The notes under the pieces are model-generated. The model ran no database searches, had not been told where the DNA came from, and saw only the letters and a program-made list of their open reading frames with translations. A stretch of 64,000 nucleotides of DNA from NCBI GenBank assembly GCA_030374765.1, contig JARGXX010000088.1:248001-312000 (forward strand), written 5' to 3'. Below, piece by piece: positions 1-64,000 of the stretch; the first letter of the stretch is position 1; every line of letters starts with the position of its first letter. Origin of the DNA: Agarophyton chilense (Eukaryota > Rhodophyta > Florideophyceae > Gracilariales > Gracilariaceae). Both the position numbers and the translations under genes were made by a program.

Positions 1-693
1 GTGTCCCTTGATACCACCATCAACCTCAATCCATGGATTGAGGCCACGCTCATCCGCCATTTTTCGGATTGCTGCAATCTTCGGTACCACGGAGTCAATA
101 AAACCCTGTCCACCGAAGCCAGGATTCACTGACATGACGAGGACGAGGTCGCAGAGATCGATCACATATTCAATAGCGGATGCGGGAGTGGCCGGGTTGA
201 GAACAACACCTGCCTTGCAACCAAGATCTTTGATGAGAGCGAGAGTTCTGTGAAGGTGGATCGTACTTTCTCCCTCACAATGAACAGAAATAATGTCAGC
301 GCCAGCCTTTGCAAACTCCGGGATTAGGAGTTCCGGTTCCACTATCATAAGATGAACGTCAAGTGGTTTGTTTGTCACCGGTCGGAGTGCTTTCACAATC
401 AATGGCCCAATTGTTATATTCGGCACAAAACGACCGTCCATCACGTCAACATGAACCCAATCACAGCCTGCTGAGTCGATTGCGCGCACTTCATCTCCAA
501 GTTTTGAAAAATCTGCTGACAAAATTGAAGGAGAGATTACGACCTGTCCCTTCGACGGAGCTAGGACTTCCACGGCGGCTCTTGGGGTAGCGCGATGGGA
601 ACGGGTGCACGTCGTAGGCCTTTGACGAGTGGGGGTCGCGAAGACAGTGCGCTGGATTAGAGGAGATGGAGATATGAAAGTGATGATACTCAT
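1..693 (-). CDS. RPE: Ribulose-phosphate 3-epimerase, plastid type, 3' end outside the window
   Basis: Interconverts ribulose 5-phosphate and xylulose 5-phosphate in the Calvin cycle and pentose phosphate pathway. The frame reads without a break from an ATG at 693-691 to the window edge (231 codons), so the C-terminus is missing. Residues 1 to about 50 look like a plastid transit peptide: rich in Ser, Thr, Arg and Pro, almost no acidic residues, starting MSIITFISP. The barrel then follows with family motifs in order: [15 protein letters not shown], the metal/substrate segment [49 protein letters not shown] and the start of the phosphate-binding EVDGGI. No intron is needed. The next gene upstream is divergent, with about 800 bp between the two starts. 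Family identity is secure. Plastid location is inferred from the leader. Confidence 0.93.
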
Positions 694-1333
694 TTCTGAA
701 TGCAGGTGAACAAGGTAGAGATTATAACGGGATGTTCGTGACCAAGACACGGACTTGACAGAGCACGCAAGGAGCTCTAAGGCACCTGAACAGGCGGACG
801 AGATGTAGTTGGATGTTGCTCGTATCGTTATCTTTTCGCACTGACCTCGAAAAGCGGCGGTTGGTAAAGGGTGCAGTTGAGAGGAATGAGCGGCTGGTAA
901 CAGCGCAGAGAATTGCGGTAAAACGCATACCAGGCGAAAGGAAAATTCTAAAAGATACGAAGGGTTACTTTTAGCAATGGGACAGAAAGAACAGTCTACG
1001 GTGATCTCGATTTTATTGAAACTTTTTGGTGGACCATTCTATGTTTCATTTCCTCTCATTAGACCTTTCTGTCAGGGCGCTCGTCAGCATGGCAAAAAAT
1101 CAGGCATGAACCAAAAATCTTGGGTTTCTGCCGTTACAAAAGTCCTCGGTATCCCGAGCTGATCGCTGGGATATCGGCGCCTCTAAAGCGCCGATCTCCC
1201 AGCAGAAGTTTGTCAGGATGTAAGAGATTATAAGAAAAATACTGCATATTCTTCCTTTATCGGATACTCCATCCAAACTTTTTGGTTCGCAAGCCACGTG
1301 CAGATATTATTTCCTGCGCCAGTCTAATCCCAC
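694..1333. other. Divergent intergenic region between RPE and the next gene
   Basis: Presumed promoter region for two divergent genes. I see no convincing coding sequence, RNA gene or repeat. A TACTAAC box (1458-1464) and TTTTCAG end just beyond this interval suggest that the rightward transcript has an intron in its leader. Confidence 0.5.
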
Positions 1334-1498
1334 ATGTTTGCCTTTGAGACTGCGCTTCCTTTCCGCACGGTTTTGAACGTTCCCCTTCTACATTGCTTCC
1401 CAGCGTCTCTTCCACCACTATCTTCTACTCGCGCTAACTTTAAATCGCGTATCTTTGTACTAACTTCTACTCGCGCTCTTTTTCAATCGCGTTTTCAG

Positions 1499-3040
1499 AT
1501 GTTCCCGGAGCTCGTACAGGAAGAGATTGCTCCTCTTTCACCAACGAGACCCAAATCACAAACGTCTCTACCAAGTGCCGCTGAACCAAATGTGGTTCTT
1601 GCAGAAGATACATTTCAGCTAAACCATGATGCAGTAAACTTTCAGTCCCTTCAACTTGAAAGTCTGGAAATGGAGCTCGCGTTTTCCTACGACTACCTTT
1701 CGTCTCGGACGACCAAGGTACTTCAAACCGTTCTCAGTGAGGTTCGGCGTAACCTTTCTGGCTCGAAGCCTGTTCTCGTCGCTCGAATGATGCTGCATAT
1801 TCACACCGAAGTTCGCCGAAATATTATGCCGCTTTCGCTTCTACTTAGTATTGTACCGAATGATTGTCGCAACTACATGCGCACAATAGACTTCCTGTCG
1901 TGCAAATCTCCGCCTGGTGTTCCTGATCTATTGCGAGTGATTACTGGTGTCGCGGAGAGAACTAAATTCGGTCATGAAATTTCCCACACCCTGGTTGTTT
2001 CTAAAGCGGAATCTCTATCGAAGGATCTAGAAAAGAAGAGGAAAGAAAATTCAACGGATTTCTCGGAGGAGGAGTTCGCCAGGTTGCTTCTAATGCTGCG
2101 AGATGATGTTAAATCCAAACGAACGGTGGAGAGGATTTCGAGTGCACTGTCACGTGAAGCTCAAGACGCTGGATTGAAACGCCCTGATCTTTGGAATCTA
2201 CTGGCGGATCGGTTCAACAGCATGGATGTTTGCCCTACTTACTCCTTTGATCCACCATTTGAATATCTCGATCCGAGTTGTCCTCCACTGAATCGAAGAT
2301 CTGGAAATAAATTATGTCAGGTAATGAGAGAAGCAAAAAGCGCGTGGACGTCTACGCTGGCTAAGTACGACGTGAGCGGCAATAATGGTGAGATGCCTTT
2401 CAAAGAATTCTGCCACAAAAACCAACGCCTCAATCGCCTTTCAGCTGTTGGAAGGCGTACATATCTAACGTTTATTGTGTTTGGCCTCAACTATGAGGAT
2501 ACAGATAAGGTGGTCGCGCGCTTCATCTCGCGAAACATACCTAATAATGCGGGGGGAAGTCTAGGCATAAGACAGAGGCTTCATGACGAGAGTGTAGTGA
2601 AACGTCGAGCGAGTTCGGGTGAGCTTTCTATTTCGAGCAAACGGATTCGTTCGAACCGCAGTAGCAACGACAACAAAATTCAAAGCACTCTCTCGGAGCT
2701 TGGAACGTCGATGAACGAATTTAACGCTATGCAGAAGCAGCATATCATTTTGCAACAGCAAATGCTGGAGGGAAGGGATAAGCATCTTGAAGAACGCCGA
2801 AGAGCTCGCGAAAGTTCCACTCAACCGTTGCAAAATTCTTCGCAGTCTACATTGCAGACCTCGAACCGGATAAACGAGCTGAGTAAAACAATGGACGAGG
2901 CCTACGAGAGGTATCTGAAAGCGAGGGATGCGAACAAGGATGATTTTCATGTTGAATCACTACACAATGTGTATTGGGCATTTAAGACTGCTCTTGATCA
3001 TATGTTGCAGGAACTTCCCGTTACCAAGAACAAAGACTAA
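1499..3040 (+). CDS. Unrecognised protein, SANT/MADF-like pattern in the middle, charged coiled-coil C-terminus
   Basis: The open frame runs from 1334 to a TAA at 3040. I prefer the ATG at 1499: it directly follows a good splice acceptor (TACTAAC at 1458-1464, a pyrimidine run, then TTTTCAG ending at 1498). The 1334-1498 stretch also holds an imperfect duplication (TTCTACTCGCGCT twice) that looks non-coding. The protein is then about 513 residues. Its middle has W..L...FN, then a basic stretch, then a W.....YD.SGN....F..FC pattern, like the Myb/SANT-like proteins that often occur as lineage-expanded families or as partners of DDE transposases. The last ~130 residues are Gln/Glu/Arg rich and likely coiled coil. 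I do not recognise a specific family. A transposon-derived or lineage-specific DNA-binding protein is a guess. Confidence 0.6.
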   Translation: MFPELVQEEIAPLSPTRPKSQTSLPSAAEPNVVLAEDTFQLNHDAVNFQSLQLESLEMELAFSYDYLSSRTTKVLQTVLSEVRRNLSGSKPVLVARMMLHIHTEVRRNIMPLSLLLSIVPNDCRNYMRTIDFLSCKSPPGVPDLLRVITGVAERTKFGHEISHTLVVSKAESLSKDLEKKRKENSTDFSEEEFARLLLMLRDDVKSKRTVERISSALSREAQDAGLKRPDLWNLLADRFNSMDVCPTYSFDPPFEYLDPSCPPLNRRSGNKLCQVMREAKSAWTSTLAKYDVSGNNGEMPFKEFCHKNQRLNRLSAVGRRTYLTFIVFGLNYEDTDKVVARFISRNIPNNAGGSLGIRQRLHDESVVKRRASSGELSISSKRIRSNRSSNDNKIQSTLSELGTSMNEFNAMQKQHIILQQQMLEGRDKHLEERRRARESSTQPLQNSSQSTLQTSNRINELSKTMDEAYERYLKARDANKDDFHVESLHNVYWAFKTALDHMLQELPVTKNKD

Positions 3041-3523
3041 AACCAGGTTTGAGTTGGCTCTTTCATTGGCGGAAATGTATAGGCGTGATCTTTTGCTGAC
3101 TTTTCATTTCTTCCCTTTCGTCGGTACCGGTTATCTCAGCGCACTCGAGACTTGTACTTCTGTCTTCCATGATTCGATTTGACCAGAACAATAGAGAACC
3201 TTTTACGGTAAGTTCCTTTCTCCTGTTTCGTGACCACTTTCGCCCCTTATAACGAAACCGGAGACAACGACACTGCCAGAAACAATTCTCCCTTCCCATG
3301 CGTCGAATTCAGGTTGTACGAAAGTTGTTGTTCCTATTTCTGTGCAATGGGCCGTTTGCATTCTTCTGTTTTTGAGCACGACAGAAACACCGTGTCTTGT
3401 CACAGTCTGGCAAGTGGACTTGTCCAAGCCATCCCCACCCCTCCGGCCTATTCGATTGGCGCAACTTCTCTCATCGTTCTCTCGGCTCCCCGGCCTTCTC
3501 TCCTTCCTTCCGCCCAGAGCGAC
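3041..3523. other. Intergenic region upstream of the bromodomain gene
   Basis: Pyrimidine-rich just before 3524, as expected for a promoter and leader. Several short overlapping open frames on both strands have no recognisable content. Confidence 0.4.
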
Positions 3524-5127
3524 ATGGCACGAAACCGGAAGTCCCGTCGTTCCTCCTCTGGGTGTTCTGTTTCTCCACCTGCAGCCTCCCCGCCGGAAGA
3601 CGATGAAGAGCTGATTGAGCAGGGGAAGTGAATGGACATGGCTCCTTCCTCAAACCGCCCCAACGAGAAACGTAAGCGCACCGAACGCGAGTCTCTCACA
3701 TCCGCACGCGCTGTGCGCAGCACTGCACAACGGGCATTCTATGAGGGCATGTTACTCGAACTCTTGGAAAAGCCTGAATGTCAGGACTTTTCAGAGCCCG
3801 TTCTCACGCTTTTGAGCCTCGAGGGTATTCCCGGTTATCTGGATAAAATCAAGCATCCAATGGACCTGGGAACCGTCAAGAGAAACATGAAAGGCGACAA
3901 GTATATCCTCCACGATAAGAAAAACGTTACCTATGCATTCGAATGAAAAGCTATGGCGAAAGACTTGCGTTTGATAATTCAGAACTGCAGGGAGTACAAC
4001 GAGCCTAGTAGCGGGTTGGAAGATACAGGGAAGACACCATTGGATGATATAAGCTCACAAATCATTGAAAACGAAGCACATATCGCACGTGAAAAGGAGA
4101 AAGAACGTCGCGAGATTGAGCGAAAGCGTGAGAATGAAAGGAAACGACGCAAGGCAGCGGAAGAGGAGGCCGCACTCGCAGCTTCCCAAGCGAAAAAAGC
4201 GGCGGCGGCGCTTGAAAAGGTGAGGAGGATGGCGAAAGAAGCTGAAAGAAGGCGAAAAGAAGAGTTGCGAAAGAAAGAGGCTGAGTGGGCTGCACGTCTT
4301 AAACAAGAAAAAGCTCGAGCAGTGCAAGAAGCACTCAACGATCTGCTAGCGAAGCAACGAAAAGAAAGAAGGGGCACATTGGTAAATACCAGCAGCGTGA
4401 GTAGTGACGAACACGACACTGGAATTGGGGAAGTGACCTTTACATTCGTATCCACAGAGGGCATGGAGAAGAAACGCGGCCGGAAGAGCGCGATCGTCAT
4501 GGAACTTGAAGTACAACACGACGATCTGCCGATGGTGCCGTTACTGATTTGCTTACGTATTGGTCCGAGCACTTGTTTCAGTCGCTCCGCTTCAGCATGT
4601 CGCCCGCTGATTTTACCCATTTGGTACGATGCAAATCCATTTCGTTTGCCAGGAGCGAGAGCTTTTCGGCAGATCCCAAGATCCGAGGCGTCGAGCGAGT
4701 TGCTCTTTTCAGGGAATGGCTCGCAGTGCCCTGCACAGAGCAAGATCTACCTGCCATGGCACATCTTACGTGGGAATTGGTTGGCCAGCTCGTTCAAACT
4801 GCTCTGTTGTGTAGGTACAACGGCGAGCTTCAATCCCAACTGCCTTGCTCCAGTTCTCCCTCATGGAACAAGGACAGGCATTGTCTGGAAGCTCTTGGTC
4901 ATGGCGTTGGCACGGCTGTCACCGTTCCTTGTCCTGAAGTGCATGCTTCGAGACTTGCGGGGGAGATTCGATCGTTAATTAGTCGACCATACGCTCGCAA
5001 GTTTTATTTTCAACCTCGAGCGGATGGGTTGATGCCGCATCATGTCTACGCGGCTCTAGGTAAGTTGAAAGAACGAGGCTGGGGCGGAAAGCCACGTCTT
5101 CGCGTGGGCTTGTATGATTTTGTGTGA
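3524..5127 (+). CDS. Bromodomain protein with long charged coiled coil; in-frame TGA codons, possibly a pseudogene
   Basis: A single bromodomain (acetyl-lysine reader) is visible: FYEGMLLELLEKPEC, then IKHPMDLGTVKRNMKGDKY and the Asn-bearing DLRLIIQNCREYN (Asn codon near 3982). A ~90-residue Lys/Arg/Glu/Ala coiled coil follows (about 4090-4380). A further ~180-residue region ending at the TGA at 5127 is not recognised. A 71-nt intron (GTACAA at 4511 to TTTCAG at 4581) joins two frames exactly. Two in-frame TGA codons lie upstream. The one at 3629 could sit in a 93-nt, frame-keeping intron (GTGAAT at 3628 to GCGCAG at 3720), or the protein may start at the ATG at 3632. The one at 3944-3946 lies inside the bromodomain. 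No GT-AG pair I tried removes it and keeps the frame, and the segment there is also ~8 residues longer than usual. Either a recent pseudogene, a sequence error or an odd intron. Confidence 0.65.
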
Positions 5128-5670
5128 ATAAAATATGGGCTGCATCCATGAACAGTCAGACGCATATGGAGCGTGGACACACTCCGCGAAACCCACATTT
5201 GTGCCTGGCGAATCTTCCATCGTCGATTCAGTCACGGGGAACCGAAAAGCCTTCTTGCGGTCGTCCCCCAACGCTGCAGAGCTAACTTAAAATGCTTATG
5301 GTAGAAACTTGGACGGTGAAACATCCCTGAGCAGCACGTCCGTGTCTGCTGACGGTTGCAAAGGTGAAGTTTGTAACCCTTTTGCAAGGGTTAGGATTGC
5401 TAGCAATTGCTATCTACTCGCGGAGAGAATTCCAAGACATGTCTGCAAAAGTTTTGTTCGGCGGCAAATTTAAGAGTGATCCACAATTTGATCCCATTTT
5501 GGGGGGGGGGGGATCGGTTTTCCATCCTTCTCCCTCCAACAGCCGAACGACCAGCTTGCCACCCTGTGCACATTATAAAGCCTTGAGCGCCTTCTGCAGC
5601 GCGGCAGTAATCTGTAAACGATCTCCCTGCACTCTAGAGGATCGCTTGTTCACTCGTGAAAGCCGCCATC
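5128..5670. other. Intergenic region between the bromodomain gene and bS16
   Basis: Contains a run of ten or more G at about 5502-5513 and the likely bS16 promoter and leader. An open frame from 5364 has a hydrophobic start but no family resemblance, and it overlaps the bS16 start in another frame. I do not call it a gene. Confidence 0.4.
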
Positions 5671-6116
5671 ATGGTTGTTCGTATACGGCTGGCAAGGTGG
5701 GGTCAAACTCATCGTCCGTTTTACAGAATTGTTGCTGCAGATGCGCGAGCAAAGAGAGACGGAAGGTTCATAGAAGTGTTGGGTACATACAACCCAATGT
5801 CACACTCACGACGCGAGGCCGCTAGCAATATCAAACGCGTATGTCTCAACGTGGAAAGAATCAAGTATTGGGTCTCCGTTGGAGCTCAACCGTCAGATAC
5901 TGGTACGTAGTACAAGCGAACAATCCTTCAGCCAAAATCAACATCTAACCTGAGAATCATACAGTCGCCAGACTTCTGGGTACTGCCGGTGTTTTACCCT
6001 TTTCTCCAAAAGTTATCGCTGGCAGCGCAAAGGGAACAAAACAAAGTACAAGTACTATCCAAAGAGCGTTTTCTACTAGATCGCATGTCTCTGGCCTTGG
6101 AGAGCTCGTGAAATGA
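5671..6116 (+). CDS. MRPS16: Small ribosomal subunit protein bS16, mitochondrial
   Basis: Component of the small subunit of the mitochondrial ribosome. The CDS is join(5671..5902, 5965..6116), 127 residues. Exon 1 carries the bS16 core: [19 protein letters not shown], then [13 protein letters not shown] and [15 protein letters not shown]. The 62-nt intron 5903-5964 (GTACGT...CTAACC...ATACAG) interrupts the codon before [16 protein letters not shown], matching the usual position of the GA..S..V..LL...G block. The ATG at 5671 sits in GCCGCCATCATGG and gives the typical bS16 start, so I prefer it to an upstream in-frame GTG at 5656. There is a ~40-residue basic C-terminal tail beyond the bacterial core. 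Red-algal plastids usually encode their own rps16, so a nuclear copy is most likely mitochondrial. That assignment is inference. Confidence 0.92.
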
Positions 6117-6730
6117 ACTCTGCTGCGCAGCTTTGAAAATCATCGATCCCATTTCAAGTTGTGCTGTGTACCTTTTTGTCTCAGTGCACACACATCCAAG
6201 TGGATGCTGACATTGAAAGCGTCATGTCAGCTTGAACACTGCCTTCAATAGCAGCAAGCGAAGGACCCCGTCGCTCTCATTATCTCCATAGATTGAAATA
6301 TGCGAACACCAGTGTACATCCGATTGAATATCTGTCTTTTTTCTTGTGATTGTCCATTCAACAATGTCATTCGTCAAGTTAAAAGCACTTGACCAATTTC
6401 CTTTCCTTTCTCAGTGCTACCGTACTGCGTTGGCTTTTAGCTCGAATTCTAACGGCTAGACAAACATTGTTGCCATAGATTGCGGCAAGGCTGTGTTCAA
6501 ACTCGTCTGCGTAATCTTGTGTGCCATGTGAAGTGCAGAAAAGAAACCGCAAGCGTCCACGTGACTGCATGATGATGCACGAGGGAAAACGCTTTTCAAA
6601 GGGGCCAATATCTAGGAGTTGTCTCTTGGAACGCTCCAGACTTTTTACTTTGAGCAGGTTGGAGCAGCCATTTTCTTGTATGCAGTCTTCAGGAGTTAAA
6701 CGAATGAAGAAGCGCCGTAGTGTACGGCGG
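6117..6730. other. Intergenic region between convergent bS16 and the insertase gene
   Basis: About 600 bp between two gene 3' ends. I see no supported gene, repeat or RNA here. Confidence 0.4.
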
Positions 6731-7891
6731 TTAGGCGCTGTTTGGAATGACAGCCAAGTATTTCTTCCCGTCTCGATCATCTGTCCGAATCACAGCCTTA
6801 AAGTCGGCGATCATTCGTCCGCTCATTCGTTCCCGCTTCAACATTCGATTGACATCTTTGACGAGGGTGTCGTCCACGTTTCGACCTTTGAACCTCGAGA
6901 GCAGTTCTGACTGAATTGTCCCCAGTTCCTTTCTCATTTGCTCAAAGGCTTGCTCCGTTGCCTTCATGACAGGAGGCGCTGATATCTCCTTCAAGTCAGC
7001 TTCCGTTAAAAGACCAACACGTCTTCTAAGCGCGTCGTTCCCCAGTGCGTTGCGCAATCCAGTCGTCAACAGCGCGTTACATGCCCAAAAGAGCACAAGC
7101 CCTGAAGGTAATTGAGTGGTAACCGATAGCGATACTACGGAAAATACTTGAAACGACCTCAGGATAAACCTGCCCGCATTTGTTGGCAGTTTCTGCACAG
7201 GATGAAGCTTTGCAGAGGGCGCGGCCCCCGGTTCCAAGTTCCACAACCACAACCCAGCCGTGAGTAACGGCAACGCGAAGGTTGGATCTGGGGCACCCAG
7301 ATCCGTTAACCACGCCAAAGACGTTCCGCTCCATCCATTATCAGCTCGAACTGAAATCTCGCGCATTCCGAGTGACGCAGATACAATAAGCGGTAGATGA
7401 ACTGCGAGGTGCCATCTAAACTGCTGCCACGACGATGTGCTAGCAGATCTCAGCGCTATTCTGCGAAGATGTCGATAAGTGTAATACTTCTGCAGAAGAG
7501 TTCCTGGCGACTTTCGCACGAAATGCTGAATCCGAAGATCTTCTTTTGCAGCAATACGAGCACGACCGCGGTGTAGTTGATGGTGATACAATAAAGGTAG
7601 AGATAAACCGCGGATCGCCAATGAAATCACTGGGATTGTGAGAGACCACGAACAATGGATAGGTATCGCTTCGTGAAATGCTTGGAGATTGTCAGCTGCA
7701 GCTCTCGAAAGCTCGTCAACTCTCGACGCAAATGACGTTGATGTAGATAGATTGCGCTTCGAGGTAGAAATGAAAGAATTTGTCAGAGGAACTCTGATCA
7801 CCCTCGCACTCTGGTCACGTTGGATGCGTCTGCAAGGGTTGTGGGCAGAGGAAAGGGATCTCCGCCACAACAAGGCGCTTTTTAAAGCCAT
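6731..7891 (-). CDS. OXA1: Oxa1/Cox18/YidC-type mitochondrial inner-membrane insertase
   Basis: Inserts proteins such as respiratory-chain subunits into the mitochondrial inner membrane. It is a single 386-residue frame. An in-frame TGA directly precedes the ATG at 7891-7889, which fixes the start. The first ~60 residues are Arg/Ser/Thr-rich with almost no acids, a typical presequence. Membrane segments follow in the Oxa1 order: WSLTIPVISLAIRGLSLPL (about residues 82-100), HLAVHLPLIVSASLG, FALPLLTAGLWLWNL and the hairpin VFSVVSLSVTTQLPSGLVLFW. A positively charged loop (HRGRARIAAKEDLRIQHF) lies after the first segment, as in the family. The C-terminal ~110 residues are charged and partly helical, as in ribosome-binding Oxa1 tails. 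Cox18 is the main alternative. The family is clear, the paralogue is not. Confidence 0.85.
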   Translation of the reverse strand: MALKSALLWRRSLSSAHNPCRRIQRDQSARVIRVPLTNSFISTSKRNLSTSTSFASRVDELSRAAADNLQAFHEAIPIHCSWSLTIPVISLAIRGLSLPLLYHHQLHRGRARIAAKEDLRIQHFVRKSPGTLLQKYYTYRHLRRIALRSASTSSWQQFRWHLAVHLPLIVSASLGMREISVRADNGWSGTSLAWLTDLGAPDPTFALPLLTAGLWLWNLEPGAAPSAKLHPVQKLPTNAGRFILRSFQVFSVVSLSVTTQLPSGLVLFWACNALLTTGLRNALGNDALRRRVGLLTEADLKEISAPPVMKATEQAFEQMRKELGTIQSELLSRFKGRNVDDTLVKDVNRMLKRERMSGRMIADFKAVIRTDDRDGKKYLAVIPNSA

Positions 7892-8362
7892 TCATTCAAT
7901 TGCTGATTGTTTGCATTCGAATGATTCCTCAGGCGCGTCTCATTATTCTTTTCGAAGAATGTGCTGGCTTTTGGCCGTCTTATGATAACGAAACAGTGTC
8001 CGGATCTGAGAAACCTCTAATTGCATCCATAAACACGCCACCACCACCATCACCAAGGGGCTATCACCAAGGATCGAAAGTGCTGTGAGTAGTTGTATGG
8101 AATACTGTGAAAATTGTTCGAACTTGTTTGCTCTTAGCTCGACGCTTTGGCTTGTGCGCGGATGAAGATCGCTGAAAAGTAACTGCCATCTCCACAACAG
8201 TCTGCTGCCACATCTCCCCAGCTCGACAAGTGTAGTACCGAAAACAAGCCCACACAGCAAGAAACGTTCGTAGGAAAACAAAAACCTGCCAAACATATAG
8301 AAAGATGGTAATAACGCTGCATCATATGTAAACGCTGATCCGATTTAACTCACCTATTAAAC
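7892..8362. other. Intergenic region between insertase and transposase genes
   Basis: Holds the insertase promoter and the 3' flank of the Harbinger-type transposase. A 117-codon minus-strand open frame (7943-8296) has hydrophobic stretches but no resemblance I recognise. I saw no matching terminal inverted repeat for the transposon here. Confidence 0.4.
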
Positions 8363-9652
8363 CTAAAGGTTACTCGTCGGACGCAGCAAACCTCTTTCCA
8401 CTAGTATTTCACGTAGTTTCTCCCGAATTACCTCCCTGTCTGTTTCTAGATCTGGGGGCGCAATGGACTGAATACTTGAGTGCCAATCATCTAATTCAGT
8501 TTGTAGAGCGTTAATTTCGTGAGGATTGTAAACGTACCTATTTCCCGGCATTGAATCCATGACGTAATTGTTTAGAATCATCCCAACGGCAATGATGTTG
8601 ACACAGTCCTTCACGCTGTAATTGATTTCACCATTGCGAAATATCTTCCAACGACCTGTAAGAATGCCAAACGCTTGTTCCACATGAATTCGCATGGATG
8701 AAGTAAAAAAGTTGAGAGCGTCTTTGAAAGCGTCAATATCTTTCCCTGGGTACGGGGTTATACAAAAGTTAGATAACGTATAAGCCGCATCACACACCGC
8801 GTAGTAGCCCAAAGGAATGTTTCCCTCATCGAGGTGCCGCGCTAAAGGGGATATAGAAAAAGCCAATGCATCGTTAGTAGACCCCACTGCAAGAGCAGAG
8901 AAGTCAAGAAAGCGGTAGTCAGAGTCGACCAAAGCCTGCACAGGAATCGAGTAGTATCCTTTCCTGCAGTAAAAAGAACTTGGATTCTCATCATTTGGTG
9001 GCTTTCTGATTTTCACACAAAGCCCATCAAAAGCACCAATACAGCCAGAGAGAGGATTCGGAATTCTTCGCGAGGTCTTAAACCCAAATTCCAATTGACG
9101 CAGACCCTCTTCATTCTTTGGTAGACCCGGGAGCGACATTACATCTAGAACTGCAGTTATAAACTGCTTGAAGCACCTGCGGACACTAGTTTCACTTACA
9201 CCATATAGTACCATGAGATCGTGAAAACTAGCACCCGACATAATTCTTATTCCAATTGCTAGTTTGACGGGAATAGGTATTCTTATTCTGTCTCCAAATG
9301 TGTCGGGCTTCAAATGATTACTTCTCTCAATTATTTCTCGTAGTGCGTTCAAAGTGGTTCGAGACATTCGAAACGCCCTTGAAAAATCACTGTCAGATAG
9401 TATCGCGGTGACATCTTCAAAATTCGGCTTAATAGTAGGGAATAGAGAGGGCTTCGGGGTTTGTCGCTCGACCAGCTCCGATATTGTTAGTACAATAGCA
9501 GTCACATAAGCGTGAAAAGCAGTTACCGTTCGTGCTCGAAACACATTATTTGTTGCGATCCATTGTTTCCTGAAATTAACGAGAGAGTCTTGCTCAGACT
9601 CCGAATCTGAAGCGCTTATCTCAAGGACTACATCAGGTACCTCGTCGTCCAT
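8363..9652 (-). CDS. PIF/Harbinger-family transposase (DDE superfamily endonuclease), intact frame
   Basis: Cut-and-paste transposase of a DNA transposon, 429 residues in one open frame. The DDE_Tnp_4 pattern is complete: GAFDGLCVKI (Asp209), SFYCRKGYYSIPVQALVDSD, GSTNDALAF (Asp261), YYAVCDAAY (Asp288), TPYPG and RIHVEQAFGILTGRWKIF (Glu325). A helix-turn-helix-like segment, FHDLMVLYGVSETSVRRCF (about residues 143-161), precedes the core, as is usual. The N-terminus is acidic. An open frame with all catalytic positions kept suggests recent activity or domestication. I could not find paired terminal inverted repeats or TWA target duplications next to it, so autonomy of the element is not shown. 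Harbinger elements normally also encode a Myb-like partner. None is adjacent here. Confidence 0.9.
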   Translation of the reverse strand: MDDEVPDVVLEISASDSESEQDSLVNFRKQWIATNNVFRARTVTAFHAYVTAIVLTISELVERQTPKPSLFPTIKPNFEDVTAILSDSDFSRAFRMSRTTLNALREIIERSNHLKPDTFGDRIRIPIPVKLAIGIRIMSGASFHDLMVLYGVSETSVRRCFKQFITAVLDVMSLPGLPKNEEGLRQLEFGFKTSRRIPNPLSGCIGAFDGLCVKIRKPPNDENPSSFYCRKGYYSIPVQALVDSDYRFLDFSALAVGSTNDALAFSISPLARHLDEGNIPLGYYAVCDAAYTLSNFCITPYPGKDIDAFKDALNFFTSSMRIHVEQAFGILTGRWKIFRNGEINYSVKDCVNIIAVGMILNNYVMDSMPGNRYVYNPHEINALQTELDDWHSSIQSIAPPDLETDREVIREKLREILVERGLLRPTSNL

Positions 9653-9803
9653 GATAAGAAATGGAGTGAAAGATCTTCTCTATCTCGGAGAAGACCTCCC
9701 ACCCCATCTACTAGAGGTGAAGACCGCACGCTGTAGCCCCGGTTTCAAACCAAAAATAAAGCTGTTGTGAGCCGTTCCGGCGCACAGCCGCCGCCGGCGG
9801 GCA

Positions 9804-9854
9804 CAGCAGCTCGAAAGGTCCAGCAGCTCGAAAGGTCCAGCAGCTCGAAAGGTC
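9804..9854. repeat. Tandem repeat, 3 copies of a 17-bp unit
   Basis: The unit CAGCAGCTCGAAAGGTC is repeated three times without change, followed by a partial CAGCA. The perfect copies suggest recent slippage. Confidence 0.95.
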
Positions 9855-9922
9855 CAGCAATGCAACTGCCAGCAGCTGGCGACGTGTTCTTTGTTGGACG
9901 GTTTCATCAATCTGGAGATTTT

Positions 9923-9981
9923 CGTGCACACTTTGTATGCTTTCGGGTCCAGAGGATCAGAACGCATACAAAGTATGCACG
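9923..9981. repeat. 18-bp inverted repeat with 23-bp spacer
   Basis: Arm CGTGCACACTTTGTATGC (9923-9940) pairs with GCATACAAAGTATGCACG (9964-9981) with one mismatch. It could fold as a hairpin, or could be the tips of a small inserted sequence. Confidence 0.85.
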
Positions 9982-10159
9982 AGGATCTGTAAGAACCCCT
10001 TCCCAACGGATACGTTTCTGATTTATTCGGGTAGTCGCGGGTTACCACCCGCCGTTTTTGTCACAAAAATCCATCCGAAAATTTCCGACCCGGTGTTGAC
10101 GCGCACCCTCAGTTATTGACTTCAAAATTAGTTGATCACAACAGTTTAAAAGTGACGCA

Positions 10160-10310
10160 TTAGAGCATCCCCACCAGTGGTGGGTGCAAATCAGCAAAAT
10201 AGCAAATTAGGCGTCTACCTGTTCGTCTCCCATTGGAAGGTGTATAATTGCTGATTTGCTGATTTGCTGATTTGCCTAAATCAGCGATTTCCGCACTGGT
10301 ACAGTGTTCA
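10160..10310 (+). repeat. Putative PIF/Harbinger-type terminus with AAATCAGC subrepeats
   Basis: TTA followed by GAGCATCCCCACCAGTGG resembles the target TWA plus GAGCAT-type tips of PIF/Harbinger and Tourist elements. Just inside is GCAAATCAGC, and about 60 bp further on GCTGATTTGC is repeated on the other strand in tandem (10253-10277). It could be a small Tourist-like element or the left end of a larger broken one. No convincing right end was found. Confidence 0.4.
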
Positions 10311-10731
10311 TCAACCCCAACCCCCGCTGTTGCACGCCCGACATGGATGACACATGGTTTCAAGAACAGACCGGTGATGGTCTAGCTGATCTCATCACGG
10401 CTAAACTAGAGCTTTTCAGCAAAAAAGATACACTATAGACGTCATCAACTTTTTGCATAAAGCGTTCTGCTTTCTGTTCTGCGCCTTGTATCGGATTCTC
10501 AGAGACTGTGATCCACTCTTTCTAGATGGCAGCGTCTTCTATCTGTGTGAAGTTAGCTCCACGTGAAACGTTTTTTCGTTCGCATGACTTGATCGTTGGT
10601 CTTCCTGCTGTTTTGATCTGGTTCACAGGGACGGAGTGATGTCGAACTAGGAGTGGGCTCTCACCTGATAGAAGAACTGTTGGTGATGGGAAACTTTTAC
10701 CTTTGTAACATAAAGAGCATGGGGTTTGCCT

Positions 10732-10860
10732 GCTTCACAACTTTTGCCGCCACGTGTACTAGATTTGAGCAATGGCTTCACAACTTTTGCCGCCACGTGT
10801 ACTAGATTTGAGCAATGACTTCACAACTTTTGCCGCCACGTGTACTAGATTTGAGCAATG
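10732..10860. repeat. Tandem repeat, 3 copies of a 43-bp unit containing CACGTG
   Basis: Copies start at 10732, 10775 and 10818. They differ at one position only, and each carries the palindrome CACGTG within GCCGCCACGTGTAC. It ends about 110 bp before the gypsy LTR. Confidence 0.95.
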
Positions 10861-10969
10861 GGCAGCTTGCAAACGTTTGATTCAATAACACCAGGTCAAA
10901 GAGCAACGAGGCAAACCCACTCGATTTGCACCCTGACATTCTGCCGGTGCTATTTTATTTGTCACTTTT

Positions 10970-11809
10970 TGTAGGACAATGCCCCCAAGGGGGAAAACCT
11001 ACGAAGACGTCCGGATCTTCCTCTCACGAGGTAACCGGCGCGGTAGAGCCCTCCCAGGGATTGGCGCGCAATGCCGGGTGTAAACCGGAGCCAAACCGTC
11101 GCGAAGGGCGCAGGGAGGCTAAAACAAGCCGAGAATATCCGCCGAAGTGGTGCTTGCGTATCCTCTGAGGAGGCAAAACCCACGAGAGTGGCGAGCACTA
11201 CAGGTGTCAGTGCAAGCCGCAAAAGCGGGAATTGCCCAATGAAGGGGAGAAAAAGGAAAGGAAAATGGGAACGGAGGCAAGAGGGCGAGGTTGACCACGA
11301 GTCGCAAGAGAGGACTCGGGAATAGCCAGCACTGCCGGGTGTAGCAAACCGTATACACGGGCGGAACCACGAAAGTGGGAATAGATACCCAACACACGAA
11401 GGCTGCTTGAACGTCCAAGGGGGTTGGGAAGCCGTGCAACACGGGATATCCCTCCGTAAGGAGTTGTATATCCGCGCAGGCGGTTCGACCGAGAGCTAAG
11501 ATTTGGAAGACCAAGATCACCCTTGTTGGGGAGACTTTACTGGACCGGCGGCCGCGAGGCCGGCGGCCTAAGTACTGTAGTCACCGTAGAATAGAATAAA
11601 TAAAGTCTATCCTAAATAGCTAAATGTCCGTCTAAGAAAGGGGCCAATCTGGCGGCCACGTGTATGGCACCCCGTCCCGCCGGTGCATCACCGGCGTTCC
11701 GGCCATCGCCGTGAAAACGGATTACTCGTACTCATAACGAGGTTGCACGCCGGAGGCTCCGGAAAAATCTAAAGTCCCGAAAAACCTCCCTGGAGGACGT
11801 TGCTCTTCA
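10970..11809 (-). repeat. 3' LTR of gypsy copy A
   Basis: 840 bp, paired with 20196-21035. On the plus strand it begins TGTAGGACAATGCC and ends GTTGCTCTTCA. Confidence 0.95.
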
Positions 11810-11856
11810 TATCCTTCTCCTTAAGACAGGGCGAACACCTCGAAGAGGAAGTCGGC

Positions 11857-13632
11857 ATGACAGCTCGTCATGATAAGAGCGCGTCCGACACCGGGTCTCC
11901 GGAAACCAACACACCTTCACCAAGGATCCCACGCAAGCTCTTCGCATCCGATTCCAACCACAGCACACCAACACGCACCATGTCCAACCCCGACCGTCAT
12001 AACACATCCGCGACTCCCGCCCTTGGCGGTTCCACCGGCTTCCGGTCCGCGCCCCACCCTGGGGATGTTACCACCCTCGCGTACGAAGACCGCCGTATTG
12101 GCGCCCGCTTTCGCGGACAGGCGGACCCACCGCAGTGGCCGACCTACAACGCCCTTGTGGGTGCAAATCCGAGAACTCGGCATGGCTCCGCGATGTTGCG
12201 GTATGCGCCTTGGTTTCACCCATTGGCTGTCCGCGACGAGGAGTTGACCCAATCCTACACCGATAATTCGGAGATGCTCCCGGGCGACCTGCCCGGCGTG
12301 GTGACCATGTCCTGGGATTGGCGTAATCGCATCGCCATCCCGGTACACCACATACTCCGCCGACGCGGTGAATCCTCTGCGAAGGCTCAGGCCGCGCTTG
12401 TGCGGATCGCTTATCTCAGGCACCATCGGGCGCCTTTCGAGTTCCCGATACCGCCAAAGGTCGAAATCGACGTCCACCTTTACCGCACTCGCGGGGAAAT
12501 GTCGTACTGTGACCGTCTTAGCGGATTGGAAACCCTCGCTTGGAGGGGCACACCGATCGCTCGGCAAGAAGCCCTTTATTGGGCACGACCGATTCTTCGG
12601 GCAGAGTTCCGCTACCAACCGCGGCAGTCGCGCTCGAACTTCCTTCAGAACTTCATCCGCGATGAGCGGCGTTGGCGGGCCCGGACCGGGTATTTCGTAC
12701 CGTACCAGAACACGGAGATTGAGCGCATCGCGCCTGCTCACCGAAGTGGTCGGCACGTCATTCTCCCAGACTGGTGGTCCTCCTTGGAGGCGTGCTGGGG
12801 TTGCTTCATTGAGCTGCCCCCAGTCTTCACCTATGTAGGGTCGTCGTTCTTGAACGATCCCCAGTCGGGGTGGTGGTCCGTCGTGGTAAGCGAATGGGCC
12901 GTCCGCACTGCGGCTTTTATCCTCGCTGAGGCGTACGACCAATACCGATTGTGGTACGTGCCACCGCGTGTGCGGGCTGCGATCCGCCGTTTGGACATGC
13001 ACATCCCCCTCGGGGGCGAGGCGAACGAAGAAGAGATGCTGTGCCTCCTCGACTTTGTGGAGGGGGTCCAGTGGGATGAGATCCCGCTGGAGAACTCCCA
13101 ACGCATTCAACCGCGTCGCGGGTCTGGCCCCGGATTGGGGAGGAATACCGCGCTAGCGGGGGATTTCATCTTCTTCGACCCCTGGGATTACCATGAGATC
13201 AGCCGCGAGGAAGCGGAAGCCAACCGGCATGCGCCGCGTGAAGTCCCGGCCGACCACCCGCGAGGGTATGTCGACTCGAGCGACTATTACTGCGGCTATG
13301 CGGATGGTGACCCGATGGTCGACAACGAACCGGGGGATCCGGGTTACACTCCGATGGAGGATGACGAGTCCGGCGAGGCCGGAGAGGAGTCCGTTGAATA
13401 CGGTGGTGCGGCTCCATCCGGGGCTGCTGACGCCGTGCGAACGGATTCCTATCCGACTCCATCGGTGGCGGGCCCGCCCGCAACTGCCGCTGGCGCGGAG
13501 CAGGGCGAGGTCATCGCGCGCTTCCTTCGGGAGGTGGGGCTTCGCCCTTTCGAGATCTCGGGTGATGTGGCCGCCATGCGGGATGCCTTAGCCAACCGCC
13601 TGGGCGGGGGTCCACCTCGTGCGGAGGAATGA
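11857..13632 (+). CDS. Antisense open frame of gypsy copy A, unknown protein of ~591 residues
   Basis: This frame lies on the opposite strand to gag and pol, between the chromodomain and the 3' LTR. It starts (ATG at 11857) only 48 bp inside that LTR, so an outward antisense promoter in the LTR could drive it. Translation gives a Ser/Thr/Pro-rich N-terminus (MTARHDKSASDTGSPETN), a Trp/Arg/Tyr-rich middle (for example APWFHPLAVRDEEL and SWDWRNRIAIPVHHILRRRG), and an acidic C-terminal third rich in Glu, Asp and Gly, ending near FLREVGLRPFEISGDVAAMR. The open frame extends in frame to 11800. A partial version is kept in copy B (minus strand, 53692-53036) with few residue changes. I recognise no domain. 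Antisense genes are known in some plant gypsy elements and as HBZ in HTLV-1. Any shared role is inference. Confidence 0.6.
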   Translation: MTARHDKSASDTGSPETNTPSPRIPRKLFASDSNHSTPTRTMSNPDRHNTSATPALGGSTGFRSAPHPGDVTTLAYEDRRIGARFRGQADPPQWPTYNALVGANPRTRHGSAMLRYAPWFHPLAVRDEELTQSYTDNSEMLPGDLPGVVTMSWDWRNRIAIPVHHILRRRGESSAKAQAALVRIAYLRHHRAPFEFPIPPKVEIDVHLYRTRGEMSYCDRLSGLETLAWRGTPIARQEALYWARPILRAEFRYQPRQSRSNFLQNFIRDERRWRARTGYFVPYQNTEIERIAPAHRSGRHVILPDWWSSLEACWGCFIELPPVFTYVGSSFLNDPQSGWWSVVVSEWAVRTAAFILAEAYDQYRLWYVPPRVRAAIRRLDMHIPLGGEANEEEMLCLLDFVEGVQWDEIPLENSQRIQPRRGSGPGLGRNTALAGDFIFFDPWDYHEISREEAEANRHAPREVPADHPRGYVDSSDYYCGYADGDPMVDNEPGDPGYTPMEDDESGEAGEESVEYGGAAPSGAADAVRTDSYPTPSVAGPPATAAGAEQGEVIARFLREVGLRPFEISGDVAAMRDALANRLGGGPPRAEE

Positions 13633-14019
13633 CCGGAGCTTCCGGTAGAATGTAGGGCGGCGCCACTAGGGCGCTTTTTCCAGTAGTGAGAAATAAAAAG
13701 AAGAGGGTCGCCTTTCCGACGCCCTTTCCCAAGTCCGCTTCTTTCTTTCCGGGGTACCGGCCTTCTACCGGGGTTCCGGCGTTGCAGGGAACCAGCCTAG
13801 CTGGGAGTTCCGTGTTTAACGGTGGGCGCTTCGCGCGCGGACCAGGTAACTGGCACGACCACCAACGACGTTGGGATAGCGTGAGCGGTTGCTTCCTTCC
13901 CCGCGTTGGGGCATGGACGGAGATGGCGCGTGGCGCCACCAGCCATTCCATTCCGTGTTCACGGTTTATCCCTCTTGGGCGTTTACCAGCGTAGCTGGGA
14001 GTGCGGTCCCCGCAAGGCG

Positions 14020-14180
14020 GTGGTATCGCATTACCGCGGAGCGCGGGAGGTGCTCGATGGGCTCCGGGGTGTCCCACTCCGGCCCGTATCCGTACCAGCG
14101 GGTCCGGTACTGGAGCACCCCGTACTCATCGTAGCTATGTCCGACGATTCAGTCGAGAACGTACTCCTGCACGTAAACTT
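14020..14180 (-). other. Chromodomain-like segment of gypsy copy A
   Basis: On the minus strand the sequence encodes VYVQEYVLD, then HSYDEYGVLQYRTRWYGYG and DTPEPIEHLPRSAV. This matches the chromodomain pattern of aromatic cage, RW.GY and DT.EP..L. Gypsy chromodomains usually sit at the end of integrase and may direct insertion to marked chromatin. It is part of a broken element. Confidence 0.7.
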
Positions 14181-17100
14181 GCCGGCCTTGCCGGGTGGTG
14201 GTGACCCGAGCCTCAGCGCCGCGTGGTGCTGGGCTCGTCGTCGCCTGTTCCAGGTCACCCGGTTTTTCATTCCGCTCTGCGGTTGTTGCCGGGTTGCCGG
14301 GGCTGCCGTACCGCTTCGCGGAAGTTGCCGGCGCGGCCGGGTTGTGTTTCCGCTGGGCGGTAGGGGCTTTTCTGAAGTCCGCTCTTACCGCGAGTTTGCG
14401 GGTGTCCTTCCGTCTTGGTGACGGTTCGCCGGAGGCCTCCGCTTGATTTGCGGCATGCGGCGTTCCCGTTGGTGGGCAGTTTCCACTGTGCGGTGCGCCC
14501 TGGGCGGTGAGTGGTTCACTGTCCCGGCGATCCGCATCCGCGGGGTGGCTGTCAGCCAATGACCGGGATGCCGGGTGCCCATTGGTCCGATCTCCCGCCC
14601 GGGTTACGTGACCTTGAAGACGGGTGGTCGGGCCGTCGCAGACGGTTGGCTCCGATTGTTCGGCAAGGGAGGCGGTTTTCGACTTGTCGTTGCGTTCCTT
14701 TTCCCCCATGGGGTTCGTACCGTTCTCAACGGAGTGGCTCGCTAGACCTGCTTGCGCAGCGCCCGCCGGAGTACCGGTATCGACCGAAACGCTCGGTGTG
14801 CCACCGCGAATGTGCGGGGAGCCCTTAGTTGCTTCCACGCGATGCGGAGCGTCCGTAGGGTCTCGCTTCCCGGCTTCGGGTCATCGAGCGCCTTGGTCCC
14901 CCTTGCGGGGTTGCGTGGCGGTCGGGTTGACCGCCGCGTCCCGCGGGAGCGGATTGGCGTCCGGCGACGATGCCGGTTGCCCGCTCGGGGGCTTTGCCCG
15001 GGGTGTCCGGGTAAACTTCCGTTGCGACGGCGATGCTTCCGCGATTGAGCGGGTCCCCTCCCCCTCCTTAGACGGAGCGACGGGTGATGGTGGGCTAGCC
15101 GCATGGCGGGTATAAATACCGCTGCGCGGCGCCCGTAAGGGTAGCTGGCCGCGAGGGCCAGGTGTTTCCGGCATTGCCGGTGGTTCCGATAAAGTCGGTA
15201 TATCGGAGAGACCCCGTGAGGGGGGTGGTACCACGGCGGGGCTTCTAAGCCATGGTGCCACGGGGACGGGTGTTTCATTCTCGCGCGCTGCGAGTAGCTC
15301 ATCCATTTCCATGGTGTCTTCCCCGGTTTCGGGCCAATTTGACTCCGTCGGTGTTTCCCCTTCCAAGGTAAAGCACGGGATCTCGTCGACCTCCGGGTCG
15401 GCAAGTGCTTCACCTGTCGTAGGTAATCGAGAGAGGGCGTCTGCTTGAGTGTTATGGACACCCTTTTTGTAGACGACCTTGAAGTCGAATTCCGCCAAGC
15501 GGAGGCGCCACCGCATTAAGCGGCCAGAAGGATCTGCGATGTTCAGCAGCCACCTCAACGAGGCATGGTCCGTGTACACGGTGAAATGAACGCCCATGAG
15601 GTATGGGCGCAGAGTGGATAGCGCTCAGACCACTGCGAGGCACTCCTTCTCGGAGACCGAGTAGTTGCGCTCGTGGAAGTTCAGCGTGCGGGACCAATAT
15701 CCAATTGGTTTGCGTTCCCCCTCGGGGGTGGTTTGGAACAGTGCGCAGCCCACCTGGTGGTCGCTGGCGTCGGTGTCGATGAAGTAGGGAAGCCCAGATT
15801 TGGGCAAGGATAGGATGGGAGCTGTCGTAACTGCCTTAATCAAGGAGCGAAAAGATTCCGACTGATCGGTGGTAAATGGCGCAAGCTTCGGTGGCTGGCC
15901 CTTCCGCAGTAGCGCGTTTAGCGGAGCGGCGATATCCGAGAAACTCGGTATAAACCGTCGATAGACGTTGACCAGACCTAAAAAGGATCGGAGCTCCGTT
16001 TGAGTACGGGGCTCCTTTGCCTCGCAGAGGGACTTGATACGAACTTGTTCGATCATTAACCGTCCTGGACGGATGACGTGCCCGAGATACTTCACCGTGT
16101 CGGTGAAGAACTCGCACTTCCTCAACTTGAGGGTTATTCCTGCGTCTCGCAGTACGGTCATCACGTCCCGCACGTGGGTCAGGTGATCGTCGAGGTTTCT
16201 GGAAAAGACAATGATGTTGTCCAAGTAGACAAGGCACGTGCGCCACTTGAAACGCGACATCAGTATGTCTATTGCCCTTTGAAAGGTGGCCGGTGCATTG
16301 GTTAAACCAAACGGCATCCGCTTGAAGCGGTAGGAACCCGAGTGGCAAACAAACGCGGTTTTGTCTCGGTCCTCTTCCCGGACTGGGACTTGCCAGTAGC
16401 CCCAGTTAGCATCCAGAGCCGTAAACACGGTAGCGTCCCCGAGCGAGTCTATACACTCGTCCATGCGCGGAATCGGGTAGGTGTCCCTCACGGTGACGGT
16501 ATTGAGGCGGCGGTAGTCAACGCAAAACCGCCAAGTGCCGTCAGCCTTGAGGGCCAGCACCACCGGTGAAGTCCAAGGAGATTGGGCGGGCTCGATGACT
16601 CCAGCATGGAGCATCTTGTCCACCTGAAATTCTTCCTCCTCCCGAGCTTTCGGTCCCGCCCTGTAAGGGGGTTGTGCAACCGGACTTGCGTCCGGTAGCA
16701 AGTCTATCCGATGTTCGGTTGTATTGATCTCACCCAGTGAGCCGTCCCACATTGTGGTAAACTCGCGTAGCATTCCGCGTAAGCGGTCCCGGTGTGAGAC
16801 CGGTACATGACTCAGGTCCAGGTCCTCGAGGGCCTTGATCGGGTCTATCTTAACGTAGCTCGTAGGCTGTGCCCTGGTGTCAGGTGTGGGAACCGACGAG
16901 GTCGGAAATGCATCCGTCTTGACGGTTTTATCGAGCGCCAACTGCTGTGCCTCCCCGGAGGTTTCTGCACCGGATACCGGGAGACCATCCTCGCTAATGG
17001 GGGTTATCCCGAGTACTTCGGCAGCCGTCACCTTTGTAGGGAGCATCGCGAGCGGGTGCGGCGTCACAGACCCAATGACTTGGTTCTTTGCCAGCGTCTG

Positions 17101-20100
17101 GGGTGCCTTCCCCAGGTTGGCAACCAACACCCTGAAAGGGGAATTCGGCGTGACTTGCACGATTCCGTTCGCAACGGTTAACTGAAATTTCTCGTACAAC
17201 GAGCGCAAGGGCTGAACAACCCGAAGACCGTGTTGACGGGAATTGACTGAAACCATAACCTGGCTCTCCGGGGGTATGGTGACTGACGAGGCAACGCGTA
17301 GCTTGGTAGAATCCCGGTTCGCCGGTGTGGGTTCCTGCGCAGCAGGTAGAGGAACGTGTTTCCTCGATGCCCGCTTCAGCGGTTGACGAACAATGGGGAC
17401 GGTCGATCCATCCTCAAGTTCCACCTGCTTAAGGCGTGGGCGGATGGCGTCGACAAACCTGTCGCAGTAGTCACATCCCAGTATAACTGGCGCGGCCAGC
17501 GAGCGGCACACAATAAAAGTTAGTTTAACCACCATCCGCCCTAGCCTGACGACCAGGTCGATCACACCAGCCGTTTTCAACGGGTTGTTATTGGCGTCCG
17601 ACACGTCGGGTACCGTTTCAGAACGGATGAGTGACCGCAATGGCGGGGGTAAAACCGATTCCACAGTAAAGTTCGGCCCAGCACCTGTATCCAGGACAGT
17701 GAGATGTCTCACCATAAACTGCGTGTGCAGACCAAGGTCAGCGTAAACCTTGTAGTTACGCTTGGCCATTACCAAGACTCTATCCGGGATCCGGTTATTT
17801 CTAATCCGTATCCACGGTCGACGCAAAACACCGAGGTGTTTAGAGCCCGGGTCTGCGGTGTCCTTCCTTGTCAGGGTTTTCACCGGGGAGCGAGGCATCG
17901 GCGCCTCGGGCGTAGTCAGCCTCAACTCTGAGGACGCCTCTCCCGAAGGGGAGACTCCCTCTATTCTTTTCCCTGTACAGGGTCCTGGTCAGGCGAAGGC
18001 CCGACTTCCTCGGCAACGAGTGCATGATTCCGTTGCACGGTAGCTACCGCAGGAGCGGGTGGAGGTCCACCAGCGTGGTTTGGCGCTGGTGCAGCGCGTG
18101 CCGGCTGAGCCGGTTTGTACCGAGAATTCAGAGTGTGAGCCAATGCGTTGGGGAAGTCCGTCTTCGCGCGGAGATATGACGTGAGTGGCACGGAGCCCTT
18201 CTCCCGCGGGGAGAGGGCTTCGTAATTATCCACCCCTCGCGCCATATCGCGTAGTGATAAAAGGCATTGCGGGGAGGTGTGCCCGCGCTCGTAGCACAAG
18301 TGGCACACCAACGTCACTCCCGAGTTTCGCGGTACGGCATTCCGAGCATCGGTGTATCTTCCGGGCTTCCGGTTTCCAACCCATCCAGGGCGCTGACTTC
18401 GTGTCATTCCGTTCGAGTACGGCATACGGGGGGCCGGAGTGCGGCGGTCATTAAGATAAAAGACCTGCCCGTTCTCCGTGTCCCTTGCGGTTGAGTCAAC
18501 CGAGCCATCCGTCGTAGACGGTAATTCCGTTGTCGGGATAGATAAACCATCGTGATGGATGACATTCATATTGTCATAACCCTGTTTGGGGATGCCATCC
18601 GTCGCAAATGACGGTGAAGAAGAGTCTGACTCAAGCAGCAATGCTTTAGCAGCCTTCGACTGGGTTCCCAGATTGCGTGCACGTAGTGCATCTCCTTCTG
18701 CGCGGGCAAACTGTACGAGTTCAAGGTAAGTCACCTTCGGCTCTTGTTCCCTGTAACGGGCGACAAGAGTCTTGATGGCTGGATCCAAGCCATCAAGGAA
18801 CATCGTACAGCGTTCCCCAGCGGGGTATACATTACCACAACGGTGGAAAGCCTTATTCAGGCGTACCGAGTAATCGGTCTCGAGCTCGCTGGAGCGTTGT
18901 CAAGTGTCTCGCAAAGCGAGTATCGCCGCTTGTATCGCGGTGTTGGTTGCGTAGGAACGCAGGAGGTACTGCACGGCCTCGGGCCAGCAGGTCACACCTC
19001 CTTCGGAGGCTCGCGACGAGCCCCGAACCGACAAAAACTGATCTTCAGCGACACCCCGTAGAAAGTAGGGTAGCGCCACGTAGGCTTGTCCTTCGTTCAT
19101 TCCGAGTATATCGGCTTCCGCTACAAAGCGGTGTAGGAAATCCAAGACCAGAATTGGATCATCCCCAGTAAATGACTGGTTACGAAGTGAAAGCTGCATC
19201 CGCTTGATGCAGTCTTTCACTTTACCCGTGTCACGCGGTGTCCGACCTAAAGATGAATCTTCTAGCCGGTAATACCGGTAGGACAGGAGTGTCCTGGACA
19301 GAGGGTTGGTGGGCTTCAAGGGTTTGAGGCCCGGATGTCGCCGACCCTTGGGGCGCGACCGGATGGCCCCGTAGGTGGCAGAGGACCGCTTTGAGCGGGA
19401 AGAGCGCCCATAACTATCCTGTGGGTCATCGCTCACCGACGAATCGGAACTCTCCGAGTCACTCGGTTTACCGTCCGACTCAGATGATGAGTCGGACGGG
19501 GGTCCGTGCTTACGGTTAGAATCCCGGTTCTTCCGGCTCTTCCGGTTCCGCGACTGGGTCTCTCGATGAGAGACAACCGGTCTAGCCGCGTTCGCGGGGG
19601 AGGTTAACGTCCTCTCGACCGACTCAAGTCGGCTTTGGAGACGCTCGAAGCGATTCTCCATACCTTCTGTGAAGAAAGACGAAGCGCCAAAACACTCGAG
19701 TAGTGTATTGACGTCCGACCGCAATACGCGGATATCCTCGGCTAACTCACTTGTAGGGGGGTTAGCGAGGCTTCCTCGTAAAGAGGTGAACTCCCTCGAG
19801 AGGGTATTGTGAGCAGCCCGCAGGGAGCGGAGCTGCTCTTCCAAGCGTACAATCCGCGCTTGGTCGACCAACCGCGGAGGCGGAGAAACCACCGTTGCGA
19901 CGGTCGTTACCCCGGAATCGGGCTGCGGGTCTTCAGTGCCGGTGACCGGTATCTCCCGGGAAGCCGGTGTTGGAGCCAGGGCCTGTGGAACATCAGTGCC
20001 CCTGGCATCACCGCTTTGGCGGGAACGGCTGCGTGTTTCAGGACGCTCCATGCTAGGCGGTTTTCTTGGCATTGGTCACACCGTCTCGACGGAAGAATTG

Positions 20101-20195
20101 AAAGCAAACCGGTGAGACCGGAGAAAACCCGTTAAACGGAAAACAACCTCAGAGAGAATACAAGCGGTCTTGACTTCTAAGTCGGGAGACCAATT

Positions 20196-21035
20196 TGTGG
20201 GACAATGCCCCCAAGGGGGAAAACCTACGAAGACGTCCGGATCTTCCTTTCACGAGGTAACCGGCGCGGTAGAGCCCTCCCAGGGATCGGCGCGCAATGC
20301 CGGGTGTAAGCCGGAGCCGAACTGTCGCGACGGGCGCGGGGAGGCTGAAAGAAGCCGAGAATATCCGCTGGAGCGGTGCTTGCGTATCCTCTGAGGAGGC
20401 AAAACCCACGAGAGTGGCAAGCACGACAGGTGTCAGTGCGAGCCGCAAAAGCGGGAATTGCCCAATGAAGGGGAGAAAAAGGGAAGGAAAATGGGAACGG
20501 AGGCAAGAGGGCGAGGTTGACCACGAGTCGCAAGAGGGGACTCGGGAATAGCCGGCACTGCCGGGTGTAGCAAACCGTATACACGGGCGGAACCACGAAA
20601 GTGGGAATAGATACCCAACACACGAAGGCTGCTTGAACGTCCAAGGGGGTTGGGAAGCCGTGCACCACGGGATATCCCTCCGTAAGGAGTTGTATATCCG
20701 CGCAGGCGGTTCGACCCAGAGCCAAGATCTGGAAGACCAAGATCACCCTTGTTGGGGAGACTTTACTGGACCGGCGGCCGCGAGGCCGGCGGCCTAAGTA
20801 CTGTAGTCACCGTAGAATAGAATAAATAAAGTCTATCCTAAATAGCTAAATGTCCGTCTAAGAAAGGGGCCAATCTGGCGGCCACGTGTATGGCACCCGG
20901 TCCCGCCGGTGCATCACCGACGTTCCCGGTGCCACTGTGAAAGCGGATTACTCCTACTCATAACGAGGTTGCACGCCGGAGGCTCCGGAAAAAACTTAAG
21001 TCCCCAAAGACCTCCCTGGAGGACGTTGCTCTTCA
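20196..21035 (-). repeat. 5' LTR of gypsy copy A
   Basis: 840 bp, about 96-97 percent identical by eye to 10970-11809. A primer-site-like TGG motif lies three bases inside its inner end. Confidence 0.95.
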
Positions 21036-24000
21036 CAAATGGTAATACTTCTTTCTGCAAAACCTTGTAGTACTTTGTAGAGTCCATTATGGCAGCTTAA
21101 ACGACCAGATTACTTAAACAAAAGTAAGAACAGGCACCCCAACGCATCACAGGTTCCCCGCCATTTTCTCGCTTAAAAATATTAATCTCCTTCTTCCTTT
21201 AATCATGTTAATAATGAGAACAACCATCTGGTTCATCTAAGCTAAATTTCTTCTCGTCGGGAAAAATAGTTTTCTTTCATTTTAAAAAAAACATTTTCTA
21301 TCGAGCCCATATAATCGTTTTCTTTTTATGCGTTATAGTCATTATTGGTGCTTTTTCATCTTTTGATAGTGTAAATTTGAATATTTATGTCACATTTGTT
21401 GACAGAAAGCGGGAGAGAAAGATTATTACGAAGTTCACTCGAAGAGCTAGTTGAGTTTGATGCCGAGAGAAGAAGAGCTTCTTTAGCGGTTAAACTAAAT
21501 TTTGTTTGTTGTTAGAGCATTTGCAGTTTTTTTGTAGTTTTCAGAATCTTTGAGAGAGTTTTGGATCACTGGGCGAGAGAGTCCAATGCTTGAGCATTCT
21601 CTCTTTGATAACAGAAATAAAATGAAGCTTTAAGTATCATACCTTTATATTTATCCATCAAAGATTTGCCATGGCCCATTCTTAGGCTTTTGGACGTTGA
21701 AGTTGTAAAAAGTATCGAGGAAAATGTGCTCAGAGCTTTTGTTTGATTGAAAATGCGCACCTGTTTGTTCAAAGGAAGAAACACTGTCACGGACTTTAAT
21801 TAGATTTCGGGGGTTATGTTTTGTACAAAGTGTTATTGACAGTGTTTAGAAGTAGACAAGTTTTATTCATAGCGTCTAAAAAGTTTTTTTTAGCGTTACA
21901 AGAGATTAGGTTGAAAGAAACACGAGATAATTGAAGTGCATCAACAAAAAAGCGAAATGGCTTTAATTGTATTTCACGCACTCTACAACACACAAAAGAT
22001 AGCTCAAATTACGCCGTCGTTCCAGTAAAACCGAGGTGTCGCTTCTTTGTCATCAGCTGCAAAACGAACGTGAAGACAGGGTCGGAGATAATAGATCTTC
22101 CATGCATGAACAGTGTAGATACTCCAACTTCACATATGTGCACAGCAACACATCTTTTGCTTATTAGATGAAAAACAAAACAATAAATTTCATTTGGATA
22201 AGTATAAACAAACAAAACAAAAAGAAGGATGTAACGCAAATGCAGTGAAATTTCAAGGAGATCAATATTTTGCGCAAAAACGTAACTTATTATGCGGTAT
22301 GATGGTCTCGTCATCAAAATCAATTTGCGTGAAGGTAGATTCGGCACGGCATTTTTTCTTTGGCCTACATTTCTGCTGAATGAGTCTGCTCTTAGTACTA
22401 ATACATTTCACAATCGTAAGAAGCTTGTTCTTCACACGCACATAGTATTCACCATCAGCTGCTCGCAACGGATTACGTAAAAAGTGTGCATTTATTAAAC
22501 ACACACAAAACATAAAAATCTAGTCATAAAACTTTTACTTCCAGCGATATTTTGATCCGATCAATCTCCATAACGTCTTCAATCTTCCAAAGAAAACTCC
22601 CACCATTATACGGGTCACTCAAAATTTTCCTATTGTTTTCTTCCTTAATTAGAAAGAGGCACCCATTCTTAGGTGTTTTCGTTGGGTGAATAGCCCACAC
22701 ATGTTCCCGAGCTCCTTCATATTTTTTATCAAATAAAAAACCCCATTGATTCGGATATTTTTAAAATAAAACGCCAGAATCACAAACAAAATTAGAACCT
22801 TCATTTTCTTGTTTTTGTAAAGCTATTTTCGGCATATTAATATTCGAATAGAAAATATTGATATCAGCTTAAAAATCTGGGGCGTGATTAGTAGAAATAA
22901 TAGCAAGACCATTTGGAAGCCCAAAAAACTCAGTCTTGAACCCATATGGTTTGTGCTTCCGGCTAAACTATTTGTTACCCTCCACCATACTACCAGATGG
23001 TCGATATGACTGTTGATAAATTACGTCTGTAGCGTATCGACAGAATTTAAAATTATAAAAACCTCTGTGCCTTCACATTTTTTTTCATATCATAACGAAC
23101 ATATAATGATTGTAAGTTTTGATTCAAATGCAGCTAAGAAACGTCAAATTCATTGATCAAAAGGAAGAGCCTGATGTTCCAAACATTTTGCCCAAACATT
23201 ACCACTTCCGTCGGTGCTTCAGCGCAGTAAATAGCATAAAAATTTTCTTTTGGGGTAAACAATTTTTTTTGCTCTTCTCTGTTTTACATTTTCCATCAAC
23301 AATGCCTGACACGATCAATTAAATTTCATCGATTTATTTAAATGAAAAATTAAACATTTATGAAATACTTGCGGACTCATTATGCAAATAAAAAGAATCG
23401 TAAATTGGACATTTAGAATCCGTTTCTTTATCAAAATGATTGAAAATCGGTTGAGCAGAGTACAAATGGAGTTTTGATTTTTTTTCTCCTTTTCTCTAGC
23501 TGAAAGCATGTACAGAGCTACATCAAACTTTTTCTCAAGTACTTTATTCCATGGAGAGGTGTTATTTGGAATCTACATTTTGGCGTTCTGAAAAGATCTC
23601 TTTTATACGTAAAAACTTTCTTATATCGTAGTAATTATGTTTTCTCTGATAGCCCACTCTTTTTGTTGTGTCATTTGTGTTATACGTAATCACCGGGTAT
23701 TTTGCTGTGCTGTAGTTTTTAACGCAAACGGATTTTTAAATGCCAAAACCTACTTTTTGTGTAGAGATTTACTATTTACGCCAGAGGTCTACTGAGCTCT
23801 TTGGCATTCATTGCAATTGAGATGAGGGGGTGCTCTACGAGCTTTACAGTCCGCAAAAAAAACGCTAACTTTATTGGTTAGGCAGACCCGTGGATTTCCA
23901 AGAATAGCCGTGAGAGTATTTTAAACTTAATCTTAGTACGCGTATAATGTTTGCTTATTTTTAAAAACTACTCTGAAAGGTCGCTTTTCCCGGGCATCAT

Positions 24001-24123
24001 TGGCTACTCAGCTAGTTGAACATGACCTATATTTACATGTGCGTAAGGTTCACTTCTCCTGTTTTATTTCGGGATTTCTCGTAGACTGCGTGTCACAGGT
24101 GGCTACGGAATTTCCTCCGAGAA
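21036..24123. other. AT-rich region without recognisable genes
   Basis: About 3.1 kb of AT-rich sequence with only short, unconvincing open frames on both strands. A TTA-GAGCATTTGCAG motif at about 21512 resembles a Harbinger/Tourist tip but has no partner that I can find. The last ~100 bp are probably the COQ3 promoter and leader. Confidence 0.5.
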
Positions 24124-25207
24124 ATGCTTTTGCGTAAACCCCTACTGCAGAATTTACCCTCCGTATACACCGCAAAATCCCTCATGAGAACCAGTACCAT
24201 CAGCTTGCCAGCAGCCAGAATGATACGGAGAACCGCGACGTTGTTATCATCATCTCAGAAAGTTGTTACTGAACAATTACCAATCACGTTTCAACGAAAC
24301 AGGTGTCAATCATTATGTACATCTGCACGATCATCAAGGTCAACCGTCGATCCAAACGAAATCAAGAAATTCTCAGCTCAAGCCGGCAAATGGTGGGATC
24401 CAAATGGGTCGGCTGCGCCACTGCACAGATTAAATCCGACTCGAATTGCATACATCAGATCCGCTATAGAAAAGGATGTGGCTCCGAATAGGCCAACAAC
24501 AGGAGATTCGAAAAACTTGCTCGTTAAACCCCTCTCTGGAATCCAAATTATTGATGTTGGTTGTGGAGGTACGTGGTGCTTGGAGGCTGTCATTATCCAT
24601 TTATTTGTCCATCTAATCATTTGGTTCCAATTTCTTAGGCGGCCTCGTGGCAGAACCTCTGGCACGTTTAGGAGCAAAAGTGCTTGGTATAGATAAGTCA
24701 CGAGAAGGAATCTCGGTTGCCAGACAACATGCCGCGAAAGATCCGGGGATAACCTTATCGGACGTACTACGTTATCGCGAAGCTGCCGTTGAAGATGTAC
24801 TAAACTCCGGAGAGAGATTCGACGTTGTTTTAGCTTTGGAAATTATTGAACATGTAGCAGAGCCTGCAAAGTTCCTGAAGCACTGCGCATCCCTTGTGCG
24901 AGAGGGTGGGATTCTCATACTGTCAACCCTTAACCGCACAGCTACCTCATATGCACTAGGTATTGTTGGGATAGAACGCATACTGGGATGGTTGCCCGTC
25001 GGAACCCATGACTGGACCAGATTTCCGACCCCGGAAGAGGTGGCGGATGTTGTCAAGAACGAAACAAAGCTTATCACAAAAGAGGTTGTTGGAGTTGCGT
25101 ACAACCCATTCAAAGGAACATTTTCTATAGTCGATGATTTGAGTGTGAACTACATTTTCACTGCAATCCGGCCTTCCATATCGTCTTTGGACTCGAAGCG
25201 TACATGA
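24124..25207 (+). CDS. COQ3: Ubiquinone biosynthesis O-methyltransferase, mitochondrial
   Basis: Methylates hydroxyl groups of the ubiquinone ring using S-adenosylmethionine, in the mitochondrial CoQ synthome. The CDS is join(24124..24568, 24639..25207), 337 residues. The 70-nt intron 24569-24638 (GTACGT...TTTCTTAG) splits the SAM-binding motif I codons and restores IIDVGCGGGLVAEPLARLGA. The first ~75 residues are basic and hydroxylated, a mitochondrial presequence. Family landmarks follow: FSAQAGKWWDPNGSAAPLH, LNPTRIAYIR, VLGIDKSREGISVAR, LALEIIEHVAEPAKFL, LIRE-type VREGGILILSTLNRT, and the UbiG/Coq3-typical HDWTRFPTPEE and GVAYNPF. Length fits eukaryotic Coq3. It converges on TRS23, 335 bp away. 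Confidence 0.95.
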
Positions 25208-25542
25208 AATCCTTCCGATGTTTTGAGATGGACTGGATGATGAAGCCAGCGCCGAAGCAAGTGTTTTACGGTGACTTTGGGGTGATGATCAACGGGACTA
25301 TCGTTTGATGGAACAGTCTTCGAGAATACATATCGCCGGTTATATGTTCTTAAGACAGAGGTCAGGACGCTCTTGAAATTCTTTTTACAATTGATGACAC
25401 ATTCGTGGAAAAGTGTGCAGAAAGAAATAAAAAGCAAGATAAATACGAAATCGCGATGAAATGCAATGAGGACTTGAGCTCTGTTGGGAGACCACAGGGC
25501 GTCACTCAATCGAAGTTGGTCTTATGCTTGTACCACCACGTG
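25208..25542. other. Intergenic region between convergent COQ3 and TRS23
   Basis: 335 bp between two 3' ends. Nothing else is seen. It presumably holds both polyadenylation signals. Confidence 0.5.
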
Positions 25543-26162
25543 TTATATGTTCATACGACTATTGTATTTATCCACAAGGCTCTTGAGATGTGCCTCCCAA
25601 CGATCTACCTTGATAGGCATATCAAGTTCGTAGAATGGGTTTTTCATAACATAATCAGCATAAATAACATAGACTTCTCGCTATTAAGTGTGGAAATAAA
25701 ATACTGTCGTCAGATAAAGCACTTTTCCCTTATCACGTTCACACGGAATCCCTGAAAACATAACAATCAGACAACATACCAAGAAAGCGGCTAAATTCTC
25801 CGTTTTAAGGTCAGCTGTCACTAAAAATTGGACGCCAGTTTCTGGTCGGTACGCTTGCAGGACGTAGGACGCCGTTTCTAAAGTAACGATACCGAAGCCA
25901 TGATCAGAAGGTTCGGGAGATAGTTGCTGGACTAAAAGCTGCATGCTAGGTGCAAAATGACCAGGTATGAAAACCGATGTAAGCTTATGTTCACGAATTC
26001 GGAAGATATGAAGGGAATTGAATAGGGAAACTCTTACCCATGGAATGTCGAAGCCAGGTGCAAGCAATCGTTAGGGGATAACTGGGGAGCGTCTTCACTT
26101 AGTCTGCGGTCGAATATGAGACTGCCGGCCTTGTTGATGACAAAGAGGGATTGCAACCCCAT
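25543..26162 (-). CDS. TRS23: TRAPP complex subunit Trs23/TRAPPC4, three exons
   Basis: Core subunit of the TRAPP tethering complexes that act as the Rab1/Ypt1 exchange factor in ER-Golgi traffic. Three exons fit exactly: 26162-26038, 25945-25780 and 25680-25543, giving 142 residues. The introns are 92 nt (GTAAGA...ACCTAG) and 99 nt (GTATGT...TTAATAG). The longin-type fold is evident: MGLQSLFVINKAGSLIFDRR, then NDCLHLASTFHGMQLLVQQL, SPEPSDHGFGIVTLETASYV, ETGVQFLVTADLKTENLAAF and the C-terminal YVIYADYVMKNPFYELDMPI. Length and motifs match the short plant-type Trs23 (about 141 residues), which lacks the PDZ-like insertion of animal TRAPPC4. The start is set by the conserved first strand, though the frame is open further upstream. 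TRAPPC1/Bet5 is less likely because KNPFYE.DMPI is Trs23-specific. Confidence 0.93.
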
Positions 26163-26758
26163 GATGCTTGGTCTAGCAAAAGAGGCTCCATGTGGATGCT
26201 CACTACTGTAGTACATCTTGGGCAAAAGACGAGCGGTTTCCAAGGGCTCGTTAAACGATGATGGAGGCAGGGGTCAAACGCACAATTTGTTGAGAAGAAT
26301 TAGGGCTGTTTCGACTCCGAATGGCCCTCTGTTGTTTTCTATTTTTTTGATGTTTTCAAATTTGTTCTATAATTGCTGCCCTCGTCGGGGTATCTTTGTA
26401 CAGTACAAGCAGAAACATGTCCCCTGTTGGTCATGGCGTTTCGTGGAAACATTCTCGCATCAAGCGTAAATCTCTTAGCTGCAGCGAGTTCTCAATCTGT
26501 TAGAAATTTCAATTCTCGATCATCTCTCTGTGTCAACTTCCGCACCCCGAGCAACTATCTGTGTAAACTTCTGTACCCCGCTCAACAAAAACATTTACCA
26601 CAGTCTCAAAATACGTCAAAGCGCATCGTGTTGGATTTTCTGAGAACCTCAGCGAGGCTCACCAGCTTCAGCTGAAATCACTGAAACGAGAGCTGGTCGT
26701 CATCGAACTCGCCAAACTTGACCCCGCCAAGTGTGCGATCAGAATCTGAAGCAAGGAA
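26163..26758. other. Divergent promoter region between TRS23 and TIM17
   Basis: About 600 bp between two divergent starts. It contains open frames with no recognised content. Short GC/AT mixed sequence with no repeat noted. Confidence 0.4.
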
Positions 26759-27407
26759 ATGAACTTCGATGCTCCGCCCGAACCTGAAGGTCGAATGGTT
26801 GACCATCAACGTGAACCATGTCCTCACAGAATTGTAGATGGTAAGTTGATGCAGAATGAAATTACGAATCATGTCATTAGGCTTCTCACAAATATCAAGT
26901 TCTAACAAGGAGCCTCTGCAAAATTGACGGACTTTAGATTTCGGTGGAGCTTTTGCGATGGGCGCGATCGGTGGAACGATTTGGCATTTTATAAGAGGGG
27001 CTCGAAATTCTCCGAACGGTGCACGTCTGATTGGCGCTGTAGATAGTGTGAAAGTCCGTGCGCCTGCTCTAGGAGGAAGTTTTGCTGTTTGGGGTGGCCT
27101 CTTTTCATCGTTTGACTGCACACTTCAAGCCATTCGAAAGAAAGAAGATCCTTGGAACACTATAACATCGGGAGCACTGACCGGAGGCCTTTTGTCAAGT
27201 CGTTCGGGATGGCGCACTGCTGGACGGAGTGCCGTCGTCGGTGGCATTCTCTTGGCTTTGATTGAAGGCGCGAGCATCGTGATTACACGATATGCCAGCC
27301 AACAAGCGCTTTCTCCCGAGGAGATTCAGAAGCTGAGAGAGGAAATGGAGCGTGCCCAAACGAAAAAGCGCAACGAGGGTTTGGCAGCCGTCGGTCAGCT
27401 TTCATAA
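26759..27407 (+). CDS. TIM17: Mitochondrial import inner-membrane translocase subunit Tim17
   Basis: Membrane subunit of the TIM23 complex that imports presequence proteins across the mitochondrial inner membrane. The CDS is join(26759..26840, 26938..27407), 183 residues. The 97-nt intron 26841-26937 (GTAAGT...TCTAAC...TTTAG) falls within the Asp codon of RIVDDFGGAF-like sequence. Exon 1 ends [10 protein letters not shown], the conserved Tim17 N-terminus. Exon 2 carries [60 protein letters not shown] and [18 protein letters not shown], covering four membrane segments with GxxxG faces. The tail ([20 protein letters not shown]) is charged and helical. Tim17 rather than Tim23 or Tim22, because of the CP.RI.D start and SGALTG segment. 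Confidence 0.95.
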
Positions 27408-27982
27408 GTTGGCACCAAGATACTGGTGCGCCTTATACTGATAAGGACCCGTTCTACTACTTCTGGTGTGACTTAACTACTAAGCGAGCTCCCGCCCTTG
27501 AAGCTCCGTTTGAATATATGTATGTTCTGGAACACCGTCTTCGCCACTGTGGATTCCTTCCGGAAGAAGGGTCGTAGTGTAAACAAGTGAGAAAGCATTT
27601 TTCTAAGGAGACATCTCAATACCGCTTTTGTTCGTATTGTGTCTTCCTCTATATTACGTGGTATTCTTTATAACCCTATAGCCCCGACATCTTTTCTTTA
27701 TCCCATCCTGATTTGCACCAATGATTATGAAACTCTACGAGACACCAACTACATCGAAGAGGTCGCAGTCCATGAACGCGTGACTCCTATATTCCAGGGT
27801 TTACATTCTCTTGACATTCGGGAAGCAGGAAACGTGATGTTTTCGCCTTGGGATGAGTTGCCTTTACAGGATCTCCAGTATATTTGGGGCAGAAAATTGT
27901 CTCATACTTGTACAGATGAGTGGAAAGGAAACTTTAGACCTGGAGTCTTACGGTCTGATAGAAATGTATAGCGTAGCCTTGT
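27408..27982. other. Intergenic region with unassigned plus-strand open frames
   Basis: Between convergent TIM17 and tryptophan dioxygenase. A frame at 27413-27577 reads KDPFYYFWCDLTTKR and FEYMYVLEHRLRHCGFLPEE. Another at 27639-27971 reads FQGLHSLDIREAGNV and SPWDELPLQDLQYIWGR. Both look more protein-like than chance, but I recognise neither and find no clean splice linking them to TIM17. They could be relics or exons of an unknown gene. Confidence 0.35.
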
Positions 27983-29368
27983 TTAACAAAATGACCAATC
28001 GATCTCGTCACCGCCGCCTCCCATTTCAAACATGGTTCGATCGTACTGCTCCACAGAATGGAAATACTTCATTTGGTCTCGCAATTCACGAGGAAGCGCG
28101 GGCAGTAAGCGCCGAGGAATTAATAACGTTGAGAGATTAGCCAAGTCCTTGAAAACTTTTTGAGAATTAATGGTGCGTGTCAAATAGGGATGGCCCAAAC
28201 TACCGCCAGTTCCCGTCTTCACCCCAATCATTCGAAATACCATTTGCGAATGGGCATACCGCCATTGATTAAGCTGCTCATCAACCTCGATAAGCATCTG
28301 CAGGAATCTCGCTGGGAGCTGGAACATTGGCTCATCCTGGTACAGTAAAATCATAAGCGATGCAGAAGTGGCTCGGAATCCCATTCTGCGCTGTTTGCTC
28401 TTTATAAGTTCATCATGTACATCTCGTTTGAACACAGACTCGAAGGTTCTATACGTTCCTGACAATTGTTTCAGTACGGAATCGTGTTCTTCGGGGTTGA
28501 GCTTCGTCAAAATTGTTTGTCTTTCAATCTCAAACATGCGATGAATTGCAGTCTCATAGCTCTGCTGGAAGTTGTACCCCCGAAACTCGCGGAATGGAAT
28601 GTTCTTGAGCCATCGCTCGACATAATCAAATAGAGACGGCTCCTGTTGTGCTTTCCGAAGCGCCCTCTGGTGAGTTTCAGACAAGTTAAGAATCCAGCGA
28701 GCGTTCAGTCGTTGCTCTGGTCGCACCCCAAACTTTATTTCCAGCGCACGAAATTGATGCGATTGAAAGCCAGACGCCGGAAACAAATGGTCGCGGAACT
28801 CTAGAAATTCTTGAGGGGTCATGGTTTCGAGAACTTTCATTTGGTCGTTGAGCAGCTTCAGAATTTCACGAATTCGAGTAAGACGGTGAAGAGCAAGTGA
28901 GATACGCTTCTCACCTATATTGAGCTCGGCCAAAATACAACGGACGGAATCAAGCTCGAAAAGAAGCTGTTTGAACCAAAGCTCATATGTCTGATGAATG
29001 GTAATAAACAGCATCTCATCATGACACAAGGACCCCTCGAGAGCGGAAATAGGACGCTGAGCGGTTAGAAGCTGATCTAATGCGAGATAGTCAGAGTAGT
29101 ATAACGTTCCACGTCCCGCATCGCCAATGCCTAGTCGCGACGAGGAACCGAGGTTTGTGGAATCGGCCTCACCAAATGGACATGAGCGACGATGAAGAAA
29201 ATGAGTAGGCTCCGAACCGTTCTGCGAAGGTGGATGAGAAAGCTGACGTTGTTGGGGAGCGGAATGTGGCTCAGATAATTTCTGTTGTGGAATGGAAGAC
29301 CTTGAGTTGCCTTCCGAGATGGAGGCAACCTTGTGAAACGAACGGGCGCTGAACAGCGGCATGGACAT
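27983..29368 (-). CDS. TDO2: Tryptophan 2,3-dioxygenase
   Basis: Heme enzyme that opens the indole ring of L-tryptophan to N-formylkynurenine, the first step of the kynurenine pathway. One frame of 461 residues, longer than animal TDO (about 400) by an N-terminal Ser/Pro/Gln-rich stretch of ~85 residues that may be a targeting or disordered leader. Conserved blocks: YYSDYLALDQLL, HDEMLFITIHQTYELWFKQL (Phe121 and His125 match the human Phe72/His76 active-site pair), MTPQEFLEFRDHL, ASGFQSHQFRALE, the proximal heme-ligand segment QWRYAHSQMVFRMIG, and KTGTGGSLGHPYL, the substrate-binding GTGGS loop. No introns. The gene points toward TIM17. Family assignment is very secure, localisation is not known. 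Confidence 0.96.
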   Translation of the reverse strand: MSMPLFSARSFHKVASISEGNSRSSIPQQKLSEPHSAPQQRQLSHPPSQNGSEPTHFLHRRSCPFGEADSTNLGSSSRLGIGDAGRGTLYYSDYLALDQLLTAQRPISALEGSLCHDEMLFITIHQTYELWFKQLLFELDSVRCILAELNIGEKRISLALHRLTRIREILKLLNDQMKVLETMTPQEFLEFRDHLFPASGFQSHQFRALEIKFGVRPEQRLNARWILNLSETHQRALRKAQQEPSLFDYVERWLKNIPFREFRGYNFQQSYETAIHRMFEIERQTILTKLNPEEHDSVLKQLSGTYRTFESVFKRDVHDELIKSKQRRMGFRATSASLMILLYQDEPMFQLPARFLQMLIEVDEQLNQWRYAHSQMVFRMIGVKTGTGGSLGHPYLTRTINSQKVFKDLANLSTLLIPRRLLPALPRELRDQMKYFHSVEQYDRTMFEMGGGGDEIDWSFC

Positions 29369-32300
29369 GCTGAGCGCTAGCAGAAATGGTCATACCCGCA
29401 ATAATTGTCTGGCCCCTTTTTAAGGAACGAAAGTGCGCATCCAGTATTGAGCGAGGCGAGAAATAATTGTCATACAGTCCGCGAAATAAGGACAACGCCA
29501 CCAGTCTGTCAACCAGTGCAAAGATGAAAGGGCAAGGAAATTTCGACCAGTCAATAAAATTCAGTCAAGTGTCAGCGTTCTTCCCTGGTTTTGATTCATC
29601 GTCGCCTTCAGGCCATTCACGCCCACTTCGCACCTTCGCCTCGATCGATCCGTCATTGCTCATCCCATCGACAAGCAGCACTCAGAGTTCCATCGTAAGC
29701 GTTAGAGGGGGACCAGGGACCAATAGTTCCCAAAGAGGCACCTCAAGAACGGTCGATAACTGCAAAAGACATCGTTCAAAAGAGTCTTTGCGCCTGACAA
29801 AGAATTGCACAAAAATCTCTATTTCTTCTATGTTGCAAGACATTTGTCTTGGATACCCATAATTTGGATTGTGACGGGAGCAATTTCGCCGTTAAACCTT
29901 GCTTAATAACGGAATTGAAAAGGGCTCAACTGAGAGAGGTGTATCAAGTGACGGAAACGAAACACATTCGTTTGGTGGCAATAATTTCGTTCTCATTCCC
30001 CTGTGCGACCTGCTTATATTTCCTAACATTGATAACAAAAAATTCCTCGCTACCACTCTAAACTATGCCCTTTTTCTCTGCCCCTTTTTTGCACCCACTT
30101 TCGACGACTTTTTCTAAGATACGCATCTAACCCCTTTTTTAAAGAAAAACTTTTACTAAAAGCTTAGAACTCCGGCCGCATTATTATAAATTCAGATATC
30201 TTCTCTCATTTCTCCTTTCCCTTCGACTCACGTATGAATCCGGTATTTAGAGCATCAATACATGCAAAACACATCCATTTCATCTTTCAGCTAAATATTA
30301 TTCTACTGCGGTCTAAGTTGACATGTTGTGCGCACGAAAAACATGTAAAAAGACATTTAAGCGTTCTGAACTTAAAAATGTACAGAACAGCAACCGGTGA
30401 CTTCCAAAGTTTTAGTTTACTCTTCAAATTTTGGCTCGTAAAATGACGTAGTTGTAGCTCTACTTCACTGCATTTCTATAAAAAAATCATTCGCTTTTAA
30501 AAGGCATGCTTGCAAGCAAGAAAAGCGAAAATATCAACCCTTTTACCTGGTGAAAAACACGTCTCTTGTGACCCGCTTCATCTCGTAAATATGGAATTAG
30601 CACGACCTGATACAAAAAACGTTCAGGACTGCAAAAATTGGATTATTCTACAAGAAATCAGATCAACTAAAATTACGAGCTCAAAAAAACCCCTTTTATA
30701 TTGTCAGGACACGGCAATTTGTGCCCCACCAAGATGAATTCTCATCCAGCAGCCTCATCGCCTAAAACGTCCCGCACTGTTTTCTGTTCCGTCTCTAGTG
30801 CTTTGTCTTTCACCAACGGCTTTTCAACGTCTTTCTGAAGATCTTCAACAAGCTGCCATTTTGTATGGAATCACCATGCCTTTACCATCAACATCAAGCT
30901 TCAAAAGTCATTCTAACTTTTCCACACCTTCAAAGCCAAAAACAGACTTCAAAAGTACTTTCGGGTTTCTTTTAGAACAATCTGTCAGAACGATGCGTAA
31001 ATTTTGACGCTTTTAGCGCTTCGAGGACCATCTTAAAACAACACAGACATTTTAAGCCGTACTAGTGGCGCAAATATTGTGAACAATACAAATCAGATGT
31101 ATAAAATCGAAAAAGGCTACGCTTTAGCGTATTCTGACAGTGCGACCGCATTAAGAATTTATAAAAATTCAATCTCACTGGTTGGCTCTTGGAAAACAGA
31201 AATCATTACCTGACATAAAAAGCTTAGAACAAATTGAGGCATGCCATGAAAATATTTTTAATATATAAGGCGCTGTTTTCTCGAACTTTCAACGCTTGGA
31301 AAGAGCTTCTCTCATGGAAGAAAACTTAAGCGTTCGAGACCAAAGAAAGGAGACACGAAGGAGTATGGAACACCTTTGAAGACAGGAAACTTGAAAATGA
31401 TGTGAAATTGGTTATTGTGGATCACGATTGTCAGAGCGAAGCAAAAATCCCAAAACCAAAGCGAGTAAAGTCTGTTTCAAAAAAATATCCCTTGCACAAA
31501 TATTTCGTAAAATGCCTTTTCGACTACTGTACACTCAATAAAAACAACACATGAAAAATATCAAGTCAAAAAACTGTTTCAAAAACATATCCTTTCATCA
31601 GCCATATTTTCTACAGCGCGCTTTCAGTAGTTTTTTTCGCCTCTTTAACCCTACTGAAACTTACAGAGTGTGTTATCATTTATTCAGTAAAAAACTGAAT
31701 TAAATTAAACGTTTTTTTGTCCCAGTAATTTTTGATACAAACTTTCGAATAAAAAACTGTACTGAACTGTCTAATTTGCCCATAAATCATCTAATCTAGC
31801 ACTCCATTGGTGTTTTCAATAAAGTGAACATTGGAAATTTGTCATGAAAGATCCGTATCAGTCATATTTAAACCATTCATGTACTGTTTCTAAACTTTTG
31901 ACTGTTTTACAAGCGCACTATCCTGCTAAAAATCATAATTTAATTCATACGTAAAGTAGAAATAAAGTAGCACAAAACTTTCTAACACTTTATCATAACG
32001 TTTCTAAGTCATTAAAGCTTTAAAAACGCTATTTTAGTTGGTCTAACTTCAAAAATGCCATCTAAAACCATCTCAGATGTATAACCAAACATCTTTCTTA
32101 CAAAACTCAAATTTGTTCTTCAATTATCATGCTAATAGATTTTAAAGAAACCTGGGCCGTTCATATTCACAGTTTTCGTCCAAAACATTATCTTTTTTTC
32201 ATACTCTTTTTTTTAATGAGGCTTTTCTGAGGAACACAACGCACGTTTGCGTTTATGGTGCGTTTTCAAAAGAAGATTCTTTTGTTGTTGTATAGTTTAC

Positions 32301-33118
32301 TCAATTTTGATTTTTTAATTTGCGTCATATTTAAGAACATTTTACATTCAAACACTGTTTTGTTACAATTATTTTTGCACGATGAAGTATCACAGAACAT
32401 ATAAAGCTTAATTACACGCGTTTTTTGTTAGAAAGAATGCGGTATGGCTCAAACATCGCTTGAATTCATACCAAACAGAGTGATCTGTAATAATTGTTTG
32501 TTTTGGGGATTTGTTTCTGCGCTTTAAAAGTTGGGATCATGCCTTTGTGGTCCATTCTAATAATTTTCATATATTTTTGGCGAGATAAAGGCGGTACGCA
32601 AGTCATAATGGAGCTCTATATTGTATAAAGGATATGTTTAAGAAAGAAGGTTTTTTACTTGAAAAGGTTTTATTCGGTGATAAATTGGCTCTACAGTACA
32701 GAAAACGCCATTTTTGCCCGGTTTTAGGAAAGTATATGTATTTGAAACGCACTGTACGATTCAATTTTTCAGAATTTTCACTACTTGTTTTTTCTGATTC
32801 GAAAGTACCCTGAAACAAGCCAGGTATTCTTTTGATTCTCCCAAAACATTTCGAAGCGGGCTCTGTTACATAGAAAAGCCAAATCTCTGGAAAGCTGCAT
32901 CAATGTTATTGAGGTTCGTTTTGATGATTCTTTTATTGGCCCCGTCGTTTTCTTTTGATCACTTTTTTGAGGAGACTGTCAAACCTGAATTTCCACTTCG
33001 GTTTTTCAGAAGTGGTGTGTATTTGCGGTCAGTCTGGAACGATTTTAGGATTCTGTCGTCATTGCAGACTACGAACGTAAAGAAGAACGAGCAAAACAAC
33101 CCAGAATTCAAGGAGTTC
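29369..33118. other. AT-rich desert between the dioxygenase gene and gypsy element C
   Basis: About 3.7 kb. The first ~500 bp are moderately GC and include a Ser-rich 131-codon open frame (29467-29862) that I cannot assign. The rest is strongly AT-rich, with poly-A/T tracts and only short frames. Near its right end, an open frame from 32903 starts MLLRFVLMILLLAPSFSF, like a secretory signal peptide, and runs up to the LTR insertion. It may be a small secreted protein gene cut by the element, but support is weak. Confidence 0.4.
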
Positions 33119-33429
33119 TGTAACGCCTGCGGCGCAAATGCGCCCGACCCGATTGGGAAGATAGTTTAGATATTATGCATCGACCTCATTGGACACTGTA
33201 CAGCCTCGAGCCTCCACTCTGCTCGAGGCTCGCCCAGCTTGGGCGGCCTATTTAGTCCCTTAGGTCTCTCCCTCGTTTGAGTCGACGAGGTATCGAACTC
33301 ACCCGATCCTCTCTAGCCGACCCACTGTGCTTGAGTAAACTCCACCCTGTCTGTCTGTTTTCAGTCTTCGGTACTGTACCAACCGTCAGGACTCTATCTA
33401 TACTACACGGCCACGCCGGGCAGACTATA
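33119..33429 (+). repeat. 5' LTR of gypsy element C
   Basis: 311 bp, begins TGTAACGCCTG and ends GCAGACTATA. It contains a GCTCGAGGC-type inverted repeat. Confidence 0.95.
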
Positions 33430-36400
33430 GTGATCATTTCAGATTACTGCCAAGTGTGGTTCGAGTACCACAAGACCGTTTTGGACGTTCAAGACACCGA
33501 TCATTCAAGACGTCCAACATGGAGGACACCACGTCTTCTTCGTCGACCGCCAGGACTGCTCGCACTGCAGGCCCTAGGGTCAATCGTTTCACCATGGCTG
33601 TCGAGCAGCCGTTCCTCGCCCGCATGGACCCGGAGTCTATCCACGTGTTTCTCCGCAAGTACGACGCGTACTGTCGCAAACTGACCGCAAGGACTTCGCA
33701 GCTCGTCCAAGAGGGGACAGTCTCGTTCGACTCCATCCGTCCTGTTGGTCTGACCTACTGTGTCGACGCCGAACAGCTCGAGTCCGCCGTGGACTGTGGC
33801 TGGATTGCCGACTGCGACGACGTCAAGACCTTAACGGACGACCAGTTACGGACCTTTTCGGACGCCGAGTCCGAGGAGTCTAGTGACGCTGTCACGGAAC
33901 AGGAACTCGGCCAAATGGTCCTGTCCCTCATCAAGATGGACATGTCTGTCCAGTCCGCGGAGGGTCGAATGAAACTCCTGTTCATGGAGTACCGCTCGCT
34001 CCTCCGGACCAATGGCCTCAAGTGGGTCATCGAGAACAACCCCAAGGCGGCCATCCGCCACGTCCTTTCGGTTATCAAGCCTCAGCAACTCAGGACTAGG
34101 CTCGAGCAGGACATCAAGTTCTCAAAGGCCAAGCTCAAGAGCGACTTCAGTGGCTTTCAGGCGCACGCCATCGGACTATCGCAGGCCTTCGAGCGCCTCG
34201 ACACCGGCCCCCCGAAGTCTCGCAAGTCTGAAGGGAGCTCCGGAAAGACCACAACGGACTACAAGAAGTCGGCCGCCGGCAATGATAACAAGGCCGGCGG
34301 CAAGACCAAAAAGGACAAAGTCAAGACGAAGCGCCAGCCGCCTTCTCCGTGTCCGCTACCGGCCTGTGATGGCAAGAAGCTCATGCATTGGGCCAATGAC
34401 TGCGAGAACTCAACGGACGCAGAGAAAAAGGCCTTCAAGGACAAAGTTGCCGCCTCAAATTCTAGTGATGGTCCAGCGAGGTCGACGCGTTCCCAGACCT
34501 CGTCGGCAGGGGCCGCTTCATCGTCGGCATCCAACACCGTCTGACGCTTGCAGCGCAAGTCCGACGCGTCCGCACGCGACGACGACTCGCCGTCGTGCAA
34601 GATGACCATTATGGACGGCAAGGCTTCCCAAGATGTGACGGGACGCTGTGACGACGGCAGCGACGAGAATATCGCGTCGTCCAAACTGGCCATCCATGCT
34701 GCGGGCCAAGGTATCGGCAAGATTAACCGCATCGACACGGTGCGAGTCACAGACGCGCTGACCAAAGAGGACGAAGCGCCAACGTACACGTTCTCGCGTG
34801 CTTGGTCTGTGCCTGTCACGGTCTTACACCTCAACTCAGGTCGTCTCGCTCTCAAGAATATCCGCTTCCTTGTGGCGGATGACAACGTGACCTGTGAGGA
34901 CTTGCTGATTGGCCTACCTGTACTGCGCCATCTGCGCGTGGATACGAAGACCCTACTGGAGGACAACATGACGTCCCTCGACGGGACGGATTGCAGTCCA
35001 GATGGACCACCGGGGACCAATGGTGGGCAAGTGAGTCGGATTATGATTGCCCGACTCAACTGCGTGCGCGACGACCACGTGGACTCTTCCGCCCCGCTCG
35101 ACCCGGTGCGCCCCAAGGTCAACTACTACAGCGCACGCGCTGAAGACGATATGTTCCCGGATCCGTCCTTTCTCGAACCTATCGATGGGGACCAGCACGA
35201 GAACATCAAGACCGCAGTGGACGACATGAAGACAGTCGCCCAAGACAACGGACTGCCGGAAGAAGACCGCCCAAAAATGGAAACGCAGCTTGCTGACCAT
35301 ATGTACATATTCCGCACGTCATTCTCCTCGGGGCCTCCCGCTGTAATCCCGCGCTCAAGGTTGCTCTGACCCACGACGCGAAGCCCGTCAAGGTCCGTCT
35401 GCGCAACTATTCTCAAGACCAAAGGGACTTCATGGACAAGTTCGTCAAGGACCTCGTCCACCATGGTCTCGCGTACGCGAACCCGACGTCCAAATAGGCC
35501 TGCGCGCCCCTCCTTGTGCCGAAGCCAGGCGTCCGCTTCCGCTTTACAGTGGACCTGCGTCCGGTCAACAAGTTCACCGTCCGGCATCAGTACCCGATGC
35601 CGAATCTGGAGCACGAGCTGACCAAACTGGGAACGTCGAGATATTTCGCGACCTTCGACCTCTCGCACGGCTATTGGCAGCTGCCATTATCCGAAGAGTC
35701 ACAGGAGTGCCAGTCATTCATCACACCAGACGGCATTTTCTCCCCGACGCGTGTCCTCCACGGGAAGACCAATGCAGTGACTGACCTGCAATCCGCCTTC
35801 GCGGGTATCATACCCGCTGACCTCAAGGCCAACATGTTGTCCTGGTTGGACGATATCCTCATTCATGCACCGACCGTTTTCGGCCTGCTAAAGTCCATTC
35901 GGTCATTCTTTGTGGTCTGTGCGGACCACAATATCAAGCTCCACCCGGCGAAATGCATCCTATTCGCCAAGGAGATACGCTGGTGTGGCCGTCTCGTGTC
36001 CAGTTCTGGTCTTCGCTACGATCCGCACCGCCTCGACGGCCTGCTGTCCATGCAGCCGCCGACCACCGGGGCCAACCTGCAGCAGTTCGTCTGCGCCTTA
36101 CAGTGGGTCAAGCAGGGCATCCCCAGCTTCTCCGAACTCGTGGCACCGCTGCACGACTTCATGGAACGCGTGTATGACCATGTGGCCAAGCGCACGAAGA
36201 TCGCAGTTGCTCGTGTCCTACTCGTGGACCTTGGATGGGACAAGACCGAATTGGACGCCTTAGAGGCATTCAAGAACGCTCTCGAGCGTCAGGTCACGCT
36301 CGCGCACCGCGACGTCGGCCAACGCTTGTGCGTCTACACCGATGCGTCCGATACGGCCTGGTCAGAAATTGTGACCCAAGTCCCCTTCCCGGACATCGTC

Positions 36401-38289
36401 AAGCCCCACAAGTACCAACGGCATTCGCCGTTGGCGTTCCTCTCGGGACGCTTCAATAAAACCCAGATGGGTTTGTCCGTCCTCGAGAAGGAAGCGTACG
36501 CCGTCCTGACCTCTTTGGACCGTATGCACTGGATCATCGCGACGCCTGAAGGATTCGACCTTTACACGTACCATAATAACCTCATCTTCCTATTCGACCC
36601 GCTGTCGGTGGCCCCCGACATTTTGCAGACGTCGCTGCGCAAAGTCCTACGTTGGGCCGTGCGGCTGAGCATGTACCGCTACATATGCTACCAAATCAAG
36701 GGCGACGACAACGTCTGGGCCGATCTTCTGACCCGATGGTCTACGGTTCCGGCCATTGTGCGCCGCCTCGTGCGCGTCCCGGAGCTTCCCTCGTCGTCCA
36801 GCACGGACTTCGACTGGCCTACACGGACTACACTCGCCGCGGTTCAGCAGGCGCACGATGCATCACGCCCTGCGGACCCCGTCCTCACTGACCAACTTTG
36901 GACTCTTCCTTCTGGTTCCATCTGGGTCCCGGATGACGCCGCTGACATCCAGCTCCGGTTGTGCATCATCGCCCATACTGGTCCTTCGGGTCATCGCGGC
37001 GTTAGCGCCACGGAGCAGGCGCTCCTCAAGTCCTTTCATTAGTCTACGCTCAAGGCGGACGTCCGCGCCTTCGTCCGTGCTTGTATCCACTGTCTATCGA
37101 CAGTCGGAGGGGAGAAAATCCCACGTCCTTTCGGCCCGGCCGTCCACGGCACGAAAGCGAACGACCTGCTCCAGTTCGACTACATCGAGCTCGGAGCCAC
37201 AGCGCACGGCGACAAGTACGCACTCATGTTGCGTGACGACCATTCGGACTACAAGTGGTTCTTCCCGTTCCCTGACACCTCCGCCAAGAACGCCGCCACT
37301 GCCATCATCGAGTGGTGTGCAGTCTTCGGCGTCCCTAATGGTCTCATGTCCGATGGCCCCACTCATTTCAAGAATGAAACTGTCTGTTTGGTCTCAAAGG
37401 GTCTCAAGGTGCCGCACCACTTCACCCTTTCCTACTGTCCGTGGAGCAACGGGGCAGTAGAGCGTCTGGGTCGCGAGTTGCTTCGCGTCCTAAGGTCGGT
37501 CCTTTCGGAGCTTCAGATGCGCACGACCGAATGGCCTGACCTCATCCCCATCGTCCAATCGGTCCTCAACAATTCCCCTTTTCCGCAGCGTGGGAATGTG
37601 TGTCCAATCACGGCCTTCATGGGCAAAGAACCGACGCCACCGGTTCAGACCTTCATGCGAACATCACTGTCCACACCGGTCACGTTGACAGAGGCGCAAG
37701 CGGAACGCACCCTCAACGTACAGAAGCTCATCGAGCTCCGAGACGAGCTTCATCCGCTCGTACAGTCCAATTTGGTCAAACATCGCAAGCAAGCAATAGC
37801 CGCTGCGTCGCGTGGAAAGCACCCTCACTTCACTGAGGGTGACTATGTCCTCGTGGCCCGCACCGAATATGGTGCTGGAGACAAGCTCGTCCTTCGCTGG
37901 CGCGGTCCTCGCAGGGTCATCAAGGCGCTGAGCGACTACTTTTATCAAGTTTGAAGACCTCCGGAATAGCCAAATGGATGACGTACACTCGACGCGTCTC
38001 AAGTTCTACCGCGACGACGCGATTGACGAGGCAGCCATTCTGTCTCATGTCCTACAGTCCGAGTCGGGCATGCCTGTCGCCCGCCTAATGGGGCTCAAGG
38101 ACAGTCCCGATGGTCTCAAAGTCCACGTCCGCTGGAAGGGACTGGATAACTCCGAGGACACTGTCGAGCCGCTTGAACGTGTGTTCGAAGACGTCCCGAT
38201 GATGGTCGAGCGCCTACTTAAGCGCAAGGCCACCCCAGCCCATCTGGTCCAGAAGGCCAACGCTCTCCTTTCTATTTGAAAGAGGGGAG

Positions 38290-38600
38290 TGTAACGCCTG
38301 CTGCGCATATGCGCCCGACCCGATTGGGAAGATAGTTTAGATATTATGCATCGACCTCATTGGACACTGTACAGCCTCGAGCCTCCACTCTGCTCGAGGC
38401 TCGCCCAGCTTGGGCGGCCTATTTAGTCCTTTAGGACTCTCCCTCGTTTGAGTCGACGAGGTATCGAACTCACCCGATCCTCTCTAGCCGACCCACTGTG
38501 CTTGAGTAAACTCCACCCTGTCTGTCTGTTTTCAGTCTTCGGTACTGTACCGACAGTCAGGACTCTATCTATACTGCACTGCCACGCCGGGCAGACTATA
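38290..38600 (+). repeat. 3' LTR of gypsy element C
   Basis: 311 bp, matches 33119-33429 with eight differences. It is followed at once by the target duplication AGTTC. Confidence 0.95.
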
Positions 38601-38605
38601 AGTTC

Positions 38606-39179
38606 AAAGATGGACCCATGGGTCTCAAAGTCGTATAAGTTGAGCCATGTTAATATAGATCGCTTTCTAGTAGGAGCTACTTCCCTGGGTTTAGGAACGA
38701 AGGATGGAGACAAAGAATTATTGGATTCGCATGTTAGGGCCATTGACTACAAAGAAATGTTTGGTAATGAGAGTGGGGCTGGTTTGTTTGACCGTCAATC
38801 GAGTAACGGATAAAACTCGAACAGTCTGGTACAATAAAAGAGCGATAATTCGGAGAGTTCGAGGATGCCAGTGTTAAGTTCTTGCATTCTATCAGTAGCT
38901 TTTTCAATATTGAGAAGGAAACAGATAGTCCGGCTCCTGTAAACAAATATGATCCCTTGGAGTGCAGAACATCTGCTCTGGCGGAGATTGAGCAGCGCTG
39001 CAAGCTTTTGTGGAGTTAAATCTTGCACAAGAAAATTTGGACAAAGACATAAATAAGTCCTATTGGAAAGCTTAAATAATGATGATCAGGAAGCTGTTAG
39101 ATGAACTCGGCAAATCTTGATGGTCTTTTTATTGTTCAGGTATAAATTGTAATCTTGAGATCTCGGTAAATCGAGACCG
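38606..39179 (+). other. Unrecognised coding-like relic next to element C
   Basis: Plus-strand frames look protein-like but broken: MDPWVSKSYKLSHVNIDRF, VGATSLGLGTKDGDKELLDS, and further on FEDASVKFLHSISSFFNIEK with ALAEIEQRCKLLWS. The frame changes between the two parts. I recognise no family. It may be the remains of a host gene. Confidence 0.35.
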
Positions 39180-42046
39180 ACTGTTTTTGAGGTGAAAGTA
39201 AAAGCTCGGCCACCAACCCATTCCAAATCGATGCGACAGTTAACAACAAATTCAAACAACAGCAGAACGAGTAAAGATGGTGGACCGGTAATGGCATCGA
39301 CAAAATTAAGATTCTTCCAAAGAGCTTCTTAGTCCTCCCGAGGTATTCTGGCTCTATTTTCCGTAGCGTACAGGTAAGGACATCGAGGTCACATTTGATG
39401 TTCATCCCTATAGCCTTTCTCGCCTGAATGAGTTGTATGTATTCTTCCTTTCGAACCCCAGCAACATGTCCTTCTCTGGAAGAAACAACCGCGGCAAACA
39501 GAAAGGCAACAAGACCCTTTCCTGACTCATGGAGAATCACCGGCGATTCTTATGGCCATCGCGAGAGATTTTTCATCCAGATATCTACCCCTTTGTTACG
39601 CTTCAAGGCTTCCTTCGTCGAATGGATGAGAAGACTACATGCAGTTCCACCCAGAAAAGCAATATCGGCTGTGTTACCAAGTCTCGTGTTCGCACAAACT
39701 AAAAAACTGCATCGTGCATGCGACATAGCATTGTCCATAACCAACTTAAAATCCTCAGGGGGTGTGCATCAATCCTGAAAAAACTCAAGCATATAATAGA
39801 AAACCCGCCCTCTAAAGCTGAACCCGTTAGTCTTAATACATTTTCGCTAATTCCAGTATCATTCGACTGTATTGCCATGTGTACCGCAACGAGATTAGAA
39901 AGAATAAACGCAGGAAGAGTAATCACCCGTGATGAAAATCGGAAAACGAACGCAATAAGAGGTACCTTCTCTCCAGAAGCCTTAACAAAACCAAACACCT
40001 TCAAAGAGTTTTGCACAGTTAATGCTTTTTTAGGAGTGAGACACTGAAATCAACAGCTGCTTGGTGGGACCTGTACAATGGTGAGTCAAACGATGCCAGA
40101 CGCCGGTACTTGTAGTTGGACGGAATGTTGATAAAGAACTGTACTCGTCCGTCGCGAAGCATATTTTCGATGGTCATCTTGACTTCGGATTCGGAGTACT
40201 CGTTTTTGATCTTGAATACAGCCACGTCGGCTTCCACACCATGTTCTTGGAAAAATTCTGCCGTTCCAGGAGTTGCAATTAGCTTTTAGCCCAGTTTTTT
40301 CAAGCTTTTTGCGGAGGTCACAAATTGCTGCTTTTCTTTGTATGCTCCAATTGAAACTGCGAAAGATTACGATGGGAGGTAGCGAGATGTCGCAATAAAA
40401 ACTTTCATGTAAGTTTCTTCTCTAGAAGCACCAAAGCAGGCCACCTCTCCAGCGGAGGTAATTTCAACTACAAGGACGGGATCAATACCGAGCAATCTCG
40501 TGAAAGAAAACAGAGCCACTTTCACCACAACAATCAGGATCCTGCCAACATAAACGGGATAAGGCAGCACCCGTTTAACCAGCATTGTCATGGTGCCGAG
40601 TTCTCCTAAATCGAGACAGATTGTCTTTGAGATGAAGGAAAAGTTCGCAACGCTCGTAGGTTGCGCTCAACTACCTTGATAGCGTTGTTATTTGCGGTAA
40701 ATTGGTTATTCATTGGTGCGGTAACGTTCAGAGCGCGTACAACATTAGCTGTAGCTTTTCCAACCTTCTGAACTGTTATTTCGTCCAAGTCCTGGGGAGG
40801 AAGCATCAAGCTCGCGTCACCAGAATAAACTCCAGCCTTTTTGACATGTTCGGAAATTACGTGCATAACCAGCTCATCTTCGTTTGACACAGCATCAACT
40901 CCAATTTTTTGGCTTTCAAAATGAACTTCGAGATTACGACTGGAGAATCGTTCGATACCGTCGCGGCCCCAGTCAGATATGAAATAAGAGATCTTTATCG
41001 TTGTGTGCAACATTTATAGCAGCTCTTGGTATCACATAAAAAGGGGGAACGAATACGTGATTTCCAACTTCAGCGCAGAAGGCTTTGGCATCCTCTAACG
41101 ACGATAAATCCTTCTATTTCGGTTGATTCACATTGTTCTCGTCGCATATTCGAGAGTAGTCGAATTTCCCAGCCCAGCCGATAGAGAGCTCACCGCAGCC
41201 CAGGACCCTAGAACCACTACCTTCTTGACCGTAGCACTCGACGGGAAGCCCTATGGATTGTCAGTGAGATTTCGCTCTCGAAATCTTTTTATCGCCGCAT
41301 GTGCATCAAAAAGCGGCCTTGCCTTACTAGTAGCCTTTTTGAATCGATTGCAGAGTTGACAAACATATCGAAAAGATACTCTATGTCGTGCACACCAGCC
41401 CACGCCTCCGGGGGAAACCTGAAGGAGAATAATGGAGGCGTATTATGGGCAATAACTTCGATAGCTTCTTGCTCTTCATACTGCAGCAAAGCACTAGAAT
41501 ACGTGACGCATCAGAAGCACCGACGCCTGTGATGGAATGCATTTCAGAAGCAAACATCTCCGCAACCAGATTGCGCGCATTAGAATCAGAGAGCGGCGGC
41601 AAGGGTGAAGATGTCAAATTTAGAAACAGCCTGACTAACATTGCACCGGAGCGACAGATAATCTTAGTAAGCAGTCTGGTATCCACCCCAGCAATAGCCG
41701 GAACACGCTGCTGAACGAGCCAGCTAGGTAGGCTGCTGGCGGCATTCCAATGCGAGCGTTGGTGCAATTACTCAGCGACAACGAGCGCAGACGCATGTAT
41801 GTTATGAGACTCTGTGTGCAGGGGGATAGAATCGTTGTCTACTGCGGCCATGTTCGGCACGCCATTATTTCCGACGATGGGATACGTGAGCACAAAGATC
41901 TGTGCGGCGTACGAGGAGGCAGTGAGGGCCTCTGTGCAGCTGACTATACCAGTCTGGAAGACGTACTCGCCGGAGAATATTCGCTCATGGCGGAAGGAAT
42001 AGCCTGGCGACACATGACCGCTGGCCAGCATCATAGCATCTGGCAC
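39180..42046 (-). pseudogene. Relic of a fused CAD gene (glutaminase, carbamoyl-phosphate synthase, dihydroorotase)
   Basis: CAD carries the first three steps of pyrimidine synthesis on one protein. On the minus strand, successive frames match its domains in the right order. CPS small subunit: FSGEYVFQTGIVSCTEAL, QIFVLTYPIVGNNGVP (42046-41768) and VPAIAGVDTRLLTKII (41767-41381). Glutaminase end: FRFPPEAWAGVHDIEYLFD (about 41440-41340). CPS large start: VKKVVVLGS (about 41230). CPS second half: VYSGDASLMLPPQDLDEITV (41013-40606) and FSFTRLLGIDPVLVVEI (40591-40367). MGS-like end: NMLRDGRVQFFINIPSN (40237-40019). Dihydroorotase: GSALEGGFSIICL, ARCSFLVCANTR, GVRKEEYIQLIQARKAIGM (40016-39180). Frames change many times, the central glutaminase and most of the first CPS half are missing, and no aspartate transcarbamylase part is seen. 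An old decayed copy; a working gene presumably lies elsewhere. Confidence 0.88.
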
Positions 42047-42676
42047 GCGGAAACTCCCCTACCGCATCACGTCAGCAGTGTCTAAGCGGAAGCGCGAGAG
42101 TATTCGGCAGAGGCGCGACTCGCAGAGTATCATATATCTACGCTGTATTGAGCAGCTAACGCCCACGCCGGAGGTGAGAGTGCAAAGACAGATGCGGCCA
42201 TTATCATCCCCGTTGTGCAATTGTACGCCGAGCCGGGCACGGCGGAAGGGCGGAGAAGCACACGCCTGTGCGTGCTGTCAGACGGCGCAGTGCAGGCGCA
42301 CTCTTTGACATCCTCGCGGCGTCCATTCAAATGATGCTGCCTCCAAACACGGGCGTTGCCTTCGCCTCTATGCCCGGTATCGCCTGTTTACCCGCGTTGC
42401 CACCGCCGCTATTGCGCTCAACTCAACCCCACCCTCCTTCCTGCGCTCCTGTTCCCCCCCCTGTCTTTCTTCCTTCATCCCTCCCTCCTTCCCCGTACTC
42501 CTACCTCCTACTGCAACCCCCTAAGAACTCACCTCCGTCCTGACAACTCTCCCTCTCATGCCACCTTCTACACAACCCACCATCCCACCTCAATTTCATC
42601 AACTCCGCAACGCCATCATCATCATCATCACAACACACTCTTCTATCTCTCCTCCTGCCCTTTTCATCTCACCCCC
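42047..42676. other. C-rich low-complexity region
   Basis: Between the CAD relic and the RRM relic. Contains long CCTCC/CCTTC stretches and a (CAT)n run near 42610. Probably the leader and promoter of the RRM relic. Confidence 0.4.
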
Positions 42677-43935
42677 ATGGCACCTATACACCCAGCTGCG
42701 GTTGACGAAAAACCCTCTTGCGATCAAAAGCCTTCCGAAAAATATTCCGCGCGCAATGCCACTCCCAACTCCCAAGTTACCCGATATGATTTTCCCGACC
42801 ACTCCAACGGTGCGGGACCCGCCAAGCCACCACCTGAGCACCCCAGATCTTCTAATTCACAAACGCCTAACATTTTCAATGTGCTCTCCGCTCTTTACGA
42901 ACAACAGAAACGCGCCTTCCAGCAACAACAGCAACAAAACTCCCAACCCCCCCCCCCCCCCCCTCGCCTACCTACTACTCGGCCCTCCCCCTCTCTTCTA
43001 CACCCGGTTGCAAGATCTTCGTGGACAGTCTTTCATAGGAAACCGATAAACAATGGTTGCTCCCCCCCTTTGAGCAGATAGGAACTGTATTGGACTGCTC
43101 CATCACGCGCCATCGCCACATCGGTCATCCGCGCCAATCACGCCATCTCCACCACCGAGGGCTCCTCCACCTCCATTCTGGGACATTCCAACTTCTTTAC
43201 CGCTGGCACACGCAACAAAAGCTACAATTATGGCACGGCGCAGTGCAAAGCTCTGCACTGCGCTCACCACACCACCAAGTGTAAAGTGGTAGTGGGTGGG
43301 CTTTTGTCCGGCTGTGGTGGCGAGGGTTGTCGCAATTAATTTTCGCGGTTTGGAGAGGTTGTTGAGGCACAAGTTATGATCGACCATGACACTGGCAACT
43401 CGAAAGGGTTTGGGTTTGTCACGTTTGAACATGAGGCCGCCGTCAACACGGTGATCGGCCCGAGAAAGAAGACCACGGACTACGAGATTATGGTAAAGTG
43501 CGTTGAAGTGAAAAGAGCAGACCCCGACGGCGCGTTGCAAGAAAAGAGACATAATTGACAAAGGTACAACCAAGAAGGCGGTACAGCCGGTAGCGCTGCC
43601 TCGCAGAGTGACAGTTGCCGCACACAGGTGCCAATAGCAGGGGCGCCAATGCAGCTGCTGGTGCGGCTGCAGCTGACTACCGCAAATACCGAGCATTGTT
43701 AGCCGAGCAGTGTGGCGCATGCTACAGTAATCTCCAGTGGCAGCAGTACTACGCTGCAATGGAATAAGACTTCAACATGTCGCAGAGTTATAATCCGTAC
43801 TAGGAATATGTGAAATCCTACATGAACACACAAGCTTCTGTGAATGCCGGTGGTGGTACTACGGGAATTCATGCCAATGAAACCTCACCAAACGCTCTCT
43901 GTGCCGAAGATAAAATTTCATTTGTATCCTACTGA
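42677..43935 (+). pseudogene. Relic of a two-RRM RNA-binding protein (hnRNP A/B, DAZAP1 or Musashi type)
   Basis: Begins MAPIHPAAVDEKPSCDQKP, followed by Gln and Pro runs (about 42905-42965). RRM1 shows the RNP2 strand CKIFVDSLS (about 43010-43036) and FEQIGTVLDCSIT. RRM2 shows FGEVVEAQVMIDHDTG with the RNP1 motif KGFGFVTFEH and VIGPRKKTTDYEIMVKCVEV (about 43350-43520). An Ala/Tyr/Gln-rich tail follows (YRKYRALLAEQCGACYSN, LQWQQYYAAME). In-frame stops (TAG after CKIFVDSLS, TAA after YYAAME, TAG after SQSYNPY) and frame changes show that it is dead. Two of the stops fall where Gln would fit, consistent with C-to-T changes. RRM1 is damaged in its second half. No introns are evident, so a processed copy is possible. 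Confidence 0.8.
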
Positions 43936-46240
43936 ACGAGCAATTGCAATTGTTTGGACTTTGAAGAGAGCAAGATTAGTTTATCTCGGCAAGACCAGGT
44001 TTTCACTCGCTAGGGTGAGCCTTCCATCCTTGTTATACACAGCCTTAATGAAATAGTGCATAGTTGTTGCCGCGTTTTTGAGTAAATTTCAACGATCACA
44101 GTCTAACATAATTCCTTCTTTCTCTACAGTGCATGATAGATTTCGATTTTTAGAGTGTTGTCAACTACTATTTTTAATGGTACGGGACAAATTAATTTCC
44201 ACCCCAAACCACTAGAATTAGAACGATACAAAAAACACTAAACTACTAGAATTCTACTGGTTCTGTGCCACTGTTTTCTCTGGAAGTAATTGTGCGGAAC
44301 CACCAAAAGTAATCATTGCACAACTGTGAACAGTGGAGCGGTAGGAAAGCCAAGTCTCCGAGCGGGAGAAATTCCGAAGGAAACGTTGGTCTTACGCGTA
44401 CCGCACCACTAAAACGCGGTGTTGCGCTACATCGTATAGTGGTACGCAGATGTGCGAATATTGGGTTGCTGGCGAGGAAATGAAGGAAAACAAACTAACA
44501 TGTGGTGGTTGGGTACAGGAGAAATCATAGGATGCTGCTTAGAAATGTCGGTTGTCTGCTGGAGTATAATGGTGTGGTAATTTGGGATTAGTGGTTCAAT
44601 ATACGCGAAGAGCACGGTGCGATGATTTGAGTTCGTGATCCCTTGCAAACCTTAGTAGTGCTGGTCAAAGGAATGCACTGGTGCGATACTTCGGAAAAGA
44701 CCGGTATATACCTTAAATACAGTGGTTTCATATTATAAAGAAGAAATAGAATTCCTTCCATGCGCTACATGCAATTTTGTGTGCATTGATGCCCTAAAAT
44801 AGTACGCAATAACTACCCTCACTAATGATGAAGGAAACCATCAAAAACAAAAACAGCATCAACGAGAATTGTGATCCACATTTCGTGCACTAGACCCGTC
44901 GTCTGTTCCTGTATCCTACGTGCGGAGGGTATCCATCCATTCTCGTCAGCACCTTGTACATCCCAACACACACGGCCGTTGTAATTTGCTCGGCTGTGCT
45001 TTCTATTCTCACGAATCGGTATTCATTGTAACACACATGAATCAAACCCGAGCGACGCACACCCACTCTGAACCGTATGAGCTGCATTTCACTTGGCGAG
45101 TATGTACTCCCGCCTGGGCCTCCTACCAACCGCTTTACGAAACTCCAAACCACATCGACACATTTTTAAGCAATCCCAAGTAGCAAAAATAGTATCTGTA
45201 CGCCTTCTCCGTGATCTCGCGTACGTACCAGAAAATCTGCGGCCACGCTTTCTTCAACAATAGATGACACTACGTCGCCCTCTTTAAAGGCATGGTGGGA
45301 ATGCGCTCCCCGTCGCCCACCATACTGCTCCACTGATACGTATCCAGCCCGCCAAAACATCTCAATGTGCAGTCCTTATGTTCCTTGGGTTCCTCCACTG
45401 TAAACTTTTAGCTGACAGATTCCCTCTAACTGATGTACAGGCCGGTGTTGCGCTTGTTCTCGAATCTCTGCCTCCCATTCGAAGCGTTGTCTCCACGGAA
45501 GATTGACTTGTCTACATTTCCACAATTGCGTCATGATCGGTTCTAGAAAGCTGTGGCGCAACTTCTACCTAGAAACTTGCAGCATTTGAGCTGCAACCTT
45601 TCTCGAGTCGTCCCATTCAATTCCATAGCTCCTCAACAGCAGCCTGCGCAGCTCCATCTCAGCACATTCCCGTTGCATTCCTCCTCCGTTCGACCAACAA
45701 CTGTAAGGCTTGTGGAGCCGCCCGAACCAATCTGGAGCAATGGCTCTCTTCACGGTCGTGAGATGCGATTCGTGATGCGCATTTACTTCAAGCCATTTCT
45801 TGAAAGTTCTGTGCACCATTTGGACATCCATTTCGGAGCAGTTCCTGGCATGTGCAAATCTTGGAGTTGTGTGGACGCACATTTCAAGAGCTCGATGGGA
45901 GTTCGGCTTGTACAAAACCTTCGCGCTCTCTCCACATGTGCGGTAAAGAGCGGCCACCGTTTGGAAGTACCATTCCCTTGCTCCCTTCGCCTCTCCCTGA
46001 TACCGTAGCATACCCTGGCGGTCCGTGTAATGTATGTTCGTCACACCATCAGTCTCCCTCGCCGGCCACCGGTAGAGGCAGGCTACCAATTATTGGGAAA
46101 GGCGTGGTAGCGCGAAAACAGATTCCCCGATCCCCTAGCACAACTGCAAACACACAAGCCACATAAGAACACAGAAAAACCCCGACATTGTCAACCCCAA
46201 TAGTCTCTTGTACATGACGGACTTGTCCCATTAAAGGAAA
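43936..46240. other. Region with unrecognised broken minus-strand frames
   Basis: From 46089 down to 44890, several minus-strand frames look protein-like: HRTFKKWLEVNAHHESHLTT, VKRAIAPDWFGRLHKPYSCW, ECAEMELRRLLLRSYGIEW, then EWEAEIREQAQHRPVHQLEG and FKEGDVVSSIVEESVAADFL. They change frame and carry stops, so this is probably another host-gene relic. I do not recognise the family. 43936-44890 is AT-rich and shows nothing. Confidence 0.4.
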
Positions 46241-46951
46241 ATGCCCTTCAGGGGGGTTTCTTCCCAGGACTTGGATATTTCGCTCGTTTGAGGACTAGCT
46301 TGGGCTATGACAAGCTATACCGCTATTGCCTGCTGACGGCCGGTTAGGACCGGAAGTGCACACTGGTGGAACACGTGGACTGCACGGATGCCGACGCTCG
46401 AGTGCGAGGCGTGCCACACGTGGCCCGGATTCTACGTAATGGTTAGTATTATTTAGTATTATTTAGTATTTATTTAGCTATGCTATCGCTATTTAGTGTC
46501 TGTTTTTCGGGCGCGCGCCTACTGTCAGGGGCCGCGCGCCACACTACTTAGGAGGTCGAGCACTGCTCCCCAGTAAAGACCCTCTTGGGATATCCCAAGG
46601 AGGGAGTCTTGGCTCTGAACTTTTCGCCTTCGGCACGTCTTCACCTCATACTACGTGAGCGCCCGTCGCACGTTAGTTCATCCACCCCTCTGTCGACCAG
46701 AGTGCTACCACCACCGTGGGTTCATATTTAGTCGCCGAAACTTGTCGTAGTCTCGCCCCTGTATAGGGTTTCGCCCCCGTTTTCCTCTTGTTCTCCTTTT
46801 TTGCTTTCGTGAGTGGCCGCCTCACTCACCCCGCTCGTCCACCTCATACGAGTGTTTCCTCGCTCCTTTTCCGACAATCGCCGTGATACTGCTCCGCCTA
46901 GGATTGGTCACACCCCAGACTGTGCCGTGCTCACCTAAACACTCTAGGTAT
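46241..46951 (+). repeat. Left arm of a ~715-bp inverted repeat
   Basis: Matches the reverse complement of about 54596-55312 along its length, with moderate divergence. For example, TTTCTTCCC...GACTT near the outer end, GCTATCGCTATTTAGTGTCT and CACCTAAACACTCTAG near the inner end all recur inverted on the right. Contains a short TATTTAGTAT tandem (about 46445-46480). It could be the terminal repeat of a long-TIR transposon or two inverted LTRs. No transposase is seen with it. Confidence 0.8.
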
Positions 46952-47927
46952 ATCCCGCCGGGTTGGCCTCGGTCTTACACCCGACTTCGTCGTGCCTTTC
47001 CAGAGTGGCTCGGTTTCTGTGCTCCGCTGGGACGCGTCTCCTCCGCCTGAGGCGTGTCTCTCAAGAGAGGAAGATCCCGAACATCTTCGTGGTGTCTCCG
47101 CTCCGAGCCTTGTCCTACACCCATCGCAAAATATCTACCTTGACGGGAAGACCATTCCGTGTAGGAGTGCTAGAAATCCACACTTACTCTTCTGGTCGAT
47201 CACTGTCCAATGCGAACTCCTTGAAACACATGTTCAAGACGTTGTTTGTGAAACTTGAGCTCCGGGCTGGAACGGACGAACTTATTGAGGCGGCTCTGGT
47301 TGGTAGCCAACGTGTCCGGGTCGTTTTTAAAGGACACTAATGCTAAGAAGACCTCCTCAGGGGAAAGGGCGGCTCCGCTTGCGCGCCAGCCACCCAAGAC
47401 AGGTGGACCTCAGAACCTCTAATCTTTCATTGCTTGTGTGAAGACCATTGCACAAAAAGATACCCCACGTTGTCCAAAACTCAACCGGTGCCTGTTTCCA
47501 AGCTTTGTTAAGGAGGTGGACCAAGGGGGTGTATCCGTAGCCCATGGCGTACAAACCTTCATCTGCGCTGGTCGGGTGTGCTCCACTTGCAAATCGCCTT
47601 CTACGCCCGTACTCACTCTTCCACTCCACACGGTTCCAATTCCGGTCTTGAGAATCCATTAAATTCTGATGCAATAGGTAATCGCCGCTTCCAGGGACAT
47701 GCTCAACCAAGCATGCTTGCATTGGACGGGTGCGTCTCTCCATCTCAACGGGTATCTTTTGTAGGACAACGCTTGGAGCGGAGACATCACGAAAATGTTC
47801 GGGATCTTCCTCTCTTGAGAGACACGCCTCAGGCGGAGGAGACGCGTCCCAGCGGAGCACAGAAACAGAGGCACTCTGGAAAGGCACGACGAAGTCGGGT
47901 ATAAGACCGAGGCCAACCCGGCGGGAT
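46952..47927. mobile_element. 976-bp foldback segment with 168-bp inverted arms and LTR-like tips
   Basis: Arms 46952-47119 and 47760-47927 are inverted copies of equal length. Outer ends are ATCCCGCCGGG and CCCGGCGGGAT, inner ends CCTACA and TGTAGG. The arm tip TGTAGGACAAC and the nearby GAGAGGAAGATCC resemble the end of the gypsy A/B LTR, so the arms look like fragments of a related but diverged LTR in opposite orientations. The 640-bp centre has a 176-codon minus-strand open frame (47887-47357, partly in the arm) of unknown content. It abuts gypsy copy B with no base between. Confidence 0.75.
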
Positions 47928-48793
47928 TGAAGAGCAACGTCCTCCAGGGAGGTTTTTGGGGACTTAAGTTTTTTCCGGAGCCTCCGGCGTGCAACCTCGT
48001 TATGAGTAGGAGTAATCCGCTTTCACGGCGACACCCGGAACGCCGGTGATGCACCGGCGGGACCAGGTGCCATACACGTGGCCGCAGCGCCCGCGCGACA
48101 CGTGGCCGCCAGATTGGCCCCTTTTGTTAGACCGACAATTAGCTATTTAGGATAGACTTTATTTATTGTATTCTACGGTGACTACAGTACTTAGGCCGCC
48201 GGCCTCGCGGCCGCCGGTCCAGTAAAGTCTCCCCAACAAGGGTGATCTTGGTCTTCCAGATCTTGGCTCTGGGTCGAACCGCCTGCGCGGATATACAACT
48301 CCTTACGGAGGGATTTCCCGTGGTGCACGGCTTCCCAACCCCCATGGACGTTCAAGCAGCCTTCGTGTGTTGGGTATCTATTCCCACTTTCGTGGTTCCG
48401 CCCGTGTATACGGTTTGGTACACCCGGCAGTGCCGGCTATTCCCGAGTCCCCTCTTGCGACTCGTGGTCAACCTCGCCCTCTTGCCTCCGTTCCCATTTT
48501 CCTTCCCTTTTCCTCCCCTTCATTGGGCAATTCCCGCTCTTGCGGCTCGCACTGACACCTGTCGTGCTCGCCACTCTCGTGGGTTTTGCCTCCTCAGAGG
48601 ATACGCAAGCACCGCAATACGCGGATATTCTCGGCTTCTTTCAGCCTCCCTGCGCCCGTCGCGACGGTTCGGCTCCGGCTTACACCCGGCATTGCGCGCC
48701 GATCTCTGGGAGGGCTTTACCGCGCCGGTTACCTCGTGAGAGGAAGATCCGGACGTCTTCGTAGGTTTTCCCCCTTGGGGGCATTGTCCTACA
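47928..48793 (+). repeat. 5' LTR of gypsy copy B
   Basis: 866 bp, begins TGAAGAGCAACG and ends GCATTGTCCTACA. Confidence 0.95.
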
Positions 48794-51700
48794 AATTGGT
48801 CTCCCGACTTAGAAGTCAAGACCGCTTGTGTCCTCTCTGAGGTTGTTTTCCGTTTAACGGGTTTTCTCCGGTCTCACCGGTTTGCTTTCTATTCTTCCGT
48901 CGAGACGGTGTGGCCAATGCCAAGGAAACCGCCTAGCATGGAGCGTCCTGCAACACGCAGCCGTTCCCGCCAAAGCGGTGACGCCAGGGGCACTGATGTT
49001 CCACAGGCCCTGGCTCCAACACCGGATTCCCGGGAGATACCGGTCACCGGCACTGAAGACCCGCAGCCCGATTCCGGGTTAACGACCGTCGCAACGGTGG
49101 TTTCTCCGCCTCCGCGGTTGGTCGACCAAGCGCGGGTTGTACGCTTGGAAGAGCAGCTCCGCTCCCTGCGGGCTGCTCACAATACCCTCTCGAGGGAGTT
49201 CACCTCTTTACGAGGAAGCCTCGCTAACCCTCCTACAAGTGAGTTAGACGAGGATATCCGCGTATTGCGGTCGGACGTCAATACGCTACTCGAGTGTTCT
49301 GGCGCTCCGTCTTCCTTCGCAGAAGGCATGGAGAATCGCTTCAAGCGTCTCCGAAGCCGACTTTAGTCGGTCGAGAGGACGTTAACCTCGCCCGGGAACG
49401 CGGCTAGACCGGTTGTCTCTCATCGAGAGACTCAGTCGCGGAACCGGAAGAGCCGGAAGAACCGGGATTCTAACCGTAAGCACGGACACCCGCCCAACTC
49501 ATCATCTGAGTCGGACGGTAAACCGAGTGACTCGGAGAGTTCCGATTCGTCGGTGAGCGATGACCCACAAGATCGTTATGGGCGCTCTTCCCGCTCAAAG
49601 AGGTCCTCTGCCACCTACGGGGCCATCCGGTCGCGCCCCAAGGGTCGGCGACATCCGGGCCTCAAACCCTTGAAGCCCACCAACCCTCTGTACAGGACAC
49701 TCCTGTCCTACCGGTATTACCGGCTAGAAGATTCCTCTTTAGGTCGGACACCGCGTGACACGGGTAAAGTGAAAGACTGCATCAAGCGGATGCAGCTTTC
49801 ACTTCGTAACCAGTCGTTTACTGGGGATGATCCAATTCTGGTCTTGGATTTCCTACACCGCTTTGTAGCGGAAGCCGATATACTCGGAATGAACGAAGGA
49901 CAAGCCTACGTGGCGCTACCCTACTTTCTACGGGGTGTCGCTGAAGATCAGTTTTTGTCGGTTCGGGGCTTGTCGCGAGCCTCCGAAGGAGGTGTGACCT
50001 GCTGGCCCGAGGCCGTGCAGTACCTCCTGCGTTCCTACGCAACCAACTCCGCGATAAAAGCGGCAATACTCGCTTTGCGAGTCACTCGACAACGCTCCGG
50101 CGAGCTCGAGACTGATTACTCGGTACGCCTGAATAAGGCGTTCCACCGTTGTGGTAATGTATACCCCGCTGGGGAACGCTGTACGATGTTCATTGATGGC
50201 TTGGATCCAGCCATCAAGACTCTTGTCGCCCGTTACAGGGAACAAGAGCCGAACGTGACCTACCTTGAACTCGTACAGTTTGCCCGCGCAGAGGGAGATG
50301 CACTACGTGCAAGCAATCCGGGAACCCGGTCGAAGGCCGCTAAAGCATTGCTGCTTGAGTCAGACTCTTCTTCACCGTCATTTGCGACGGATGGCATCCC
50401 CAAACAGGGTTATGACAATATGAATGTCATCCATCACGATGGTTTATCTATTCCGACAACGGAATTACCGTCTACGACGGATGGCTCGGTTTATTCAAAC
50501 GCAAGGGACACGGAGAACGGGCAGGTCTTCTATCTTAATGACCGCCGCACTCCGGCCCCCCGTATGCCGTACTCAAACGGAATGACACGAAGTCAGCGCC
50601 CTGGATGGGTTGGAAACCGGGAACCCGGAAGATACACCGATGCTCGGAATGCCGTACCGCAAAACGCGGGAGGGACGTTGGTGTGCCACTTGTGCTACGA
50701 GCGCGGGCACACCTCCCCGCAATGCCTTTTATCGCTACGCGATATGACGCAAGTGGTGGATAATTACGAAGCCCTCTCCCCGGAGGAGAAGGGCTCCGTG
50801 CCACTCACGTCATATCTCCGCGCGAAGACGGACTTCCCCAACGCATTGGCTCACACTCCTAATTCTCGGTACAAACCGGCTCAGCCGGCACGCGCCACAC
50901 CAGCGCCAAACCACGCTGGTGGATCTCAACCCGCTCCTGCGGTAGCTACCGTGCAACGAAATCATGCAGTCGTTGCCGAGGAAGTCGGGCCTTCGCCCGA
51001 CCAGGACCCTGTACAGGGAAAAGAATAGAGGGAGTCTCCCCTTCGGGAGAGGCGTCCTCAGAGTTGAGGCTGACGACGCCCGAGGCGCCGATGCCTCGCT
51101 CCCCGGTGCAAATCCTGACAAGGAAGGACACCGCAGAGGCAGACTCTAAACACCTCGGTGTGTTGCGTCGACCCTGGATACGGATTAGAAATAACCGGAT
51201 CCCGGATAGAGTCTTGGTAATGCCCAAGCGTAACTACAAGGTTTACGCTGACCTTGGTCTGCACACGCAGTTTATGGTGAGACATCTCACTGTCCTGGAT
51301 ACAGGTGCTGGGCCGAACTATATTGTGGAATCGGTTTTACCCCCGCCATTGCGGTCACTCATCCGTTCTGAAACGGTACCCGACGTGTCGGACGCCAATA
51401 ACAACCCGTTGAAAACGGCTGGTGTGATCGACCTTGTCGTCAGGCTAGGGCTGATGGTGGTTAAACTAACTTTTATTGTGTGCCACTCGCTGGCCGCGCC
51501 AGTTATACTGGGATGTGACTACTGCGACAGGTTTGTCGACGCCATCCGCCCACGCCTTAAGCAGGTGGAACTTGAGGACGGATCGACCGTCCCCATTGTT
51601 CGTCAACCGCTGAAGCGGGCATCGAGGAAACACGTTCCTACACCTGCTGCGCAGAAACCCACACCGGCGAACCGAGATTCTACGAAGGTACGCGTTGCCT

Positions 51701-53035
51701 CGTCAGTAACCATACCCCCGGAGAGCCAGGTTATGGTTTCAGTCAATTCCCGTCAACACGGTCTTCGGGTTGTTCAGCCCTTGCCCTCGTTGTACGAGAA
51801 ATTTCAGTTAACCGTTGCGAACGGAATCGTGCAAGTCACGCCGAATTCCCCTTTCAGGTTGTGGGTTGCCAACCTGGGGAAGGCTCCCCAGACGCTGGCA
51901 AAGAACCAAGTCATTGGGTCTGTGACGCCGCACCCGCTAGCGATGCTCCCTACAAAGGTGACGGCTGCCGAAGTACTCGGGATAACTCCCTCTACCGAGG
52001 ATGGTCTCCCGGTATCCGGTGCAGAAACCTCCGGGGAGGCACAGCAGTTGGCGCTCGATAAAACCGTCAAGACGGATGCATTTCCGACCTCGTCGGTTCC
52101 CACACCTGACACCAGGACACAGCCTACGAGCTACGATAAGATAGACCCGATCAAGACCCTCAAGGACCTGGACTTGAGTCATGTACCGGTCTCACACCGG
52201 GACCGCTTACGCGGAATGCTACGCGAGTTTACCACAATGTGGGACGGCTCACTGGGTGAGATCAATACAACCGAACATCGGATAGACTTGCTACCGGACG
52301 CACGTCCGGTTGCACAACCCCCTTACAGGGCGGGACCGAAAGCTCGGGAGGAGGAAGAATTTCAGGTGGACAAGATACTCCGTGCTGGAGTCATCGAGCC
52401 CGCCCAATCTCCTTGGGCTTCACCGGTGGTGCTGGCCCTCAAGGCTGACGGCACGTGGGGGTTTTGCGTTGACTACCGCCGCCTCAATGCCGTCACCGTG
52501 AGGGACACCTACCCGATCCCGCGCATGGACGAGAGTATAGACTCGCTCGGGGACGCTACGGTGTTTACGGCTCTGGATGCTAACTGGGGCTACTGGCAAG
52601 TCCCAGTCCGGGAAGAGGACTGAGACAAAACCGCGTTTGTTTGCCACTCGGGTTCCTACCGCTTCAAGCGGATGCCGTTTGGTTTAACCAATGCACCGGC
52701 CACCTTTCAAAGGGCAAAAGACATACTGATGTCGCGTTTCAAGTGGCGCACGTGCCTTGTCTACTTGGACGACATCATTGTCTTTTCCAGAAACCTGGAC
52801 GATCACCTGACCCACGTGCGGGACGTGATGACCGTACTGCGAGACGCAGGAATAACCCTCAAGTTGAGGAAGTGCGAGTTCTTCACCGACACGGTAAAGT
52901 ATCTCGGGCACGTCATCCGTCCAGGACGGTTAATGATCGAACAACTTCGTATCAAGTCCCTCTGTGAGGCGAAGGAGCCCCGTACTCAAACGGAGCTCCG
53001 ATCCTTTTTAGGTCTGGTCAACGTCTATCGACGGT

Positions 53036-53692
53036 TTATACCGAGTTTCTCGGATATCGCCGCTTCGCTAAACGCGCTACGAATTCGACCTCTGGCGGTA
53101 TCGGGAACTCGAAAGGCGCCCGATGGTGCCTGAGATAAGCAATCCGCACAAGCGCGGCTTGAGCCTCCGCAGAGGATTCACCGCGTCGCCGGAGTATGTG
53201 GTGTACCGGGATGGCGATACGATTACGCCAATCCCAGGACAGGGTCACCACGCCGGGCAGGTCGCCCGGGAGCATCTCCGAGTTATCGGTGTAGGATTGA
53301 ATCAAATCCTCGTCGCGGACAGCCAATGGGTGAAACCAAGGCGCATACCGCAACCTCGCGGAGCCATGCCGAGTTCTCGGATTCACACCCACAAGGGCGT
53401 CGTAGGTCGGCCACTGCGGTGGGTCCCCCTGTCCGCGAAAGCGGGCGCCAATACGGCGGTCTTCGTACGCGAGGTTGGTAATATCCCCAGGATGGGGCGC
53501 GGACCGGAAGCCGGTGGAACCGCCAAGGGCGGGAGTCGCGGATGTGTTATGACGGTCGGGGTTGGACATGGTGCGTGTTGGTGTGCTGTGGTTGGAATCG
53601 GATGCGGAGAGCGTGCGTGGGATCCTTGGTGAAGGTGTGTTGGTTTCCGGAGACCCGGTGTCGGACGCGCTCTTATCATGACGAGCTGCCAT
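53036..53692 (-). other. Partial antisense open frame of gypsy copy B
   Basis: Reads MAARHDKSASDTGSPETN onward and matches the first ~200 residues of the copy A antisense frame with few replacements, including SWDWRNRIAIPVHHILRRRG. It starts 37 bp inside the 3' LTR, on the strand opposite to gag and pol. It is an incomplete copy in a broken element. Confidence 0.75.
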
Positions 53693-53729
53693 GCCGACTT
53701 CCTCTTCGAGGTGTTCGCCCTGTCTTAAG

Positions 53730-54595
53730 TGAAGAGCAACGTCCTCCAGGGAGGTTTTTGGGGACTTAAGTTTTTTTCGGAGCCTCCGGCGTGCAACCTC
53801 GTTATGAGTAGGAGTAATCCGCTTTCACGGCGACACCCGGAACGCCGGTGATGCACCGGCGGGACCAGGTGCCATACACGTGGCCGCAGCGCCCGCGCGA
53901 CACGTGGCCGCCAGATTGGTTCCCTTTGTTAGACGGACAATTAGCTATTTAGGATAGACTTTATTTATTGTATTCTACGGTGACTACAGTACTTAGGCCG
54001 CCGGCCTCGCGGCCGCCGGTCCAGTAAAGTCTCCCCAACAAGGGTGATCTTGGTCTTCCAGATCTTGGCTCTGGGTCGAACCGCCTGCGCGGATATACAA
54101 CTCCTTACGGAGGGATTTCCCGTGGTGCACGGCTTCCCAACCCCCATGGACGTTCAAGTAGCCTTCGTGTGTTGGGTATCTATTCCCAATTTCGTGGTTC
54201 CGCCCGTGTATACGGTTTGGTACACCCGGCAGTGCCGGCTATTCCCGAGTCCCCTCTTGCGACTCGTGGTCAACCTCGCCCTCTTGCCTCCGTTCCCATT
54301 TTCCTTCCCTTTTCCTCCCCTTCATTGGGCAATTCCCGCTCTTGCGGCTCGCACTGACACCTGTCGTGCTCGCCACTCTCGTGGGTTTTGCCTCCTCAGA
54401 GAATACGCAAGCACCGCAATACGAGGATATTCTCGGCTTCTTTCAGCCTCCCTGCGCCCGTCGCGACGGTTCGGCTCCGGCTTACACCCGGCATTGCGCG
54501 CCGATCCCTGGGAGGGCTCTACCGCGCCGGTTACCTCGTGAGAGGAAGATCCGGACGTCTTCGTAGGTTTTCCCCCTTGGGGCCATTGCCCTACA
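53730..54595 (+). repeat. 3' LTR of gypsy copy B
   Basis: 866 bp, about 98.5 percent identical by eye to 47928-48793. Confidence 0.95.
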
Positions 54596-55312
54596 GGTAT
54601 ATAACTAGAGTGTTTAGGTGAGCACGGCACAGTCCGGGGTGTGACCAATCCTAGGCGAAGCAGTATCACGGCGATTGTCGGAAAAGGAGCGAGGAAACAC
54701 TCGTATGAGGTGGACGAGCGGGGTGAGTGAGGCGGCCACTCACGAAAGCAAAAAAGGAGAACAAGAGGAAAACGGGGGCGAAACCCTATACAGGGGCGAG
54801 ACTACGACAAGTGTCGGCGACTAAATATGAACCCACGGTGGTGGTAGCACTCTGGTCGACAGAGGGGTGGATGAACTAACGCGCAACGGGCGCTCACGCA
54901 GTATGCGGTAAAGACCTGCCGAAGGCGAAACGTTCAGAGCCAAGACTCCCTCATTGGGATCTCCCAAGAGGGTGTTTACTGGGGAGCAGTGCTCAACCTT
55001 TTAAGTAGTGTGGCGCGCGGCGCCTGACAGTGTTTGCGCCCCCGAAAAATAGACACTAAATAGCGATAGCGTACCTAAATAAATACTAAAAAATACTAAA
55101 TAAGACTAACCATTAGGTACAATCCGAGCTACGTGTGGCACGTCTCGCAATCGAGCGTCGGCATCCGTGCCGTCCACGTGTTCCACCAGTGTGCACCTCC
55201 GGTCCTAACCAGCCGTCGGCACGCACTAGCGGTATAGCTTGTCATAGACCATGCTACTCCTCAAGCGAGCGAAACCTCTAAGTCATGGGAAGAAATACCC
55301 TTGAAAGGCATT
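54596..55312 (-). repeat. Right arm of the ~715-bp inverted repeat
   Basis: Inverted partner of 46241-46951. Its inner end begins directly after copy B, and its outer end is near GGCATTGCAC at about 55308-55315. Confidence 0.8.
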
Positions 55313-55858
55313 GCACTTCTTGTACCACGAAAGGGGCTTATTTATTAAAAGGGTTTGCGCCTATTTCAGCTGTATAAGAGAACCAGAAACCTGATTTTAT
55401 TTGGATATGGTACTGCACGGGCAATGTTTTCCGATCGATGGACTGCCAGGCCGCCGGCGACATCATAATTGCCCACGAAGTTCCCGTCAATTTCTTCTCT
55501 TAGCAGCCGCGCCAAAAGATGCGGGAACATACCAATCTTGCACCGACCCTGTAATCTGCGCTGTGCCGTGAATCGGCGGGATATGTTTTCTACAATATCT
55601 TGGCCGTGTTCAAGGCGTATCAAAGGTCCATCGGAGTTTTTCCGGGACTTTTTCTTCCTCGAAGACGACCGCATAGCATTTTGTCGAGCCACGGTGAAGA
55701 ACGCATGTCAACTGTTTGGCCATGGGGACGTTTTGGCCACCGCCATGGTGATGTATGAAGGTGTACATGGATACAAGCAGATACGATGCGAGCTATAGTT
55801 TTTTCGGAATGGAGATCTCTGCACAGATGTAGATGAGGATGGGAACCGTGGTCGGGCA

Positions 55859-56530
55859 GTGCAAGATTTTGAAGAAGATCACAGAGGCATGCTAGCTGGC
55901 GAGAATGTTAAAGTGTTCTGGATATCGAACGTGTCCACACCAAGGGAGGGTGACAAAAGAGATGTGAAACGTCGGCGGATAAAACAGTACCTCAAAGTGG
56001 ATTCTTTCTATGAAAAAACGTTTAATCTGGATGGCCCTGACGGTTTTGATTACTATTGGCATGATTTGAGCAATTTCGAACGTCTGTATTCTACGCGCCA
56101 AAATGATGGTTCTTCGGTTATTGTTTGGAGAGCTGCTTCGTTTTATAGTGTGTTCGAGCTCATAATTAGTAGTGTTAATCAAAATGAAGGGAATTATTTC
56201 TTTTCTTAACAAAAGGGTGTGCTACACTTTGTGGTGGAGGATTTTGGAGAATCTTCTACGTATATTTTTAAACGAGATAATTCTTTGATTCGTACGGCAA
56301 AATATACGCGCAACTGGTTACTACAGCATCGTGTGCCGACTCCAACTTAACCTGCTAAGTCTCCGGATCTCAATATAATTGAAAATGTGTGTTCTGAAAT
56401 GGCAAGGAAAGTTTGTGCTGGCTACAAATAGTTTAAAAATGTAGAAAAATTGAAGAAACTATTGTAGAGGTGTGAAAAGCAAGTGTCCCAGCCTACTGAC
56501 TAAAACTTTTTTGTAGTATTCATAGGTGTC
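55859..56530 (+). pseudogene. Relic of a Tc1/mariner-type transposase
   Basis: The first frame (55859-56209) carries FYEKTFNLDGPDGFDYYWHD and LYSTRQNDGSSVIVWRAASF, the first half of a Tc1-like DDE domain. After a stop and frame continuation come IFKRDNSLIRTAKYTRNWL (second Asp) and AKSPDLNIIENVCSEMARKV (third acidic site). Stops at 56207-56209, 56347-56349 and later show it is dead. The DNA-binding N-terminus and the terminal repeats are not evident. This is a plain DNA transposon remnant. Confidence 0.85.
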
Positions 56531-59271
56531 TATTAGCTGTCAAAGATGCAAAGAGCGATGCTACAAAGTGCGAAAAAAGTAATGTTTTGTGCTTGTTACG
56601 TTTGTGTGCGCTTTGCGATTTTGTAATCTATATTGGGTTGTACGTATTGTTTTATGTTTGGGTGCCAATGCAGAATGCGATGGCAAGATGTGATCACATG
56701 TTCAAGGCATTATGAATTGAAGCCTTTCGGGCGGACTGTTTGATATAAGCGCAATGTCGCTGAGGTGCCAGACAAGGCGTTGGGTGGCGTTGTTGCGTTT
56801 TAATTTTCGGGGACTTTATAGCGCTTGAAATTTTAATGGCATCAGAATTCTTGTTCTGCCATGATTTGGGGAGGAGGGGGGGTTGCGTTCTATATCCAGC
56901 TCTATATTGCTACGAAATGGAGTTCGATATAGAGTTTAAGGCAAAACTTTAGCTCCAAAATATAGGTAAAGCACACTGGTAGTGATGCGAGAAGCGACAA
57001 AAACTCTTTATTAAAGATATATTGCACAGTACAGCGCACTGCTAGTTTTGTCCTAAGACATAGCCACAGCAACTCACGGTCGCTATATGAGAGTACAGAG
57101 GCCTCAAGACCGGTTCCACATCGATACTGATGTTGCTGGGGGAAAAAATGACATTTAGAGGAGTTTGAATGCGCCATAAGTTCAAAAATGGCACTTGATT
57201 TACGTCCAATGTTCTCAATTCTGAGATAATTGCTTTCTACTGAACTAGAATCACTCTGGTTTGCAAAGTTGTCGTTTGGTAACGATGAAATCGTTCCAGC
57301 CAGTGATTGTGTCCAAATACGAGACTAAACTACGATATAGTTTTCAGAAATAAGTTTTAACATTGCTTGATGGCAAACAATTTTGGTGATGGCATGCAGT
57401 GTCGTTGAAAGACAAAAACTGTGGTTTCCTTTTTTTTCTTTGTTGATTTTTTGTTTGGTTGTACTATGTTACTGATGACTTGATCTGACTTTTTTAGTAT
57501 TGTGGTAGCAAGCGCTGCTATTGCCGAGTGCTGAGATCTGGAAAGGGGTCGTACGCTTGCGCGTGAGCATTTGGACGAATTAACTGGTATTGGAGAGCAT
57601 TGTAGGGGACATTGTTTGAGAAACTTTGCCGCCGTCCATGTGGTCTTTCTAGATGGGCGCTACTTGAAACCTTACACTGTCGCGATGACAGACAGAATGG
57701 ATTCTAGCATCAACTCGACCAGAGCAAGTTTTGAAAAATGATTATTTTTTGAAGGGTGCACAGTTTCATGCACAGATTCAAAAAGATATTTTAGTGCCAC
57801 CAGGAGGCTTTTTAAATTTGTGTAATACTTCGTCTATTAATCAGTAAAATATGTTTTTTGTGTGTGGTGTATATGAATGCCATTTCTATTCACTGCACAC
57901 GACATTGCTGCGAACGCGAAACATTGACCAATCGTTGTCCAGGTCGAAAAAAAAAGAGAGCAGTGGAAGGCATATTGAGGAATAGGCCGAGAAATCCGTG
58001 AACCAATGCTAGACTTGCAGGCTATTTCGAGCGCGATCAATACTCAGACTAGTCGAGATGGTTTAGACAAACTGCAAATGATGTGGGGAGTTTGCTCAAG
58101 AGCTATTCTCGCGGGATGGGGTTCTTTTAAGTAGGCATTATTTGGTGCGCCCACAATTCATGGGTGGCAAACGATTGTGAGCATAGTCTGTAAGCTCATA
58201 ATTATGGTCGCTGAAGTTAGCAATCCTAACCCTGGTACAAAGGCTCACGATTTTAATACAAGGGTACGCCACCACTATTGCCGTCGCGCCTGATTTCAGA
58301 AATTGTAGGGACGGAAAACGGGTTTGTGTTCGCCTGTCGGAGTTCAAAGATCAGTTGGTGTATGTTTTGTTTGCTGAATGGCGAGAAAGAGAAGGACGAA
58401 AGCAGCATTGTTTTACATAAGGCAGAGCAGCACAGAGTGCACGCATGTTGATACGAACGGCTTGCAACAAGTGGTGAAACGGGTACAATGTGTTTAAAGA
58501 GTGGAAGCGTTCGACGTTAAGGTTACAGGACACGGAAGACTTGCATGTGGTCTCAGTGGATATGCGATCCAATCAATGGCTCGAACGAGGGCGGGGCCGT
58601 GTCACGGGTCTGTGCAAAGAGAACCAGTTCAGACGTCGATCTCGTGCTCTTTGTTGGTTTTTTTTGTGGAAACGAACGTTGAATGGTGGACGCACAGTCT
58701 GGTGAGAAAGTCGACGCACACGTAAAAAGGGAGAAAGCTGTGGGTGGCAGAGTACGAATTTGCCAAAACGTTTGGCAACGGTACGACAAGCGGCCTTGCC
58801 TCGGCACTGTATGGTACTGGCCAATTGGAACGCCCAGACCAACTTTCTGCGTGCACTCGGACCCGGCATTCAGTGCATTCCATCAGACCAGAAACGTGTG
58901 TAAGGCAAACCTTTCGATACAAGTACTCAAACACGCGTCCACAGCGCCCGTGCCGCGCACGCGCCGCTCGTTGCCGCCGACCGCCGCGGCTCAGCAGCCA
59001 TGTTGCACCAACCTATGATAATATGACGGGTACCCACCTCGGCCGCAACACGCGTCTCAGCACCCTCCCCCTCCCTCCCCCCCCCCCCCACACATCTCAC
59101 GCAAGCTGCGACGTTGCGTGCTGTGCCAAATTGCACAAACAATTTCACCACACACAGCGTGAGTTACACTCCCCGTCTACAAAAAGCCACCGGTCCCTTT
59201 TCACCTCACCGACGGCGTCCCTGTGCCACCTACCAGCTAGCCCTGCGCTGTCCTTGTCGCTGCAGCGCAAA
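56531..59271. other. Intergenic region upstream of the MYB gene
   Basis: About 2.7 kb. The first ~2 kb are AT-leaning, with short frames I cannot support. The last ~500 bp are C-rich (a C run at about 59079-59088) and open in the MYB frame back to 58744, but the composition suggests leader rather than protein. Confidence 0.45.
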
Positions 59272-60798
59272 ATGTACCCTTATGCCCCACACTCACCTCG
59301 GCCCTCGTCTCGTTTACCGTATCCTTCCCCACTTTTTCAATCGCAGTTGCCACCGCCATTACCAGCTGTGTCGCTCGCTACTAATCACCCTGTTGCTCAG
59401 CTTGATGGCGCAAACTCGCTGCCGCCTTTCGCTCAAGTTGAACCCTTACGCGCTCGAACACACACCGTATCCACACCGCCTGCTGTGAGCACGACCCAAC
59501 CACCGCGACTGTCGTTGCCTTTTCCTGTTGGATACCCGGTGCTCAGGTCCGGCCATCCTTCACCTCCACCGACGACATCTCCGTCGATATCACTTCCTAA
59601 CACATATGCCTCCACAGCCTCTCGCTCTCCACAAAACCCCCAAGAGGAGACACACCTAATTCTGTACGATGTCGGTAAACTGCTCAAGGCTGGATGCACC
59701 GTGTTTGGTGGTAGAGTATACAACGAACAGGGCCACATCATATGTGGTATGCTCAATCAGCACGAAGACCCCTGCAAGCGAATTGGAAAGTGCCCATTTC
59801 ATTCCAAATTCGTTCCAGTATCGTCTCGAAGCGCCATGAACATGCATATGTTATCGGCAGTAACGACGACAACCTCGCGACTTCCCCAACATGCAAGCTC
59901 CCCAGTAAGCTCTGCGCCCGTTACCAACGCTGCGAAGGACACCTCTCCCAGCCTCCCGCCACGCAAACAACAGTTCAAACGCGGTTGGACGAAAGAAGAG
60001 CACTATCTCTTCTTACTTGGTCTCCAGAAGTACGGTCGCGGTAACTGGAAGAAGATTGCCGAAATGATTCCTTCCCGGACTGCCACTCAAGTTCAATCCC
60101 ATGCGCAGAAATACTTTAAACGTCTTGAACAAAAGGACAAACGAAAACGATCAATCCATGATTCGCATTTGGAGAGTGGTGATATGGAAGATTTCCATTT
60201 TAAATATGATGGCGAGGACACAGCTCCACGATGGTCGCCGCTGTTACAACGTTCTGGTCAACTTGAAGCCCAGGTCAACAACTCGGGCATGGTTGAAGTT
60301 CTTCAAACAGCGTCCCTGGTGCAGCCTGGATTGTTGCCGCCCAATCCAGCGATATCATCTCTTACTTCCAGCGGCATGGCACGAGCCACGAATTACTCGT
60401 CATTTATGAGCGGGCGCGGGCAAGCGCCCACCGCTGAGCTCACTACTCGAACGCTATGTAGCCAGCCATTCCACGTTTCCGATTCTTCTGGCTATGGCGC
60501 TTCCACACAGCGTTGGGAACCACAACAAGGAGCTTCATATCAACCGACACATAATCCGGGGGCTGCGACGCAAGTGAAGTACTCACCTGAACTCCACGGA
60601 GTTTCTTGCAGAGGTGGCTCTCACCATCAACAACCTACGTTCCAGGAATCCATGGCGATGAGTGGGGATGGCCGAGCTCATCACGATAGTAACCATGCGC
60701 AAATCGATAACCGAAGGACTTGGTTGTCGCCAAACAATGCTGGAGTGCAAGTTGGGGACGATATGTGGCGAACAAGTGGGGAATGGGTTCGTGATTGA
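59272..60798 (+). CDS. SHAQKYF-class single-MYB protein, likely transcription factor
   Basis: A 508-residue nuclear-type DNA-binding protein from the ATG at 59272. The frame is open upstream to 58744, but that part is Cys/Arg/Pro-rich and looks untranslated, and MYPYAPHSPRP starts the compositionally uniform protein. A Pro/Ser/Thr-rich N-terminal ~110 residues comes first. Next is a conserved-looking block (DVGKLLKAGCTVFGGRVYNE and CGMLNQHEDPCKRIGKCPFH, about residues 130-185) with Cys/His spacing that may bind metal. The MYB/SANT repeat follows (about residues 236-285): KRGWTKEEHYLFLLGLQKYG, GNWKKIAEMIPSRTATQVQ and SHAQKYF, with the signature at 276-282. The C-terminal ~220 residues are Ser/Gln/Pro-rich and low complexity. 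In plants this class includes clock and I-box-binding factors. The exact role here is unknown. No introns seen. Confidence 0.9.
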   Translation: MYPYAPHSPRPSSRLPYPSPLFQSQLPPPLPAVSLATNHPVAQLDGANSLPPFAQVEPLRARTHTVSTPPAVSTTQPPRLSLPFPVGYPVLRSGHPSPPPTTSPSISLPNTYASTASRSPQNPQEETHLILYDVGKLLKAGCTVFGGRVYNEQGHIICGMLNQHEDPCKRIGKCPFHSKFVPVSSRSAMNMHMLSAVTTTTSRLPQHASSPVSSAPVTNAAKDTSPSLPPRKQQFKRGWTKEEHYLFLLGLQKYGRGNWKKIAEMIPSRTATQVQSHAQKYFKRLEQKDKRKRSIHDSHLESGDMEDFHFKYDGEDTAPRWSPLLQRSGQLEAQVNNSGMVEVLQTASLVQPGLLPPNPAISSLTSSGMARATNYSSFMSGRGQAPTAELTTRTLCSQPFHVSDSSGYGASTQRWEPQQGASYQPTHNPGAATQVKYSPELHGVSCRGGSHHQQPTFQESMAMSGDGRAHHDSNHAQIDNRRTWLSPNNAGVQVGDDMWRTSGEWVRD

Positions 60799-61517
60799 GG
60801 CTGCAATCGTGTCATTCAAGGATGCGTTTTTTTCTTGTCGATAGCTTGTATATCAACATAAAGCACTAACTGTTCATATCTGTTCACACTGACAGAATAA
60901 TATCATTTGGATACTTGGCATGTTTGGCATATGAGAGTTATACCGGCCATAATGTCAAGGAGATGAAGGTTATAGACGGGACGGGGGTGCGCAGCAAGTA
61001 GGTTAGTACGAACGGTAGATAAGGTGTTGATAGACGTTGATAGAAATAGGGGATACGACAACAGCAATACTGTAGCACGTGCTGCTCGTTGATTGCATTG
61101 CGTGTAGGCGTGCGAACGAAAGTACGTGTAAACTCATCCGCTGGGCTGCTTTGCCTACGAAGACGAGACGTCAAGATCTTGTGGGCAAAGTGCAGCAGGT
61201 GGATTCTGGCCACATTTGACAACCTACCCTCGTAGCTCCACGGTCAGGTGCCCTCGCTAAAAAATATTCGGCGGTACATGCACCTTTACATGCACCTTTA
61301 CAAGTGTGTTGTCGTCGTGGGGCACGGAAGTAGGTCAAACCCAACCGTACTATTACTATTTCGAGTCGGGCATTTATGAGGGGTAACTTCGCAATCTACC
61401 AAAGGTATCTACGAATGTACACCTGTGGTATTCTGAACCAGAACCAAGAAGTTATCGGAGCAAAACAATTGATAACTTTGGACTTAAATTATTGTCAATA
61501 TAAAATGAAATGTTGAA
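60799..61517. other. Intergenic region between the MYB and TWINKLE genes
   Basis: About 720 bp between two same-strand genes. A small direct repeat ACATGCACCTTTAC occurs at about 61275-61300. No gene is supported. Confidence 0.4.
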
Positions 61518-63749
61518 ATGTTCACTCTGCCTTCGCCGTCGAGCACACTCGAATGCAGGCGGCACTTGCAACTCATGATAAGGTTACAGTTTATGCCATT
61601 ACGTTCACATGCCATACTTTCTAAAGGCCCGATTATCCTCTCCGCCCTTAACGCTACTCGGAAGCGAACCTCATGGATGATCCCAGCCAGCGGGAATCTG
61701 ACTGAGAGCAAGTGGAAACGCCATCTTTCGAATCGCTCCACATACGTATCCAAGCATTTCAAGCTGAATGAGGGCGATGTAGAGCGCTTTCTTACGCGAC
61801 ATGGCCTACAACACCGCTGCGACAAAGAGCATGCTATCGTACAGTTTTGCCCTTTTTGCCCGCCTATCAATGACAAATCTGACAACATGTTCAAGCTGTA
61901 CATACTCCGTTGTTCGGGCGTTTTCATGTGTCACCGATGCAAGAGCAAGGGAAGCTGGTTTGATCTTAAGCAACAGCTTTCTTTCGCGGATGACCAAATT
62001 ATGTCAATGAGCAACGCAAGCGAACAGAAGTCACAACCAACTGATGTCGTAAAAAACCTGAATTATCCTCCTCTTGATCTTCAAGCGAACTATCGAACCG
62101 CACTGGGTGTCAAATACGCTAATGGTCGAGACTCTGAGGTCAAACAATACTTAAACCGAGAGCGCGGCTTGACAGATGCTGTCTTGAGCGCCTATGGAGT
62201 GGGCGCTACGAATGTCAGGTTCTTCGACGGGGAGAGTTGGTCCTCGCAACCAAGCATCACGTTTCCCATGTACGACGAAAACGGAAGGGTTGCGAGATAC
62301 AAATTACGCTCTGTTCATGATAAGGGCTGTATGAAACTGGAACCAAAAGGCGGTCAGTGGGGATTGTTTGGCTTGCACATCGTACCGCCAAGTGCCGATG
62401 AACTCATTTTGACGGAAGGAGAGTTGGATGCAATGAGCGTCTATCAAGCAACTGGTCGTGCGGCAGTTTCGGTTCCGAACGGAGCTTCGTCGTTGCCAAT
62501 CCAGGCCTTGCCGCTTCTGGAGCGATTTCAACGAATTTATTTGTGGATGGATGAGGATGATGCTGGCCAAAACGGCGCAAGGCAGTTTTCACGAAAGCTT
62601 GGTATTCGAAGATGTTTGGTGATCCGAGGCGCCAATAAGAACGACAGACGAATCAAGGATGCGAACGATTGTCTAAGAAACGGTGTTGAGATGGAACCGT
62701 TGTTGAAAGCAGCTTCGCCCATTCAGCATGAGGGAGTTATGCAATTTAATGATTTGCGAGAAGATGTATTTGCTGAAATGATCGGAGAGGGAAGTGGTCA
62801 AGGCGCAATTAAATGTCTATCATTGCCGCGGTTGAATGCATTGTTAAAAGGGCATCGTGTGGGAGAAGTAACCATTTTTAGTGGCCACACTGGCGTTGGA
62901 AAGACTACGTTGTTGGGGCAAATGTCTCTGGACTACTGCTTACAAGGTGTGGGAACGTTGTGGGGATCATTTGAAGTACCGAACGTACGATTGGCGCAAA
63001 AGCTTCTGCAGCAGTTCCATGCGATTCATCGGGACGGATCCAACTTGGTGGAACGGTTCGACTACTGGGCTGATCGCTTCTCAGAAATGCCAATGTATTT
63101 CATGAAGTACCATGGATCGAATCCCGCACATCGAGTTGTAGATGTGATGGAGTACGCGAACTATGTTTTGGACTGCCGACACATGGTTTTAGACAACTTA
63201 CAGTTCATGACGTATAACACAAGTATAAATGAACGTGGAAAGTTTGAAGTGATGGATGACGCCCTTGGGCAGATTAGACAGTTTGCATCTGGATGCGGCG
63301 CACACGTGACGCTGGTTGTGCATCCGAGAAAAACGGACGATGACAATCGAATTCAAATCGCCAGCGTGTATGGCTCTGCAAAAGCTACGCAGGAGGCAGA
63401 TAACGTCCTTGTCTTGCAACGCACGGAACAAGGAAAAGAACTTGAGGTTCTCAAGAACCGATATGACGGAGCGGTAGGTTCGATTCGGCTTCGCTTCGAT
63501 AAGAAAAAGCTTCTTTACGCGGAGCTTGATGCCAGCGGTGACTGGATTGTACCCGCTTTGAATGAACGACGCAAACGAGCTGTGGGTGACGTTATGCCGG
63601 GAATTATAAGTAATGAAAAGGGGAGAGAGCGTTGGGTAGGCAATGGAATGCGCGGTGAAAGGGGTGGGAGGTCAGGTGGTGTGCGAAAACAATCAGTGGG
63701 TAACGAAAAGTTGGCAGGCAGCGAGGTTGATTCGCTGTTCGATAATTGA
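61518..63749 (+). CDS. TWINKLE: TWINKLE-type organelle primase-helicase
   Basis: Bifunctional T7 gp4-like enzyme that primes and unwinds organelle DNA for replication. One frame of 743 residues. A zinc-ribbon primase domain is present with Cys111, Cys114, Cys138 and Cys141 (CPFC...CHRCKSKG). The TOPRIM fold has Glu300 in LTEGELDAMSVYQ, the metal-binding WMDEDDAG (Asp345 onward) and KDANDCL. The RecA-like helicase has Walker A SGHTGVGKTTLL (Lys462), a motif 1a-like WGSFEVP, Walker B MVLDNLQFM (Asp559), CGAHVTLVVHPRK, and the end block QEADNVLVLQR, LEVLKNR and IRLRFDK. The kept Cys and acidic residues indicate real primase activity, as in plants and unlike animal TWINKLE. The basic N-terminus with few acids suits a mitochondrial or dual targeting peptide. 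The last ~60 residues are Gly/Arg/Lys-rich. No introns. Confidence 0.95.
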   Translation: MFTLPSPSSTLECRRHLQLMIRLQFMPLRSHAILSKGPIILSALNATRKRTSWMIPASGNLTESKWKRHLSNRSTYVSKHFKLNEGDVERFLTRHGLQHRCDKEHAIVQFCPFCPPINDKSDNMFKLYILRCSGVFMCHRCKSKGSWFDLKQQLSFADDQIMSMSNASEQKSQPTDVVKNLNYPPLDLQANYRTALGVKYANGRDSEVKQYLNRERGLTDAVLSAYGVGATNVRFFDGESWSSQPSITFPMYDENGRVARYKLRSVHDKGCMKLEPKGGQWGLFGLHIVPPSADELILTEGELDAMSVYQATGRAAVSVPNGASSLPIQALPLLERFQRIYLWMDEDDAGQNGARQFSRKLGIRRCLVIRGANKNDRRIKDANDCLRNGVEMEPLLKAASPIQHEGVMQFNDLREDVFAEMIGEGSGQGAIKCLSLPRLNALLKGHRVGEVTIFSGHTGVGKTTLLGQMSLDYCLQGVGTLWGSFEVPNVRLAQKLLQQFHAIHRDGSNLVERFDYWADRFSEMPMYFMKYHGSNPAHRVVDVMEYANYVLDCRHMVLDNLQFMTYNTSINERGKFEVMDDALGQIRQFASGCGAHVTLVVHPRKTDDDNRIQIASVYGSAKATQEADNVLVLQRTEQGKELEVLKNRYDGAVGSIRLRFDKKKLLYAELDASGDWIVPALNERRKRAVGDVMPGIISNEKGRERWVGNGMRGERGGRSGGVRKQSVGNEKLAGSEVDSLFDN

Positions 63750-64000
63750 GCCGCAAGGTGGCGTCAAAGTGCGTCATTACAAACAGGCGCATCGCAATGC
63801 GTTGCAACGGACGTGGGGCATTGGAATCGTCAAAGAGGACGGGTTTGAAATTTGAAGTTAATCGCAGGGTGTTGACAAGAATAATGTCAGAGAAGCATTA
63901 TTGCATCAGACAGCGACGTTTCCACCGAGCAAGATCAATCGACAAGCTGCCCAACCCTGTCAGGGTGGTGCGGAGCTGGGCGCGAAGCGCGCTCATTGGC
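63750..64000. other. 3' flank of the TWINKLE gene
   Basis: A short stretch to the window edge. An open frame continuing past the TWINKLE stop in another phase (to 63855) is not supported as a gene. Confidence 0.4.

Follow-up and report, generated by a model that had tools for sequence, protein, structure and literature searches.

Structure of element A and its antisense open reading frame

The window, a 64,000-nucleotide stretch of the genome of Agarophyton chilense (contig JARGXX010000088.1, positions 248,001 to 312,000), contains an LTR retrotransposon (element A) that has its gag and pol genes on the minus strand and a long open reading frame (aORF) on the plus strand. The features of element A are, in coordinates of the window:

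10970..11809, minus strand: 3' LTR, the presumed site of an antisense promoter
11810..11822, minus strand: purine-rich tract beside the 3' LTR, a probable PPT
11857..13632, plus strand: aORF, antisense open frame of 591 codons (ATG at 11857, TGA ending at 13632), recognized by codon usage and periodicity
11920..13587, minus strand: in-phase frame opposite the aORF, with one stop, judged to be a shadow
13692..13697, plus strand: AATAAA, 59 bases past the aORF stop, the sole AATAAA or ATTAAA on this strand between the LTR and 15700
13969..14148, minus strand: chromodomain with which the pol frame ends (E 3e-4 for Pfam Chromo, a score that falls below the curated cut-off)
14152..15480, minus strand: linker of the pol frame, rich in proline and serine and with an approximate start, at the place expected for an integrase
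15625..17988, minus strand: pol, comprising a protease motif (found by eye), reverse transcriptase and the greater part of RNase H, with an in-frame TGA interrupting it
17964..20075, minus strand: gag, with a CCHC-like motif (found by eye; only E 0.17 in Pfam) and one in-frame TGA
20196..21035, minus strand: 5' LTR, 95.5% identical to the 3' LTR

The aORF is antisense to both gag and pol and lies between the 3' LTR and the chromodomain with which pol ends (at about 13969), with a stop-to-stop extent of 11773-13629 (619 codons). The frame that an earlier note on this DNA had reported, some 591 codons long and on the strand opposite to gag and pol, is borne out by our analysis in length, strand and position. 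The note had placed its start just inside the 3' LTR, which is right as to the closeness of the LTR and wrong as to its interior, the ATG lying 47 bases into the internal region, past the LTR edge at 11809. The predicted product has a Ser/Thr/Pro-rich start, followed by an aromatic-rich middle, an acidic stretch and a short last part. An AATAAA was found at most 400 bases downstream of only two of the eight other genes examined, so that the motif is not a regular companion of genes here and its presence past the aORF argues weakly for a transcript end.

The LTRs of element A have TG..CA ends, and together with gag and a gypsy-type reverse transcriptase-RNase H they identify it as a Ty3/gypsy element; the reverse transcriptase was recognized by Pfam at E 2e-34 and the RNase H end matched the Ty3 polyprotein at 3e-8 in a search of PDB sequences. 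Gag and pol are interrupted by four in-frame stops, all of them TGA (18900-18902, 15625-15627, 14881-14883 and 14149-14151), and this decayed copy need not be active. By eye, no clear target-site duplication is present (CTTTT at 10965-10969 vs. CAAAT at 21036-21040), so that element A may be a recombinant, or its flanks may have diverged. A 43-base unit is present three times in tandem just outside the 3' LTR of element A (10732-10861).

Search for an integrase in element A

A second gypsy element in the window, element C, served as a control:

33119..38600, plus strand: element C, whose LTRs are 97.4% identical and which has reverse transcriptase, RNase H, integrase and chromodomain

Among PDB sequences the chromodomain of element A matched several chromodomain proteins, the best of these at E 0.0028, while the top row (E 5e-4) was a molecule named E8; against the chromodomain of element C it gave a 45-residue match at E 0.01. 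With chromoviruses, element A shares a gypsy-type reverse transcriptase and RNase H and a pol that ends in a chromodomain, and it differs from them in that no integrase was detected between RNase H and the chromodomain. When the 56 stop-to-stop pieces of 11810-15700 (at least 40 residues, both strands) were compared with Pfam, no integrase family matched any of them at E up to 1, and none matched gag or the rest of pol in Pfam. Pfam also missed the integrase of element C, our positive control, which in PDB was matched at 4e-13 (foamy virus integrase); the negative Pfam result for element A is consequently weak on its own, and a PDB sequence search was added for this reason. For the second part of the linker this search returned nothing, and for the first part three RNase H/polyprotein rows and one unrelated row. 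The integrase stretch of element C, compared directly with element A, gave one chance-level match (E 0.14, plus strand). In both parts of the linker its own frame was the best of six in four of four codon models. Pfam matches besides RNase H and Chromo, each in a single piece other than the aORF, were DUF2625 (E 0.0051), MDMPI_C (0.095), DUF4186 (0.17), NtrZ (0.18) and DUF4817 (0.39), which were taken as chance among 56 pieces. A hidden integrase was looked for and not found, with Pfam and PDB both negative between RNase H and the chromodomain, and we conclude that pol of element A appears to have no recognizable integrase in this interval, as read from the sequence of one copy (copy B, described below, is deleted there).

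Coding potential of the antisense frame

An explanation that has to be weighed, and that we consider unlikely, is that the aORF is not a gene and has stayed open through its base composition or because it shadows a sense frame downstream of pol. The earlier note had likewise cautioned that GC-rich DNA can keep a long frame open by chance. Chance appears unlikely: in Markov sequences modelled on 11810-15700, at least 591 open codons occurred in 0, 0.2 and 0.27% of 1500 sequences (orders 1, 2 and 3), and with the whole element as the model the figures were 0 and 0.25% of 800 sequences for orders 1 and 2. The frame also has a three-base periodicity of the coding type (39.7 chi2 per kb, p 3e-13), similar to that of pol (42.7), and not one of 1000 stop-free Markov sequences of order 1 attained this value. 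The nine controls that we presumed to be non-coding (three LTRs of element A and copy B, the D LTR, the spacer between pol and the aORF, and four intergenic stretches) ranged from 1.4 to 18.1, eight of them not significant and the ninth (30-32 kb) nominally so at p 0.033. Periodicity is uneven within the aORF, with 27.2 in the first third and 100.8 in the last, and in the first part of gag it is weak (12.3).

Codon usage was compared under four models, trained on the gag and pol of element A (model A), on element C (model C), on a Harbinger transposase together with four genes presumed to be the host's (model H), and on A and C combined (A+C). The transposase frame (8363-9652) matches DDE_Tnp_4 at E 1e-25 and is of the Harbinger type. 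The gene content of the window looks eukaryotic and includes, for example, a tryptophan 2,3-dioxygenase, a Toprim/DnaB-type helicase as in organelles and a Myb protein. When each of the 12 training genes was left out of its own training set, the presumed true frame was named in 11 (A), 8 (C), 9 (H) and 10 (A+C) of them, and models A, C and A+C were correct for all seven element genes. All four models ranked the plus-strand frame of the aORF as the best of six, and none preferred the sense frame. The log-odds of the aORF frame over the in-phase opposite frame were +33, +63 and +36, with all three bootstrap intervals above zero; on parts of the frame, intervals dip below zero in one of three models each for 11857-12468, for the rest of the aORF and for the part kept in copy B.

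Element C provides a point in favour of the non-coding explanation, as it too has antisense frames opposite its genes, one of 287 codons (34262-35122) and one of 186 codons (35129-35686), both of which are presumably due to chance. Two of the four codon models put the shorter first, with small margins, although it is presumably spurious. The longer was ranked first by none, and its log-odds over its own in-phase opposite frame were nevertheless positive in two of three models, from which it follows that the log-odds test separates the strands within one pair of frames and does not measure coding as such.

The in-phase frame on the sense strand is itself long (411 codons stop to stop), and between 11920 and 13587 it has one stop in 556 codons vs. 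8 to 13 expected under four codon-usage models, a figure that is flattering since the limits of this interval are set by stops. Over the whole span of the aORF the sense frame has three stops vs. none in the plus frame. Codons of the Leu and Ser boxes ending in A are rare across the aORF (3/70 vs. 37/276 in the other boxes, p 0.02), a depletion found similarly in set H and not in the gag and pol of element A or in element C. A sense-strand gene opposite the aORF was rejected, as this frame was preferred by none of the codon models, had no Pfam match and gave one chance-level match in PDB (E 1.1). We judge the opposite frame to be a shadow; coding on both strands of 11920-13587, a bold reading, is only weakly hinted at by the rarity of these codons ending in A.

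Copy B and the test for selection

A second copy of the same family is present in the window:

47928..54595, plus strand: copy B, with an internal deletion (LTRs 98.5% identical)
53080..53692, minus strand: the 204 codons of the aORF that survive in copy B (11857-12469 of element A corresponds to 53692-53080 of copy B)

The deletion corresponds to 12470-15908 of element A, begins just before RNase H and has removed RNase H, the linker, the chromodomain and all but the first third of the aORF, so that the aORF is present in both family copies in the window, one of them truncated. Copy B also lacks ten bases of the purine-rich tract beside the 3' LTR (11810-11819 of element A; 53729/53730 of copy B) and retains the ATG; a frame upstream of the ATG would consequently be shifted. 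Copy B sits within one of two inverted related LTR-like stretches (46240-47119; 47760-47927 plus 54596-55312; 93-96% identical), and by eye its insertion probably produced a 5-base target duplication (GGGAT/GGTAT).

The observation that copy B keeps a part of about 200 residues was confirmed, as the first 204 codons are there with 15 replacements and no stop, while its use as an argument for coding fails. The two copies differ at 23 of 613 positions in the aORF (15 replacement and 8 silent changes), distributed 7/7/9 over the codon positions, with 6.6 silent changes expected without selection and an omega of about 0.77. For gag, omega was 0.74 and 0.64 and for pol 0.67, none of these being significantly uneven over codon positions; the three parts of gag and pol pooled have a slight excess of silent changes (47 vs. 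35.8 expected). The LTR pairs differ by 4.5% (element A) and 1.5% (copy B), which predicts a divergence between the copies of about 3% after insertion, and the observed divergence is 2.69-3.95% in gag and pol, 3.75% in the aORF and 3.1-5.5% in the LTRs, close to this neutral prediction. This pair was rejected as a test of selection. The aORF could be under the slight constraint seen for gag and pol and could equally be under none, the comparison being nearly powerless with 23 changes; the want of clear purifying selection nonetheless counts on the side of the aORF not being a gene.

Homology of the predicted product

No Pfam family matched the aORF product at E up to 1, in agreement with the earlier note, which had recognized no domain in it, and searches of NCBIfam, PHROGs, PDB sequences and phages gave no match. 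Pattern searches with six short peptides, which reach close relatives only, found nothing in viral_contigs and 31 stretches in genome_contigs, none of them a relative; with pol as bait there were three stretches in viral_contigs and nine in genome_contigs, again none of them a relative. AlphaFold2, run on the single aORF sequence, gave no usable fold (mean pLDDT 33.3, pTM 0.18). The lack of homologues in the seven collections searched would also be expected of a frame that is not a gene.

The comparison with HBZ of HTLV-1 that had been drawn holds for the layout, both being antisense genes near a 3' LTR, and does not extend to the domain. HBZ has a bZIP domain, and none was found in the aORF product, which had no Pfam match at E up to 1.

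Comparison with known antisense genes of LTR elements

Antisense open reading frames between pol and the 3' LTR (aORF-3R) are described for Grande (gene23), RIRE2, Retand, PvRetro13 and Boty of Botrytis; they are described mainly in flowering plants, mostly have no clear homologues and are of unknown function (PMC7264820). The Grande product is found in the nucleus, and a promoter upstream of its frame drives transcription (PMC7264820). In Retand, a TRP28 protein is encoded at this position in 97% of the clusters of recently active elements (PMC11963269). The likeness to plant gypsy antisense genes pointed out in the earlier note thus fits in position and orientation: the aORF has in common with aORF-3R genes that it belongs to an LTR element, lies between pol and the 3' LTR, is antisense to gag and pol and, like most of them, has no homologues (PMC7264820). 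It differs in that the element here bears a chromodomain and no integrase was found, and no shared domain was detected: TRP28 is a Transposase_28 protein (PF04195), and the aORF has no PF04195 match at E up to 1. Retand, moreover, belongs to a non-chromovirus lineage (PMC11963269), unlike the chromodomain-bearing element A. No chromodomain element with such an antisense gene and without an integrase was found among the literature matches listed (titles and abstract openings), which does not prove its absence from print, and in the text of PMC5348765 and PMC2864245 covered by a term search the word 'antisense' does not occur.

LTR elements are known to capture genes (PMC7264820), and the aORF might be a host or foreign gene, or a part of another element, that was captured backwards and travels with the element as a passenger, playing no part in it. 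Its GC content at third positions (0.70) exceeds that of gag and pol (0.56-0.65), as might be expected of a captured sequence, but the linker part of pol is similarly rich in GC. No relative was found in Pfam, NCBIfam, PHROGs or PDB, and the aORF is common to copies A and B, so that the family probably already carried it when they inserted; a passenger therefore seems improbable to us. We attach still less weight to the explanation that the antisense RNA and not a protein is what matters, by pairing with the genomic RNA and dampening the element. Antisense transcripts of LTR elements have in general been proposed to act in this way (PMC7264820), but this leaves a frame of 591 codons with periodicity and codon usage of the coding type unexplained.

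Proposed function and significance

From its length beyond chance, its periodicity and its codon usage we judge the aORF to be a gene, at least in the recent ancestor of the element; its position and orientation and the presence of a part of it in a second copy are established as well. On balance we favour the explanation that it is a real protein gene, now or in the recent ancestor of the element: an antisense accessory gene of a chromodomain-bearing Ty3/gypsy element, with a putative LTR-driven transcript. Transcription would start in the 3' LTR, run through the aORF and end near the AATAAA at 13692. The protein may assist the element as an accessory factor. A part in regulation or in a nuclear step would be likeliest, in line with proposals made for the antisense proteins of Grande and Retand. 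A bolder proposal, to which we give little credence, is that the family lost its own integrase but retains the chromodomain, carried on a disordered tail of pol, with the antisense protein aiding integration or targeting, for example by recruiting the integrase of another element.

The aORF is probably a variant of a known but unexplained kind of antisense gene, and the pol beside it is unusual. Several LTR elements have an antisense gene at this place, between pol and the 3' LTR (PMC7264820). A chromodomain family with an antisense gene and apparently without an integrase would, if true, add another case, which would help in asking what such genes contribute, be it regulation, entry into the nucleus or assistance in integration.
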